From Simmondsia chinensis (Eukaryota; Streptophyta; Magnoliopsida; Caryophyllales; Simmondsiaceae): a DNA stretch of 64,000 nucleotides. The stretch covers positions 5,530,501-5,594,500 of the forward strand of contig JAGTTD010000006.1 of the NCBI GenBank assembly GCA_018398585.1. The letters run 5' to 3'. Positions 1 to 64,000 of the stretch are shown piece after piece. The number at the start of each line of letters is the position of its first letter. The stretch's first letter is position 1. The notes beneath the pieces are model-generated. The model did not search any database. It was not told the origin of the DNA and was given only the letters and a program-made list of their open reading frames with translations. Made by a program: the position numbers and the translations under genes.

Positions 1-399
1 ACACACCACGTTACATATCGTACACATTCTGACAGCATCTGCTGCTACTCCTGCTTCCATTATCTTCCGTTTCTTCGTCTCCAAGTCCACTTCCTCAATC
101 CGAGCCACTTTCTTCTTTGGCGGCGATGAATTATCTGCAGTCACGTTGCTCGCTGGCGGGTTTTCCACTTCTCCCGAGCTTGGTTTGGTAGCAGATCTCT
201 TTTGCTTCTTCAAATTCTTCTTATGTTTCTTTCCCAGTTTGTGAGATTTGAGGTCGTCGCTGCTCGAACAATGAATCTTGCAGACTTTACACCAAGCGGT
301 ACGGGTCTTCTTGATCTGGTTCGGGTCTTGCTTCTTCGTGTCAGAGTTGATCGTGGGGCCAACAGGAGGTCCTGTTACACTTGCCCCTTGTAACGCAGC
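1..399 (-). CDS. Exon 3 of the U1-type zinc-finger gene (partial)
   Basis: The 133 in-frame codons run from the acceptor GTGCAG/GCTGCG to the window edge. The exon contains the finger CKVCKIHC...HKLGKKH and then a K/R-rich linker with PPKKKVARIEE. The first cysteines of another finger (CTICNVVC) follow, and the rest lies outside the window. The plus-strand 63-aa frame here is only a shadow. Confidence 0.85.
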
Positions 400-3300
400 C
401 TGCACGAATTAAACATTTTCATACTGATGAGATTTAGCTTCCATTGAGTTTCCATTTGAAATAGAGAAATAAGGATGGTGTATAGTTGATTGAAAAACCA
501 ACTCATGGACTCAGAAAATGCAGCTAATAAAGGAGTAAAATGGAATCTGATACAAGTTGCTAAATGAAGGATCTTGAGCTAGCCATTATACAATTAGCGG
601 TTACATAATTGTATTTCTTTAATAGCTGTAAATGTGCTCCGGGTTCAATGGATATATATTTATAAATGTATTACATGTTAGATACTAAAAGGGTGGCTTT
701 GTTTATAGCTCTAGAAGAGTAGTGGCAGTAAAAATTAGTGTATGTATGACTATTTGTTTATATTGATAACACAAGATTTAAAAACAACTTATATTCCTTT
801 AAAGAACTCAATATTAAGTAATAGCATCGTTACATCCTGCTAAGGGTGTATTTCAGCCGAGTCGAGCTCAACTCGAGCTTGTCTGCTTTGCATTGAGTTC
901 AGCTCAAGGTCGGCTTGAAGCTCGTTGTCTCGAAAAATTCAAGTTCGAGCTCCGCAAACTCCGAACTAAGCTCGCAACATATATGCTCAAGTAAGCTCAA
1001 TCTAGGCTCTTTTAAGCTCATGCTTGGCTCATTTAGGCTCCAACTTGGCTCAGTTGGGCGTACATTGTTTAAGTTAATAGATTGTATTAAATGATTTGGA
1101 GAAGGTATGTGATAGAGTGCCACGGGGGGTCCTATGGAGGGTTTTGATTAGGAAAGGCATTCCAGTGCCTTATATCCAGGCCATTAAAGACATGTATGAT
1201 GGTGCACAAACTAATGTGCATATAGTGGAGGGAGAGACAGAAGCTTTTCCAGTAACAGTTGGGGTACATCAAGGATCTACCTTGAGTCCCTTTCTGTTTA
1301 TACTGGTTATAGATGAGCTCACTAGGCACATCCAAGGCAACGTGCCTTAGTGCATGCTTTTTGCAGATGACATAGTTTTGGTGGGGGAGTCTTGAGATGA
1401 GGTAAACGAGAAGCTGGAATTGTGGAGAAGGGCATTGGAGTCGAAGGGCCGACGAATCAGTAGATCCAGGGCCAAGTATATGGAACTTAAGTTTGATCCC
1501 TTCACCACGCCTAGCATAGTAGACATCAAGGTAGGATATGAGACCATACAGAGAAAAGGAAGTTTCAAATACTTGGGTTCCATGGTACAAAACAACAGCG
1601 AAGTAGACGAGGATGTCAACAACTGGATTAAAGTAGGATGGCATGGATGGAAAATGGCTTCCACGGCACTTTGCGACAAAAGGTTCCCATTAAAGCTAAA
1701 GGGAAAATATTATAAGACGGTAGTAAGATCGGCTATATCCTATGGGGCAGAGTGTTGGCCAATGAAACAACACCATTCATAGAAGATGAAGGTGGCAGAG
1801 ATGAGGATGCTTCGATGGATGTGCGGACACACAAGGAAGGACAGGATCAGGAACGACGTCATAAGAGCCAAATTGGGCGTTGCATCAATTGAGGATAAAA
1901 TAAGGGAGCAACGTTTGAGGTGATTCAGTCATGTTAGGAGGAGACCAACCACTACTCCAGTCAGAAGATGCAAACAGTTTCACACTACGCTAGGGAGGAG
2001 AAGGAGAGGCAGGCCAAAGAAGAAATGGATGGAGATGATCCGACAGAACCTCACCCACCTAAACCTACGGGAGGAGATGGCCTTAGATAAAACTAGGTGG
2101 AGGGTCAGCATAGGGATAGCCGATGTAGCGGCTTAGAGTAGAGCATCTTTGACTGCTTGCACCAGTGACTCTAGGTGTCTTGACTTCCTCTTTGGCAAAC
2201 ACGTCTTGGAGCATCTATTTGTGTATCGGTGTGTTGGAGTGCTGGAGTACTTGCCGAATATTTGTCTGCAATTACCTTCCTTCATGTTTCCCTTTGAGTT
2301 TTGCTTCATACGCTCGGCTTGTGTTATGTGTTGATCTAATACTAAGTTGCTTTCGCGCTTTCAAGCTCTAAGATTACATGATGACACGCTCTCCAGGATA
2401 GGGGTCCTCAGAAACAGCCTCCCTTCAATGTAGCACCCTAAAGGGAGAAGGCTGCATACATTTACCCCCCAGACCCTGCTTATGTAGAAGCCCTTGTGGC
2501 ATTGGGATTGTTGTTGTTGTTGTTGTAGATTGTATTAAATAGGTTCGCTTAAGCTTTTTTAATCTTGCGAGCTTACAAGTTCGAGCTTCACTAGAACCGA
2601 GCCTAGCTCGATAAGCTAAACGAGTTAGCTCAGCTCGCTCAAGCTTAAAATAAGCTTGACCTTTCAAGTTTTATGACGAGTCGGGTCACAAGCCCTCAAG
2701 CTCAATCATAGCCCTACATCTTGCTTCCGTAACATGTCAACTGCAACCGCAAACAGCAATTTGATTCCATGCTCCATCCTTTTCAGTTCGTAACCCAGTA
2801 CTCTTCTTTTGAAAGGTCTACAAATCCCAGCCAGCGTTCTAAAAAATTTCAGGCTTCAAACTTAAGTTGAGAGTGACCATTTTGATGCAACCAACAAGAT
2901 CGTGCCATAGTGACATGAAGGTCATAAAACAGTCTGTCCAGAGTTATAATGCATGTGAGTGAAAGCAATAATCAACGATGATAATGTGAGCTTGAAGTTT
3001 CATACTGCGATAAACAACTCATATTCAGGAAGCTCGTCCCAGCAACTGATGCAACATAAAGTTGACTTTTACTTCAAAAACACAGAGAGATATCAAATAA
3101 TTATTGGTTGTACAGGAAATTATCCTACTCCTTATGTTAATAAAGGCTGTTACCACCAGATTTTGAGCTAATTGTCACATTTTGCGAGCACAACACCGCA
3201 ACAACCAAGACCCATTTGTTTCGTCGGAACTGCAATATAGAAGCATGTATATGTCCTCTAAATTGATCAGAATTGTAATGAAATGGTCCACATTTTTGTA

Positions 3301-4045
3301 CCACCTGCTTCCTCATTTTCCCTCTTGTGACCTTCCCCCGTTGATTCTATTTCAGTTAATATATAGTTTTAGAGAAACAGATGGCATATGTCAAAGTGTT
3401 GGTGATAATGGACTTAACAGCTTGGAAGCAACTCGAGATCTACCAAGTCAGATCCTTAACTTCACAATTGGTTAGCTACCAAAGGGCCATTGCATAATTA
3501 AACAGCTCACCGTGTCAAGCAGTTTGTTACACAATGGGTGCAGTGATTGATTGGATTTCAGAAAATATAGGTTGCTTTGTAAGCTTTATGTTTACAAAAT
3601 TGAAACTAATGGCCATGAAATCATTAATGTTTTTTATAGACAATCTATTATTCTTAATGAAATCATTAATGTTTTTTATAGACAATCTATTATTCTTAAC
3701 ATGCAAATAAATCTACAGAAACATTTTAATAGATTACATAAAATATGTTTATGGAGGCCATCAAAAAAGCATCATTACATAATGATCATTTGCATGATAG
3801 CTAGTCTTAAAATCATTATAGAAAGACAAATATATATGTGATGACCTTTATTTGATTCCATGACATGTCCACAATAAACAGACAAATCAGATCTGTTTAG
3901 TCCATTTGTGTAACACAGCCCAGAATTTAACCTATGAATGATTATTAAAACGGTAGGACGACAGCAGTACATGAGCAGAAGGGTAAAAAATGTCCACATT
4001 CTAAAGCCTAACAAGAAGAACAGCGACCTACAAAAAAAAAGGAAA

Positions 4046-4078
<33 letters not shown>

Positions 4079-7000
4079 GCTAAAAGTCGAGGACTATTAG
4101 GCAGCATTTTTTAGACATATGATGCATGAACATTATTCGCCTCGTTCTGTGTGCTCAATGGTCAGATCATTCCTCAATTACTAGGAGTGCAAATGCTCCC
4201 AGAAACTCTTAAATAGCTCATGAGTAGCTTGGACAAAACTCAACTCGAACTCGAATTAGCCGAGTTCGAGTTTGAGTATCAAAACATAATTGATTAATAA
4301 ACGAGCACAAGTCGAGTAGTTCAATACTCGACTCGATACTCGATTATCTACTCGAATTAGTACTCGATTCGTTATGTGATTCGTTTGGTATATTTGAGTT
4401 ACACTTGATAATCACATGTACTCAAATATAGTTTGTATTAATTACATGATATTAGACAATGCCCTTAACTTTCTCATTTTGGTGAGTTCTTAAGGTCCGT
4501 CCCTATGGGCACACCTGGTTGCAAGTACTCTCATTAATTATCAAAAAAAAAAAAAAAAAGGGAATTGGGTATTAAAACATGGTCATTTATAATCTTTTCT
4601 TTTTGGTTAAACTGTAGTGTAAGCAATAATTGCATAACTGAGTTGAGTATAAATAGTAGTCAAGTATAAGGAATAATATTACAATGGAAAGAATATGTCG
4701 AACCTTGATATACGTAATAAATGAGTATTCGAGTCGAGTCGAATATTCGAATAGTTAATTGAGTATGAGTTCGAGCAAAATTTAATACTCAACTCGAGTT
4801 CGAGTACCTATATAGTAAATCGAGTTCGAGCCAGGTACTAAGATACTTAACTCGGCTCGACTCGATTACTCCCCTACTGACTACATCATCAAAAGGCAAA
4901 CAAACAGTAAAGCATTCTTCCACAAGCCTAGTTGTAGCTTATAGTCATCTTAGCTCCTCTATTCACATCAAATAATTCTAGACCAGCCCATGCATGGTTT
5001 CTAACCAAGCCTATGGAGGCCTCTCACTGATCTGAGTATTCATTGTTGTTAAATCAATGCGTCTCTTACTTTAAATTTCGCCATAACACTGGTGTATGAA
5101 TATTTCACCTTAGGCCCAATTGCACGTCAAGTTTCTAGTTTCCCTCCGTTTCAGCATAACAGGAAACACATGGCTCACCATCCAAAATATCTAGCAATAG
5201 CAGAGAACTGCAATCTGTATTACGCTGAAAATGCTTTGATTTCATACAATAAGAAACTGGTAAAGTTTATAAGCTCGATGTTCTTCCTTACGACAACAAC
5301 AATAACAACAATCCAGTGCCTTAAAGAGACTCCCGCCAAAGCAAGGTTGCGAGAGGGTAAGACGTACTCAACCTTACCTCTACAGGGAGCATGTTCCACC
5401 TTGGGCAACAAAAAAGAAGTGGTTACATCGGGGTTAGATATTTTGAGCAAGTTCTTACACTACACAACGTGTTATCTATTTTGCAGCGTCTACAGCATCC
5501 CACTTTCAAAGTACGCAGACTATAGCTGTGAACTGCTTCTTTCCAGATCACGTAACAGAACTAGTTTGTCTGAATAAACGATGATCTAAGAATGTGGATT
5601 GGGGAGTAGCCATTTCCAGATTTCTAACGGGATACTTCAGAAAGATATTATGCTGATGACGTACAGGGTCAATAATCAAGCGCATGACAAGACAAACCTT
5701 AATACAATAATTGTTGATCATGAACCAGAATAAACATTAAGCTACATATCTAAAACTACCTGAATTAAGAATACAGTTTTTGTACAATCCAGTCACGGGT
5801 CAGACTTGTAGGATCGAGAATACTAGGGTATGGGAGGTCGGGAATGTAAGAAAAGGGAATAAGAATGTAAATCGAACTATGAACAACAGTGACGCTAGCA
5901 AGAGGGAAATACTGGTCTTTTGACACATTGTGAAGGAATATTCCTCATAACAGAAGATTTTCAATCCCCCCCTTCCCATAGAATTCAGATATAAAGTAGT
6001 CCCTTACATAAGGGATGACATATATGATACTTCCTTTGTCCCAATTTCAATGTACGCTTTCAATTACCGTAATATTTGAAGAGTGACTAGACGTTTCCAT
6101 AATTTCGCTTGCATTCAAGTTGTATTGGCGGTGGAGATGAGATGGGGCAAGAATGGAGCGTTTATGAGAGTTCATAAAGGCAATTGACAAGGGGGGTGGT
6201 TCTTAGCCAAAACCCAAAATGCCGAGAAAGGTATAAAAGGGATGATTCTATTACAGGGAACAAGACAATTACTTTAGAAAGCCTCATTAAATATCAATAT
6301 AAATGGATTGATATTACTGGATCTTTTTCCATCTGTACCAGTCATTCATTGACAGGAATAATCATTGGAACAAGATGAGTTATGCCCTGATCCGTTAATC
6401 TTCCCTGTGGATAAAGGTGTACGCAATGGTGTTCTTCCCATCAAAAGATATTTTATGCATCTTTTGAGCCTGCGCTTTTGAAGGCAGGCATGTATTCTTG
6501 CATCCATGTCCGCAGATTAGCTTATTTTGATCAACACATAGGCTGTGAAGTAATGACAAACCATCACTACATAGCATTTAAAAATTACTAAGGCTGTGTT
6601 TGGAACATGGAATTGGAGGCTGGAATTGGGGCGGAGAATTCCAATTCTGTTGTTTGGTTCATCTGCTGCAATTGGAATTACAATTCTATTGCCCAATTCC
6701 ATGGAATTGGATTTTAACTGAAAATTACACTTTCCAATTCCTTAGGGTGGGGGCAAGGAATTGCAATTCCATATTAACTCCATTGACCTAAAATCTAAAA
6801 TAACCCTACTTGATTAATCCAAGTCCAAGATGATTCAAAATCCAAAGACTTAGACACAATCTAGAATTTTACCCGAAACCTCGAAATCACTTAACTCAAA
6901 TGACTTCAACTTGAAATGACAAAAATCACCTTAACTCAAAAGTCTGAAGTGACTCAACCCGATTAACCCAAAACTCGAGATGACTCAAATCCAGAAAATG

Positions 7001-10000
7001 ACACTATTCGACTTGAATGTGATGAAAACAAGCTCAGCCGAAGTAGAAATGACCTGACCAAATTGACCCGGAACTTAATACGACCAATACCAAAATGACC
7101 CGACTCATCTCAAACTTCGCCTAAGATGACTCGAATTTTGAAATGATACAACTCATTTGTCCCAAAACTAAGATGACTCGAGCTTGAAATGACCTAAATG
7201 AACTCAGACTCGAATCATAACTTGCCTAAATACCAAAAACACCTAACCAAATTAATTGAAAATCCGAGATAACTTGAACACCCAATGATTTGACGCGATA
7301 CTTGACCCGATTTGAAGCGATACTTGACCCGATTTGACTCGAAACTCGAATACTCGAACTTAAATTGAATCGCTCCGACCATAATAACTCAAACACAATG
7401 TTAACCGCTTCGACCAAAATCTAACCATGGTTGATTTAAAGCTCGAAATACTCTAACTCGATTGACCGAAAACCTCCGATGACTCGAATCATTATTGAAT
7501 TATAATTTCGACCTCCGATTCTTTTGATGAATCAAACAATGGAATTTCAATTCCATCAGAATTCCAATACCACCTGAATTGGAATTGAAATTGCAATTCC
7601 ACAGTCCAATTCCAATTCCATGTTCCAAACAGAGCCTAAGTGTTTTAGCCTTTCATAAAAAGGAAATCTCTACACATTGAGGCATTTGTTCCCAATTAAA
7701 CGCAAGCGATCAAAAATCTAGCTACAGGGAAAGAGGAGTAACCTGGGCAGCATGCTTCTTTCCAGAGAGATGAGCCGCAAATACTATTTCGCTGTTGCAT
7801 ACAATATTACAAATTGTGCAGACCCTCACAGCATCAGGTGCTGTACCCTCTTCAGCAAGCTTCCTTTTCTTCGTCTCTAGTGAGTTGTCAGAAGCAACAT
7901 TTGCAACCATAGGTCCGCCTACAACGCGCACTTGACCTGACGTGTTACCACCAGCAACGGGACCATGAGTTGGATGCAACGGTGCTGGATTAGGAGCATA
8001 CTTTTTCTGCAGCGCGATTCTATGTTTTCTCCCAGATAGGTGCTTCTCATAAACATGCAGATCATTACATTCGACATTGCATAGCTCACACCTCACAGGC
8101 ACAGCTTGGCTAACCTTCTTTTGCTTGAGTACCTTTTTATGGGGCCTTAAAGTTTGTTTAGGAACACTGTTTACTGTCGGTTTTCTGAAGTTACTACTTG
8201 ATGGGGGAACATAACTTACTGATGGTGCTCCTGCCGCATTTAAAGATTTGATAGCCTGCAACACACCAAGCAATAATTAAGAAACTGCAATCCAGTTTAG
8301 AATAAAACCAGCACACTGTGTTCTGGACACTCATTCTACAGAAACCAAATTCCATATCATCTAGAAGTACATTGCTTAAAGTTCAGTATGGGAAAATGGG
8401 GACGGAAAACTATAAAAACTCATCAAACTAACAACCCCTTAGGCTTACTGGACTCATACATTTTTCCTAACAAAGACAATAATTGCTAGGAAACTAACTT
8501 TCCCAAAGGTTTAAGTTGGTTAATGAAGGCTCATGAATGATTTAATGTTTTAAAGGTATCTAACTGCCATGCATCAAAAACAGTAAAGAACGGCCTGTTT
8601 TCATGTTTAGGTTTCATTAACTGACTCCAGTAGGGCACCCATCAATCGAACAACAAAAACAATTAGTTTGGCAAAATGATGTAAAATCAATAATGAAATC
8701 TAACTGGCAACAGGAGATGAAGGAAGCTTCGTAAATACACAATTGCAGGGAAATTATAAAGATTAGCCTATAATATCCAGGTATGGTTTCATACTGCAGC
8801 TATGTGTCCATGTGCCACGCAAAACGAGTAAAAATCTCAACTATTCGCGCTCACTACCTTGATCCAATCATAGGAAACCACAACTGAAATGTACAATCAT
8901 CCAATGGCAACCATGTTCCAATCAATCAAAGCATCGAAGCAAACCCTAAATACAAAAAAGGAGAAACTCATGCCTTGTTTAGCAATTAGACAAAGGAGTT
9001 AAAAGGAGAAGGCTAAGAGATTATTCTACCCTTATTTCAATATGTTTAATAAAGAGAGGAAAGGGTAAACAAGGGTGAAAGTTATCCTTGCTTGACAATT
9101 AGATAAAGGGATATAAGTAAAGAGACTAATAATTAAAATAACTGTCCAAATTTTATTGAAACTTTACCCTCCCTTCCTTTACCCCTCAAATTGGGGTGAA
9201 GAAGAGTTACCCCTTGAAAGATTTTGCCAAACAGGCGTAGAACTCTTACCCTCATCATCCTTACCCCTCTTCATGATACACACTAAAGAACGTTCCATCC
9301 TACAATCAATTGGCAATGGATGTAGTAACTTCCTTAGTATATAAATTGGTATGTTTTCTCATCTCCCACTGATGTGGGATCTTATGACTTTACCCCATTA
9401 GCTCGTTGCCAATTAGATGTCAATATCATGATTTTGTTAATATCCGATCAATCGGATGTATATCAGATTCTGTTAGTATCCGATGGATTGGACACTGTCA
9501 CGACCCTAGCCGTGACTGTCACGAGCCAAGAACGATCAACCCGCTTTTGCTTTTATTATTTTGTATCAATTATGTAATGTAAAAATGAAAAATTAATTAG
9601 TAAAAATTTAGTTTGAATTTTGAATTTAGTAGGGGGGCCAAGGTTGGGTGACAATGTAGTTAGGCTAGGATTACTTGTTTGTAAGCATGGGTTAGGCATT
9701 AATTAATTTTGTGGGCTATTGTAGGGGGTCTAGGGGTAGGTGTGTTGGGTGTGTTTTCCCCTTCCAAACTCTATATAATCATGTATGGGTCTTGTAATTT
9801 GGCATCAAGAAATCAAAAGCAACAAATTCAAATTTTCCCTCTTCTCTTTCCCTCTCTACCGTCACTCTCCCCTCTCCCTCCTCTAACTTCTAAAACTTCT
9901 CTTCTTTTCTCTAACTTCTTCTCTAAATTCTCTTCTCAATCTCTTCTTTCTTCATCTAATCTCTAATCTCTCTTCTTAATCTCTATTCTCTTTCTCTCTC

Positions 10001-12377
10001 TCGTTCTTTCTCCCAAAAATTATCCAAGTCACGGACTTAGGTTCGTGACAAAGTGGTATCAGAGCCATCTTTCGATCGGAGGCTCAAACTATCCTTTGCG
10101 TTTTCGTTCATCTCATTACCGTATCAAAAAAAAAATTTCCCCTGCGTTTCAACATCTTGAGATCGAGGGTCTCATTTTCGAAATTAAAAAAAAAAAAAAA
10201 AATCCGCTGTGTCCTGAAATTAAAAATAAATAAATAAATAAAATCAACCATCATATCCACTCTCCTTGTCAAGGTTTGGGATCTTCTCTATCCCATCACC
10301 AAAGATGTCCTCCACCAAGTCTTCTCTCCTTATGGTTGCCTTGAGGAAATCAAGATCAACTCAACATCTTCCTTGGTGGTTGAAGCTCAAGTGACCTGTG
10401 CCTCAAGGAAGGATGCCGAGATTGCACAAGTAAGGCTACACGGGAGATGCATCTACGACGAATGTTGTGTGATGAACAATCATGTCCACAACCCAACTCC
10501 TCAAGTCTCACTTGAAGATTGCCGCGACCATGGAGAAAAGAGTTCAATCGAGGAGCTGCGAGCTTCCATTAGAGATCTAACCGAAGCAGTAGCTCGGCTT
10601 TGTGATAGCCGTGGTGTGAAGTTTGAACTTCCACCGCAGCCTCAAAAGGGGTGTGATGAAGTCCCTGACATTGCCATAGATGTCAAGGATGAGGAGGAAC
10701 CGTTGGAACCACCCTCGGTGGAGATGGCCGTCCTTGAGGAACCACAAGAAGTCAGGGAAGGTGATGTCCTTGCTACACCGGACAAACCATTCCTTGAAGA
10801 TTTGTCTGATGATGAAGACAAACTGGTTGGGTCTCCCAATGTGGGGGAAACGCATGAATCAAGGCCGAAGAAAGCAATGGTAACAGTGGCACCTCAAGAA
10901 TCCCCAGGTGCTACAGTGACTCTTGAATCGCAGCAGCTACACCAAGTGCTGTCAACCCGGGCGGCGAAGAGGGAAGCAGCGCCGCAGCAGCCTGCTGGCA
11001 CGCGGAACCTAGGGCCGGACAGTGTCACACCTGAAGCCGAGAAGATGCTGGGTTGGGTACGATTTCCAAGAACCGGAATTGGCACAAGGAGATCAACCCA
11101 CATGACATCCTTGAGGACAAGGATGCTTTCAAGGAGAAGGGTTTGTCACAACCCTAGCCGTGACTGTCACGAGCCAAGAACTGATCAACCTGTTTTTGCT
11201 TTTATTATTTTGTATCAAATATGTAATGTAAAAATGAAAAATTAATTAGTAAAAATTTAGTTTGAATTTTGAATTTAGTAGGGGGGCCGGTTGGGTGACA
11301 AGGTAGTTAGGCTAGGATTACTTGTTTGTAAGCATGGGTTAGGCATTAATTAATTTTGTGGGCTATTGTAGGGGGTCTAGGGGTAGGTGTGTTGGGTGTG
11401 TGTTCCCCTTCCAAACTCTATACAATCATGTATGGGTCTTGTAATTTGGCATCAAGAAATCAAAAACAACAAATTCAAATTTTCCCTCTTCTCTTTCCCT
11501 CTCTACCGTCACTCTCCCCTCTCCCTCCTCTAACTTCTAAAACTTCTCTTCTTTTCTCTAACTTCTTCTCTAAATTCTCTTCTCAATCTCTTATTTCTTC
11601 ATCTAATCTCTAATCTCTCTTCTTAATCTCTATTCTCTTTCTCTCTCTCGTTCTTTCTCCCAAAAATTGTCCAAGCCTCGGACTTAGGTTCGTGACAGAC
11701 ACCTACCCGATTGATCCGATTGGCTTTGGGGCTTGCGTTTCCGGTTTTTGTTATTTTGGATGATTTCTTTTATTTTTAATTCTTTTTGTTATTTTTCCCT
11801 TGTAAACTCTATAAAAGTCATTTGTAATGAGGAATTTACAGGATGAATAAAACTGTTCTCTAACGTTCAATTAAACTCTCCATTTCTCCCTCCAATTCCC
11901 TTCTTCTACTTTCTCCCTCATTCCCTAATACTGATTCTCTCCTAATTCTTCCTCAAATTTCTTCGTTTTTTCATGAATGACGTATGAGTTTTGGTTTAAT
12001 TACTACATTGGGTCATAACAGTCAAGTTCATCAAGAACCAAGATGAAGAGACGGAGGATAGAGAAGATACATACAGAAGGATACTGCACAGGAGCTGCTG
12101 GTTGAACACCCCAACTCTGCGAAACTCCATTTGGGTCATGATAATAAGCCGATTGGACCCCCGCGCCGCCATAGACGGAGGGATAAGAGCTCGAAACATA
12201 CGGATCGATCTCAGGGGGATGCAATTGAGGAACATGAGATGAGGAGAGAGAATATACAGGAGAACGAAAATTAGCGTTAGGGTTAGGGTTAGGGTTACGG
12301 TTACGGATTGAGGAGGAGATAGTTTCAAGAGAGTAGTAAGATACGCTGGTGTACGAGGCTTGTTGCCCGTGGTACAT
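1..12377 (-). CDS. U1-type (zf-met) C2H2 zinc-finger protein gene, 3' part cut by the window edge
   Basis: Three exons on the minus strand join in phase 0: 12377-12075, 8255-7743 and 399 to the window edge. The 405 visible codons hold fingers of the C-x2-C ... H-x5-H type at about residues 157-179, 247-269 and 309-331; a fourth begins (MCTICNVVC) where the window ends. The two linkers contain K/R-rich stretches that could act as nuclear signals. The N-terminal 100 residues are rich in S, P, Y and Q and have no finger. Fingers of the U1/matrin/JAZ group are known to bind RNA, often double-stranded RNA, or DNA, so a nuclear nucleic-acid-binding role is inferred; no exact orthologue is claimed. 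Borders: exon 1 donor GTATGT, exon 2 acceptor TTGCAG and donor GTTACT, exon 3 acceptor GTGCAG. Both introns are packed with transposons. The start ATG at 12377 is the first in the frame. Confidence 0.85.
841..2716. mobile_element. hAT-type MITE, CGAG-rich, interrupted by an RTE LINE
   Basis: The ends are TAAGGGTGTATTTCAG on the left and, read inward from the right, TAGGGCTATGATTGAG. They are flanked by an 8-bp duplication, CATCCTGC at 833-840 and CATCTTGC at 2717-2724 (7 of 8 identical), as expected for hAT transposition. The body is a degenerate AGCTCGAG/CAAGCTC repeat with no coding capacity. Removing the LINE and one copy of its target duplication leaves about 428 bp. It needs a transposase in trans. 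Confidence 0.75.
1093..2525 (+). mobile_element. 5'-truncated RTE-clade LINE with (TTG)n tail
   Basis: This non-LTR retrotransposon fragment carries RT from domain 4 onwards: a VCDRVPRGVLW block, then GVHQGSTLSPFLF, then CMLFADDIVLVGE with both catalytic aspartates, and the C-terminal MLRWMCGHTRKDRIRND block near 1805-1855. Two in-frame stops are visible (TAG before CMLFADD, TGA after LVGES) and a third near 1921, so it is dead. The 3' end has the conserved segment GAAACAGCC...CAGACCCTGC and a (TTG)5 tail at 2508-2525, which is typical of plant RTE LINEs. A perfect 15-bp target duplication, TAGATTGTATTAAAT, lies at 1078-1092 and 2526-2540. Confidence 0.88.
3615..3698. repeat. Perfect 42-bp tandem duplication
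   Basis: Two adjacent identical copies of a 42-bp AT-rich unit that starts ATGAAATCATTAATG lie at 3615-3656 and 3657-3698. No other function is apparent, and the duplication is probably recent. Confidence 0.9.
4046..4077 (+). repeat. Poly-G tract, 32 nt
   Basis: An uninterrupted run of G follows an A-rich stretch. It can form G-quadruplexes on the plus strand. The predicted poly-proline ORF on the other strand is an artefact of this run. Confidence 0.85.
4182..4876. mobile_element. hAT-like nonautonomous element (CGAGTT family), copy 1
   Basis: The left end is TAGGAGTGCAAATG and the right end, read inward, is TAGGGGAGTAATCGAG. The interior is rich in ACTCGAACTCGAATT and GAGTTCGAGT motifs. 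A homologous copy lies at 55051-55538. The flanking octamers TCAATTAC and CTGACTAC agree at only four positions, all differences being transitions, so an old duplication is possible but unproven. At 4440-4559 the copy contains extra sequence ending AATTATC plus a 17-nt A run, which looks like a nested L1 3' end. Confidence 0.6.
5290..5450 (-). mobile_element. RTE-type 3' tail (LINE or SINE fragment)
   Basis: Read on the minus strand, the sequence has the GAGGTAAGGTTGAGTACGTC segment, GGCGGGAGTC, GGCACTGGATTG and a TTG-rich end. This matches the order of blocks in the RTE LINE tails at 2395-2525 and 19024-19152. The upstream part is not clearly 5S-derived, so LINE and SINE origins cannot be separated. 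Confidence 0.55.
6592..7636. mobile_element. PIF/Harbinger-type MITE, about 1.05 kb
   Basis: The terminal inverted repeats are long: the left one begins GGCTGTGTTTGGAACATGGA and the right one, inverted, begins GGCTCTGTTTGGAACATGGA. Both continue with GGAATT motifs. The element is flanked by TAA at 6589-6591 and 7637-7639, the TWA duplication expected of PIF/Harbinger. The interior (about 6830-7500) is an array of degenerate GACTCGAA/GACCCGA motifs with no transposase. Confidence 0.85.
7743..8255 (-). CDS. Exon 2 of the U1-type zinc-finger gene (two fingers)
   Basis: The exon has 171 codons between the acceptor TTGCAG and the donor CAG/GTTACT. It carries two complete fingers, CELCNVEC...HLSGRKH and CTICNIVC...HLSGKKH. 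The matching HLSG(R/K)KH ends are characteristic of the U1/zf-met group. The linker includes ETKKRKLAEEGTAPDAVRVC, which is closely echoed by ETKKRKIMEAGVAADAVRMC in exon 3. The two-finger module was therefore probably duplicated. Confidence 0.87.
8972..9235. mobile_element. Possible MITE with imperfect inverted ends
   Basis: The left end GCCTTGTTTAGCAATTAGAC resembles the inverted right end GCCTGTTTGGCAA. A second internal block (CCTTGCTTGACAATTAGATA, about 9086) repeats the left end. No convincing target-site duplication was found. Confidence 0.35.
9496..10050 (+). repeat. 5' LTR of the RRM-carrying retrotransposon
   Basis: The LTR begins TGTCACGACCC and ends GGTTCGTGACA. A TATA-like CTCTATATAATC lies at about 9768-9780, and a CT-rich stretch at 9838-10015 would form the transcribed leader. 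The short protein predicted here recurs in the other LTR and is not a gene. Confidence 0.9.
10054..10068 (+). other. Primer-binding site (initiator Met tRNA)
   Basis: TGGTATCAGAGCCAT lies three bases after the 5' LTR and is the standard plant site complementary to the 3' end of initiator tRNA-Met. Confidence 0.92.
10238..11245 (+). pseudogene. Captured PTB-like RRM fragment inside an LTR retrotransposon
   Basis: The frame is open from just after a TAA at 10235 to the stop at 11243. The first 80 or so codons read LLVKVWDLLYPITKDVLHQVF and then SPYGCLEEI, a near-family match to an RRM of plant polypyrimidine tract-binding (PTB/hnRNP I) proteins. The hallmark GRCIYDECC follows (PTB: GRNIYDGCC). 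The rest is acidic and P/E-rich, with IEELRASIRDLTEAVARL, which could be a coiled coil or a gag relic, and has no recognised domain. No upstream ATG fits, so any product would need another start. The last part runs into the 3' LTR. A retroelement-borne host gene fragment is inferred; alternatively the RRM belongs to a long-lived element family. Confidence 0.75.
11131..11143 (+). other. Polypurine tract
   Basis: AAGGAGAAGGGTT lies directly before the TG of the 3' LTR, where the plus-strand primer is expected. Confidence 0.7.
11144..11697 (+). repeat. 3' LTR of the RRM-carrying retrotransposon
   Basis: The LTR begins TGTCACAACCC and ends GGTTCGTGACA. It is colinear with 9496-10050. The TATA-like motif of the left LTR (CTATATAATC) reads CTATACAATC here. 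Confidence 0.9.
12075..12377 (-). CDS. Exon 1 of the U1-type zinc-finger gene
   Basis: The exon encodes 101 residues starting MYHGQQASYTS and ending PVQYPS, followed by the donor GTATGT. It is low-complexity (S, P, Y, N) and includes an NPNPNPN run encoded by telomere-like hexamers. The reading frame continues into exon 2 without breaking a codon. Confidence 0.8.
12277..12306 (+). repeat. Telomere-like hexamer run inside exon 1
   Basis: Three TTAGGG units are followed by two TTACGG units. On the coding (minus) strand they encode the N-P-N-P-N-P and R-N stretch of exon 1. The plant telomere unit is the heptamer TTTAGGG, so this is a coding microsatellite, not a telomere. Confidence 0.85.
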
Positions 12378-14056
12378 TTCGATTTATAAGGCGGCGGCCG
12401 GAGAATTACGGAGTCGCCGGCGAGGATTGCGACTGTTGCGGCGGTTTGCACGGCGGCGGAGGAGAGGAAATGATGGGTGTAGTACAGATAGGAGTGGGTA
12501 CGAATTGAGAAAGGAAAATTATTACAGAAAAAAAATTAATTTTTTTGGACGAATTACATAACAAATTTGGGTAAATTACACATTACGGCTCCAAAGTTTA
12601 GTGCATGAATATTTTGTCTATAAATTTTATAAAATAATTTTTTAATCTAAAAAATTATATATATTTAATAAAATAATTCAAATAGGTGATGTATAAAGGT
12701 ATAAAACATGCTCATCTTTCATTCTTTTATATCGTTATTTGGACTATTTTATTAAATAAAAGTAACTTTTTGGACTAAAAAAGTATTTTATAAAATTTAT
12801 TGACTAAAAAATTAATACACTAAACCTTATAGTAATAATATGTAATTTGGTTAAGTTTGTTCGTTGCCGGTCTTGGCTTTTGTGTTTGTTTTTGTAGCTT
12901 TGCTTGTTTTATATATATCTGTTCTACTTGCTATTTGGCCAAAAAAAAAATTGTAATTTACCCTAAATTAAAAATTAGAGAACTTTTCCCTCAAATAAAA
13001 GGTGAATTGTATATTGTATGTTACTCTTTTAAGTTTGGAAAATTATTACTTACTTGTTTGGGATTTAACCATCTATCATCTAGTTACCTTGAAGTTTTAA
13101 ATATACATAATGATGTGATATAGGCTTAAATATGTTATCACTTTTTTTTTTGTGCAAAAAATATGTTATCACTTAGATACTTTATGTTGAAATATTTGAT
13201 GATTTTGTAAGATTTAGACCAACTTTATACACAAAGTTGCCAATATAGTGCAGTATTATAATACTATATATGTCATATCAATGTTCACTGAATTTGGATA
13301 TAATTTACTTATATATTATCAAATTAATGTGTCATAGCAGCATTTTTGGTAAAAATAATCAAATTCTTATAAATATACTTTTATATTGTACGAATCATGT
13401 TATTTTAGCATTTTTAAAACAAAAATCTATCGAATTTTAGAAAAAGATATTTGACTTATAAAATCTTAAAACTTCATAGTACTTAAGAAATTAAAATTTT
13501 AAACCTTAAAATATTTCATTACATATTTTAAAATGTCATGATACCTACATGATCAATAGTCAAACCTCATGATACTAAATTGATAAATTTCCATTAATTT
13601 TTTGTGACAAACTTTTTTAGTTCAAAAGTTATAGGAAAGTGTGAAATAGTTCAAAACCTATCGTTATTCAATAGTAATCTTACCATTCCTTTACTATTGC
13701 CCTCATCTCGCACACAAATCACAATATTGTGACATTGCTAATAAAGAAGAGGTTGATATAAGGTCCACTTTGACACCCTTAAAATTGTCATTTATTTTTT
13801 TACAAAATACATGTAACATTTTTTAATATGAAATTATTTTACAAAGTTTGTAAGCTAAAAAATTAATGTATCAAATCAGAAGTTACTAATATGTAATTTA
13901 CCCCAAATACAACTTGACATTTCCTATATCATATTCTGTTCAATGTAAGAACTCGTGATACGTCATTTTTTTTTTTTTCTAAACATTAGCGTATGATATA
14001 ATGCAGTTATTTTTATTGTTGATTTAGTTATTGGTATAAGCATTTTAACTCTATTG
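12378..14056. other. Intergenic AT-rich DNA upstream of the zinc-finger gene
   Basis: The first 100 bases or so upstream of the ATG are GC-rich (GGCGGCGG motifs) and probably form the 5' UTR and proximal promoter. Beyond about 12540 the sequence is AT-rich with long A/T runs. No gene, RNA or element was recognised. Confidence 0.5.
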
Positions 14057-14096
14057 CAAATTTTTTTTTTTTTGAACACTAAACAACACCTGGAGG

Positions 14097-15082
14097 CTAG
14101 GATTGCATTACCATACGATCAACATTAACAAGAGTTACAATAAAAGGTAGGCAAATATGCCACCAAGAGTGTGAACATCTACCACCTAAATGGCATGAAG
14201 CAATAAAATGGGCAACCTTGTTACATGACCTAGGGGCCCAATGAAAAACGAAATTGCTAAAACAACTAGTAGAAGATGACATCCTAATATCCACTATTAC
14301 AGCATTACATTCCCACGAGGGGGAGACAACATAGGACAAGAAATCAATAGCCTATGTACAATCCGTCTCAACAATGACATCCTTCCAGCCACTAGAAGCA
14401 GCAAGAGAAACGACAACTCGGATAGCGAGGGTTTTGGCTTGAAGGGGGGAGTTGGTAGTGAAGGACCTGCACCAGCCTCCAATAATGTTGCCGTGATGAT
14501 TACGAGCCACAACCGCTGAAGCGGATTTTGAATCTTGGGAGAATGCAGCGTTGGTATTGATCTCGATCCAATTAATGGGAGGGGGAGTCCAAATTGTAAG
14601 CTGAAAAGAGTGTGATGTGGCAGAGGTACGATCTGGGTAAACCAAAGGACTCGTATTTGCTCCAGCGAAACCGGGCATGTAGGATTGGACTTGAGTTTTC
14701 TCTTCCATAAGTTCTCAGACGTTGCTAAAGCATTCATAAGAGGTCTCCAAATGAAGTGTTTGATTTTAGGAGGGGCTTGGATAGCCCATAGAGCTCGAAA
14801 GCCTTTTCAAGAAAAAACCGGGGAGCTAGAGGATGCACAATCTTGAGTGGCCGGAACTTAAGAGGAAAGCCAAAACCAGTATCCGGATTTAATCGAATAA
14901 ATACAATCTTTTGAGAAATGCCAAACCAACTCATCATCCCAGTAGGGGTTGCCCACCGTAATAGTGGAGATAGCCTCAACCTCGGGCGAGAACAAGCGAG
15001 AAATAAGGTGTGCGATCCATCTTCGCGCACTAGGACACATAAGATCAGAAACATGGGTGATTTCAGTGGGGTCAACCGCCAC
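14097..15082 (-). pseudogene. L1 ORF2 C-terminal region with RNase H remnant
   Basis: At 15082-14858 the zf-RVT-preceding region is visible (WDDELVWHFSKDCIYSIKSG). At 14600-14345 the plant-type RNase H follows, INTNAAFSQDSKSASAVVAR and then VIVETDC. Its end, WAPRSCNKVAHFIAS, is at about 14240-14200 in another frame. The DG of the usual VNTDGA core has become NA, so a catalytic residue is lost. Confidence 0.75.
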
Positions 15083-15399
15083 TAGACCAACCGAAAAGGA
15101 AGGGGAATTCGGGACTCACCTGTCCCTCCAAATGTTAGTACATTTTCTGCTATTAACATTCCAGCGGAGACCTTTAAGGATGAAGTCACAGCCTTCAATG
15201 GAGCTCCTCCAACCCCAAGACGGGTTGTAACCGAGCCGTGCATGAAGAACCGAACAATCTCAAAAATACGCCCCCTTAAGAATTTTGACCCAAAAACCGT
15301 TGGGGCTTTGGATTGCTCTCCAAACTTGTTTCACAATGAGGGTCAAATTAACACCATAAAGATCCCTAAAACCGAGCTCCCCTGACTTTTTCGGTTCGG

Positions 15400-16700
15400 T
15401 AAGACATCCCCAACCTTCCAATGAATACCTTTATCCTCGACAGCCCCCCTTTCCACTAAAAACGAGCTATAACACTATTAAGCTTTCTAGAGAAAGTGAC
15501 CGACAACCTATAACAAGACATAACAAAAGTGGGGATTGCCGACATGATATACTTGAGGAGCACCTCCCTACGGGCATGGATAGAAGTTTGGATTTTCACC
15601 CTTGCATTTTCCCCCAAATTTTATCATAAAGGAAAGAGAAGGCGTTCTTTTTTGACCTACTCCAAAGAATTTGAGATTCGAGGTACCTATCCTCCCCATT
15701 AAACAAACCAACCCCCATAATTCGAGACATTCCTCCCTCACCCATGTCGGAGTACTGGAGCAGAAAAAATGCATAAGATTTTTGGAAATTGACTTATTGA
15801 CCCAAAGCATCACAGAAATTGTTGAGGATGTTTTTGACATTGTTACATACACGGCTTGACGCTTGGAAGAACAAGAGACAATCATCGGTAAAGAAAAGGT
15901 GAGATAATGAAGGGCAGGAAGTTTTGATAAAGAAACTGTTCCATTCCCCTTTACTTTTTGCCTCATTGATAAGAGTGCAAGGTGAGTCCAGGACAAAAAG
16001 AAAGAGGAATGGAGAAAGAGAGTCACCTTGTCCAAGATATCTAGAAATCCCAAAACAATCAAGTCTTTCCCCTGTAACAACTGGGCTGACCCAGACTGTA
16101 GAGCCACATTCCATAATCCATCCAACAAAGGTATCATTAAAACCCATTTTTTCCAAAACTTTTTCAAGAAAACTCCATTCAACTTGGTCATAAGTTTTGG
16201 CTAGGTCAATTTTGAGGGCAATAAAATGTTTACCACCCTTTCTTTTGTTCTTAAGAGCATGGAAAGCTTCGTGAGCCACCAAAATGTTGTCTTGGATTTG
16301 TCTATCCTTAACAAAGGCGGATTGATAAGGGGAGATGAGGAAATCCATAAAGGGTTTTAAATGGTTAGTAAGGATTTTTGAAATAATTTTGTATGAGAAA
16401 TAACAAAGGCCTATTGGCCGAAAATGGTTTATCGAAGTTGGGTTTTTAATTTTGGAATCAAAATGATGTTTGTGTTCTTTATGTTTGAGGATAATCTTCC
16501 ATTTTCAAAAAAACTTTCCATCGTCTGACAAACGTCATGGGAAATGATGTCCCAAAAGGCGGTATCGAAGATAACTGGGAAACCATTCGGGTCCAGAGCC
16601 TTAAGGCCGCCTAGTTGCTTCACTGCATTCCAGATTTCAGTTCGGCAGACAGTTTTAGTGAGCTCCCGGTTCATGAATTCACTGACTTTGCACAAAATGC
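15400..16700 (-). pseudogene. L1 reverse transcriptase domain, broken
   Basis: Blocks visible in order are KALDPNGFPVIFDTAFWDII (16600-16540), ISPYQSAFVKDRQIQDNILV with ALKIDLAKTYDQVEW (16348-16190, first catalytic D present), GDSLSPFLFLFVLD (16020-15980) and HLFFTDDCLLFFQ (about 15900-15860). The active-site alanine of FADD is threonine here, while both aspartates are kept. A frameshift lies between 16695 and 16348, and a second frame continues to 15568. Confidence 0.8.
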
Positions 16701-17099
16701 CTTTAGTAACCTAATCCTGTAGCCGAGTACCCTTTGCTGCGTAAAGGGTATGAACATGAGAAGAGATCAAGTTCTTGATACTAACCCATTCATTGTTTTT
16801 GTCTTTAATTCTTCTTATCTCATTATATTTGTTCCTCTGTATGGTAGTAGCGTGAAAGAATTTTGAGTTTCTATCCCCATAGGTGAGCCAATTGATGCGA
16901 GAGCGTTGGTGCCAGAATCTTTCCTCCGTGTCCCACCAGTTCTTGAGTTCCTGATTGAGTTCAAATTCCGATTTCTTTTGTTGTTGAGACGTGGCTCTGC
17001 TTTGAAGTTCTATGAGGTGTCGAAAAATGAACTCAAACCTAGTCTTGCGGGTCTTCCTTCTAGCAATACTCTAGTCTTTTAACCCCTTGCGACAACAAT

Positions 17100-17945
17100 G
17101 GATCTTTTTTGAGAAACGATACATTCAAGATCCCCTACCATCACAAAACCATCCTTCTTTGACCTTGTCTCGACAATCATCATCAAGAAGCCATTTGGAT
17201 TCAAAGTTGAAGCCCCGGCGGCGTTTCAATTTTTCACCCTGGAGAAGCAAAAGGAGTAGTGAATGGTCGGAGCCAACCACGAGAAGCAACGTTGTCGAGA
17301 CCTGTGGGAAGAGCTGCTGCCAAGCCAAGTTAACCACAATGTTGTCAATGTTTTCCTTGATGTTTTTATTTATATCTTGCTTGTTTGACCGAGAGTACCT
17401 ACAATTGTTAGTCGGGAGCTCAAAAAGCCCAGCATCGTCAAAAAAAATCTAACACCCACGACAATTGCTAGGTTGAAACCGAATTGCCGTGGAGTTTGTC
17501 ATGAGGTGAAGTGATGGAGTTAAAATCTCCAGAAACAATATTAGGTAGGCCCAAGTTGGAGAAATTCGAGGACATTTCTCTCCAAAAGGTTGCCCTCCTA
17601 GCTTTGTTTGGTTCACCATACAAAAAAATATGACTCCATTCTTTCCTAGATTTTTGATCCGAAATGAAAACCTATATGGAACAATCAGAAATTTTACCAA
17701 AGTTAAAAATCATTTTGTTGTTCCAAAAAATCTCCATTCCACCTGGCAAACCTCTTGAGTTGACAATAAAAGAGGATTGAAAATTGAGTTTTTTACCCAT
17801 ACGTTCGACAAAATATTTTTTGTTTTTTGTTTCCATAAAAAATAAAATGTCAGGCCTAAAATAATTTTTTAGCTCGTTTAGAGCTTGAATTGTCAAGGGT
17901 TGGCCAAGCCCCTAGCAAATCCAACAAATAATACTTATGGCTCAA
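17100..17945 (-). pseudogene. L1 ORF2 endonuclease domain, frameshifted
   Basis: Pieces of the APE-like endonuclease lie in different frames: GLGQPLTIQALNEL and FFMETK near 17896-17820 (the E of the METK motif is a catalytic-site residue in this family), then a second block at 17700-17450. The last visible block is at about 17337-17125, with DHSLLLL corresponding to the SDHSPL motif. At least two frameshifts separate them. Confidence 0.7.
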
Positions 17946-18014
17946 GAGGCGATTGTTATGGGACAACCGCCACAAACCCCTCTGAAGTGGACGTCTCAAG
18001 CTCTGTGAGGCAAC

Positions 18015-19152
18015 TCTTGTGCCTTGGTGCATGCTTTTTGTAGATGACATAATTCTGGTTGGGGAGTTCTGAGAAGAGGTCAATAAGCAGCTGAAACTTT
18101 GGAGAAGGGCCTTGGAATCGAAAAGCTTACGACTCAGTAGATCCAAGACAGAGTATATGAAACTCAAGTTCAATACTTCCACCAGGCTTACCATAGAAGA
18201 CAGTAGGATTGGATTGGAAACCATACTTAAAAAGGAGTGTTTTAGATATATGGATTCCATGGTACAATAGGACAGTGAAGTTGACGAGGATGTCAACAAC
18301 CGTATTAAAGTAGGCTGGCATAAATAGAGGTTGGCCTCTGGGGTACTTTGTGATAGAAAGTTCATGTTAAAGTTAAAGGGAAAATAATATAAGATTGTAT
18401 TGAGACCATGTCATATGGCGCGGAGTGTTAGCCAATGAAACGGTATTATACACAGAAGCTGAAGGTAGCAGAGACGAAGATGTTGCGGTGGATGCGTGGA
18501 CATACAAGGAAGGATATAATCAGGAATGAAATCATAAGAGGCAAATTGGGCTTGGCCCCAATTGAAGATAAATTGAGAGAGCAACGTTTGCGCTGGTTTA
18601 GACATGTTAGGAGCAGATTGATTATCGCCCCGGTCAGGATATGTGAACAACTCTAAGCTACACTTGGGAGGAAAGGGAGAGGCAGGCCGAAGAACAGATG
18701 GATGGAGACGATCCGACACGATCTCACCCACCTAAACCTATAGGAGGAGATGTCCTTAGATAGAGATTAGTTGAGGGCTAACATAAGGGTAGCCGATTAG
18801 CGGCGTAGAATAGAGGAGCGTATTTTGGCTAGCACTAGTGCCCCTAGGCTTATACGTCTACCTGTTTGATTTACTTGACATGTTTGGGAGTTATTTTATT
18901 GCTTATTGTCTATTGCTGCTAATTGCTTCTTGCTTAGTCTTGCTCTGGGCCATTGTTTTTAATACTTTTATACTCTTATGCTTTATACTTTATGTTTGTA
19001 AGCTGTTATGCTTTTGTGCTTCTCAGGTTGGTGGTCCTCGGAAACAGCCTTCCTTTTGGGGTAGCACTCTAAAGGGGTAAGACTGCGTTCATCTCTTTAT
19101 CCCCAGACCCTGCATATGCGGGAGCTCTCAGGGCACTAGTTTGGTTGTTGTA
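18015..19152 (+). mobile_element. Second RTE-clade LINE, 5'-truncated and decayed
   Basis: The sequence is homologous to 1355-2525. CMLFVDDIILVGEF is at about 18030-18070 (A of FADD changed to V), followed by WRRALESKSLRLSRSKTEYM, with MLRWMRGHTRKDIIRNEII at 18480-18536 and LREQRLRWFRHVRSR after it. Several stops are present. The 3' segment GGAAACAGCC...CCCCAGACCCTGC lies at 19035-19115 and the tail is TTGGTTGTTG. No target duplication was found; the left border against the L1 at 17945-18015 is uncertain. Confidence 0.8.
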
Positions 19153-19168
19153 TCCTTTAGTTATATTG

Positions 19169-19283
19169 GTTAATGATTTGCATCCAATTGTTCGACCCTT
19201 CAGTTGATTGATTGAAGTTGGTATGATTAATGGTTCACATCCAATTGTTCGACCCTTTAGTTGATTGATTTGAATTTGCTAAG
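19169..19283. repeat. Imperfect 58-bp tandem duplication
   Basis: Two adjacent copies share CATCCAATTGTTCGACCC and AGTTGATTGATT, directly downstream of the RTE LINE tail. Confidence 0.7.
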
Positions 19284-19304
19284 CTTTTCCATCAAACTAA
19301 TTCA

Positions 19305-20066
19305 CAATCTACTGTTGAACCGCGTTTAGAAAACGCGGTTCACTCCAAAAATAACCGAATTAGTTTATTCCAGTTATAAAACGCGTCTTTAAGACGCGTT
19401 TCATGTGAAAATAAACCGCGTTCGCGGTTTATTTGAAGATAAATCGCGTCTTTAAGACGCGGTTCATTTACAAATAAACCGCGTCTTTAAGACGCGGTTC
19501 ATACACAACTAAACCGCGTCTTAAAGACGCGGTTCATATTATTGTAAAAGACAAGTCTTGAAGTCAAGGACGCCCACGCTCGAAACGAATTCAAAATGAA
19601 ATGGATAAAATGACTATACAGGAAGGGTCACATGTAGATTTTGTAAGAGAAAATGCCATAATGTATTCACATGCAAGATGAAAAAGGAGCACAGGGCTCG
19701 GTTAGCAGCTAGCAGCAGTGAAATATATGACGGTAATATTTATTTATGTTTTATTTTTTTGAACATTTATTTATGTTTTATTTATATTATTTTTTATATA
19801 GTAGTTCGTTATTTATATATATCTATTAGTTTGTTATTTATGTTTTTTAACTCATAAAGCAGTATAACCGCGTTTACTAAACGCGGTTATTGTGATGGTA
19901 AACCGCGTTTACGAAACGCGGTTTATGATATAAACCGCATTTTGTAAACGCGGTTTATACTTATATAATTTTTTGTTCTTGATGCGGTTATTTTTACATA
20001 TAACCGCTTTTTGTGAACGCGGTTTAATATAACCGCGTTTATAAAACGCGGTTCAACAGTAGATTG
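19305..20066. mobile_element. Element with two clusters of short GC-rich palindromes and inverted ends
   Basis: The ends are inverted copies of CAATCTACTGTTGAACCGCG (left 19305, right to 20066). Within them, six palindromes of 22-24 nt of the form AACCGCGTCTTTAAGACGCG plus GTT lie at about 19318, 19378, 19411, 19441, 19476 and 19511. Five more of the form AACCGCGTTTA...AAACGCGGTT lie at 19866, 19900, 19932, 20002 and 20031. The roughly 330-bp centre has no recognised gene. Subterminal repeat clusters recall CACTA-like or foldback nonautonomous elements, but no 3-bp or other target duplication was found, so the class is unassigned. Confidence 0.6.
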
Positions 20067-21747
20067 GTAAATATTTATTTTTTAGCATTATTTTTTTTAT
20101 TTTTTTATTTTTCAGCATTATTTTGGGAACCGACTCCTATATATATCAGTTTTGTACATGGCAAATTTGAAGCTCTCAGTGTCACTGTTATAAACATTTA
20201 GTACTACAGAAGTAATTATCCCAGTAACTTAAGAATCAAGCAAAGATTTAAGAATGATTTAGCATTCTGATTTATGCTTCTCGTGAAAAATACTCACTGG
20301 GTTTGAAGTATGAATATTATAAAGTCTTATTTTATAGCTTCTGCTAAAATTGTATTGTTTTTAAGAGCAAGGATTGTTGTATCACACTCAAGACATCTAA
20401 ATCTAAGAAGATTGAATACCATATTAAAGAACCATCTCATCGTATTAAGCTATCAGGAGAACTCAAAAATGATTCATTCTATCGACAAGTATGCCCTTTG
20501 TCTAGGTTCTTTATTTTCACACTGGTTTTTGTGCACGAGCTATAGATTCACACAACGGCTTGAACAATCATTATAACTTTAGTCATCTTCTTGTATTCTT
20601 CTCCAAAAACAGAAAAACCTCTATACATCTTCAATAAGAACAATTGACTGAAACATATAAATCCTTATTGTTAAAATAAGAATGCGAAATTGGGATAAAT
20701 ATCTAAACACAACAATCAAATAAACGATACTGAAAGTGGAAGAATCGATTAAAATACCAAAGGTACCATGCTGTGGCAAAAACCACTTAGACGATTTTGC
20801 CGCGGCTCCAGTGCAAACAGTAGTGCTAGCGTCTGTCCTCCAGGATTGACACGATCCGACTCTTAATGTGCACTCATTATTACGGGGTAGGAGAGCCGAA
20901 GAACTTAGCCCAGAGAAAGATAAGGACGAAAATGGAGAGAGAGAGAGAAGACTCAGTAAGTTGTTGTTTTTGTTGATGGATATTAGTCTCCGTTGTAGAG
21001 CACGCTATTTATACAGTTGCAAGGGATTGGTAAACGGTAACAAGCAAGGAAATTTAACGGTTGTAATGAATTACAACAGCTAAAATTTTAATTAGCTATG
21101 AATCTCCAACAGTCATAATATAAACGGCTAGTAACGGCAATTGGGTAGTAAATAGGCACGGTTAAAATATTTAAAATAAATATATCCGTTGAGAAAAAGA
21201 TCACCCACCCCCAAGCACAGCATGGCAAGCGGCGCGTGCATGTGGTCCCACCATTCTCTCACCCCTAACTTTTTGATTAGCTCACACCCCTAATTTAATT
21301 CAAAGATTTGAGTGACATGCATACATTTAAGCTCAACAAAACTTCTCTCGTTTTTTTATGTGGGATGCAAGACTTATAATTTACACTTTGTTTGTATCTT
21401 TTTCTAACACTTATATCACGTTAGTTCTTCCCTAATTTATCGTTATCGAAACATAAACGCCCCGTTTACGCAGAGACAAAAGTAGAGATCTTTGTAGTGA
21501 AGTTGGTGACTAGTAGTAGTAGAATAAAGAAAAACTAAAGGCACTAGAAGCATGCTCAGCTCAAGTTTAAGAAAGCAAAAGGAGAGTTGAGTGAGATAGG
21601 TTGTCATGTAATATATGGTAGGTCATTAAACAACCACCTCATACTCACATGTTACCTTAGTCTACACACATTTAATTTTTTTAATTTTTAATTTATTATT
21701 ATTTTTATAAATAATAAAAAAAATTATTTTTATTATTACTTTTTTTA
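20067..21747. other. Intergenic region, no gene recognised
   Basis: Mostly AT-rich sequence. At 21005-21015 the minus strand reads CTGTATAAATAGCG, a good TATA-like box, followed on that strand by a CT-rich leader-like stretch (20990-20890) and GC-richer sequence to 20770. This could be a solo LTR or an isolated promoter on the minus strand, but no LTR ends or coding region could be matched. Confidence 0.35.
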
Positions 21748-21997
21748 GGGTTCATTTACCCGGCATTAAGGCACCGGATCCTATTAGAACTCTGAAGTTA
21801 AGCGTGCTTGGGCGAGAGTAGTACCAAGATGGGTGACCTCTTGGGAAGTTCTCGTGTTGCCAACCCTATAAGGTTGGGGGTTCTTGGAAACAGCCTCTTG
21901 GCAGTGTTACACCTTGAAGGGGTAAGGCTGCGTACATCCACCCCTCTTAGACTCCGCTTATGCGGGAGCCCTTGAGGCACTGGGTTTGTTATTGTTG
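21748..21997 (+). mobile_element. 5S rRNA-derived SINE with RTE-type tail, copy A
   Basis: The first 119 nt (21748-21866) align over their full length with plant 5S rRNA. The A-box region AAGTTAAGCGTGCTTGG, the intermediate element GGCGAGAGTAGTACCAAG and the C-box GATGGGTGACCTCTTGGGAA are all present. The rest (21870-21997) matches the 3' end of the RTE LINEs in this window: GGAAACAGCCTC, GGGGTAAGGCTGCGTACATC, GGGAGCCCTTGAGGCACTGG and a TTGTTATTGTTG tail. Flanking TTATTACTTTTTTT and TTATTACTATTTTTTT may be the target duplication. It would be transcribed by pol III from its internal type 1 promoter and mobilised by the LINE. Confidence 0.88.
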
Positions 21998-22854
21998 TAA
22001 TTTATTACTATTTTTTTCTTCTTATGAGATTTTCACGTTAACATAACCATCCATTTTTCAACGTCTCACTCCATTTCTCTTCCATGCCAAGTAAGAATAA
22101 TTGCTCCAAAGTCCATCTACTGTACTCATGAACCCCATCAAACCCTATTTGTAAGTTTAAATCAACCCGAACACAGCTCGATATTATTTATTCTTCATTT
22201 CTAATTTTCAGTTTCTTACTAATTTGAGTGAAAACTGAAAATAAAAGACAAAATATTAGAAAAAGTCGCTTCAAAAATCTGACTTTTAGTTTCTGGAAGA
22301 ATCAAAAATTGCAAATAGAAAACGATACTCAATGGGCTTAAAGAGTCGTGTGATATAACAACTGGGTTTGAATCAAACTCAACACGATCGAGTTAGCATC
22401 TTTAAGTAAATTAAACTAGCCAAATACTTGTATATATTATCATGTTCAGAAGCAAACATGATATTGTTATGCACTTTACAGTTGTCACCTTATGAAAATT
22501 CAATTTATCACATAACAATTTGTAGATGAAACACATGAATCAGCTTTTGAACTCTTTTCCTTTTCTTCTATAGCCATAAAGTACAAAGAAAAATGTAATA
22601 GTTCAATATACAAAAATAGAGAATAAAGTAAAAAAAAAAAAAAAAAAAAAAGTTGCCTTCCTCTTGCAAGATGAGCTGCTAGTATGTGACTTTGAGAAAG
22701 AAAACTCAGTAAAATTCAGTTGGTTATGAATGAGAATTCGTAAAGAATCAATGTAATGTAACGCGTATCCATGAATCTGTACACTCTTTGAAATCAGGCC
22801 TCGAATTCATCGTCATAACGCTTAGTTCAATCTAATTTTTTGAAATTCACTTGA
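21998..22854. other. Intergenic region and 3' flank of the ZAT-like gene
   Basis: AT-rich sequence with a 21-nt A run at about 22631-22651. The part next to 22855 is presumably the 3' UTR of the minus-strand gene. No other feature was recognised. Confidence 0.45.
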
Positions 22855-24327
22855 TCAGTTTGAGATTAGACCCATAAGTGGTTTGGGCTTGTGGGTGTCC
22901 TGAACCCACCATGGCTTGAACCCACCATGAATACTAGCACCGGCTTCTTCGTCAGCTGGTGCAGGGAGGTTCAGATCAAGGAAATTGCGGGTTTGCGGTG
23001 TTGGGTTATGAGTCCCAAGGCCCTGATTAATCTGACTATTAGAGTTGTCAGTAGCGACACCGGAAGCGAGTAAATGAGATCTCTTGTGGCCACCAAGTGC
23101 TTGGCCTGATGGAAAAACTTTGAAGCAAATTGGGCACTCATGATTTTGAGCTTTCTTCAAGTTATTTCCATTTTCAACCTTCTTTGCTTGTTCTTGATCA
23201 TGTAAACTCTTGTTAACCAAAGGAGACACTTCAGTTTGGCTGCTGTTTTCACTCACCTCGTGATTCGAACCCGAGCACCCTTTCAGCTTCTTATGGCTAG
23301 CTCTGTGACCTCCTAGAGCTTGGTATGAAACAAACGCTTTGTTACAGGTTGTACACTCAAATCTGCTCTTTTTTTCATCTTTCTTCCACAACTCAGAATC
23401 TAAAATATCGAAAGAAGCAATCTTTTTGATTGAATTCGCTTTGGTTTCTGGACTAAAAGAATCATCAATCTTCCTTTTACTTGAATCACCATTGGCCAAT
23501 TGAATCCCACACTTGTTCTCTAGCTCGTTTCTGACAAACCCATTAGCTGAAACTTCAACGTTGCTCACTTTACACTCATTCTTCTGATACCCATAACCAG
23601 AAAACTCTAATTTCTTTACTTCCTTTTCAAATTCTTTACTTCTTGTACCTAACTTTTTCTGCTCCTTCACATGATCACCACTATTAACACAACATTTCTT
23701 CTTGTTCTTGTTCTTGTTCGTGTTTGTCTTCGTGTCATCATTGATTTTCATGTTCCCGTTTGCTCGAAATGACGATTTTTCTTCCAAAAAGACAGAATTA
23801 TTGTCAGAAGATTCAGCAAATGAGCTCCCCCAGTGACCCACATCCATAGATAACATAATCAAAGACAAAGCAACATCTTTTTGTTCTGTTTCTTCAACAT
23901 CAGAAACAGATGAATATGCATTTTTATGATCATTATTAGCACCATTGATCCCTATGTACCTTGCTCTTCTACTTGATCTCCTAGCCCACTTCAGATCCTC
24001 CTCACCGTCGGATTGGATCTCCATCGATCCCACCCTTTGATTCTGACCATTCGAATTCCACGACGAAACCGGTGAATCATTACGGCCATCTGCTGCTCTC
24101 CATGTCTTTCTGGATCTCCCTCTCAGCTCGTACTCGAGCCCCCGTTTGGGTTTCGACCCCTTCTTTGATCCTGACCGTTCGTTTTTCCGACGATAATGAT
24201 GATCAGATTGGTTGTTATTGTTGATCAAATGAGACCTCATATGACCACCTAAGGATCTACCACAAGGGAAACTTTTGCTGCAGAACTTACACATATGCTT
24301 CAACTCCATCTTTGCTTCTTCCTCCAT
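22855..24327 (-). CDS. ZAT-like C1-2i C2H2 zinc-finger repressor, 490 aa, intronless
   Basis: The intact single-exon frame has three plant-type fingers: [21 protein letters not shown] at residues 13-33, [17 protein letters not shown] at about 325-345, and [21 protein letters not shown] at about 398-418. An EAR motif, LDLNLPAP, is at about 450-457. The QALGGH core is specific to plants and contacts DNA; EAR motifs recruit TOPLESS-type co-repressors. A basic stretch after finger 1 (KKGSKPKRG) is a likely nuclear signal, and ALSLIMLS near residue 155 may be the L-box-like segment of this family. This combination resembles ZAT1/ZAT4/ZAT9-type proteins, but it is longer than those (about 270-315 aa), mainly through the K/S/N-rich spacer between fingers 1 and 2. 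Finger 1 has RSLGGH instead of QALGGH. The start is the first ATG of the frame. Confidence 0.93.
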
Positions 24328-26997
24328 GGATCAAACTTGAAAAACACTCAAAAATACACAAAAAAAACACAAAAAATGCAGGAAAAAAGGGTTCTAATGA
24401 ATGAAAAAGAGGAACCCAGATGGGTAAAAATGAAAATCAGGTGAGAAAAAAGGGGAATTTGGTAGATCAAAATAGAGGGGTTGAAATGCGGTTAAGTAAG
24501 AAGTTGGAGAGGAACAACCCAATCTTAGGTGTCTATAGGAGAGCAAGAATAAGATCTGATGCACTAAAAGAGCTCCCCACTTAGTACTACTAGCTTGTGG
24601 GTAGTTGAAATTCCAACTCAAATATTAAAAAAAATAAAAATATTAAGGAAAAAAAAATGCTATATTTACTTAATTTAGGTAATTATTTTGTTTATCTAAT
24701 AATTTGCTGGTAAATTATTGGGTTATAAAAATAGTATAAGATAATTTCTTTTTTGTTAAGTCGGTAAATTATTCTCATATTATATATTGGATATGCAAAT
24801 TAGGTACATCTGGATTCCTGTATATGAGAAAAGATCATTAGATTATAAGAAAAGTAATGCTGAGTTAATTACTTCTTTTAGGTGGTACGGAGCTAAATTG
24901 ACCATGATAATGCGCATTCGACGAGTGCGATTGATAAAACTCATTTTGGGTTCGATTTTATGTATTGATATTTAGTTTTTGGTTAGTTTAATTGATCGAT
25001 TACATAAATTTTTTTTTTTTGGCGATTGATCGAGTTTAAAAAATAACAAAATAACAACACTACTGCAAAAGGTGTGGTGAACCACATTAAACGTCTATTC
25101 CTATGGCTCTCCACCCCAAAATGGCACAATATGAGGTGAATATGCGACTTGGAGTAAATAATAACCATAAATTTTTACAAAGATACTCTAATATATTAAC
25201 ATTTTTATTCCGTCAGCAAAACTACTCCAGCTATATTTAAAATCAAAATGTTAGGAGAAATAGATCACTAATAAAAACCATAAATTTAAAAAAAATTGCT
25301 CTAACATTAATATTTTTACTTTGACAATAATAATACCCTTTATTAATTTATTTATTTGGATTTTTCATTTTTTTTTTTATTTTATAATTTTGGGTGTGAA
25401 GTGGTTCTAAATTTAGGGAGGGTGGGGAGAAATCCATGCAGAGAAGCAAAGTGAAAGGGAGAAAAGAGAGTGGGGGGGATAGCAGCAGGGCTACTCAACT
25501 GAGGATCCTACCGTTAAACCATCTTGATCCAACGGCTGATATCGTTTTTGGTGTTGTTGGCCCAATTCTAAAGGATCTTTTATTGTTTGGGAACCTACTA
25601 ATAAACTAACTGCCCCCCACCCCCTCACTTAACCATCAGCTTATGCATAATTTGCATAATCATTAGAGCAAAAATATTAATATTAGAATATCTTTTTAAA
25701 ATATTTTAACTATTATTTATCATATATCTTGTTATGAGAATAACATTTTTCTGTTAGCAATAATAATACCCTATATATATAATACTATATTATTAGGTTA
25801 TAATATAATAGTTATTTATTTTTTTAATCTAATAATTTCTAAACATATATATAGTACTCATATGAACAAGAACAACTGTATGGTTTGTTATTTGTAGTTT
25901 TTAATAAAATTAAAAAGTTATATTTTCTGAATAGTTGGTTTTTTTGTTTTGAATTTTTTTCCTTAATTTGAGTGAAAATTGAAAACTTAAAACCGAAAAT
26001 CAAGAAGTTAAAAAATCAGTTTTGAAAGCCTAGTTTTAGTTTTTCGAAACAAAAGGTTGCAAATAAAAAGCAAAACCGAACAAATTTTAAATTGTAAGTA
26101 CAAAATATTTTCACTTAATTGTTCTTTGCTTTGTGTTGTTGCTAAGAGCATCCTCATTCTATAATTTAAATTTAGGGCTAGGATCCGTGCAGTAAGATAA
26201 TCCCAGTGATAACTAAGGTGTTAATGTAACGATTTGTCTTCCAACTCTCTAAAGCAAGAGTTCTAGAGTTCTAAGCTTATCATTCGCTTCTTCAAGTATT
26301 GGTTTCCCTTTTTAAGGAGTATGAAATACTCTTCTATCCCTTAAAACAGAAAATACCAGTGACTGACACCTGTTCCCCCAACGTCGGCCATGATGGCATC
26401 ATTTTTTATTTTCTAAAAAATTAAGAAGTACGATTGAGCAAACAAAAAAGTTTAATCAATTATGCAGTTACATGAAAACTATAAACAAAAACAATAAATT
26501 TTGTAAAAAGCAAGATTATGTATGAGAAGATATTTTTAAACTGTAAAATGATAATTATTTACTAACTTTTTAATAATTGTTTCACACATATCTAACATAC
26601 TAAAATATATTAAATATACAGAGTATTTTTATGTCGCTATTCTTTGCTTTGTGTTGCTACTAAGTAATCTGTCTCACTCTTCCTCCCACTAAAATGCCGC
26701 AACTTGGGTGCTACTTGCACTCTTGGCTGTTACTTTCTCTCTCCTATTATACATTATTCTTGCCCATTCAAATCATGCCACCCCGAGCACGTCAAAATCC
26801 CAAGCAACCTAAGTAATTGCTCGGATATATTTACTGAAAAGATATTGCTTGGACCTCCCACTTTGCTAAGTACTCTTTTTTAAAAACTAATTATATTATC
26901 AGTTTACTTTTATCACAAATAACCATTCATTTTGGGATGTACATATACAACATAAAGGCCCAACAAATTAGATGATGTTATAATTATCGATTGTTGC
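24328..26997. other. Upstream region of the ZAT-like gene and AT-rich intergenic DNA
   Basis: The first 300 bp or so upstream should contain the 5' UTR and promoter; no clear TATA box was singled out. GA-rich and C-rich stretches at 25430-25480 and 25608-25625 stand out from an otherwise AT-rich background. No gene or complete element was recognised. Confidence 0.4.
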
Positions 26998-27150
26998 TGT
27001 ACAAAATGGTCCCATATCGAAAAATACAAGGGAAGGATACCAAGTTATATACCATGTGGGCTCCTCCAACAATTGCCAATTGGTTTTTGAATAGAACGCC
27101 ACTTGGGTTGTAACATTGGCATCATAGCCGGCAATCCTCGGATCGATTCC
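26998..27150 (+). mobile_element. TRIM-like LTR remnant with Met-tRNA-type primer site, copy 1
   Basis: A segment of about 118 bp begins TGTACAAAATGGTCCCATAT and ends GGGTTGTAACA. It is followed directly by TTGGCATCATAGCCGG, a slightly mutated TGGTATCAGAGCC primer site. The length and the TGT...ACA ends fit the short LTRs of TRIM elements. A second homologous copy is at 31032. No second LTR was found nearby. Confidence 0.5.
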
Positions 27151-27273
27151 AAGGCAATGATACCAGGTGGGTTATTCCACCCATTTTCAATTGATTTAGG
27201 GATTGCAATTTATAATTGGATGAGCGTGTAGAATAGAAAGCACCGCATATTAATAAGTAATACTAAGCAAGGC

Positions 27274-27345
27274 TTGGTCTGATGGTGGTGATCACCAGGG
27301 GGCCAAGGACGTCACCCGAGATCGAATCCTACTAGCAACAAAGGA
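27274..27345 (+). mobile_element. tRNA-like SINE head remnant
   Basis: GGCTTGGTCTGATGGTGGTG resembles a pol III A box region, and GATCGAATCCTAC a B box. A homologous copy (GGCTTGGTCTAGTGGTGATG) is at 54970. No tail or target duplication could be defined. Confidence 0.35.
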
Positions 27346-30300
27346 CCCTAACCCCTCCTACAAAGTAAAAAAACACTAACAGATATTATAATAGATAGTG
27401 ACCTATCCAAAGTGTATTTAAACTGGCTTGGGATCTTACTTATCAAATAAACTCGTTTTAGACCTCTAAAATCTTCGGATCGGTCCTAATACCACCTTAT
27501 ACTTTGGTGCAAGGTCAAGGATAGCCTTCAGGTAACCTCTAAAGTTATTTTGTTCAGATTACCTTTTAAAACTTGACTTATGAGTTTTTTATCGACTTTA
27601 GTAAGCAAAAATAGGGTAAGCGTTAAGGGCCTATTGACCTAACCCGATACCACCCGAACATAAATATTAATCTAATTTTGCAAATGTTATGGAGAGAATA
27701 TTTCTATCTAAATAATGGTGCATTGATCACCTAACGGTTGAGAAACATGTTACTTGTGGCTATTTTTTTTGGTATCCTATTGATTTCCTTTTTTTATACA
27801 ATTGAAGTCAAAATTCAAATAAAATCCGATTGATTTCGTATCGGATATAGTATTTTAATGCCTCTTTGGTTTTTTTTTTTTTTTTTTTTTATAGATTTAA
27901 GTTTTTAAGAAACTAAAAATTAAGCTTGAAAACTGACTTTTTCTATTTTTTGATTTTTATTTTCAGTTTTTTTTTGTTTAATTTGGGTGAAAATTAAAAA
28001 TAAAAACCAAGTATGAGCAAATCATTTTCAAAATATTGCTTTTATTTTTGTTTATTTTTTTTAAAGCAAAAGGAGCAAACTATTAGTTGTACATTATTTG
28101 AGATGTACAAATTTAATGTAAACATATAACTTATAATATAGATTTAAGAGTTTTTTAATTGAAAATCATCTATATTTTAGGCCCAATTTTAAAAAATTGC
28201 ATAGATTTTTTAATTGTTTAACTAAACTTTCTAAAATTTTTCAATGTGATACCGTTAACATGGGCCAATTTTCACTGACGTGGCAATATGAAAACTAGAG
28301 AAAATAATAAGAAGCTAGAATTTACATTTAAAATAAATTTAAAAATTTAAATGCATTTTAAAATATTTTAAAACTCTAAAAGTTTGTAAACTTTTAGAAA
28401 ATTACTTTGTATATTTTTAAAAACGTTAGCAAAAACCAACGGATGTTAACGATGTCACATTAAGGTGTGATATTGAAAATTTTTAGAAAATATGGATAAG
28501 AAATTGAAAAGTTAGAAATTTATATGCTTTCCTGAAACTCCGCATAAAATTTAGGTGGCTTTTAGTAAGAAAATCTTAAAATTAAAGCAGGTCTTGCAGC
28601 AAACAAACCGAGGATATTATTTATCGATCATTTACATATTTAGGGAACATATACTTGGACGTTTGTATGAGATTGAATGTTTATCTTTAATAACTAATAG
28701 ATTAATTGTGCGTTGTTCACTTACTATGAGTTAAAAAAATATAACATCATTGACTTTTGAAAGGAAAATGAAAAAAAATATTGGAAGAAAATAGTCATCT
28801 ATGACATAATGACTCGACTTAAATTAACTCGGAAACTCAAGGTCGGATTAAAAAATTCATAACTCGATTTAAAATAACCTAAACTCGATGTAACCTTTTT
28901 TTTTTTTTTTGTGTTCTTTTGTAGTTCTTCTGTTCTGATCCTCAATTCTTTGTTGCCACTGATTCTGCCACGTAGTGCTTGTACTCCTTGCAAAACAAGA
29001 TAAAGCAATAGGCAAGTCGAGCACCTCCTTCGAGTTGGTGTCTTATCTCAAAAGGGTCTGCTCTTAGGGTTTAGGATAGAGACAAAACATAGCCTAGCTA
29101 TTGTCACAGTCACTAATCCAAGGGGGCGTCTTTGACTAATCTCGATTGATCGACCTATATCTTGAAATATTGAAAAAAATAATCGATATTATTACCATTA
29201 AACCTATGTCGAAAAGCAAGGAAATTTGTTTATTATGCAAAGGGGCTAATTTGTTAACCAAATATAAGTACAATATTTTCTTTGTGTTTTTAAGAAATAT
29301 GTGTTTTGAAAAGCTAATACCTAATATTTAGTGAAAATAGTTGATGCTCTATATCAGTACAAAGTGGGTAAAATGGGCAGACTTATAAAATCTAGAACTA
29401 TATTATATTCCAATAGCACGTAATCGACCAACTATAAATATTGAACGCCTCAATTATATTAATGTTGGCCTTCTAACTATTGTACATCCAACTCAAACAC
29501 CTTTGTGCTTGCAACAATTCCGACCACCTTAAGGACGCTAACTTGGTACGATTCGACACCTCGCTGTACAGCCAAGCCCGCCAATACAACCAATCCCCCC
29601 ACTTCAACACTAGAACCATGCATCGATACAACCCTTTACCCTAAATTGCCAAAACTATCGAGCAACAAAGAAAAATAAAGGATCTAAAGAACTGACCATT
29701 GTCCTGACTCATCAAACAAAATCGGCATCTGATATCCCAGGTTGAATTGAGGATTCTTCTACATAATTATCTATTCAAAAAACATAATAAATAAATCAAA
29801 ATGCCATTATAATTTTATAAGAAAGTATCATAAAATAAACACTAATTTGATTGTAATATTGTTAACATACAAGGGTAATTAAGTTAATAAGCATTGATGG
29901 TAACAAGATTAGCAACTAAGATAATTATAAGGTGAATAATTATAGTCTTAATGATTGTTAGTGACAATTAGACAGCAAAGTTGCACCTTAAAATAGTTGG
30001 TTGTTGCAGCCTACATACCTTCAAAGAAGCACTCATAATATGAACCTAATCACCATTATTAGGGATAAATATTTTCATTTATATGGAGTAGTAGCTGAGT
30101 GTGCTGAATATGGTGATCTGACCATCAATGTCTGAGTGCTTCAATGTTGATCCATCTTAAATCTAGCGAGATTTCATAGTTTTAGTTGTTGGTAAAAGTA
30201 ATGTTAATGAGCAACCAAAACACGACTTAAGAACTAACCAAAAAAATCAACTCGAGCTACAATATAATGATCTTGGGAGTGGCTGTGACGAATATAAAAT

Positions 30301-31031
30301 CAATCGAAGATATTAGAGAGTAGAAGAAGAGATTAAACTGAAGAATCGTTGTGTTGTGGAAAGCTCCACTAGTTTAATATGAGGCCTACCTCAGTAGTGT
30401 ACTCTAAGGGAATGGAATGGAACACGCATCAACTTGCTCAGTAATAGAGTGGATAAAACTAACTTTGAAAGAGAAAGTATGAGAGTGGATAAGATATGCT
30501 TCAGTGTTTTAGTGTGTGTAAATTGGTCTACCAAGGTACCTTATTTATAGGTCATGTTCTTTTCATCGAAGGAATTGATAATGCCAGAAAATCCGGCATT
30601 GAAATAGAAGGAATGTGCAGTCCTGTAAGGAGCAAAAGATCTGCCTTAATCAAGGAAAGCGTGTATATGGAAGAAGTGGGCATTTACCCGGTCAAAATTG
30701 TATCTCGAGCTCGAACTTGCAGCCTTAAGTACAAACTTAGAGTAAGGATGAAAGATTGGTCTCTTAAGCTCGAGCTGGGGCATGGATGAATAGCTGGAGC
30801 TCGAGCTTGCAGCCTTGAGCTCAGCCAAGAAGGTAACGCATCTCGAGTATGGTTTTGTCACAACGAATAAAAATATAGGGCCATATAAATAAAGGTCTGA
30901 GTCTGAAAAAGTTGACGTGAAGCACCGGCGGGGCACGTAGGCAAGTGTGGCTCATCAAGCCCACTCTAAGCCCTCAAGACTTTACCAAGTCAAAGGAAAG
31001 GGGTACCTAAAATGGTCTTCCCACTTCTTTA
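27346..31031. other. Intergenic AT-rich DNA, no gene recognised
   Basis: Long T and A runs occur at 27871-27890 and 28896-28910. A minus-strand TATA-like CCTATAAATAAGG lies at about 30537-30549, next to leader-like sequence. Stretches around 29460-29760 and 30640-30990 are less AT-rich but show no recognisable protein in any frame. They may be old LTR or LINE relics. Confidence 0.35.
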
Positions 31032-31185
31032 CAGTACAAAATAGTCCCAAATTAAAAAATATAAGGAAATGATACCAAGTTGTATACCAAGTTGGTTACT
31101 CCACTCATTGCTAATTGATTATGGGATAGAACTCCCCTTGGGCTATAACAATGGTATCTGAGTTGTCAATCCTCAGATGGATTTT
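31032..31185 (+). mobile_element. TRIM-like LTR remnant with primer site, copy 2
   Basis: The sequence is homologous to 26998-27150: AGTACAAAATAGTCCCAAAT at the start, GGGCTATAACA at the end, then ATGGTATCTGAGTTG in the primer-site position. The similarity continues past the primer site (GTCAATCCTCAGATGGAT). Confidence 0.5.
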
Positions 31186-31551
31186 AAGGAGCTCTATTTG
31201 GTATGGAATGGACCTTGTATCGAGTCTTGCTCGGTCAGGGATTAAAGAACATGAACCAGTAGAACAAAATTGAAGCATCCAACCTCTTAAATTCCAGAAT
31301 CAGTTCATTTTTGCTCCTTGTGGTTGCTTTTGTTTTAGTTTGGCACCCATTTGTATTTTAATGTGCTTTTGAGAGTGTCTGTCAATTATCAAAAATGATC
31401 AATTAGAAACGAGTTTCCCATTATCTTCCACATGATTTTGATTATATATATGTTTGCCTCTCTCCGGTAAATCTACGGCTATATTTTGGGGATTTTTTTT
31501 CCGATGTTTCATTTGTTTACCTTATGCTAATCATCAACTTTAGTTTTTCAC

Positions 31552-31555
<4 letters not shown>

Positions 31556-31589
<34 letters not shown>
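31556..31589 (+). repeat. Poly-A tract, 34 nt
   Basis: An uninterrupted A run. It may be the tail of an unrecognised retroposon, but no body upstream was identified. Confidence 0.8.
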
Positions 31590-31594
<5 letters not shown>

Positions 31595-31666
31595 TTATAT
31601 GATTTTACATTGAACAAATGAATATAAATAAATAATTTTGAAATATTTGTTCCATAGATATGAATG

Positions 31667-34005
31667 TAGTGGTGGCCATGGGCCGGGTCGGGCCGGGCCG
31701 GGCCTGGCCCGCTAGAGAACCGGGCAGGGCCCGAGGGCCTCTAGGGCCGGGACCGGCCCGGGACCAGGCCCGGGCCCTCTACAGTGCGGGCGGGCCGGCC
31801 CAGCCTTTTTAACTAAATTAAAAAAAAATTTTAAAAATACATAGTCGTCTTGTACTAAAATTATTGTAATTCATTGATAAATAATATGAGATACAAATAT
31901 ATTTCTTTCCAAGTATACATGTTCAAAAAAAATAATACTAAATATATGTAATAAATAAAATACAATATACAACAAGTAATTATCAAAAAAATATCAGTAA
32001 ATAAATAACGTATCAAATACAAATACAAATACAAAATTGGGGTCTAATATTTAAAAATACAAATTTATTTATCAAAAAATATAAAGTTTGACATATGAAG
32101 TGTGCGGTCATCTTTTGACGTAAATATTTGAAAGTAAATAATTAACATACAAAAGTCTTGAATCTTGATATCAGTCATATCGGGGGGTTTTTACGCCATC
32201 ATTTGACGTATCAGTTGTGCAGTCGTCTTCTTCATCGCTCGATGAATCCATCTTCATTCTCTGTTGATCTCTTGCCTCATCTAGCAGCCAATCCTTCAAG
32301 CACACGGACATCTCTAAGCTCGACGGCGATAGCTTTGCCCTCTTCGTTCCAAACAACCTGCCACCAAGACTAAAAGCACACTCCGATGCTACTGAAGACA
32401 CCGGACAACTTAGTATATCACGTGCCATGGTGGAAAGCACGGGATATTGGATTTGGTTTGTGTTCCACCATTGTAAAAGGTCAAAATGCGGGTTGGCCGG
32501 CGGCCCGAAAATATGGACCAACGGTGTCCGCAAGTAATAATCTAGCTCGTCACATGACGTGGGGGCTACTGCGGGCGTAAATTGCTCCAACAACTTTCAC
32601 GAATATGACATGTGTGAACTACTTCCACTAGATGTGGAAGATCCTACTGCAGTACTACTAGGATTATTAAATGATAATTTACGAGAATACTCAGAAAATA
32701 AATTATGTAAGTCGTTATCGACATCGGCAATGAAAGTGTCGACATTAAGAGTAGGATGCAAATATTTAAAAAAATGTTGGCAAAACAAGTTGAAAACCCC
32801 GCGTTTACAACGAGGGTCTAAAATAGTTGCAAAGCAATAAGTAAGAGGTAGTTCAGAAAAATATTTGGCAAACTTTTCTTTCATTGCCTTAATCGATCCG
32901 AATAAATTGGGTTGGATTGATTACCCACTATCCAATTTACAATATCAAGCAATGTTGATATTGCTTGAGGCATGGTCGGATAGTAGCAACCCGAAAAAAA
33001 TGTTGTCGCGTCTTTAAACATGCTAAAAAATTTACAAATTTCATCTATTGTCTCCCAATGTATACCGTCCAGGTTGTAATCGCGCCATTCTACACGATTT
33101 TCCTGGGCGAATTCCATCAGAGCGTCTTTGTATGGTAGAATGCGCTCTAACATTACTGTCGTAGACGACTACCTAGTTTTGGAGTCTAATTTAAATTGTT
33201 TATATTCTATGTTATGCAACCTACATACATTTTTAAATCTTTTTTTTCCTAGCGACGGATACTTTAATTGATATTATTACAGATCTTAAGGTGACAAGGG
33301 ATACGTCTATAAGATCTAAACCATCCATTACCATTAAATGCAAAATGTGACAGATGCAACGAATATGAAAACACTTCCCACCTAACATGGGTCTCATTTT
33401 CCTAATTAAATGTGCTACGGATGCAGTGTTACTGGAAGCATTATCAAACGTAATACTGAAGATACGTTGTTCTATGCCCCAATCGCGGACTGCCGACATA
33501 ATCGCACCCGTAATAACCTCGGCAGTATGGGGGCAATCTAAAAGCCCAAAATGAATTATTCTCTTCTGGATGATGAAGGATTCATCGGTCCAGTGTGCCA
33601 TTATGCACATATAAGGTTGGCCGGGTTTGGATGTCCATACGTCCGACGTCAACGAGAACATGCTCGTGTTCGTCGCAAAAAGTGTATGTATCCCAATTTT
33701 AAGATTGTGGTACAACGTAAAAGCGTCCCGCTTTACGGTGTTCCAAGGAATCCTCACAATGGCGGGGTTCACATTTCGTTGGAGGTAGTAGACGAAATGT
33801 GGGTTTTCGCCGGTACTAAAAGGCCTTTCACTCAAAATTACATATTTAGCTAGCTGCCTACGGTTGCTCTCCTGAGAGAACCTAAAATTAGCAAGTGCAC
33901 CGGTCACTTGCTGTACTAAACGTTGTTGGCTCTTTTCCAGATTGGTTGAATCATAACACTCCATAATTGAATATAAGGTGATGAAGTAGTTATAGGGCAA
34001 AAATT
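31667..34005 (-). mobile_element. Truncated hAT transposon with transposase remnant
   Basis: The 3' end is at 31667: TAGTGGTGGCCATGGGCCGG, a typical hAT terminus, followed by 130 bp of strongly GC-rich GGGCC/GGCCCG repeats. The transposase lies inward on the minus strand. The other terminus is missing; an L1 fragment begins where it would be expected, so no target duplication can be paired. Confidence 0.75.
32171..34000 (-). pseudogene. hAT transposase (zinc-finger BED type), 5'-truncated with stops and frameshift
   Basis: Four segments follow the transposase order. 34000-33233 is the N-terminal core and first part of the RNase H-like fold, including SLTSDVWTSKPGQPYMCIMA with the expected catalytic D. 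33153-32881 is a middle block. 32884-32597 holds ATILDPRCKRGVF, the block with another acidic residue. 32593-32171 is the hAT dimerisation region, SSVASECAFSLGGRLFGTK and SPSSLEMSVCLKDWL. A TGA separates the last two segments, which share a frame, and a frameshift lies near 32881. The BED zinc finger is missing. It cannot make an active transposase. Confidence 0.85.
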
Positions 34006-34009
34006 GATT

Positions 34010-34355
34010 GACTTAATGTAGGTGAGGATTATTAAATTATGGTGTCGATAGTATGGAATGAGATTTGAGGGCATTGGCTAATGAACCCTTATTCGTATTA
34101 GGAGATTTCAGTGAAACCAGGGAGTTGTAGGGTGTAGCGAGGGATCTTGAATCAATCATAAGGTAGTCTACTAGCTTACTTGAGGTCGCATTAAAGAGGA
34201 TTTCGTGATATTGGGGATCATTAGATATCTTGATTTTGTGCACTTGTGTCTTTGATGATATCTACTGGGTGCATTTGCTTGTTAGCTTTGTATACGGCCC
34301 GGGTGCGATGCACCACTTTTTGTCTTGCTTGTATTCAATTATCGAAAAAAAAAAG
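34010..34355 (+). mobile_element. L1 LINE fragment with poly(A) end
   Basis: The 5' part carries NEPLFVLGDFSETREL, matching the LGDFN endonuclease motif. The 3' part ends GTATTCAATTATCG followed by an A run at 34344-34354. The rest of the LINE is deleted. The same ATTATCGAAAA end recurs at 54520 and, inverted, at 50573. Confidence 0.6.
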
Positions 34356-35451
34356 AACTAAAAGCGCATTATGGGAATGGTCGCCCAACTTTGCTCATGG
34401 TTTGTTACTAAAGTTGCTACTTGGTAATGGAACTAAGGAGCATGAGTAGTTAGATCTGGACATAAGAACAATAGTGAAGGTCAATTTGCAAGGATCTTCC
34501 ATGCAATAGTGAATGAAGATGCAAGTGTTGCCAACAAGAGCTTTGAACCAAAAGATGACATTAATTTTACATTGTCGATGATGCGAGTCCAATCAAGATC
34601 TTAATTTTAGAAAATCAGGGTGTTTCTTGACTTCCAAAATGGTGCTTGCGACAGCGAAGATAGACATGAGTCCGATCAAGATCTGAAGAGGGGAGCATTA
34701 ATGATGGATTTATTTATACAAGTTTGATTTTGTTTTTGTGAGTCGCAAATTTGTTAAAAGAAGAGTTAGTGTACAAAAATGAGCCACATGACTGTCAGTC
34801 AAGTATAATTTAGTGGGTTGGTTACATGGATTCTTTCTCGTGAATTATCATATCTTTTTGTCAATTTGCAAGCAAACGTGAATTATCATAAATTGTAGAA
34901 AATCCCCTATTTTTATATTGAAACAAAAGGTAAAAATCTTTCTCACAAAAAAAAAAAATTTTTTTTTATTCTTTTGCTTTTCAAAAATTTAATACTTTTC
35001 TTAATCTGTTAAGTTGATCCTTATATTAGTAATTTATAAGACTATTTTAGCCCTCAACAGTGAGGGAATAAAGTGCTTGATTTTATTTTTAAAAGAAATT
35101 TTTTTTGGATTTTCAGACAAAAGATAGAGAATTTTCTGTTTTTATGCAGATGATAGGAGGATTTCTGTAATTTACATAAAACAAATCCTTTTAATTAAGT
35201 GCAATAATTTATTATAAATTTAGAAAATATTTAAATTACAAACATAATAGTTTTCTGATAAAAAAAACTTAAATTTTTTATGAAGTAAAACATAATAGTT
35301 TTTTGATAAAAACAAATTTCAAATTAGGTTAATAAATGTGAAATAAAAATAAATGAAATTACAAAAAAAAATTATGGAAAGATAAATTATTTGGAAAAAC
35401 TTTGAAAAAGACCAAAAATGAAAAAACCATTTAAGTATTGGGTTATTTTTG
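34356..35451. other. Intergenic AT-rich DNA
   Basis: No gene or element was recognised. Repeated TAATAGTTTTCTGATAAAAA at 35245 and 35290 suggests a small local duplication. Confidence 0.4.
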
Positions 35452-35717
35452 TGAGTTACTTAAACCATTTAAGTCAAGACCAAAGAGGGTACCAAAACGC
35501 CGTCTCTAGATCCCATTAGAACTCCGAAGTTAAGCGTGCTTGGGCGACAGCAGTACCAAGATGGGTGACCTCCTAGGAAGTCCTCACACTCAGGCTGAAG
35601 ATACTCTGAAACAACTTCTCTTCAGGGGTAATACCCTGAAGGTGAAAGGCTGCGTACATCTGCCCCCCAGACCTTGCTTAGGCGAGAGCCCTTGGAGCAC
35701 TGGATATGTCGCTTTTT
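35452..35717 (+). mobile_element. 5S rRNA-derived SINE with RTE-type tail, copy B
   Basis: The element is flanked by a perfect 16-bp duplication, TATTGGGTTATTTTTG at 35436-35451 and 35718-35733. The 5S-like part (about 35487-35593) keeps AACTCCGAAGTTAAGCGTGC, GGGCGACAGCAGTACCAAG and GATGGGTGACCTCCTAGGAA. The tail has AGGCTGCGTACATCTG, CAGACCTTGC and GAGCCCTTGGAGCACTGG, as in the RTE LINEs. Thirty-five bases precede the 5S-like head, and part of them (AAGACCAAAGAGGG) recurs in copy D. Confidence 0.87.
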
Positions 35718-36389
35718 TATTGGGTTATTTTTGAAAGGGATTTTCTAGTTTTTAAGGCAAAAAATATGTGATTGTCTACAATTTACGGTTCATATACAAG
35801 CACTTATAAATTGAACAAAAGATACAAATTTTAACTAAAATGAATTAATGATTTGATCATTCACGAAAGTTAAAAAACAGGGCCTTAGATGAAAAGTGGA
35901 TCAATTCCACCATAATAAAATTTAGGATTATTTATACCAAAGGTCCCTATTTTGTCGATTGTGTTGATTTAGTCCCAACACTTTTATTTTTTGTCAATTT
36001 AGTCGCTGTAAAATTGATATTGTGTTAATTTGGTCCATAGAGTAAAATTTCTATTAAGCTATTAATGAAATTCTTAATAGTTCGGCCATGGGTTTGGTTA
36101 AATTGAGGTCAACATGCTGATTTGTATTGGATTACTTGCATCTGAAATAATATAACTTGAATTTGACCAAATGACTAAATTGACACAATATAGATTGTAG
36201 AAGGACTCAATTGACATAATTAAAAATATAAGGACTAAACTAACACAATGAATCTTAAAAAAAAAAATTAACACAATAAAAAAAGTATATAAAAATTTTG
36301 GGTAAATAATCCTAAAATTTACCTACATATGATTTAAAGATGACGAATTAAGATGTCGCCTATACAGCCATTTTCTGTCTTTTAAAACT

Positions 36390-36420
<31 letters not shown>
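36390..36420 (+). repeat. Poly-G tract, 31 nt
   Basis: A second long uninterrupted G run in this window, in an AT-rich setting with no adjacent gene. Confidence 0.85.
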
Positions 36421-36421
<1 letters not shown>

Positions 36422-36629
36422 AGAACTCGTACTAAATAGATTTTAAGAGTTAATTATGTCTATATATGCGACTCACACTATTTTTTACTTGAATATAGGT
36501 TTCGGCAATTTTAAATATATGAAAAAACTTTTAGATTCGTATATGATCAATGGAAAATAAAGATGGTAACATGATGTGATAAACCGCATTCTTAAGATCA
36601 CTAAATTGAGGGTAATAACTGATTTCTGT

Positions 36630-37068
36630 TATATATCAAAGGAGGTTCATCCCAGAACAAATTGCAATGGGTGGAGTAGCTTTCTAGGCATATAAATTGC
36701 TATTTTTTTATGCCTCCCTTCTGATGTAGGATCCAATGTTTTGCTCAATATCTTTTTGACTGCATCAGTTTTGAGCACTACTTGGGCATTTCGACGTCTC
36801 CCTCCATCAATGTTTGGAGGACTCACATAGATTGATTGCCATGGCCAACCGCAAATCCTGTTTGACTTCAACAAATAGACTTCCTTAGAAAGATCATTGT
36901 TGCAGACCTCCTTACAATGTCGGGCTTCTCTATGGCCCTAACTTTAATCTTGGTACGCAATTCAACATTGGGGTTTAGTTTCCTTTGTCTTTTGATTTTC
37001 TCTTTTGTATGCACCTTGTATCTATTGAGGTTTCTTCTACCCTCTTAATTATTAAATTTTTTTTTTTT
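36630..37068 (+). mobile_element. Possible L1 3' end
   Basis: The segment ends TTGTATCTATTGAGG, then CTCTTAATTATTAAA, phrases common at plant L1 3' ends, but the final homopolymer is T rather than A. No ORF2 block could be read with certainty. Confidence 0.3.
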
Positions 37069-37318
37069 TGACATTTTCAATACTTAATTAACTGTCCTTG
37101 AAATTTCCTAGCAAATGATATGCTTTAATTATATACTAGGAGAAAATTTCATATATAAGTAACTGGAGCTTTGATAATAGTATATTTTATAAGTACTCTG
37201 ATATTTGAACATATTTACATATATTTCTAAGCTTTGGTGGTTTATTTCACGTCTTGTACGTAACTTTGTTTTAAAGAAAATCCCTTACAACCTTCAAACA
37301 AGAGTAACATTGTCTGAT

Positions 37319-37740
37319 TCAAAAAAATAAGAAGCAACCCTTAGAATATGGCAACCAGTGATGCTTTTCATAAGAAGGGGCAATGGTCATTGGTGTCTTT
37401 GTCTTCTTCTCGACTACTATTGGTTCTAGGATCGGATCACCTTGATACACCATGCAATCTCCTCTGGTCCACTGAAAATCTTTCACACCAGGTGCCGATC
37501 CAGAAACTGACCCGCATTCAAATGCTCCTACCCATATTACAACAATATTGGAACCCTCCCCACTCCACTTTCTTTGTTTTATTCTCAACAACTCAAATTA
37601 CAACAAAGAAAATGGAAATTCATATCTTACGACCCTAAACAGCATTACATTGCCTTCCACACCTATGACCAAAGCAACACGACCCTGCAACCCAATCAAC
37701 GCTAGTACCTTACTCGCCCAACTTCGAAAATCCCTAGTCC
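37319..37740 (-). pseudogene. Unidentified coding-like fragment
   Basis: Read on the minus strand, about 130 codons are open except for one TAA near 37593. They include SNIVVIWVGAFECGSVSGSA and KDFQWTRGDCMVYQGDPI. The composition looks like real protein but no family was recognised. It stops at KGCFLFF followed by TGA. It could be an exon or a gene fragment; it lies just upstream of the gypsy element. Confidence 0.3.
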
Positions 37741-38182
37741 CAATATCAAAAACTCATATCTAAATTCAATCGTTTCCGGCCTTGTTAAGTCTAACTCACT
37801 AATGGCTATCTGTTACTCATGTGATACTAGCTTAGGAGTTTTTCTGGTATTGGAAGTTGGAATACGGGAATGATCAATGTCGTAAATAAACTGTTCATCT
37901 CCTCTAGCGATGTCTATTTTTGATGGCCCGTATGTTAGGACCAAAAAATCGCATTCGGAAAAAACTGACACGTGGCCCCCCGTAAACCACAACGAGGGGA
38001 TGACACGTGGCCTCCGGGCACCATGCTAACGGGGTGACGCGTGGCCCCCGGACACCGCAGCATCTCGCCCTGGAATGCCCTCCTTCGGGAGCCGACCGAG
38101 CAATAACGGCTACACGGCATCACGACTCGGGCGGACGACGACTAGATGCTCGAAACCTGAAGAGTCTTGCCGAACGCCTCTT

Positions 38183-38570
38183 CGAAGGTCCCGGACACAG
38201 CTCTTGCTGGAAGACACCTTGTCCGAGGAACACCTCTTCTGAAGGTCCCGAACATAGCTCTTGCCGGAAGACACCTTTTCCGAGGAACACCTCTTCCGAA
38301 GGTCCCAGACACAACTCTTGCCTGAAGACACCTTTTCCGAGGGGCACCTCTTCCGAAAGTCCCAGATGCAGCTTTTGCCGGAAGACACCTTTTTCGAGGA
38401 ACACCTCTTCTGAAGGTCCCGGACACAGCTCTTGCCAGAAGACACCTTTTCCGAGGAACACCTCTTCCAAAGGTCCCGGACACAACTCTTGCCGGAGGAC
38501 ACCTTTTTCGAGGAGCACCTTTTCTGTAGGTCTCGAACGCAGCTCTTGCTGAACAAACTTTCTGAAGGAT
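38183..38570 (+). repeat. 57-bp minisatellite in the 5' LTR, about six units plus a partial
   Basis: Each unit begins GAAGGTCCCGGACACAGCTC and ends near GAGGAACACCTCTTC. Because 57 is a multiple of three, long ORFs arise in several frames on both strands; these are not genes. Confidence 0.9.
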
Positions 38571-38806
38571 GCATCCCTTGTCTAAACACGCATTCTAAGG
38601 CCCCGGACACGGATATTGTCGGCCACGCCTTCTGAAGCTTCAGATGCTGCTTCCGTCAGACGCATAGACACACCCTCTGAGGCCCCAAACACGACTCTTG
38701 TCGGCCATGCCTTCCGAAGCCTCGGACGTGGCTTTCGTCAGACGCACACCTGAAGACCTATCGGACACATCTCCAGAAACCCGCTCTCCGAAGCCCAACC
38801 ACCCTA

Positions 38807-38825
38807 TAAATAGGGCCCTAGCCAT
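38807..38825 (+). promoter_or_regulatory. LTR TATA box within a short palindrome
   Basis: CACCCTATAAATAGGGCCC contains a good TATA box, TATAAATA. The same motif is at about 47869-47885 in the 3' LTR. The flanking CCCTATAAATAGGG is nearly self-complementary. Confidence 0.7.
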
Positions 38826-39054
38826 CATACTTGAGACACACCTACCTTCATACCCACTCCCACTCTTGGACGTCCTCCGGGACTCGGCCGAAAGACCCCG
38901 GGAGCAGTAGAACCCCCTCGTTTTTCTTTGATTTTCTTGTACCTCATCAAAAATTCTTGTAATAAAAACATTTATGATTATTGAAAATTTAAATAAAGAT
39001 AAAAGGCCTGTATTATTGCCCTTCATAAAAGAACCCCTATCTATTACCAAAACA

Positions 39055-39073
39055 ATTGGCGTTGTTTTTGGGA
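39055..39073 (+). other. Primer-binding site region of the Tat-like element
   Basis: ATTGGCGTTGTTTTTGGGA directly follows the 5' LTR. Tat elements commonly have TTGGCGCCGT at this place; here it is diverged, so the priming tRNA is not assigned. Confidence 0.5.
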
Positions 39074-39404
39074 AATTGAAAATTTCCCTCAAAACAACAC
39101 TGCAGGATCTCCCCCCTCCCTGAGGCGGTCCACAGATCAGTACTTCACTCATAGCCAGTTCCACGAGCTCCGTACACTCATCATGCAACTCGTTGATCGG
39201 GACGACTCCTCCAAAGCCTCGCCGAGTCCCGCATAGCCAAACCCGGAGGTGGTCGTCGAGTCCCTTGCCTCCACGGAGAGCAGAAGCCACCGAAACTAGC
39301 AAGGAGGAGCGAGGGAGAAGGTGTCTCGTTGCCCTGACCGACCCGAAGACTCCCCCGAGCGTGCCCCACTCCTGACCGAAGCAAGCTCCGACACCGACTC
39401 ACAC

Positions 39405-40258
39405 AATGTGGTGCATGGGCTCATGGGGAAAATTCTTATCACCCATTCTCCCTTCACCTCTCATATCCTCGCTGCCGCCATGAGGAAAGTGAAGATGCCA
39501 AACTTGAAGCTATTTGAAGGAACGCAAGTCCCTGACTACCACATCTCGGGGTTAACGGCATGCGTGTACATGCAAGATACCTCCGAAGGCGTGTCGTGAA
39601 AATGCTTCCCGTCCACTCTCAAGGGCATGACCTAGGCTTGGCTTGCATCACTCCCCAATAGATCCATTCACAGCTTTAAAGAATCGTCCGAAAGGTTCAC
39701 TCGCCACTTCCTTAGCAACAAGAGGAGAAAGAAGACTGTCGCCCAGTTGATCCAGCTACAACAAGCCAAGGACGAGTCCTTGAGGGCGTTTGTGCGGAAA
39801 TTTTTAAAGGCAATGATCAGCATCCCGAACTTGGCTGATCAAATCGCCATTCCCACCTTCATCAACGGTCTCCGAAACAGCGACTTTAAGTTCTCTCTCG
39901 CCAAGGCTCTCCCCACAACCGTGGACACACTCTGGGTCAAAGCCAATAAATACATCATTGCCGAAGATGTGATGTATAAAACGGGGCCTCCCTGGCTTGA
40001 CTACCAAAAGCCCGAGGCTTGCGCCTCGAGGTTCAACCCGAAAAAAGAAAGAGTCATGAAGAACACGCGGGGGACCTGCAATGGCAAACCAAGAAGAGCC
40101 CTCAGCTCCTCTTGGAAGTTAAAAATCCAGAAACGGGGCGAAATCAAGTCCCTGCAGGGCCGGTGGAGCGACGCGGCCCAACCCCATGGTACGATTACCA
40201 TGGAACCACTGGGCATGATACCAAGGACTGCCGGATAGTTCAAAGCTGGCTAGACTAG
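39405..40258 (+). pseudogene. gag of the Tat-like element, broken
   Basis: The frame shows KMPNLKLFEGTQVPDYH, then CFPSTLKGMT (in Tat gags, F-P-A-T-L-K-G), then SFKESSERFTRHFLSNKRRK and DESLRAFVRKF. A TGA at 39597-39599 and a TAG near 39633 interrupt it. At about 40020-40100 the frame shifts to one carrying the zinc-knuckle-like WYDYHGTTGHDTKDC, where the first cysteine is tyrosine. Gag would form the particle and bind RNA. Confidence 0.82.
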
Positions 40259-40459
40259 GCAGAAAAAAAGGGGACCTCCGGAGGTTCGTGGACGTAGAAA
40301 AGCTCAAAAGCAGAACTTCCAGCCCCGCCTGTGAGGAACCCGGCGACGTGGCTCATGCAATGAGGCACGTAAATTCGGCAATAAAACAGAAGCAGGAGAA
40401 CACAAGTCTCGCCACCGTGAGGAGAGGAGATGGAGGATTTAAAAAATGTCGACCCTTAA

Positions 40460-41930
40460 CTTTCTCCTAAGAGGATTTAGAGAACATTTGCACCCTGCAC
40501 GAGGATCCCATGGTCATCGCCATGGACGTTCGTGAATGCTCCCTCTGAAGGGTCCTGGTGGATCAAGGAAGTTTGGCCAACATACTATTCCTCCACTGCT
40601 TCAAACAGATGGGCATACCGCCCACAGAACTACACCAGACGACTGGGACCCTTGCGAGATTTTCTGACGAGGTATTCAATCCACTAGGCACCATAAAACT
40701 CGACATCCTCTCAAGAGACGGATAGCAAAAGCACGCACTCAACACCGAGTTCTGTGTCTAACGCCATCCTAGGTTGTTCAGTGCTGAACTCATTAGGCAC
40801 TGTGGTGTCAATATACCACTTCGCCATGAAGTTTGAGACTAACAAAGAAGTGGTCTTGACCGTAAGAGGTTTTCAACAAACCGCTAGCAAATGCTCCTAT
40901 GTCCAGGATGTTCCAGAAGTAAGAGAGGCAGAAATAGAGAAAAGGCAAGCCAAGGACCGGGAGAAACTGTCAAAGTACAGATAGGACCTAGAAAGACAGA
41001 CAGGGTAGGGATGAAGCTAGGCGCGGCCGAAAGAGATCAAATCCAGCAAGTGCTCCGGCAATATCAAGAAGTCTTCGCCTACTCCATGGACGAGATGCCA
41101 GGAATAGATTTCCGGATCATCCGCCATCGTCTCAATGTTTTGCCCGGGACGAAACCGGTAAAACAAAGGAAGTGCAACTTTTGCGCCAAACGGAACCAGG
41201 TCATAAGCGAAGAAATACAGAAACTCCTAAAAGCCGGCTTCATAGAAGAGGTGTTATACCCGGATTGGCTGGCAAACGTGGTCATGGTAAAGAAGCTGAA
41301 TGGAAATTGACGGATGTGCGTAGACTTTACCATTCTCAATAAAGCCTACCCGAAAGATTCGTTTCCTCTCCCTAAGATTGATCAGTTGGTTGACTCCACT
41401 GCGAGGAACGCGTTGTTCAGCTTTCTGGATGCCTTTTCCGGGTACCACCAGATCACAAGGACAAGGAGAAGACATCTTTCATTACCCTCGAAGGAACTTA
41501 CTGCTTCTGAGTCATGCTGTTCGGGTTGAAGAACGCTGGAGCCACCTACCAGCGCTTGGTGAACCGTGTCTTCTAGTAGCAGTTAGGGAGAAGCTTGGAG
41601 GTGTACGTCGACGTTATGATCATAAAAAGTAAGGAGGCCTCCGATCATGTGAACGACCTAAGGGAGGCCCTAGAAACACTTAAGTCTCACGGGATGCGTC
41701 TCAATCCGAACAAGTGCATGTTCGCAGTCCCAGAAGAAAAATTCTTAGGCTTCATTGTTAGCGTAAGATAAATGAAGGCCAAGCCTGCCAAGGTAGATGC
41801 TATACTCCGGATGGAAACTATGAAGACCCCAAAGGACATTCAAAAGCTGACCGGATGTCTTGCCGCACTTAACAGATTCATCAATTGATTGGCGGATCAG
41901 TCACTCCCTTTCTGTAAAGTATTGTAAAGA
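40460..41930 (+). pseudogene. Protease and reverse transcriptase of the Tat-like element, broken
   Basis: The protease core reads RVLVDQGSLANILF, with DQG where the family has DGG or DTG. RT begins near 40990 with ERDQIQQVLRQYQEVFAYS. Further blocks are LLKAGFIEEVLYPDWLANVV, RMCVDFTILNKAYPKDSFPL and FLDAFSGYHQI. The active site is VYVDVMIIKS at about 41600-41630, so the second aspartate of YVDD is valine, a lethal change. It continues LNPNKCMFAVPEEKFLGFIV. Several stops and a frameshift near 41480 are present. Confidence 0.85.
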
Positions 41931-41999
41931 AGAAAAGCCTTCAATTGGGACGAATCCTATCAGCAAGCGCTTCGAGAGCTCAAGGAACACGGCTAAGCT

Positions 42000-42840
42000 T
42001 CCGATCATGTCTAAGCCCATCTAGGGCGAGGACTTAATTCTCTACGCCTCTGCGTCGGACGACACCGTGAGTGCAGTGTTGATGTCCGAGAGGGAAGGCC
42101 TCCAGCCTCCAGCTACTGATTTACTTCGTCAGTCACATGTTAAAGGATGCCAAGATGTAGTGGCCCCACATTAAGAAACTCACCTATGCCGTTGTCATAG
42201 CCGCACGGAAGCTCCGACCTTACTTCCAGGCACACCGTATTCGGATATGAACCAATCAGCCCTTGCAGAGATCCCTTCAACGCCTGGAGTGTTGGGAAGA
42301 ATGCTATCCTGGGCGGTCGAACTTTCCAAGTATGACATCCTGATCGAGTCACAGACAACGATTAAGCACAGGCCCTAGCAAACTTCTTGGTGAAATGCTC
42401 GTTCACTATTGTGGCGTCACCAAGCTATGAACTACAAGATACTCCAAAAGGATCATGGAAGTTGTATGTAGAGGGGTCATCCAACAACCAAGGAAGCGAG
42501 GCCAGTATTCTTCTCATTTCGCCTGAGAAGCAATACTTCCTCTACGCCTTAAGGTTCAAGTTTAGGACCAGTAACAACGAGACTGAGTACGAAGCGCTCT
42601 TTCATGGGTTAAGAATGGCCCCAAAGGTAGGCATGGGCCAAGTGGAGGTATTCAGCGACTCTCAGTTAATCGTCAAGCAGGTACAAGGGATTTATGAAGC
42701 GAAAAGTGCCGCCATGAAGTAATATTTGGAGGTTGTAAAAGAGGAAGCGAAAACCTTCTCTTTCTTCAGAATTGACCTCATTCCGAGAGCCGAAAATGTC
42801 AAAGCCGACGAGCTTAGCCGGATCGCCAGTTCAACAACGG
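42000..42840 (+). pseudogene. RNase H regions of the Tat-like element
   Basis: At 42030-42100 the RT-linked RNase H is visible, LILYASASDDTVSAVLMSE. At 42440-42840 a second RNase H follows: KLYVEGSSNNQGSEASILL (the first catalytic D is E here), NNETEYEAL, VFSDSQLIVKQV and NVKADELSRIA. A duplicated RNase H of archaeal type is known for Tat elements. A TAA at 42721 splits the second domain. Confidence 0.75.
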
Positions 42841-43079
42841 AGGAGACAGGACTAGAACCCGCCGTTCGGATAGAGGAAATTCAGACACCATGCCGACACT
42901 GACCTCATCCCACGGGGATTGGCCAAGTCTAGTCTCTGAGTGCATGGCGGCAACCCATCATCGAGTTCGTAAAAAATGGAACTCTGCCCGAAGATCAGCT
43001 GGAAGCAAGATACATCTGAAGACGCGCACCGTGGTTCGTGATAATCGATGAAGACCTCTACAAAAGATCATTTGTACAC

Positions 43080-44164
43080 CCCCTGCTGAAGTGCGTCGAA
43101 GGGGAAGTACGTCTTATGGGAAATTTATGAAGGTATTTGCGGATAGCACCTCGGCCATCAAGCCTTAACCAACAAGGCCCTACGATCGGGTTACTATTGG
43201 CCTGTCATGAAGAAAGACGCGTAAGACCTCATTCAAAAGTGTGAAAGGTGCCTGAAACATGCTCCGATAATCCACGTGCCCACAACTTTATTACAGCCTA
43301 TACTTAGTCCCCTTCCTTTCGCTCAATGAGGATGGACATCACGGGACCACATCCCAAAGTGACCGGACAGTGGAGGTATATCATAGTAGCCATAGACTAC
43401 TTTAGCAAATGGATAGAGGCGAAACCCATCACGCAGATCACGGACCAAGCCGTCCAACGTTTCCTCTGGAAAGGCATCATCACCCAATACGGAATCCCTT
43501 AAGTCCTAGTCACGGACAACAACATTCAATTTAGCTCATGAAGGTTCTGTGACTGCTGTGAGAGCTTGGGAATCAAGATACACTACGCCTCCGTAGCCCA
43601 ACCCCAAAGCAACGGACAGGAAGAATATGCAAACAAGCACATACTGACAGGTCTAAAACGTCACTTGGATGAAGCCAAAGGGAATTGGGTGGAGGAATTG
43701 CCACGCATATTGTGGGCCTACCGGACAACAACCCGGAACGCCACAGGAGAGACCCCCACAACTTGGTATTCGACACAGAGGCAGTACTGCGGGTGGAGAT
43801 AGGAGAATATGGCCTCCGGGTTCGAAGCTACGACCGAGCGTGCAATGAAGTAGCGCTGAGGCAATCGTTAGACGAAGTGGAAGAGACCCGCGAGAATGCA
43901 CTGATCAGGATGGTCACACAAAAGCAAAAAGTGGCAAAATACTTCAACACCAAAGTCCGGGGAAGAGCCTTCCAAGAAGGAGAGCTGGTACTACTACAGG
44001 TCAAGTTGACCAAGCACCACACCGGAAAGCTATCTGCTAACTGGGATGGGCCTTACCAAGTGTCTCAGATGATCCGAGAAGGAGCATATCACCTGTGACA
44101 ACTAGACAGGACCCCGCTCCCACGAACGTCAAATGTTTTGGACTTGAAAAAATATTTTGTATGA
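43080..44164 (+). pseudogene. Integrase of the Tat-like element, broken
   Basis: The zinc-binding part ends CERCLKHA (about 43240). The DDE core shows VAIDYFSKWIEAKP near 43390-43430, LVTDNNIQFSS near 43510-43540 and QPQSNGQEEYANKHI near 43600-43640. The C-terminal part is TGKLSANWDGPYQVSQMI near 44019-44072, ending in DLKKYFV and TGA at 44162. In-frame stops and a frameshift at about 43740 are visible. Confidence 0.85.
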
Positions 44165-44249
44165 ATAACTTGTCGAGGTAATCAAGGAAATACCCACACT
44201 TTGCAAAATCGTTTTCCTCGAAACATGATAAGAACATATGATAATGCAC

Positions 44250-47025
44250 ATGAAAAAACGACCAAAACATCATACCCCGGAGGACTGACTCCAACATCAG
44301 CTCTCCATCAGCAGCGTCGGGGGTTGCTTTCCCGCGATGCACACGTGGTCGCTTAGCGACCCGATAAGTGGACAAATCACTCGGTGGGCTTGCCGACTTC
44401 CCTAATCCCCAGGATGGATCCAACAATGACACTGCCGGCAAGGCAAGCATGGCCATAACCAGCGGGGGACTCGGCTCCTGGGAAGGAGGAAATGGAGAAA
44501 ACATGCTATCCATATCGACACTCATCAATTCGTCTACTGAAAAAGACACAAGGGAAAGGTCAATATGATACGCCAAACGCGATAAATAAGCCATCATAAT
44601 ACCAAAAGTCAAAATAAATCATCAAAACATACATAAGATATGTAAAAACGTAAGCAACAAACAAAATCAAAACAAGACGCTAAACGCCAAAAACAACAAA
44701 AATGAGAAAACCCCGCCTTATCCTTGGCCGCTTTTGAACACTAAACATAGTAACCCAAAAACTCACCTGAAGTGAAAAAGAAAACCGTGCCAAAAAAAGC
44801 CACCTAAATGCCAAAAATATGTCAACAAGATACCTAAACCCAAAGTGTAAAAATATTATGAAGACGGAAACGGGGCTCCATTTCACCCCGGGACCTGCAC
44901 CCTCCATTAAAAAAAAAAAAAATCTCTTTCTTAACCAAAAACTTAAAAACAAAACAAAAATTGGGCCTAACTTGCCCCCGGCTCAAAAATAAAAAATAAA
45001 ATAATAACAATAAATAATATATAAATTTTTACAAAACTGAAGATCGTTAACTAATTAAGGTAATACAAAAGACGAACGAAAGCTTAAAACAAGTCTCTCT
45101 CTCTCCTGCTCCCCCGATCTCCAGCCCAGCCAAAAAAAATTTTAATTAATTACTATTACATGCAAATGCCATGCATGCACCCAGTAGTCGAGGCCCCCTC
45201 AAAAAACGGCCCATAGCGGGACCGAGAACTCGATAATACTTCCTCAAGGGAAGTGCCCGGAACAAAACATCATCTTTCCCCAAAGAACGAGTTCATTTCA
45301 AGTCTAAAAAGGCAAAGTAGGGGAGAACATACCTTAGAACCAAGCTCCCCCGAAACCTGAGCTTAAACCGTCACAAAGTGATGCAAAAACCGATCCAAAA
45401 AGAGAAAGAGGGACTGTTGAGAAAGAGAGAGAGAGACGGTTGAGTGAGGGAGAGAAGGAGAAATAAATTCATGAGCTTGATGGGACATCTAGCCCCATCA
45501 AAGAAGAAAAGAGGTTTACGTATGGGAAAGGGCCACGTCCGAAAGTTTTTTGGACGACCGACACCTGTAGAATGCAATAAATAGAAAACAAAAACGGCAA
45601 AGAAAAATGACACACAATAAAACAAAATAAAACCGACTGACTCAAACCGAGAACCCTCTCGGGTTCGAACAAATATACATACTTAATGAAAATAAAATTA
45701 ACTATAAACAAAAACAACAATGAAAAATAACGGCAGAGTGACAAAAGAATTTGTAAACTGGAGTTCATTACAAGCTTCGTCATAACATGCACAGTCCCCT
45801 CCGGGAGCAAAAACAACAACTACAGCAGCAATAGAAAAAGCCACTAAAACAGAAGAAAAAAAAAAAAACATTACTAAGCCGCTCTCAGCAGCTCAGGAAA
45901 AAAGGGTTCCCACATACGGGAACAACGAAAGCAAACCGTGGTATGGAAAGGCTCCCAGAAGCTCCAACATCCCGTGATCCGGTCCATCCGTACAACAACG
46001 GTAAAGTCCGCCGCCACAAGCCATGATCAAATATGGGCTCGAGACGGAGAACCCAGCCACTCGAAAACCACCAAGCTCGCCAGACCCTGGGAACCAGTAC
46101 TCAATACTCCGGTATAGAAACCATGAATAAAAGTCGCTCCGATCATAAAGCAGCCATATCCCACAGGAAGAACCACCAACCAAAACCAGACACAAAAAGT
46201 CCTGACGGTCAAAGGGCCATCCCAACGAAATAGCCTGCTTCCTCACACTCCGTGATGCTCTGGTGAACTTGCAGCAGCAAGAAAGGGAACGACGTCGTGC
46301 TCGTGGCTGTATTCCAGCGAACTATGTATGAATAGTAGAAGGGGGGGACGAATCGAGAGATAAGAACCCCAGTCCGATATCAGGAAGATCAAGTCATCGA
46401 TACAGACAGGAACGTGGAACAACAGGTTCCAACTCCCAGCGTCAAGCTCACCTCTGTAGACCCAGTCGTCTTCCCAAGCAAAACCCTTATGGGAATTCGA
46501 CCACCTTCCTTGGTCGGTCTCCAAGGCAGAATCATAGATCAACAAGTGCACCCGGAAGCTGAATAACTCGCCTAGGCCTTGACCCCCAATGATGGCCGTC
46601 ATAGGATACTGGGACAACGGAGCCAGAACTCCCACGGTCAAGGAGCCCAACGAAAGCCAGAAACGAGTAACCAGATTGAAGATAGAGAGACGGGAAGGAC
46701 AGCACAGGACCAACCCCCCATTCACTAGCCCCGTCCCACTCACACCCGATAAAACGGAAATGTCGTCCAGGTCCACATAACACTGAGACTAGACCAACAC
46801 GCCATCGACATATCGAGACAATGAGTGAGACGCCTGAGCCTCGATGAAGCGACGTAAGCTGATGAGTTCGACATGAAACCGAGATAGGGTTTGGATTTGG
46901 AACCATAGAAGGGATTTGGCATGAAGACGTGAAAAACTGTCATAAGTAACGTCTTCCGAATCAACCATTGGACTATTGAAAAATAGAAGCGAAGAAAGAA
47001 ATATGATATTGGAATTAGAAGACAA
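44250..47025 (-). pseudogene. Antisense ORF region between pol and the 3' LTR
   Basis: On the minus strand coding-like segments run from about 47025 (MVDSEDVTYDSFSRLHAKSL begins at 46968) through 46776-46243 and 46246-45893 to a last one at 44612-44250 with VAKRPRVHRGK, a possible nuclear signal. Frameshifts and stops separate them, and the A/T-rich middle may be intronic. Antisense ORFs at this place are established for some Tat elements (Grande, Retand). No domain was recognised, so the function is unknown. Confidence 0.5.
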
Positions 47026-47127
47026 GAGAAGAATATTGGGTAGGAGTAGAGCAGGACTTAACCCCCATACTTATAAGGGAGAAGACCTCCACAAACCGAA
47101 CCGTAAACGAGAATTATTTGCGTACCT

Positions 47128-47140
47128 GCGGAGGGGTAAC
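47128..47140 (+). other. Polypurine tract of the Tat-like element
   Basis: GCGGAGGGGTAAC lies directly before the TG of the 3' LTR. Confidence 0.65.
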
Positions 47141-48138
47141 TGCTAGGACCAAAAAATCGCATCCGAAAAAAACCGACACATGGCCCCCATAAACCGCAAC
47201 GAAGGGATGACACGTGGCGTTCGAGCTCCATGCTAACGGGGTGACGCGTGGCCCCGGACACCACAACATCTCGCCCTGGAATGTCCTCCTTCGAGAGCCG
47301 GCCATGCAATAATGGCTACATGGCATCACGACTTGGGTGGGTGACGACTCGATGCTCAAAACCGGAAGAGTCTTGTCGAACACCTCTTCCGAAGGTCCTG
47401 GACACAGCTCTTGCTGGAAGACACCTTTTCCGAGGAACACCTCCTCCGAAGGTCTCGGACACAGCTCTTGCCGGAAGACACCTTTTCGAGGAACACCTCC
47501 TTCGAAGGTCCCGGAAACAGCTCTTGCCGGAAGACACCTTTTCCTAGGAACACCTCTTCCAAAGGTCCCGGACACGGCTCTTGCTGGAAGACACCTTTTT
47601 TGATGAGCACCTTTTCTGATGGTCCCGGAGGCAGCTCTTGCCGAACACCTTTTCCTAAGGACGTAGCCCTAGTCTAAACATGCCTTCCGAGGCCCCGGAC
47701 ACTGATCTTGTCGGCCATGCCTTCCGAAGCTTCGGACGCGATTTCTGTCAGACGCACAGACACGCCCTCTGAGGCCCTGGAACTGGTTCTTGTCGGCCAC
47801 ACCTTTCGAAGCCTCGAACGCGGCTTCCGTCAGACACAACCCTTTGGACACATCTCCAAAGCCCAACCACCCTATAAATAGGGCCCTAGCCCCCATACTT
47901 GAGACACAACTACCTTCATACCCGCTCCCACTCTTGGGCGTCCTCTTGACCCTTCCTCCGAGACTCGGCGGAAGGACCCCTGGAGCAGCGGAACCCCCCT
48001 CGTTTTTCTTTTATTTTCTTGTAGCCCATCAAAAATACTTGTAATAAAACCGTTTATAATTAATAAAAATTTAAATGAAGATAAATTGTCTGTATTATCG
48101 CCTTCCATAAAAGAACCCCTATTACTGTTACCAAAACA
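47141..48138 (+). repeat. 3' LTR of the Tat-like element (998 bp)
   Basis: The LTR runs from TGCTAGGACC to ACCAAAACA and is colinear with 37933-39054. It has only about four full minisatellite units (47390-47640), one of them 56 bp. It shows many substitutions against the 5' LTR, so the insertion is older than the RRM-carrying element. Confidence 0.9.
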
Positions 48139-48580
48139 CCGTGTTTCTTGCATTTTGGATTATTTTTATTTTACTTTACTTTGTTCACCTTTTAAACTAC
48201 ATGCTTTACGCTTTAGCTTGTGCCTCTCTTTCAGAAGTGCGCTTGATTTGTATTGCGTATTGTCTCGCTAATTATCTAAAAATAAACTCATATTATACTG
48301 ATGATGATAATAATAATATTATAATTATAAAAACAAAAATAAATGCACTTTTTCCATTATATTAAAATAAAAATATAATAAAAATAGATGCAAGAAGTGG
48401 GGAACTAGTTAAGAAAGTGCAAGGTGATAATAAGCTAAAAAGAATTTAAGGAGTGGTTCCCATGTTATGTCACGTCCCCTACATCACTAATTAATTTAGT
48501 CCTGCTTCACAAAGTTGTCACCTTTTCTTGTTGCATTTATTTTATTTCTAACTATTTGAGTTTCTCTGTATCATTATAAG

Positions 48581-48797
48581 TACCTAACACACAAGCACCG
48601 GATTTCATTAGACTTCAAAGTTAAACATATTTGGGCAAGAGTAGTATTAAGACGGGTAACCTCCTGGGAAGTCCTCGTGCTCCACCCCTCAGGCTCGGGG
48701 GTTCTCGGAAACAGACCCTGAAGGGGGAAGGCCGCGTACATCCACTCCCCTAGACCCTGTTTAGGCGGGAGCCCTTGGAGCATTGGGAATGTTGCTA
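48581..48797 (+). mobile_element. 5S rRNA-derived SINE with RTE-type tail, copy C
   Basis: The element is flanked by a perfect 12-bp duplication, TATCATTATAAG at 48569-48580 and 48798-48809. The 5S-like head (48581-48683) starts about ten bases inside the rRNA sequence (CACAAGCACCGG) and keeps CCTGGGAAGTCCTCGTG. The promoter boxes are more mutated than in copies A and B (TTAAACATATTTGGGC). The tail has GGGGGTTCTCGGAAACAG, GGCCGCGTACATCCA and GCGGGAGCCCTTGGAGC. Confidence 0.87.
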
Positions 48798-49089
48798 TAT
48801 CATTATAAGCATATACTTTGTTAAATACCTTAATATATATTAATATATCTTTTTTTTTCACTTCTAATTATGCTAATTTAGCCTTTATGCTATTTCAAAT
48901 GGCATAGTGTTGTTCGAATGTTGTATCCGTTTTTTTGTTTTATTAAAATTTTGCTTAAATTGTACTATTTGGACAATATTAGTTCATTTTTTATAGAAGT
49001 AGATTGGCTGTCACAAATGTGAATCTAATTATGGCATAAATAGGATGCAATAACGAGATTAAGTACACCCTTTATATAAAATTTTAATA

Positions 49090-49215
49090 AGAAAATAACA
49101 CAATAACTAAATTGGCAATAATAACAAACCCAGTGTATAAAAAAGGCTCCTGCTAAGGCAATGTTTATGAAGGATGAGATGTACATAGTCTTACCCCTAC
49201 AATGTAGCACGACTG
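49090..49215 (-). mobile_element. RTE-type 3' tail fragment
   Basis: Read on the minus strand: GTAGGGGTAAGACTATGTAC, GCAGGAGCC and CACTGGGTTTGTTATTATTG, the conserved order of the RTE LINE tails. No 5S-like head was found upstream. Confidence 0.6.
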
Positions 49216-49856
49216 AAAAATTCAAGTCAAATAAAACAGTGCCACTCTTGCAAGCAATAATAAAGCACCAATAATAGCAGACATGCAAGCCTAGTGACAC
49301 TATGAACTAGCCTCGGTATGCTCCTCTCTCCTAACAGCTGTGTCGACTGCATTTATTTTTAACTGACACTCAACTCTATCTAAAGCCAGATGATCTAAAT
49401 TGGACGTAATTAAAAGGGCAATAACTAATTAGTCACAATATCAAATATAGAAACTAATATGACACTTAGAAAAATATATGATAGTACTACATAAATGACT
49501 TTAATTACTTTATTCTAACAAGATGATCTGTTAATTAGTTAAGCTGTATTTTAATTAATTAAATTCAATTAATTTTTTATCACATTAAAAAAAAAAGTGT
49601 CACCCATCAATCCAACATATCCAGGCACCTCAAGTCCCACAATGCCTCTCCTCCATGTGATCTAATCTTGATGTCACTTTACTAATTAAGTATGTTTAAT
49701 TAGTAGAGGTGGCCATCTGATGGGGTTAATATGTCACCCGATTTGATTTGATTGTGTTAACTATGGAGACTAATGGTCTCAAGATTACCGAATCCTAAAT
49801 TGAAATAGCAAATACCAATAAAGGGATTATGGGAAAGTTAAGATACTGAAATTTAT

Positions 49857-50372
49857 GTGGTTGGACCAAATCTTATTTCGACGGAGGGGAGCATGGGGAG
49901 TATAGCGTCAAAGGTGGTTTGTTATGTTGATGATCAGTCTTCAAGTGAGAGATTGTTAAATGTAGAGACTGATAATTTACCTAACAACCAAATTTACCCC
50001 TTAATTATGAAGGCCCTTAATGGTGACTCTTGGACTCCCAAATGTAGTATGCACTCAATGGTGCCTTATTGGGAGTTATATAAATTGCAAGGCTTTTTTT
50101 TGATTACTATAGTCAATTCAAGCTTTGTTTTGACTACTACTAAGGTGTTCTGCTATTTTTCCGTGTTATTGTGTCTGCTACAATACTAGTAAAATCTTAG
50201 AGCGTCTTTTGGTTTTCGCTTTGTTTCGTTTTCGTTTTCGTTTGCAGTATTCCTTTCTTGTTCTTTTTGCTACATGTTTTTATGCGTGTTGGTTCAGGCT
50301 TCACTCTCATGGTTGTGTATCATTTTATGTCGTGACTTATGTCGCTAATTATAAAAAATAAAAAAAAAAGTA
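49857..50372 (+). mobile_element. Possible L1 3' fragment and unassigned ORF
   Basis: The 110-codon frame at 49857-50189 has no recognised motif. The sequence from about 50190 ends GTCGCTAATTATAAAAAATA and an A-rich run, which resembles the 3' ends of the other L1 pieces here. Confidence 0.35.
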
Positions 50373-50572
50373 AGACTCGAGTTTGTGTGAAGCGTGTAGC
50401 GAAATAACATTGTTTGGTGCAATGGGTAATTGATTGGTTACTAGCTGCTGACTAATGAAGAAACAGGTAAATATAAGTGTGTGGTGAAATCAAGTGTTAT
50501 AATTAGTTTATTAATATAAAATGACATAAATATATGGGCAAATAAAATTATGAAATTAAAAAATATAGCATG

Positions 50573-51640
50573 ACTTTTTTTTCGATAATTAGTGAAATAA
50601 TCGCCATATAAAAACCGGCATCCCACTAAAATGGAACTCGAGACCACACCATAGTGCGTAGAGAGATCAAGGCAAAAGAAGCAGAAACCAAAAAAGCATG
50701 ATCTACCTACATTCATCTCCCGATGTATAGATTACCACTCGCTGCAATAACAAATACAAACAAAAACCAAAACAAAAACACCACATTAGACAATCACAAC
50801 ACCAAAGATGTCTACACAAAGATAGCACCATTCCACACTAACAGCCAATCCTCTCGAAGAAACTCAAGATGATGGAACACAAGCCTACCCAAACGACAAA
50901 TGAACCCATTCACTCGAGATGCTTCTCTGGATGAAACACTATCACTTGAATCCAACTAACCCCCCAAAAGCTAGATTAGTTAAACAACAAACTTTGAAGA
51001 ATGGATTACTTAACATAATCTCGGCAACCCACATACTCCAGGCTTAACTTCCTGATGGTTAATGGGCTATTAGAGCTGTGCTTACATACGGTTCCTCTTT
51101 TTCTTTACTAGGGGATTTCCATGTGCACCGGCTTCAATGGCATAGAAAATACTGATCATGTCGCTTTCTGGGCCGTTGTAACTTAAACCTAGCCTTTTGT
51201 CCATCTTTCAACACTCTTTAGCGCGTCGAACCTGTTCCGTTAGAGCACTAATCTTCCCACGATTCCCTCTCCTTCCTGCTAAGTTGGTGAATTTATTCAA
51301 TTTCAGAAATAATTTAAAATGATGATGGCCTCCTTCCTTCCATCTCCGACCAGACCTAGGCCTATCTTCAACACTTTTGATGCTTCTTTATTGATGGTCT
51401 CCTTACCTTTCTTCAATCGAGCTCTATTACACGAGACTGCCTTCGGGTTGGCTATTTGATTTTCTGAAGAAGGAGCCTCCGCTTTCCTGAACTGCAACTT
51501 CAAAAAGATTCACAAATCTGGGTGGAAAAGTATAGCTAGTGTCATATGACTGGGCCATTTGATCCTTATTGGCCTCCCTTGTCAAGCATTTCCCTTCAGA
51601 TTGCGGAGTTCTTGTGCTCATCAATGCATCATCTACCTAA
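50573..51640 (-). mobile_element. L1-type LINE fragment, minus strand
   Basis: The minus strand ends CACTAATTATCGAAAAAAAA (50600-50573), an L1 poly(A) end shared with 34355. Upstream, two frames at 51640-51303 read like ORF1-type sequence (PRFVNLFEVAVQESGGSFF and RKGKETINKEA-like text), but no diagnostic domain is certain. Most of ORF2 is absent. Confidence 0.4.
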
Positions 51641-51898
51641 ACTTTGACTTCAAAGAGATTTATAAACCCTGGGGGAAACATCTCACTTGAGCTCTCCGAC
51701 TTTTCAGCAGCGTGGTTCCTTGTATCCTTTGCTTCGCTAAGCTCCGCTTCTCAGGTTTCCTTCACCACTTCATCTAACCCTATGACAACCGGCAGTACTT
51801 AATAATTTCTTATATCAGCTTTAACTTCTTATATCAACTTGACCTAACATTTATAAGTTTTGTACCATACTAGTATGGATTGACATAAGGAAAGGAAC

Positions 51899-52124
51899 AT
51901 ACCAAGTGCCTTAAGGGCTCCCACTTACACAGGGTCGGGGGGGCGGATGTACACAGCCTTCCCCCTTCAGGGTGTTAACCTGAAGAGAGGTTATTTCCCA
52001 ATACCCCCAACCTGGAGGACTTCCCAGGAGGTCACCCATCTTGGTACTACTCTCGCCTAAGCATGCTTAACTTCGGAGTTCTAATGGCATCCGGTGACGG
52101 CGTGTTGGTGCCTTCTTTGGTCAA
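51899..52124 (-). mobile_element. 5S rRNA-derived SINE with RTE-type tail, copy D
   Basis: The 5S-like head occupies 52112-52008 on the minus strand, with AACTCCGAAGTTAAGCATGC, GGCGAGAGTAGTACCAAG and GATGGGTGACCTCCTGGGAA. The tail (to 51899) has GAAGGCTGTGTACATCCG, CGACCCTGTG and GGGAGCCCTTAAGGCACTTGG. The 5' extension GACCAAAGAAGG resembles copy B. No clear target duplication was found; TATGTCAA occurs on both sides but is short. Confidence 0.83.
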
Positions 52125-52889
52125 GAGAATTAAAATTTTGACATACTATATGAATTTTGAGAATTAAAATTTTGACATTGATGATAGTTAAAATGAGTCA
52201 AGTTTTAATTAATCAATTTTAATTTTTTTTTACTATTTGATTGCATTTGTAACTCCAAAAGTTATTTAATGGAGTGCAAAAAAGTGTAAAATAGGTGAGT
52301 TATATGCAACAAAAATAAACGAACACTACATATATAGAATTTTTAATTTTGAGAAAACATGCTACAACAATTCCCACTGGTGTGTACGGGAAAAACAAAA
52401 CAAAGAAAAAACGAAAACACCAAGGTAAAGAGTCAGCTTACTAGACAATCCTCATAACAGGAGAGGCTAAAACACCCAAGCAACCTCCCATCACGTGGCA
52501 CCCTACCACGGCAACAAATGACACATCAAAACACGAGGAACCCAACAATACAAAAAGTATAGGGCGAGATTTGATCCGACAAAAAAGACGCCTATAAAAA
52601 CTCTGAACTTCAAACTCTAAATGATATTGTCCTGAATAACTTTTTAAAAGCTAGCTTCTAAGGGATAAAAGCTACTGAAAACACATATTTATAATTGTTT
52701 AATGAACAAGGAGTTTAGCTGTTTAACTAATCAAACAACTAAACATGATTTTAAAATGCTATGTAAAAGTTCTTTCCAAACATAGCTTTGTGAAAGTGCT
52801 AACTATTTTTATCAGGTAGTCTTCTTGGTCATGGACCTATAATTATCAGAAAAAAGAATTCAATCATCAAATAAGTGTTGGAAAATTTG

Positions 52890-52892
<3 letters not shown>

Positions 52893-52940
<48 letters not shown>
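52893..52940. repeat. (AT)24 microsatellite
   Basis: Uninterrupted AT dinucleotides over 48 nt. Confidence 0.95.
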
Positions 52941-52943
<3 letters not shown>

Positions 52944-53799
52944 AAAGTAAGGAGTACAACATTACCCTAACAAGGACCACCAAAATCAAGGGGATACGAG
53001 TATCAAACCCAAGACTTCAAGTTTGGGGGTGGATAGCTTAACCATGACATCAAATCCAACTGCTCGAAAATTTGAACATATAGCCTGTTGTTCTAAGCCT
53101 TCAACATTAAGAGCGGACAATCTCGTTTGGTTGCCACGTGAATTGAATTCATACGAGAAGTTGTATTTTCAGAGACTTTAATTTCTATGTCAATTTCTAT
53201 TTTCCATGAATTGAATTCCTACAATATAGGAAATAGAACTTCCTTGGGAAGCCAGTTAAAAACAAAGGAATTAGAACTTACCTAAGGGGCTAGATAAGTT
53301 ACTTCCTACTTCGTAAAGAAATTGAAAATTACTAAGCAATTTTTATTTTCCGCATTCTTTCAACTTTCTGCTAACCAAACAAAAACCAAAATATGTACTT
53401 CCCATAAATTTTTACTTTCCGTGTTTACTTCTTGCATACTAAACCAGGTTTAGTGTATGTTTGGCTATGCTTCCAAAAAGGAAAAAGCAAATTTTACAAA
53501 AGAAAAAAAAAACTTTATTAATTTATTTAGTATTTGGTATATATATACACACTACTAAATAATAGCAAAAAAATATTTTTCAACTTTTAGAAGAATATTA
53601 TCTCTTCTTAATTTAGAATAGAATTAAAATAGAATAAAAAATTTCGAGATGAAGATACCATATCTTACAATTCAAAAAGTTAGTTCCAAAAAAAGTGACC
53701 CTGAAAAGACACATTTATAGTGTTGTGTACTCAAATACAAAACATTATTTTCTAATTTCATTAACAGTGTGTATTGCCTTGGATTTTGTTATTTTCGCG

Positions 53800-54080
53800 G
53801 TTATCTAGGTAATTTGGACAAGAAGGAATGTGGCCATCTTCAAAGATGAGCCTTGGAATGAAGACGACGTGTGGTGGAGTATTAAGATGCACTTAGGCTT
53901 CTAGATTAGTGCGTGGTCCTCAGATTTCTCCTATGAGATGAAGTGGCCCAATGTATTGAGTGTATTACGAGTTGGACAGGGTGATCTACGATCACGATCG
54001 CGATAGCCTTAGACCGTGGATGGCCTACAGGTGTGCTCTGGTGCTGTATAAGCTCACCGCAGTCCCTTTTATCTTGTAGT
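53800..54080 (+). pseudogene. L1 ORF2 C-terminal fragment
   Basis: The plus strand encodes VIWTRRNVAIFKDEPWNEDD, WWSIKMHLGF and SAWSSDFSYEMKWPNVLS, the C-terminal end of plant L1 ORF2. A TAG follows LGF. The 3' UTR may continue to about 54535, where GTATTCAATTATCGAAAAA occurs. Confidence 0.6.
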
Positions 54081-54597
54081 TTGCCTTGGTGTTATTGATG
54101 TTTTGCTATCTGTTGATGTATTTTCAAAATAAACAAAAGGTGATTTTGTGTCTCTTTGTTGAAGAAGTGTTTCTTTTCGTGAAGAGATGTGTCTTTTCAT
54201 GAAAAGACACTTGTAAACTATAAATACCTTATCCTTTTTCATATTTAAAGCATGAAAACATACTTGAGAAAAATCATTTTGTGAAACATTGTTCTCTTGT
54301 TTTCATCTTGGTTATTCTTCCTTTCTACACTCTACCTCATTTTGGTTTTGGTTTTCATTGTATCCCCGAGACTATTTCATTATCCACGAAATAAGTCTTA
54401 AAAATAGTGGGTCGCTACACGCCTTGAAGCCTAACACTGTTCATTGATAAGATTTCCCTAACACTATCTACTTGTACCATGTTCTTCTACTTTTGCCTGT
54501 ACTGGATCGATTATGAGTATTCAATTATCGAAAAATGTGCATTGCTCCCAAGCATCACTCTCCAAATACCCAAACATTTTTTCTCCTAGCCAGTTCG

Positions 54598-54660
54598 CGA
54601 TTTGTCTCAATGGTTGGTTGGCCAACCCCGGGATGCGGGTTCGAAACAAAAAGTTGTCTT
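54598..54660 (+). mobile_element. tRNA-like SINE head remnant
   Basis: TTGTCTCAATGGTTGG (A-box-like) is followed 21 bp later by GCGGGTTCGAAAC (B-box-like). It is too short and unpaired to be a functional tRNA gene. It is a probable tRNA-derived SINE scrap. Confidence 0.4.
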
Positions 54661-54963
54661 TTTTTGTCTTAATTTTTTTAATACTTGATTAGTTAGTTAG
54701 GGTTTAAATTAGCTAGAAAAAGAAGAGAATAAATAGTGATTAAAGAAATAAATAATGAGAGTTGAATTTGAAAATAAGCATACTAAACTTTACTCAAAAA
54801 TGGAATGAGATATCTTGGTGGGTGAGCAAAATCTTGCTCAACTGCTACTCTTTTGCTTTTCTTCTATTAGCTTGGTCATCTACCAATGTTGATATTCTAT
54901 CGCTTTATTATTATCTGTCTTATTGTATGTTTGGTCGTACTGTAAAAAGTAAGGAAAGATTCA

Positions 54964-55035
54964 AAATTGGCTTGGTCTAGTGGTGATGATCACTGGGGCC
55001 AAAGACGTCATCCGGAATCGAATTGCACTAGTAGC
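54964..55035 (+). mobile_element. tRNA-like SINE head remnant, second copy
   Basis: GGCTTGGTCTAGTGGTGATG and GGAATCGAATTGCACTAG correspond to the copy at 27274-27345. Confidence 0.35.
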
Positions 55036-55050
55036 AAAATAACTCCTACC

Positions 55051-55538
55051 TAGGGGTGTAAATGATCTAAGTTGCTCGCGAGTAGTTCAGATAGAACTTG
55101 ACTCGAACTCGAATTAACCGAGTTCGAGTTTGAGTATTGAAAAGTGCTCGATTAATAAATGAGTGCGAGTCATGTAGTTCAATACTCGACTCTATACTTG
55201 ATTATTTACTCGATATTTGGTTTGGTTGTATTTTTTGAAATTTAACTTTTGAAGCATTAGAGTCTATAGTTATTTTTGTTAAACTATAGTGTAAGCAATT
55301 ATCAAGTAACTAAGTTAGGTATAACTAATGATCAAGTATATAGAATAATATTATACTGGAGCGAACATGTTGAACCTTAATATGTACTTGAGTGAAGTTA
55401 ATATTTAATCAAGTACGAGTTCGAGTAAAATGAAATAATCGACTGCAGTTAGAGTAGGAGTTCATGAACCAATATAACTAATTGAGTTCCAGTCATGTAC
55501 CGAGTTACTTGACTCAACTTCACTCAATTACACTCCTA
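55051..55538. mobile_element. hAT-like nonautonomous element (CGAGTT family), copy 2
   Basis: The ends are TAGGGGTGTAAATGA and, inverted from the right, TAGGAGTGTAATTGAG. The interior matches copy 1 at 4182-4876 over several blocks (GAACTCGAATTAACCGAGTT, GTAGTTCAATACTCGACTC, TAAACTATAGTGTAAGCAAT). No convincing 8-bp duplication was found. Confidence 0.6.
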
Positions 55539-56229
55539 TCCAACCTCTCCTTACCAACGGAAAAAAAAAAAGTAGAAAAATAAAAATTAAGGAAAAATTA
55601 AGTGTAAGTAAAGAAAAAGTATTTTGTTATGTTTTCTTGGATATTTAGCAAAGATATTAAAGTTCTTTATTAATATCTACAAAATTTTTCGCTTTTGCCG
55701 ATATTGCACCAAGCAACAAAGCACTTTTTTAATAGAAAAAAAGTATTTTATTAATGGTCTCTTCGACATTTTTTTTTTATTTGCAATTTTTAAATTTAAA
55801 AAAAAAAGTAAAAACTATGTTTTAGAAATTAATAATTAGTAAAAGACTAAAAATAGAAAATTATTTACAAAACCTAATTTCTCGTTCCTATAAAACAAAA
55901 TCCTACGAACAAAAAATTAGTACCAAACAGGTTCTAAGTTCTTTGAGCGTTTGCCGAATATATAAACACCTTTTTTTTTTAAGAGCTGGAAAAAGAATAC
56001 TTCTTTTCTTTATAAAGATAATCCAAACCAATAACAATTTTTTTTTTTTGAAAAAAGAATATCTTCACTTATTATTTAAAATAAATAATTCTTTTGAAAA
56101 AGGTAATTTTGCAAGATGCACGGAGTGCGAGTTAGCAATTTGCAAGATGCACAAAGAAGAAAGGGAGGCTTTTTTTAGTTAAAAGCGCCCTGGAAAAACA
56201 AATAGCTTAAGAAAATTTTTGTTTGGACC

Positions 56230-57237
56230 GAATTTATATGAAATTTGAAGAGAATGGCCTGGTTCGTTTGTTATGGAATGCGTGATTGTCTAGTAACTTC
56301 CATAAATTGGCTGAGCAATGGGGTTCAGTCCTAGTGGTGGACAAGTTATGCTTTAGCTTGAAGTCTTTTGAGGTTGGAAGAGTCCTCATCGAGACTGAGT
56401 TACCTAATCCAATCAAGGATGTCGTGGTCCTTTCAATTGGGCAATCTCAACACATTGTTCACGTGTTTGAAACCAATCGGTGGCCTCTACATGTTTTGTG
56501 GAGCTCAATTGCAACCGTTCTGATCCGATGGTTGACCGCATTGCTGATTTTATGGACCGCCCCACCCCTCCTTTGCCTCCTGGTGTAACTGGTCCTACTA
56601 TTTGTCCTGATATGTCGTCTGTCAAGTCTTCCTCCGCTCTCAACGAGCACGTAGTGCATGGGACCTGGGGAAAAAAATTCAACCTAAACTATGATGGTCC
56701 TGAGTCTAACATGCATTAACTTTTTTGCTCTCTTGAAGACGAAGCACGCGGTGGGGTTACCTAGAAGAAGAAGACGCTTTGAAAGAAGAAGTCAGGCAAT
56801 GCTTTGTCCCCCGGTAGACCTTGATGTCATTGGTGCTCTATGCGTGGAATACTTGGGGCGGATGTGAGCTGAGTATCTATTAGAGTGTTTGTGAGTGTTT
56901 CCTGTCATACAGAAAAGTTGTTGGCATTTGAGATTCTAGGTGTCTGTTCTGTGTTGTCCTAAGTAAGGTGAAGGACCTTCTTCGTCAATGATGCTCGTTT
57001 TTCGTATTTAGGGGTTTTTTTTTCTTAGATAGGTGTGGATGTTTTGGCATTTTCGTACCCCATCGGTTGGTTAGGTGTGTTGCTAAGCGTCTATAGATTT
57101 TCGGGTCTTTTGTCTTGTTTTATTTTTTCCCACTTATGTGGACTTTCTCGGACTCCATTTCGATGGATGCCCTAGCTTGTATTGAGAGCTTTCTCTTTAA
57201 TATTGTGGGAGCGAGGGGGGAAAAAAAAAAAAAAAAC
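56230..57237 (+). mobile_element. Internally deleted L1 LINE: ORF1 part joined to the 3' end
   Basis: At 56280-56480 the frame reads SSNFHKLAEQWGSVLVVDKL, then LKSFEVGRVLIETEL, the DUF4283-type block of plant L1 ORF1. The sequence then passes into a 3' UTR-like region ending GTGGGAGCGAGGGGGG and a 17-nt A run (57221-57237). ORF2 is missing altogether. Confidence 0.6.
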
Positions 57238-58107
57238 ACAAAGAGCGACTTAGCTTAGTTAGCTTGGTACTAACTGAACTTGTTAATCAATTGGAAAGTG
57301 CTTTAAAGACACTGCCTCTCCTCCATCTGTCCACTTTTCATTGGCCATAGGCGGGTCCCTAGTTCGTTTGTAAGGTAAATTATATATTAGTACTCTAAAC
57401 TGATGTATTAATTTTTTAACTCATAAATTTTATCATATGACTGGCTAATTTATCACAAACCAGACTAACATTGGCATTATTTTGTCTAACATTTAATCAT
57501 TTACTTGTCTTTCGTTTGTTCATGTCCAAGTTAATTTAAGCTGGTAAACACCTTGATTTCATCTCTACTTCAAAGTCGAGCTAAAAATTGAAATTTTACA
57601 GAGAAAATTGGTGGAGTCAAATTCGGTTCACATGGAATGTTAACTTTCTCCCTTTTACAAAGAAAGCCATATTTTTCCGATGGACGGAAACATTCTCGTT
57701 CAGAAATAATTTTTTGCCCAACTTTTTTTTAGCCGGCCTCTTCCTCTCTGTAATAAGAAGTTGTTCATATCTCTTTACAGGGGCAATGGTGGGTCTCCTC
57801 TTGACATGTCTAAACCATCGCAGACGTTGCTCTATATATATATATATAAAAGATAAAATACAAGTGTGGGAGAAAGAGGCAAGTGTAGGGTGGAAATGAG
57901 TAATAATGGAGCATGCATGTGTAAGTGAGCAAAGGCTTACCAGAAATGCTTAAGAACTACTCCATTTAAACTACTCTTTTTTTTTAATTTTATTTTTAAA
58001 ACAGAAAACTACACATTTTTATTTGTATTTTTTATGAGACAACTGCATGAATCTTATCATACTTGTGGGCTCCATCTCTTACTTACATAGTCTCATGGAT
58101 ACATGAG

Positions 58108-58260
58108 GTCTTTTTATTTTTTTTTATAATCAGCGACAAAGACATATTATAAAACAGACAATTAGTACAAACGAGCCATAAGTCAACCCATCTAGAGACG
58201 GGGACCAAAAGTGACAAATATATTACAACATCCAGCCTGAGAAAACATAACTACAAGGTG
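58108..58260 (-). mobile_element. L1 3' end fragment, minus strand
   Basis: The minus strand reads ATGTCTTTGTCGCTGATTAT followed by A-rich sequence, like the other L1 ends in this window. Confidence 0.45.
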
Positions 58261-58724
58261 CTTTTAGATGAGATTTTGGATCATATGTCATTGAGAGAGA
58301 AGCACGTGTAGGGCACATGCTTGTAGTAAGCGAGCTTTTGTTGTTAGTTGCTAAGCTGAACTTTTTATGTCTAGGCGAACTAAATGTTGCATTGGAAATT
58401 TAGAGTGGCTCAAGTGAAGAAAGATAAAGTTTTCGGATTATTACTATTCAATGAGTTTGAACATGTTTTCACATTCTTAAATTGTTTATATTTTAGGTCA
58501 TTATTAGTCGTTACACTTTTTATGAGTGAAAACTCAACTGAAATACGGTGTCTCCTTTACATTAATGTGTACCAGATGAAGTGGCTTGCTAGTGTGTATT
58601 TTATTTAGAGTGGACGAAGAGGTACCATATAATGCAAGCATGAATTATGGCTAAGTTATGAGGATGTGATCTCCTTTACTAAAATGCAATATATACTAGT
58701 ACAATATGTATATTGGGACCAATA

Positions 58725-58990
58725 TGCAAATTGGACTTGTGGTAGTGCAAACGAACAATTGCTAGGCCTTCCGTAAAGATCTTAGCAACTTGTTTCAATG
58801 TTGGAGCGTATCAAATCTAGAGACCCTTCAATAGTTTCTCCAAAACATAATGATAGTCAACATCTACATGCTTGCTTTGATTATTAGACACCAAATTTAC
58901 GACAAGGTATATGGCTGATACCTTATTGCAATACAAAGTTGTGGGCCTAGAATGCTAAGGGCAAAAACTCCGCGCTAGATACTTGATCCA
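58725..58990 (-). pseudogene. Ty1/copia RNase H C-terminal remnant
   Basis: On the minus strand: LYCNKVSAIYLVVNLVSNNQ, SKHVDVDYHYVLEKLLKGL and QVAKIFTEGLAIVRLHYHKS. These match the end of copia polyproteins (CDN-SAIYLA-NP, KHIEVDYHFVREK, QLADIFTKGL); the D of CDN is lost. Stops interrupt it. No LTR could be paired. Confidence 0.75.
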
Positions 58991-60249
58991 ATCATTTTCA
59001 TCCTGTTTGAACAATTGCACGGTTGTATTTGATTTTACAAAGGTTGCTTGTTTGATTTCGCACACCATGAGATGAGGTTGGGACCAAGAAAGGGCGCATT
59101 GAATGGATCAACAAATATTAGAACAACCACCTTAGTTTGCATCGACAAAGGCAATGAGAATGATAAAGGACCTAGGTAGAATGGAGATAAAAAGCTTCCA
59201 GTAGAAAGGAAGAAAAATAACGCAAAATAGGGTGTGGAACGTCCGACGACCGTGGCTTTTGCGCTCAAGCCTCTATGTCGGTCGGAGGCTTCGTTCCCAA
59301 ATCTGCCTACAATTTCGCTGTTGAAGCCATGTTCGTTTGTGTTCTTCATGGATTAAAACTTCTGCACTAATCCTAAACGCAGCGGGGCATGTGGGCGTGT
59401 TTGCCATCCACAACCGTTCCACCTCTGTCTAAGGGGCCGCCTAGTTGTAAAGTTTCAAATTACCAGCGCTGGTGAGCTCCATCTCTCAAGATGTGCTAGT
59501 ATTTTGTGGGTTGTCAAATGTCAACTACGAGCGGAAAAGAGGACAAAGCTAATTTTGGGGTCCCATGGTGTCGGTGTTATAGTTTCTGGTTTTCTTTGAG
59601 GATGTTGTTCACCCCCCAGCGGATTCAGCTGTAGCTCCGAAGTTTTATTTAGGTTTCATTCTTGGAGTTTCTTGATTCCAATTACTCTCTTAATAAGTCA
59701 TTAGGGATATTTATCAAACAAAAAATGGGTTTCATAGATTCTCAAGATTTGATTAATCTTTGAGTTGAATGTATGAGCCACTGCCTCCTCCCTGATTTGC
59801 TCTCGTTTGAAAAGTGATAGTACTTGAGATGGAGGATTTGGAGTTCATTTTCGTCAAGGAAAAGATGGTCCCCTCCTTTCGAGTGTAAGAGTTGCATCCA
59901 CATGGAAGCTTCCTAGCTTGCAATTATGTTTTCCTTATGTTTCCGAAAGACCGAAGCTCCCCCGAGCTTCCTATAATGAGCTCCATTGAGCTCTTAAATT
60001 GCTCTTAAGCCTGATGGACAAAAGTTTGTTTGTTACTATGTATTATTTGTAGTTTGTTTTTCTAATTTTTCTTATCAAAGAAGGCCTTATTCCGAATATT
60101 TGAGTTCTTGGGCGGCCTCAAGCCAATGAAAACTTAGATAATGCATCTCATCATCAACCATAACGGTGGAATCCTTGTGGAGTATGCTGCCATGTGGATG
60201 AAATCCTTATCCTATGGAATAATTTCCAATGTGCGAAGCGAGTCCTTGA
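58991..60249. other. Intergenic sequence, partly coding-like
   Basis: A frame of about 100 codons on the minus strand at 59349-59035 has no recognised motif. The rest looks like old retroelement 3' UTR sequence (59500-60110) but could not be assigned. Confidence 0.3.
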
Positions 60250-61087
60250 CTTATCGAATAGAATATCTTGACTTTCGTTGAAGAACCTTATGCTCGAGAG
60301 GGTGCTCACTCTGTTATGGTTTACGCATTGGCTCGATAAGAAGCTAACTTTGTGGGAATATGTTACTGTGTTAAGGTCCTCATTTGAATCCCCTTGGTGC
60401 CTCTTAGGGGATTTAAATGAGCTCCTAAATGCCGACAACAAAATTTACAAAATAAAATAAAATGATCATCGGACTAGGCATCTTGCTAGGGTGTGCGAAG
60501 TTTGTGATCAGATGGAGGTCCCTTCCACAGGTTCTAAGTATGCGTGGAGATGACAAGTTGGGGGAACTCCATTCTATGAAAAGTTGGATAGAGCTTTTAA
60601 TATTCGCAATTGGTGGCAATGCTTCCCGGATAGTGTGGTTATCAATAGGAGCGACCTCACGTTGGATCACTCCCTGATCTGTCTTACAACCAATTGGCTT
60701 GCCTAAGGAAAACCCAAGCCTTTCATATTTAGAAAAGGTTGGGGGTTTAGTAACCAAATCATAAGCGTTGTTCAAAGGGTTTTGGAGTATGAACATTCAA
60801 GGACCAAAGCTTATGTAGAAAAGAATGATTGGTCAAGTGAGACATATTCCAGATTTTTTTCATCTGATGACCTCCTCCAAAAGGAAAAAGTGCTCAATAT
60901 TGGAGCTCCAAAATGACATGGAAGTTCGGACATCAAATCATGTTGAAATCGTTGATCTCTTTATCATGACTTCCCTAGAAGATTTAGATCGACTCGTCAT
61001 TCAATGCTCTTGCGATCTCTTGACTGCCTTCAGAGTTGTATTATAGAAAGGACAGATATTGATCTTACAAAGGAGATCGATACGGAG
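60250..61087 (+). pseudogene. L1 ORF2 endonuclease fragment
   Basis: The plus strand encodes WFTHWLDKKLTLWEYVTVL, SPWCLLGDLNELLNADNKIY, YEKLDRAFNIRNWWQCF and RSDLTLDHSLICL. This is the second half of the APE-type endonuclease with its LGDLNE and SDH motifs, followed by pre-RT sequence. Frameshifts and stops are present. It is cut off where the LTR-like pair begins. Confidence 0.75.
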
Positions 61088-62288
61088 TGTTAGAGCTGGT
61101 GTTCTAGGGAGCCCAATTTATGTAAACATTTTTTTTAGTGAATAAAAGCTGTTTATTATCGTCTATTGAACTTACGAGTCTTTATACATATGATCTTGTT
61201 TTCTTTCAAAGCACCTACCATGAGATGGACGGAGTCCTTAAATGACAATTGGGATATATGTTTTTTAGTGGGTAATAAAATTAAGTGACAGATGGACTAA
61301 ATAACACATAAGAATGTTATTTAATAATTAGTTCGTAGTCAGTGATGAGTTTCACTACTTGTCCGCTAAGACTATAACATAATATTTAGATAACTTATCT
61401 TTGTTACGCGGATAGTTATTCAGAATGTTATATTGGTGTATTACAATGAGATTGTTACACCAAACATGACCACATGATTTACTCGTTTGTGTACTACTAT
61501 CAAAAGTGGACGACTCATATATTTTGTTTATACAATGACTCTTAATCCGAGAAATAGTCCGAACTCTTGCATGGAATATTAATTGCTTTCATGCGCTAAA
61601 AGGATAAGGTGTTGTTACGTCTAACCGGGATTTACATTCGTTTGACAATTGCATGAACTGTAGCGGGAACGATATTTTACTAGGAATCTACTGTTGGAAT
61701 TGGTGTCTGGGAAAACCCAATTATTTAGTTTTAAATATTAAATAAATAAAATTATTTTATTTATTTATTATGTTTTACAAGTCAAACGTGCTTGTGATTA
61801 TTTTCTAAAACATTACATGAAATGGACGCAGTCCAGGATGACATGTTAGGTTTGGTTTAAATGGTCAATAAGATTAAGCCACAGATAGACCTAAATCAAA
61901 TAAGTGATATGTAGTCAAAATATATATTCGTAGTCAATGATGAGTTTGGACAACTTGTCTAGTAAGACTATAATATGATACTTTAGATGGCATGTCTTGG
62001 TCATGCGGATAGGGATTGAAAAGTATTATATTGATGTTGTCTATATGATTGAAATACTGAGTAGGACCACATGAAATATTTGTTTCTAATGCTATCAGAA
62101 ATAATTAATTCTATAAGATAATAACTCTAAATCCAGGAAACAGTTTGAACTCGTGCATGGATTGTTTGTTCCCTTGATGTGCTAAAAGGGTTAGTCAAAG
62201 TGCGTTGACTTGAATCTTACATATGTTGGGTAACGACATGAAGTGTAGTAGAAACAGTTGTTTTACGTGGAATCTATAGCCTCTAACA
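61088..62288 (+). repeat. Two diverged LTR-like copies in direct tandem
   Basis: Copy 1 (61088-61691) begins TGTTAGAGCTGGTGTTCTAG; copy 2 (61692-62288) begins TGTTGGAATTGGTGTCTGGG. They share, in the same order, GATGAGTTT, CTTGTC, AAGACTATAA, ATGCGGATAG-like, GGACCACATGA-like, CTCGTGCATGGA-like and ACATGAAGTGTAG-like blocks. Copy 1 starts TGTTAGAG and copy 2 ends CTCTAACA, perfect inverted LTR termini. There is no internal region, primer site or target duplication. Confidence 0.65.
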
Positions 62289-62693
62289 AGATAAAGATGT
62301 CCCCTTAGTTTATTCACAAGCATACGTACATATTCTAGAATCTATAGCCGAAGTATTCCATATGTTTGACATTTGAAATTAATACGAAAATTATCTCTGT
62401 ATTATTAAATTAGTCGAGAAGGGTGAGTCGGGAACTACGGCGAGAGATGTGCGAAAAGTAACGATAGTAATTAAAGTTAATTTTGCTCACGGATATCTAA
62501 TAGAAAGGTCAATTATCGCAATAAAAGTTATTTGAGAAATTTTTGAGTAAATATATTTAGTTCTAGAGTGCTGTAAAAGTTATTTAGTAGAATTAAGTTT
62601 TACTAAATAGTAATCAATTGTTATCATGAGATTATAATCAGATTTGACCTATTTAAAGTTAGAGTTAGATTACCTGTGAAGTTCCTTCGCAAG

Positions 62694-63282
62694 TAGGGAT
62701 GGTAATGGGGTGGGTAAAACCCGCTACCCGTGGGTACCCGCCCCGTTTGGGAGGGTACGGGTATAAGTGCGGCGGGTAGTGGGTACGGGTTCAGTGTACC
62801 CGCCCCGTACCCGTCACGGGTATGAGGCGGGTACGGGTATAGTTTTGTACCCGCCCCGCCCCGCTCCGCTCCATACCAGCCCTGCTTCACCTCATACCCG
62901 CCATACCAGCTTTATTTTGTACTTATTTAACCTTCAAATTAAAAAAATAAGTATTTAAATTCAATAACCTAAATTGTTTATCAATGTTACAAAAACATAT
63001 AATTGATTTTTAAAAGTAGTATTAAATAACTAATATGACCCGATATAGATAATCGTTTTATACTCATATTAGAGAGGTAACGGGGTGGGTAATGCATACC
63101 CGTTGGATACCTGCGGGTAATGGGGCGGGTACGCGTATGAGTTTGTACCCGCCGGGGGGGTACGGGTATCCACTTCATACCCATGGCGGGTAACGGGGCG
63201 AGTACTGGTATAAGATTTGGGTGGCTGGTACGGATATAGAGGAGACACCCCCCGTACCTGCCCCGCCCCATTGCCATCCCTA
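62694..63282. mobile_element. GC-rich hAT MITE, 589 bp, complete
   Basis: The inverted ends are TAGGGATGGTAATGGGG (left) and TAGGGATGGCAATGGGG (right, inverted). The 8-bp duplication is TTCGCAAG at 62686-62693 and TTCACAAG at 63283-63290 (7 of 8). Both arms consist of GGGTACCCGC/CGGGTATG repeats, and the centre is AT-rich. It encodes no transposase. The truncated hAT at 31667 has a similar but not identical terminus. Confidence 0.87.
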
Positions 63283-63290
63283 TTCACAAG

Positions 63291-64000
63291 CCTTAACTTT
63301 AGCACTATTTGAAAATATTTAAATTAAATTTATGGGATTAATTATTTGTTCATAAGATAAATAAATTAATTTTACTAAACATAATTTATGAGATAAATTA
63401 TTTATTCATAAGATACACAAATTTATTTTACCAAATAATATTTATAAGATAAATTTTATACACGTAAAATTTAACCCAAAAAAAAAAATCACAGGGCGCT
63501 ATCCCCGCCACGAGGATCTGGGCGCGCTGGAACCTTAAATCTAGCTATCCATGCCTAATGGCACGAACCAGTAGTAAGGTGCCACGTGGCACATTTGGGG
63601 ACTGGATTTCTATTTCCATGCATTTTAACCATTAAAAAAAAAAAAAAAAAGAAGTTTTGGAACTTAGTTTTCTTCCATGATAAAATCCCTAAAAATTGCT
63701 TTAGAGTTTTTAAATTTATTGTTTAGTATAATATTTTTGAAAAATTATTTTTCGGGATGATTGAACGGAATGATTTTGTTCTGAAATTTTTTCTAACTTA
63801 AATATTTTTGGGAGTCCACACTTTTCGGTGCTAGAGGAGGTTATTGCGAAGAAGTCCTTGCGTTATTGAGAATTTTTCTTTTAATTTCAGATCTTCAAGT
63901 CGAAGTTGAGATTCGTGCTTCTGGTATGTTTAAATTAAGTATTTGATATTTAAGTTATTTTTTTCTTTATTTTATTTGTTCTACATACTATATTTGTACT
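63291..64000. other. Intergenic AT-rich DNA to the window edge
   Basis: It contains a small direct repeat (ATTTATGAGATAAATTATT near 63388 and 63440) and an 18-nt A run at about 63633. No gene was recognised. The last 200 bases could be the start of a transcribed region, but nothing supports this. Confidence 0.35.

Follow-up and report, generated by a model that had tools for sequence, protein, structure and literature searches.

The four units in the window (the whole 64,000-nucleotide stretch of Simmondsia chinensis DNA analyzed here) that carry a 5S rRNA head very probably belong to a plant SINE family of high copy number whose head is 5S-derived (SINE3 type), a judgment that takes this identity together with the mechanism and origin proposed below. 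The SINE3 features found are a 5S head with box A, IE, and box C, a LINE-derived tail, target-site duplications, and a uniform chimeric structure over many dispersed copies.

Four 5S-headed units and the tail shared with RTE-type LINEs

A sequence-only reading of the window had proposed four units that each join a 5S rRNA copy to the 3′ end of an RTE LINE. Rfam and BLAST confirmed a 5S rRNA head joined to an RTE-type LINE 3′ end in all four. BLAST of the subfamily A consensus against the window returned these units, the tails of two RTE-type LINE copies, and two tail-only pieces, each of the latter being either a diverged RTE 3′ end or a SINE remnant. The features are as follows.

1081-1350, forward strand: reverse transcriptase fragment of an RTE-type LINE copy (Pfam RVT_1, E 3.5e-08)
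2395-2522, forward strand: 3′ end of the LINE copy with the 1081-1350 fragment, ending in (TTG)n (80% over 130 columns)
5297-5387, reverse strand: tail-only piece (76% over 93 columns to the A consensus, BLAST)
19025-19151, forward strand: 3′ end of a second RTE-type LINE copy (76% over 127 columns)
21733-21740, forward strand: 5′ target-site duplication of unit 1, exact core of 8 nt
21748-21998, forward strand: SINE unit 1, subfamily A (Rfam 5S 73.5 bits at 21744-21865)
22002-22009, forward strand: 3′ target-site duplication of unit 1, exact core of 8 nt
35438-35451, forward strand: 5′ target-site duplication of unit 2, 14 nt exact
35479-35709, forward strand: SINE unit 2, subfamily C (Rfam 5S 47.2 bits at 35479-35596)
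35720-35733, forward strand: 3′ target-site duplication of unit 2, 14 nt exact
48569-48580, forward strand: 5′ target-site duplication of unit 3, 12 nt exact
48581-48797, forward strand: SINE unit 3, subfamily B (Rfam 5S 35.7 bits at 48584-48678)
48798-48809, forward strand: 3′ target-site duplication of unit 3, 12 nt exact
49116-49201, reverse strand: tail-only piece (70% over 86 columns to the A consensus, BLAST)
51895-52121, reverse strand: SINE unit 4, subfamily C (Rfam 5S 49.9 bits at 52002-52128, reverse strand)

Unit 1, with 93% identity to the A consensus over 251 nt (BLAST), runs from a 5S head at about 21748-21859 through a short palindrome-bearing linker and the RTE-derived tail to TTG-like repeats, and its duplication can be extended to 14 nt with one mismatch. 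Unit 2 is 86% identical to the C consensus. It had been thought to start at 35452, and its SINE part starts instead at about 35479: 27 nt of unrelated sequence (35452-35478) separate the 5′ duplication from the 5S head, as if transcription had begun upstream or bases had been added at insertion. Unit 3 is diverged, being 82% identical to the B consensus over positions 11-241 and lacking roughly 10 nt at its start, and its Rfam 5S score falls below the gathering score of 38 bits, whereas the other three units score above it. Unit 4 is 90% identical to the C consensus and has a weak duplication of 8 nt (51880-51887 and 52138-52145). TTG-like repeats end unit 1 only; the 3′ ends are TGTCGCTTTTTT in unit 2, TGTTGCTA in unit 3, and TGTTCCTTTCC in unit 4.

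Several other features of the window were recorded. A C2H2 zinc-finger gene (22855-24327, reverse strand; Pfam zf-C2H2_6 in three stretches) lies within 1 kb of SINE unit 1. At 38172-38746 and 47378-47835, two GC-rich blocks built of 57-nt and 82-nt tandem repeats stand about 9.1 kb apart in direct orientation. They are 84% identical over 300 nt, enclose sequence with a strong A-over-T skew, and are probably the terminal repeats of an LTR retrotransposon. The tandem, palindromic CGCGGTT...AACCGCG repeats at 19395-20053, which the MIR7486 precursor model matches on both strands below its gathering score, probably represent a MITE or an array of repeats and not a miRNA gene. There are pure G runs of 32 bases at 4046-4077 and 31 bases at 36390-36420, and a short TTAGGG array of 5.5 copies at 12271-12303; TTAGGG is the vertebrate-type telomere unit, and plants usually have TTTAGGG.

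The two LINE 3′ ends in the window are homologous to the family consensus from position 124 on. The homology of the unit tails to RTE 3′ ends stands as first read, and the tail is about 130 nt long including the repeats, not the roughly 110 nt initially given. Relatives of the 1081-1350 reverse transcriptase fragment numbered 7,372 first-look candidates in the genome, of which 150 were scored, with open frames of up to 657 amino acids. Among 22 RTE-type loci, comprising the eight best matches (window copy included) and 14 picked for long open frames, 21 carry the SINE tail at their 3′ end with 75-88% identity over 83-159 columns; the remaining locus, L094, had no match. The encoded protein is a non-LTR reverse transcriptase in which Pfam recognizes only RVT_1 and whose closest solved structures are R2 and L1. 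We call the LINE RTE-type on the basis of its (TTG)n end and the precedent of the tobacco TS SINE and the potato RTE (PMC3747384). Subfamily A copies end in (TTG)n like the LINEs, and B and C copies end in T-rich variants. Two-sided changes in 2 of 22 pairs are a weak sign that the predicted tail structure is conserved. The hairpin stretch before GCACTGGG presumably resembles the 37-bp Angio-domain of flowering-plant SINEs.

A tRNA-derived head of the TS/Au type was considered and rejected: the head is 5S by Rfam, and a search with the B-box consensus showed no tRNA-type B box before the tail in the window or in 142 loci, 16 of which are viral or prokaryote. ARAGORN likewise found no tRNA when run on approximately 220 nt of sequence preceding each of 51 tail-only pieces, a set that includes LINE ends.

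Genome-wide junctions, copy number, and divergence

The genome searched was the assembly of the window's own plant (831 Mb, 35 contigs). A pattern consisting of the 5S C-box core, 25-55 free bases, and the tail core had 2,647 matches, and the exact 17-nt junction of subfamily A had 1,533, with no match to the reversed control in either case; units of this structure are far beyond chance. Elsewhere, the 17-nt junction had six matches in viral contigs and 10 in prokaryote records, uninspected and taken as chance, and a 21-mer of the tail had no match in the viral contigs.

Among the 100 pattern matches listed, all from contig C1, 94 share three exact junction lengths: 53 nt (72 matches), 61 nt (11), and 64 nt (11), which correspond to subfamilies C, B, and A, respectively. 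The other six lie at 54-65 nt. The median spacing of these 100 is 216 kb, with 3,976 bp between the closest pair, so that the sequence-only reading was right both in treating the 5S/tail junction as a fixed one and in placing the 5S parts outside tandem 5S arrays. Closer neighbors occur elsewhere, with about 115 bp between two oppositely oriented copies on contig C2 and 552 bp between 5S cores on C1. A search for real 5S genes gave 51,838 first-look candidates, of which 47 were scored, 46 on contig C8 and one on C29; the C8 genes lie mostly in tandem arrays with units of about 420-440 bp.

This genome is rich in 5S genes and in RTE-type copies, and the units might in principle be 5S pseudogenes or array fragments that chance to adjoin RTE remnants. 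We give this almost no credence: the exact shared junctions run to thousands against none reversed, the listed matches are widely spaced, and the duplications described below enclose head and tail together. Fixed junctions and duplications around the whole unit refute chance adjacency.

Other searches speak to the uniformity and number of the copies. Unit 1 used as query gave 7,042 first-look candidates, 40 of which were scored, and the 42 matches listed comprise unit 1 itself, one 48-nt piece, and 40 near-full-length copies at 89-93%. All 20 loci sampled by the junction match the consensus well past the junction on both sides, and 18 of them reach the 3′ end. The exact 5S C-box core had 8,703 genome matches (control 0), a count that includes real 5S genes. 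Dividing it by 4/11, the share of copies with an exact core, gives approximately 24,000; this share was read by eye in 11 copies not chosen by similarity, one more such copy (the second in L086) having been left out. The copy number is roughly ten thousand, as an order of magnitude only, since the window is no random sample.

Divergence from consensus A has a median of 10.8% in the junction-picked copies (19 of 20; one fragment was left out) and 5.2% in A copies from the unit 1 search, its flanks, and the window (n = 45). Measured against B and C consensuses that were hand-written from small alignments, the medians are 5.4% for B copies from the B search (n = 12) and 2.9% for C copies picked for perfect junctions (n = 4), and copies met in flanks or in the window differ by 7.7% (B, n = 4) and 12.4% (C, n = 4). 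The least diverged copy differs by 1.6%, which suggests that activity is probably not only ancient.

5S promoter, insertion signature, and proposed origin

The head consensuses were compared with the host 5S gene L031, with box A, IE, and box C at the positions that we take them to occupy on 5S. The consensuses of A, B, and C are identical to the host gene at 15/15 positions of box A, 6/6 of IE, and 10-11/11 of box C, as well as at 19/19 of host-5S positions 31-49, while over the first 30 positions identity falls to 25/30 in A, 18/30 in B, and 14/30 in C. Subfamily B keeps 14 of the last 15 positions of 5S; A and C are diverged at the 5S end. The first base of the element corresponds to 5S position 1, give or take about one base, and TTTT is absent from the interior of all three consensuses. 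Helix I of 5S rRNA has 9/9 pairs in the host gene and only 3/9 in B, which makes a ribosomal role for B RNA unlikely. At a site where all three SINE consensuses carry GGTGACCTCCTGGG, the host 5S genes read (L031 and L051, in the C8 arrays) carry GGTGACCTCTTGGG; owing to this difference, the SINE may preserve an older 5S version or stem from another 5S locus.

From this anatomy we infer transcription by pol III from the internal 5S promoter. Pol III would start at the first base of the element, directed by box A, IE, and box C, and would transcribe the whole element to a T-run in or beyond the tail, a read-through consistent with the lack of an internal T4. The head could instead be a passenger, its promoter function unused, in short RTE derivatives transcribed by pol II, and 7 of the 20 junction-sampled loci do start only at consensus positions 20-61. 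We consider a passenger head highly improbable. The other 13 of the 20, and 77 of 88 copies in a larger set mostly chosen for full-length similarity, start at consensus positions 1-4, where 5S transcription begins. All three subfamilies keep the promoter boxes almost unchanged while the first 30 nt have diverged, the boxes are also kept in A and C beside a diverged 5S end, and the consensuses have no internal T4.

Target-site duplications with a score of at least 8 were found in 24 of the first 30 loci, compared with 8 of 171 shuffled pairs, in which the upstream and downstream flanks of different loci were combined; at a score of at least 10 the numbers were 22 and 4, and one shuffled pair reached 22, a score sufficient for any real copy. 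In the larger set of 88 copies, limited to those starting at or before consensus position 70 and ending at or after 190 (unit 1, which is L001, was counted twice, and the overlapping L077 and L088 were left out), 63 have duplications at score 9, with lengths of 10-24 nt and a median of 16. They comprise 48 of 64 A copies, 13 of 16 B copies, and 2 of 8 C copies; the other 25 copies have no duplication at this threshold.

An insertion-signature study describes, in the portion of its text available, a thymine stretch approximately 10 bases upstream of the duplications of plant RTE LINEs and SINEs, and RTE duplications that start with T, typically followed by A (PMC13295347). In the present family, TTT occurs at -13 to -7 upstream of the duplication in 36/63 copies, against 7/63 at -26 to -20 and 8/63 at -7 to -1, and comparison of upstream T content with the two control stretches gave Wilcoxon p values of 1.4e-6 and 3.0e-6. 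The first base of the duplication is T in 59% and the second is A in 30% and T in 46% (n = 63), with T at the first base in 74% of the first 23; the exact duplication ends are blurred by the T-rich tails. The upstream T-run of plant RTE elements is confirmed, and TA at the cut is not clear.

These anatomical features point to mobilization by the RTE reverse transcriptase, which would recognize the shared 3′ region and terminal repeat and insert the RNA by target-primed reverse transcription. The window also holds a reverse transcriptase fragment (15797-16504, RVT_1) that we take to be L1-like, and an L1-type LINE could be proposed as the source of the enzyme. This is very improbable, because the aligned copies have no poly(A) tail, the tail is that of RTE-type LINEs, and the upstream T-run fits RTE. 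As an observation on insertion sites, one A copy (L021/L077, contig C15 at approximately 19.655 Mb) immediately follows an RTE-type 3′ end with its TTG tail, indicating that tails can serve as insertion sites.

The B consensus consists of the 5S head from first to last base, one T, and then the RTE tail. The match of B to host 5S runs to the very last base ahead of the tail, which suggests a template switch onto mature 5S rRNA. In the origin that we propose, the RTE reverse transcriptase, after copying the 3′ end of its own LINE, jumped to the 3′ end of a mature 5S rRNA; subfamily B would have retained the seamless junction, C would have lost 8 nt of it, and A would have gained the palindromic linker. 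Birth of the chimera in DNA, by insertion of an RTE just behind a 5S gene, would yield the same parts from a 5S gene joined to an RTE 3′ end, and nested insertions do occur, as the placement of L021 illustrates. We rate a DNA origin as unlikely, although it deserves more weight than any other alternative considered here: the B join is the last 5S base plus a single T, which either parent could supply, and such a seamless join is what a jump onto an RNA 3′ end predicts, whereas a DNA insertion would need luck to produce it.

Relation to known SINEs and to Cassandra

The SINE3 elements zebrafish SINE3/AmnSINE1 and insect HaSE3 likewise combine a 5S head containing a pol III promoter with a LINE-derived tail. 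The known SINE3 families are animal, the vertebrate ones having CR1 tails, whereas the family described here has a plant host and the tail of that plant's own RTE-type LINEs. In the available text of a 2020 paper, SINE3 is placed in vertebrates and some insects, and HaSE3 of a moth is seemingly mobilized by RTE (PMC7245038). Ped-1 of the springhare, according to the accessible part of PMC3747384, also joins a 5S head to the tail of an RTE-clade LINE (BovB). It is a rodent family, likened here by architecture and not by tail sequence, and we assume an independent birth. Outside animals, 5S-related SINEs occur in the fungus Aspergillus fumigatus, likened by description only from the available portion of PMC5063351.

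Among plant elements, the closest tail is that of the tobacco TS SINE, which has approximately 100 nt of its 3′ end in common with an RTE-clade LINE and ends in TTG repeats; the same accessible text gives (TTG)n or (TTGATG)n as the ends of plant RTE LINEs, in line with the sequence-only reading (PMC3747384). The TS, Au-like, and Angio-domain SINEs have tRNA-derived heads, in contrast to the 5S head found here. The rule that plant SINEs are tRNA-derived likewise agrees with the part of PMC9033089 available.

Cassandra is, like the present family, a dispersed plant retroelement with a 5S internal promoter, and it differs in being an LTR element with the 5S inside paired LTRs. As the known dispersed 5S-bearing element of plants (PMC10853983, available portion), it is a natural candidate identity for the units, either as complete elements or as solo LTRs. 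There is scarcely any likelihood of this. The units end in an RTE-type 3′ end followed by T-rich or TTG repeats, the start of the head coincides with 5S position 1 to within about 1 nt, and an unsystematic look at the aligned copies revealed no surrounding LTR pair. Where Cassandra membership implies 5S in paired LTRs and short duplications, the units are single head-plus-tail elements with duplications of 10-24 nt.

In the literature searched, Repbase and subscription journals aside, the available portions of papers place 5S-headed SINEs in animals and a fungus only, and no plant 5S-headed SINE was found there. A 2010 paper mentions 5S-homologous sequences among SINE3 including plants, and its plant reference is the Cassandra paper (PMC3095306, accessible text). 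The 2024 Cassandra paper, in the part available, names animal SINEs when treating new promoters of non-autonomous elements (PMC10853983). Judged against these portions of the literature, what sets the family apart is the host kingdom and the union of a 5S head with a plant RTE tail otherwise reported with tRNA heads. On balance, we lean toward regarding the family as an unreported, independently born SINE3 lineage of flowering plants that arose by an RTE template jump onto mature 5S rRNA, with the seamless junction kept in one subfamily, at least three subfamilies, and thousands of copies.

There is a practical consequence for annotation, in that a 5S model search of this genome returns the 51,838 first-look candidates noted above, and search tools that rely on tRNA boxes are likely to overlook the family. 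With thousands of copies in a plant, it would carry SINE3 into another kingdom and would illustrate clearly how template switching can give birth to such elements. It has been speculated, in the available text of PMC10886601, that Cassandra descends from a SINE3 that landed in an LTR. If the present reading is true, plants can produce elements of the type proposed as the source of Cassandra's 5S, and the family would make a SINE origin of that 5S testable.
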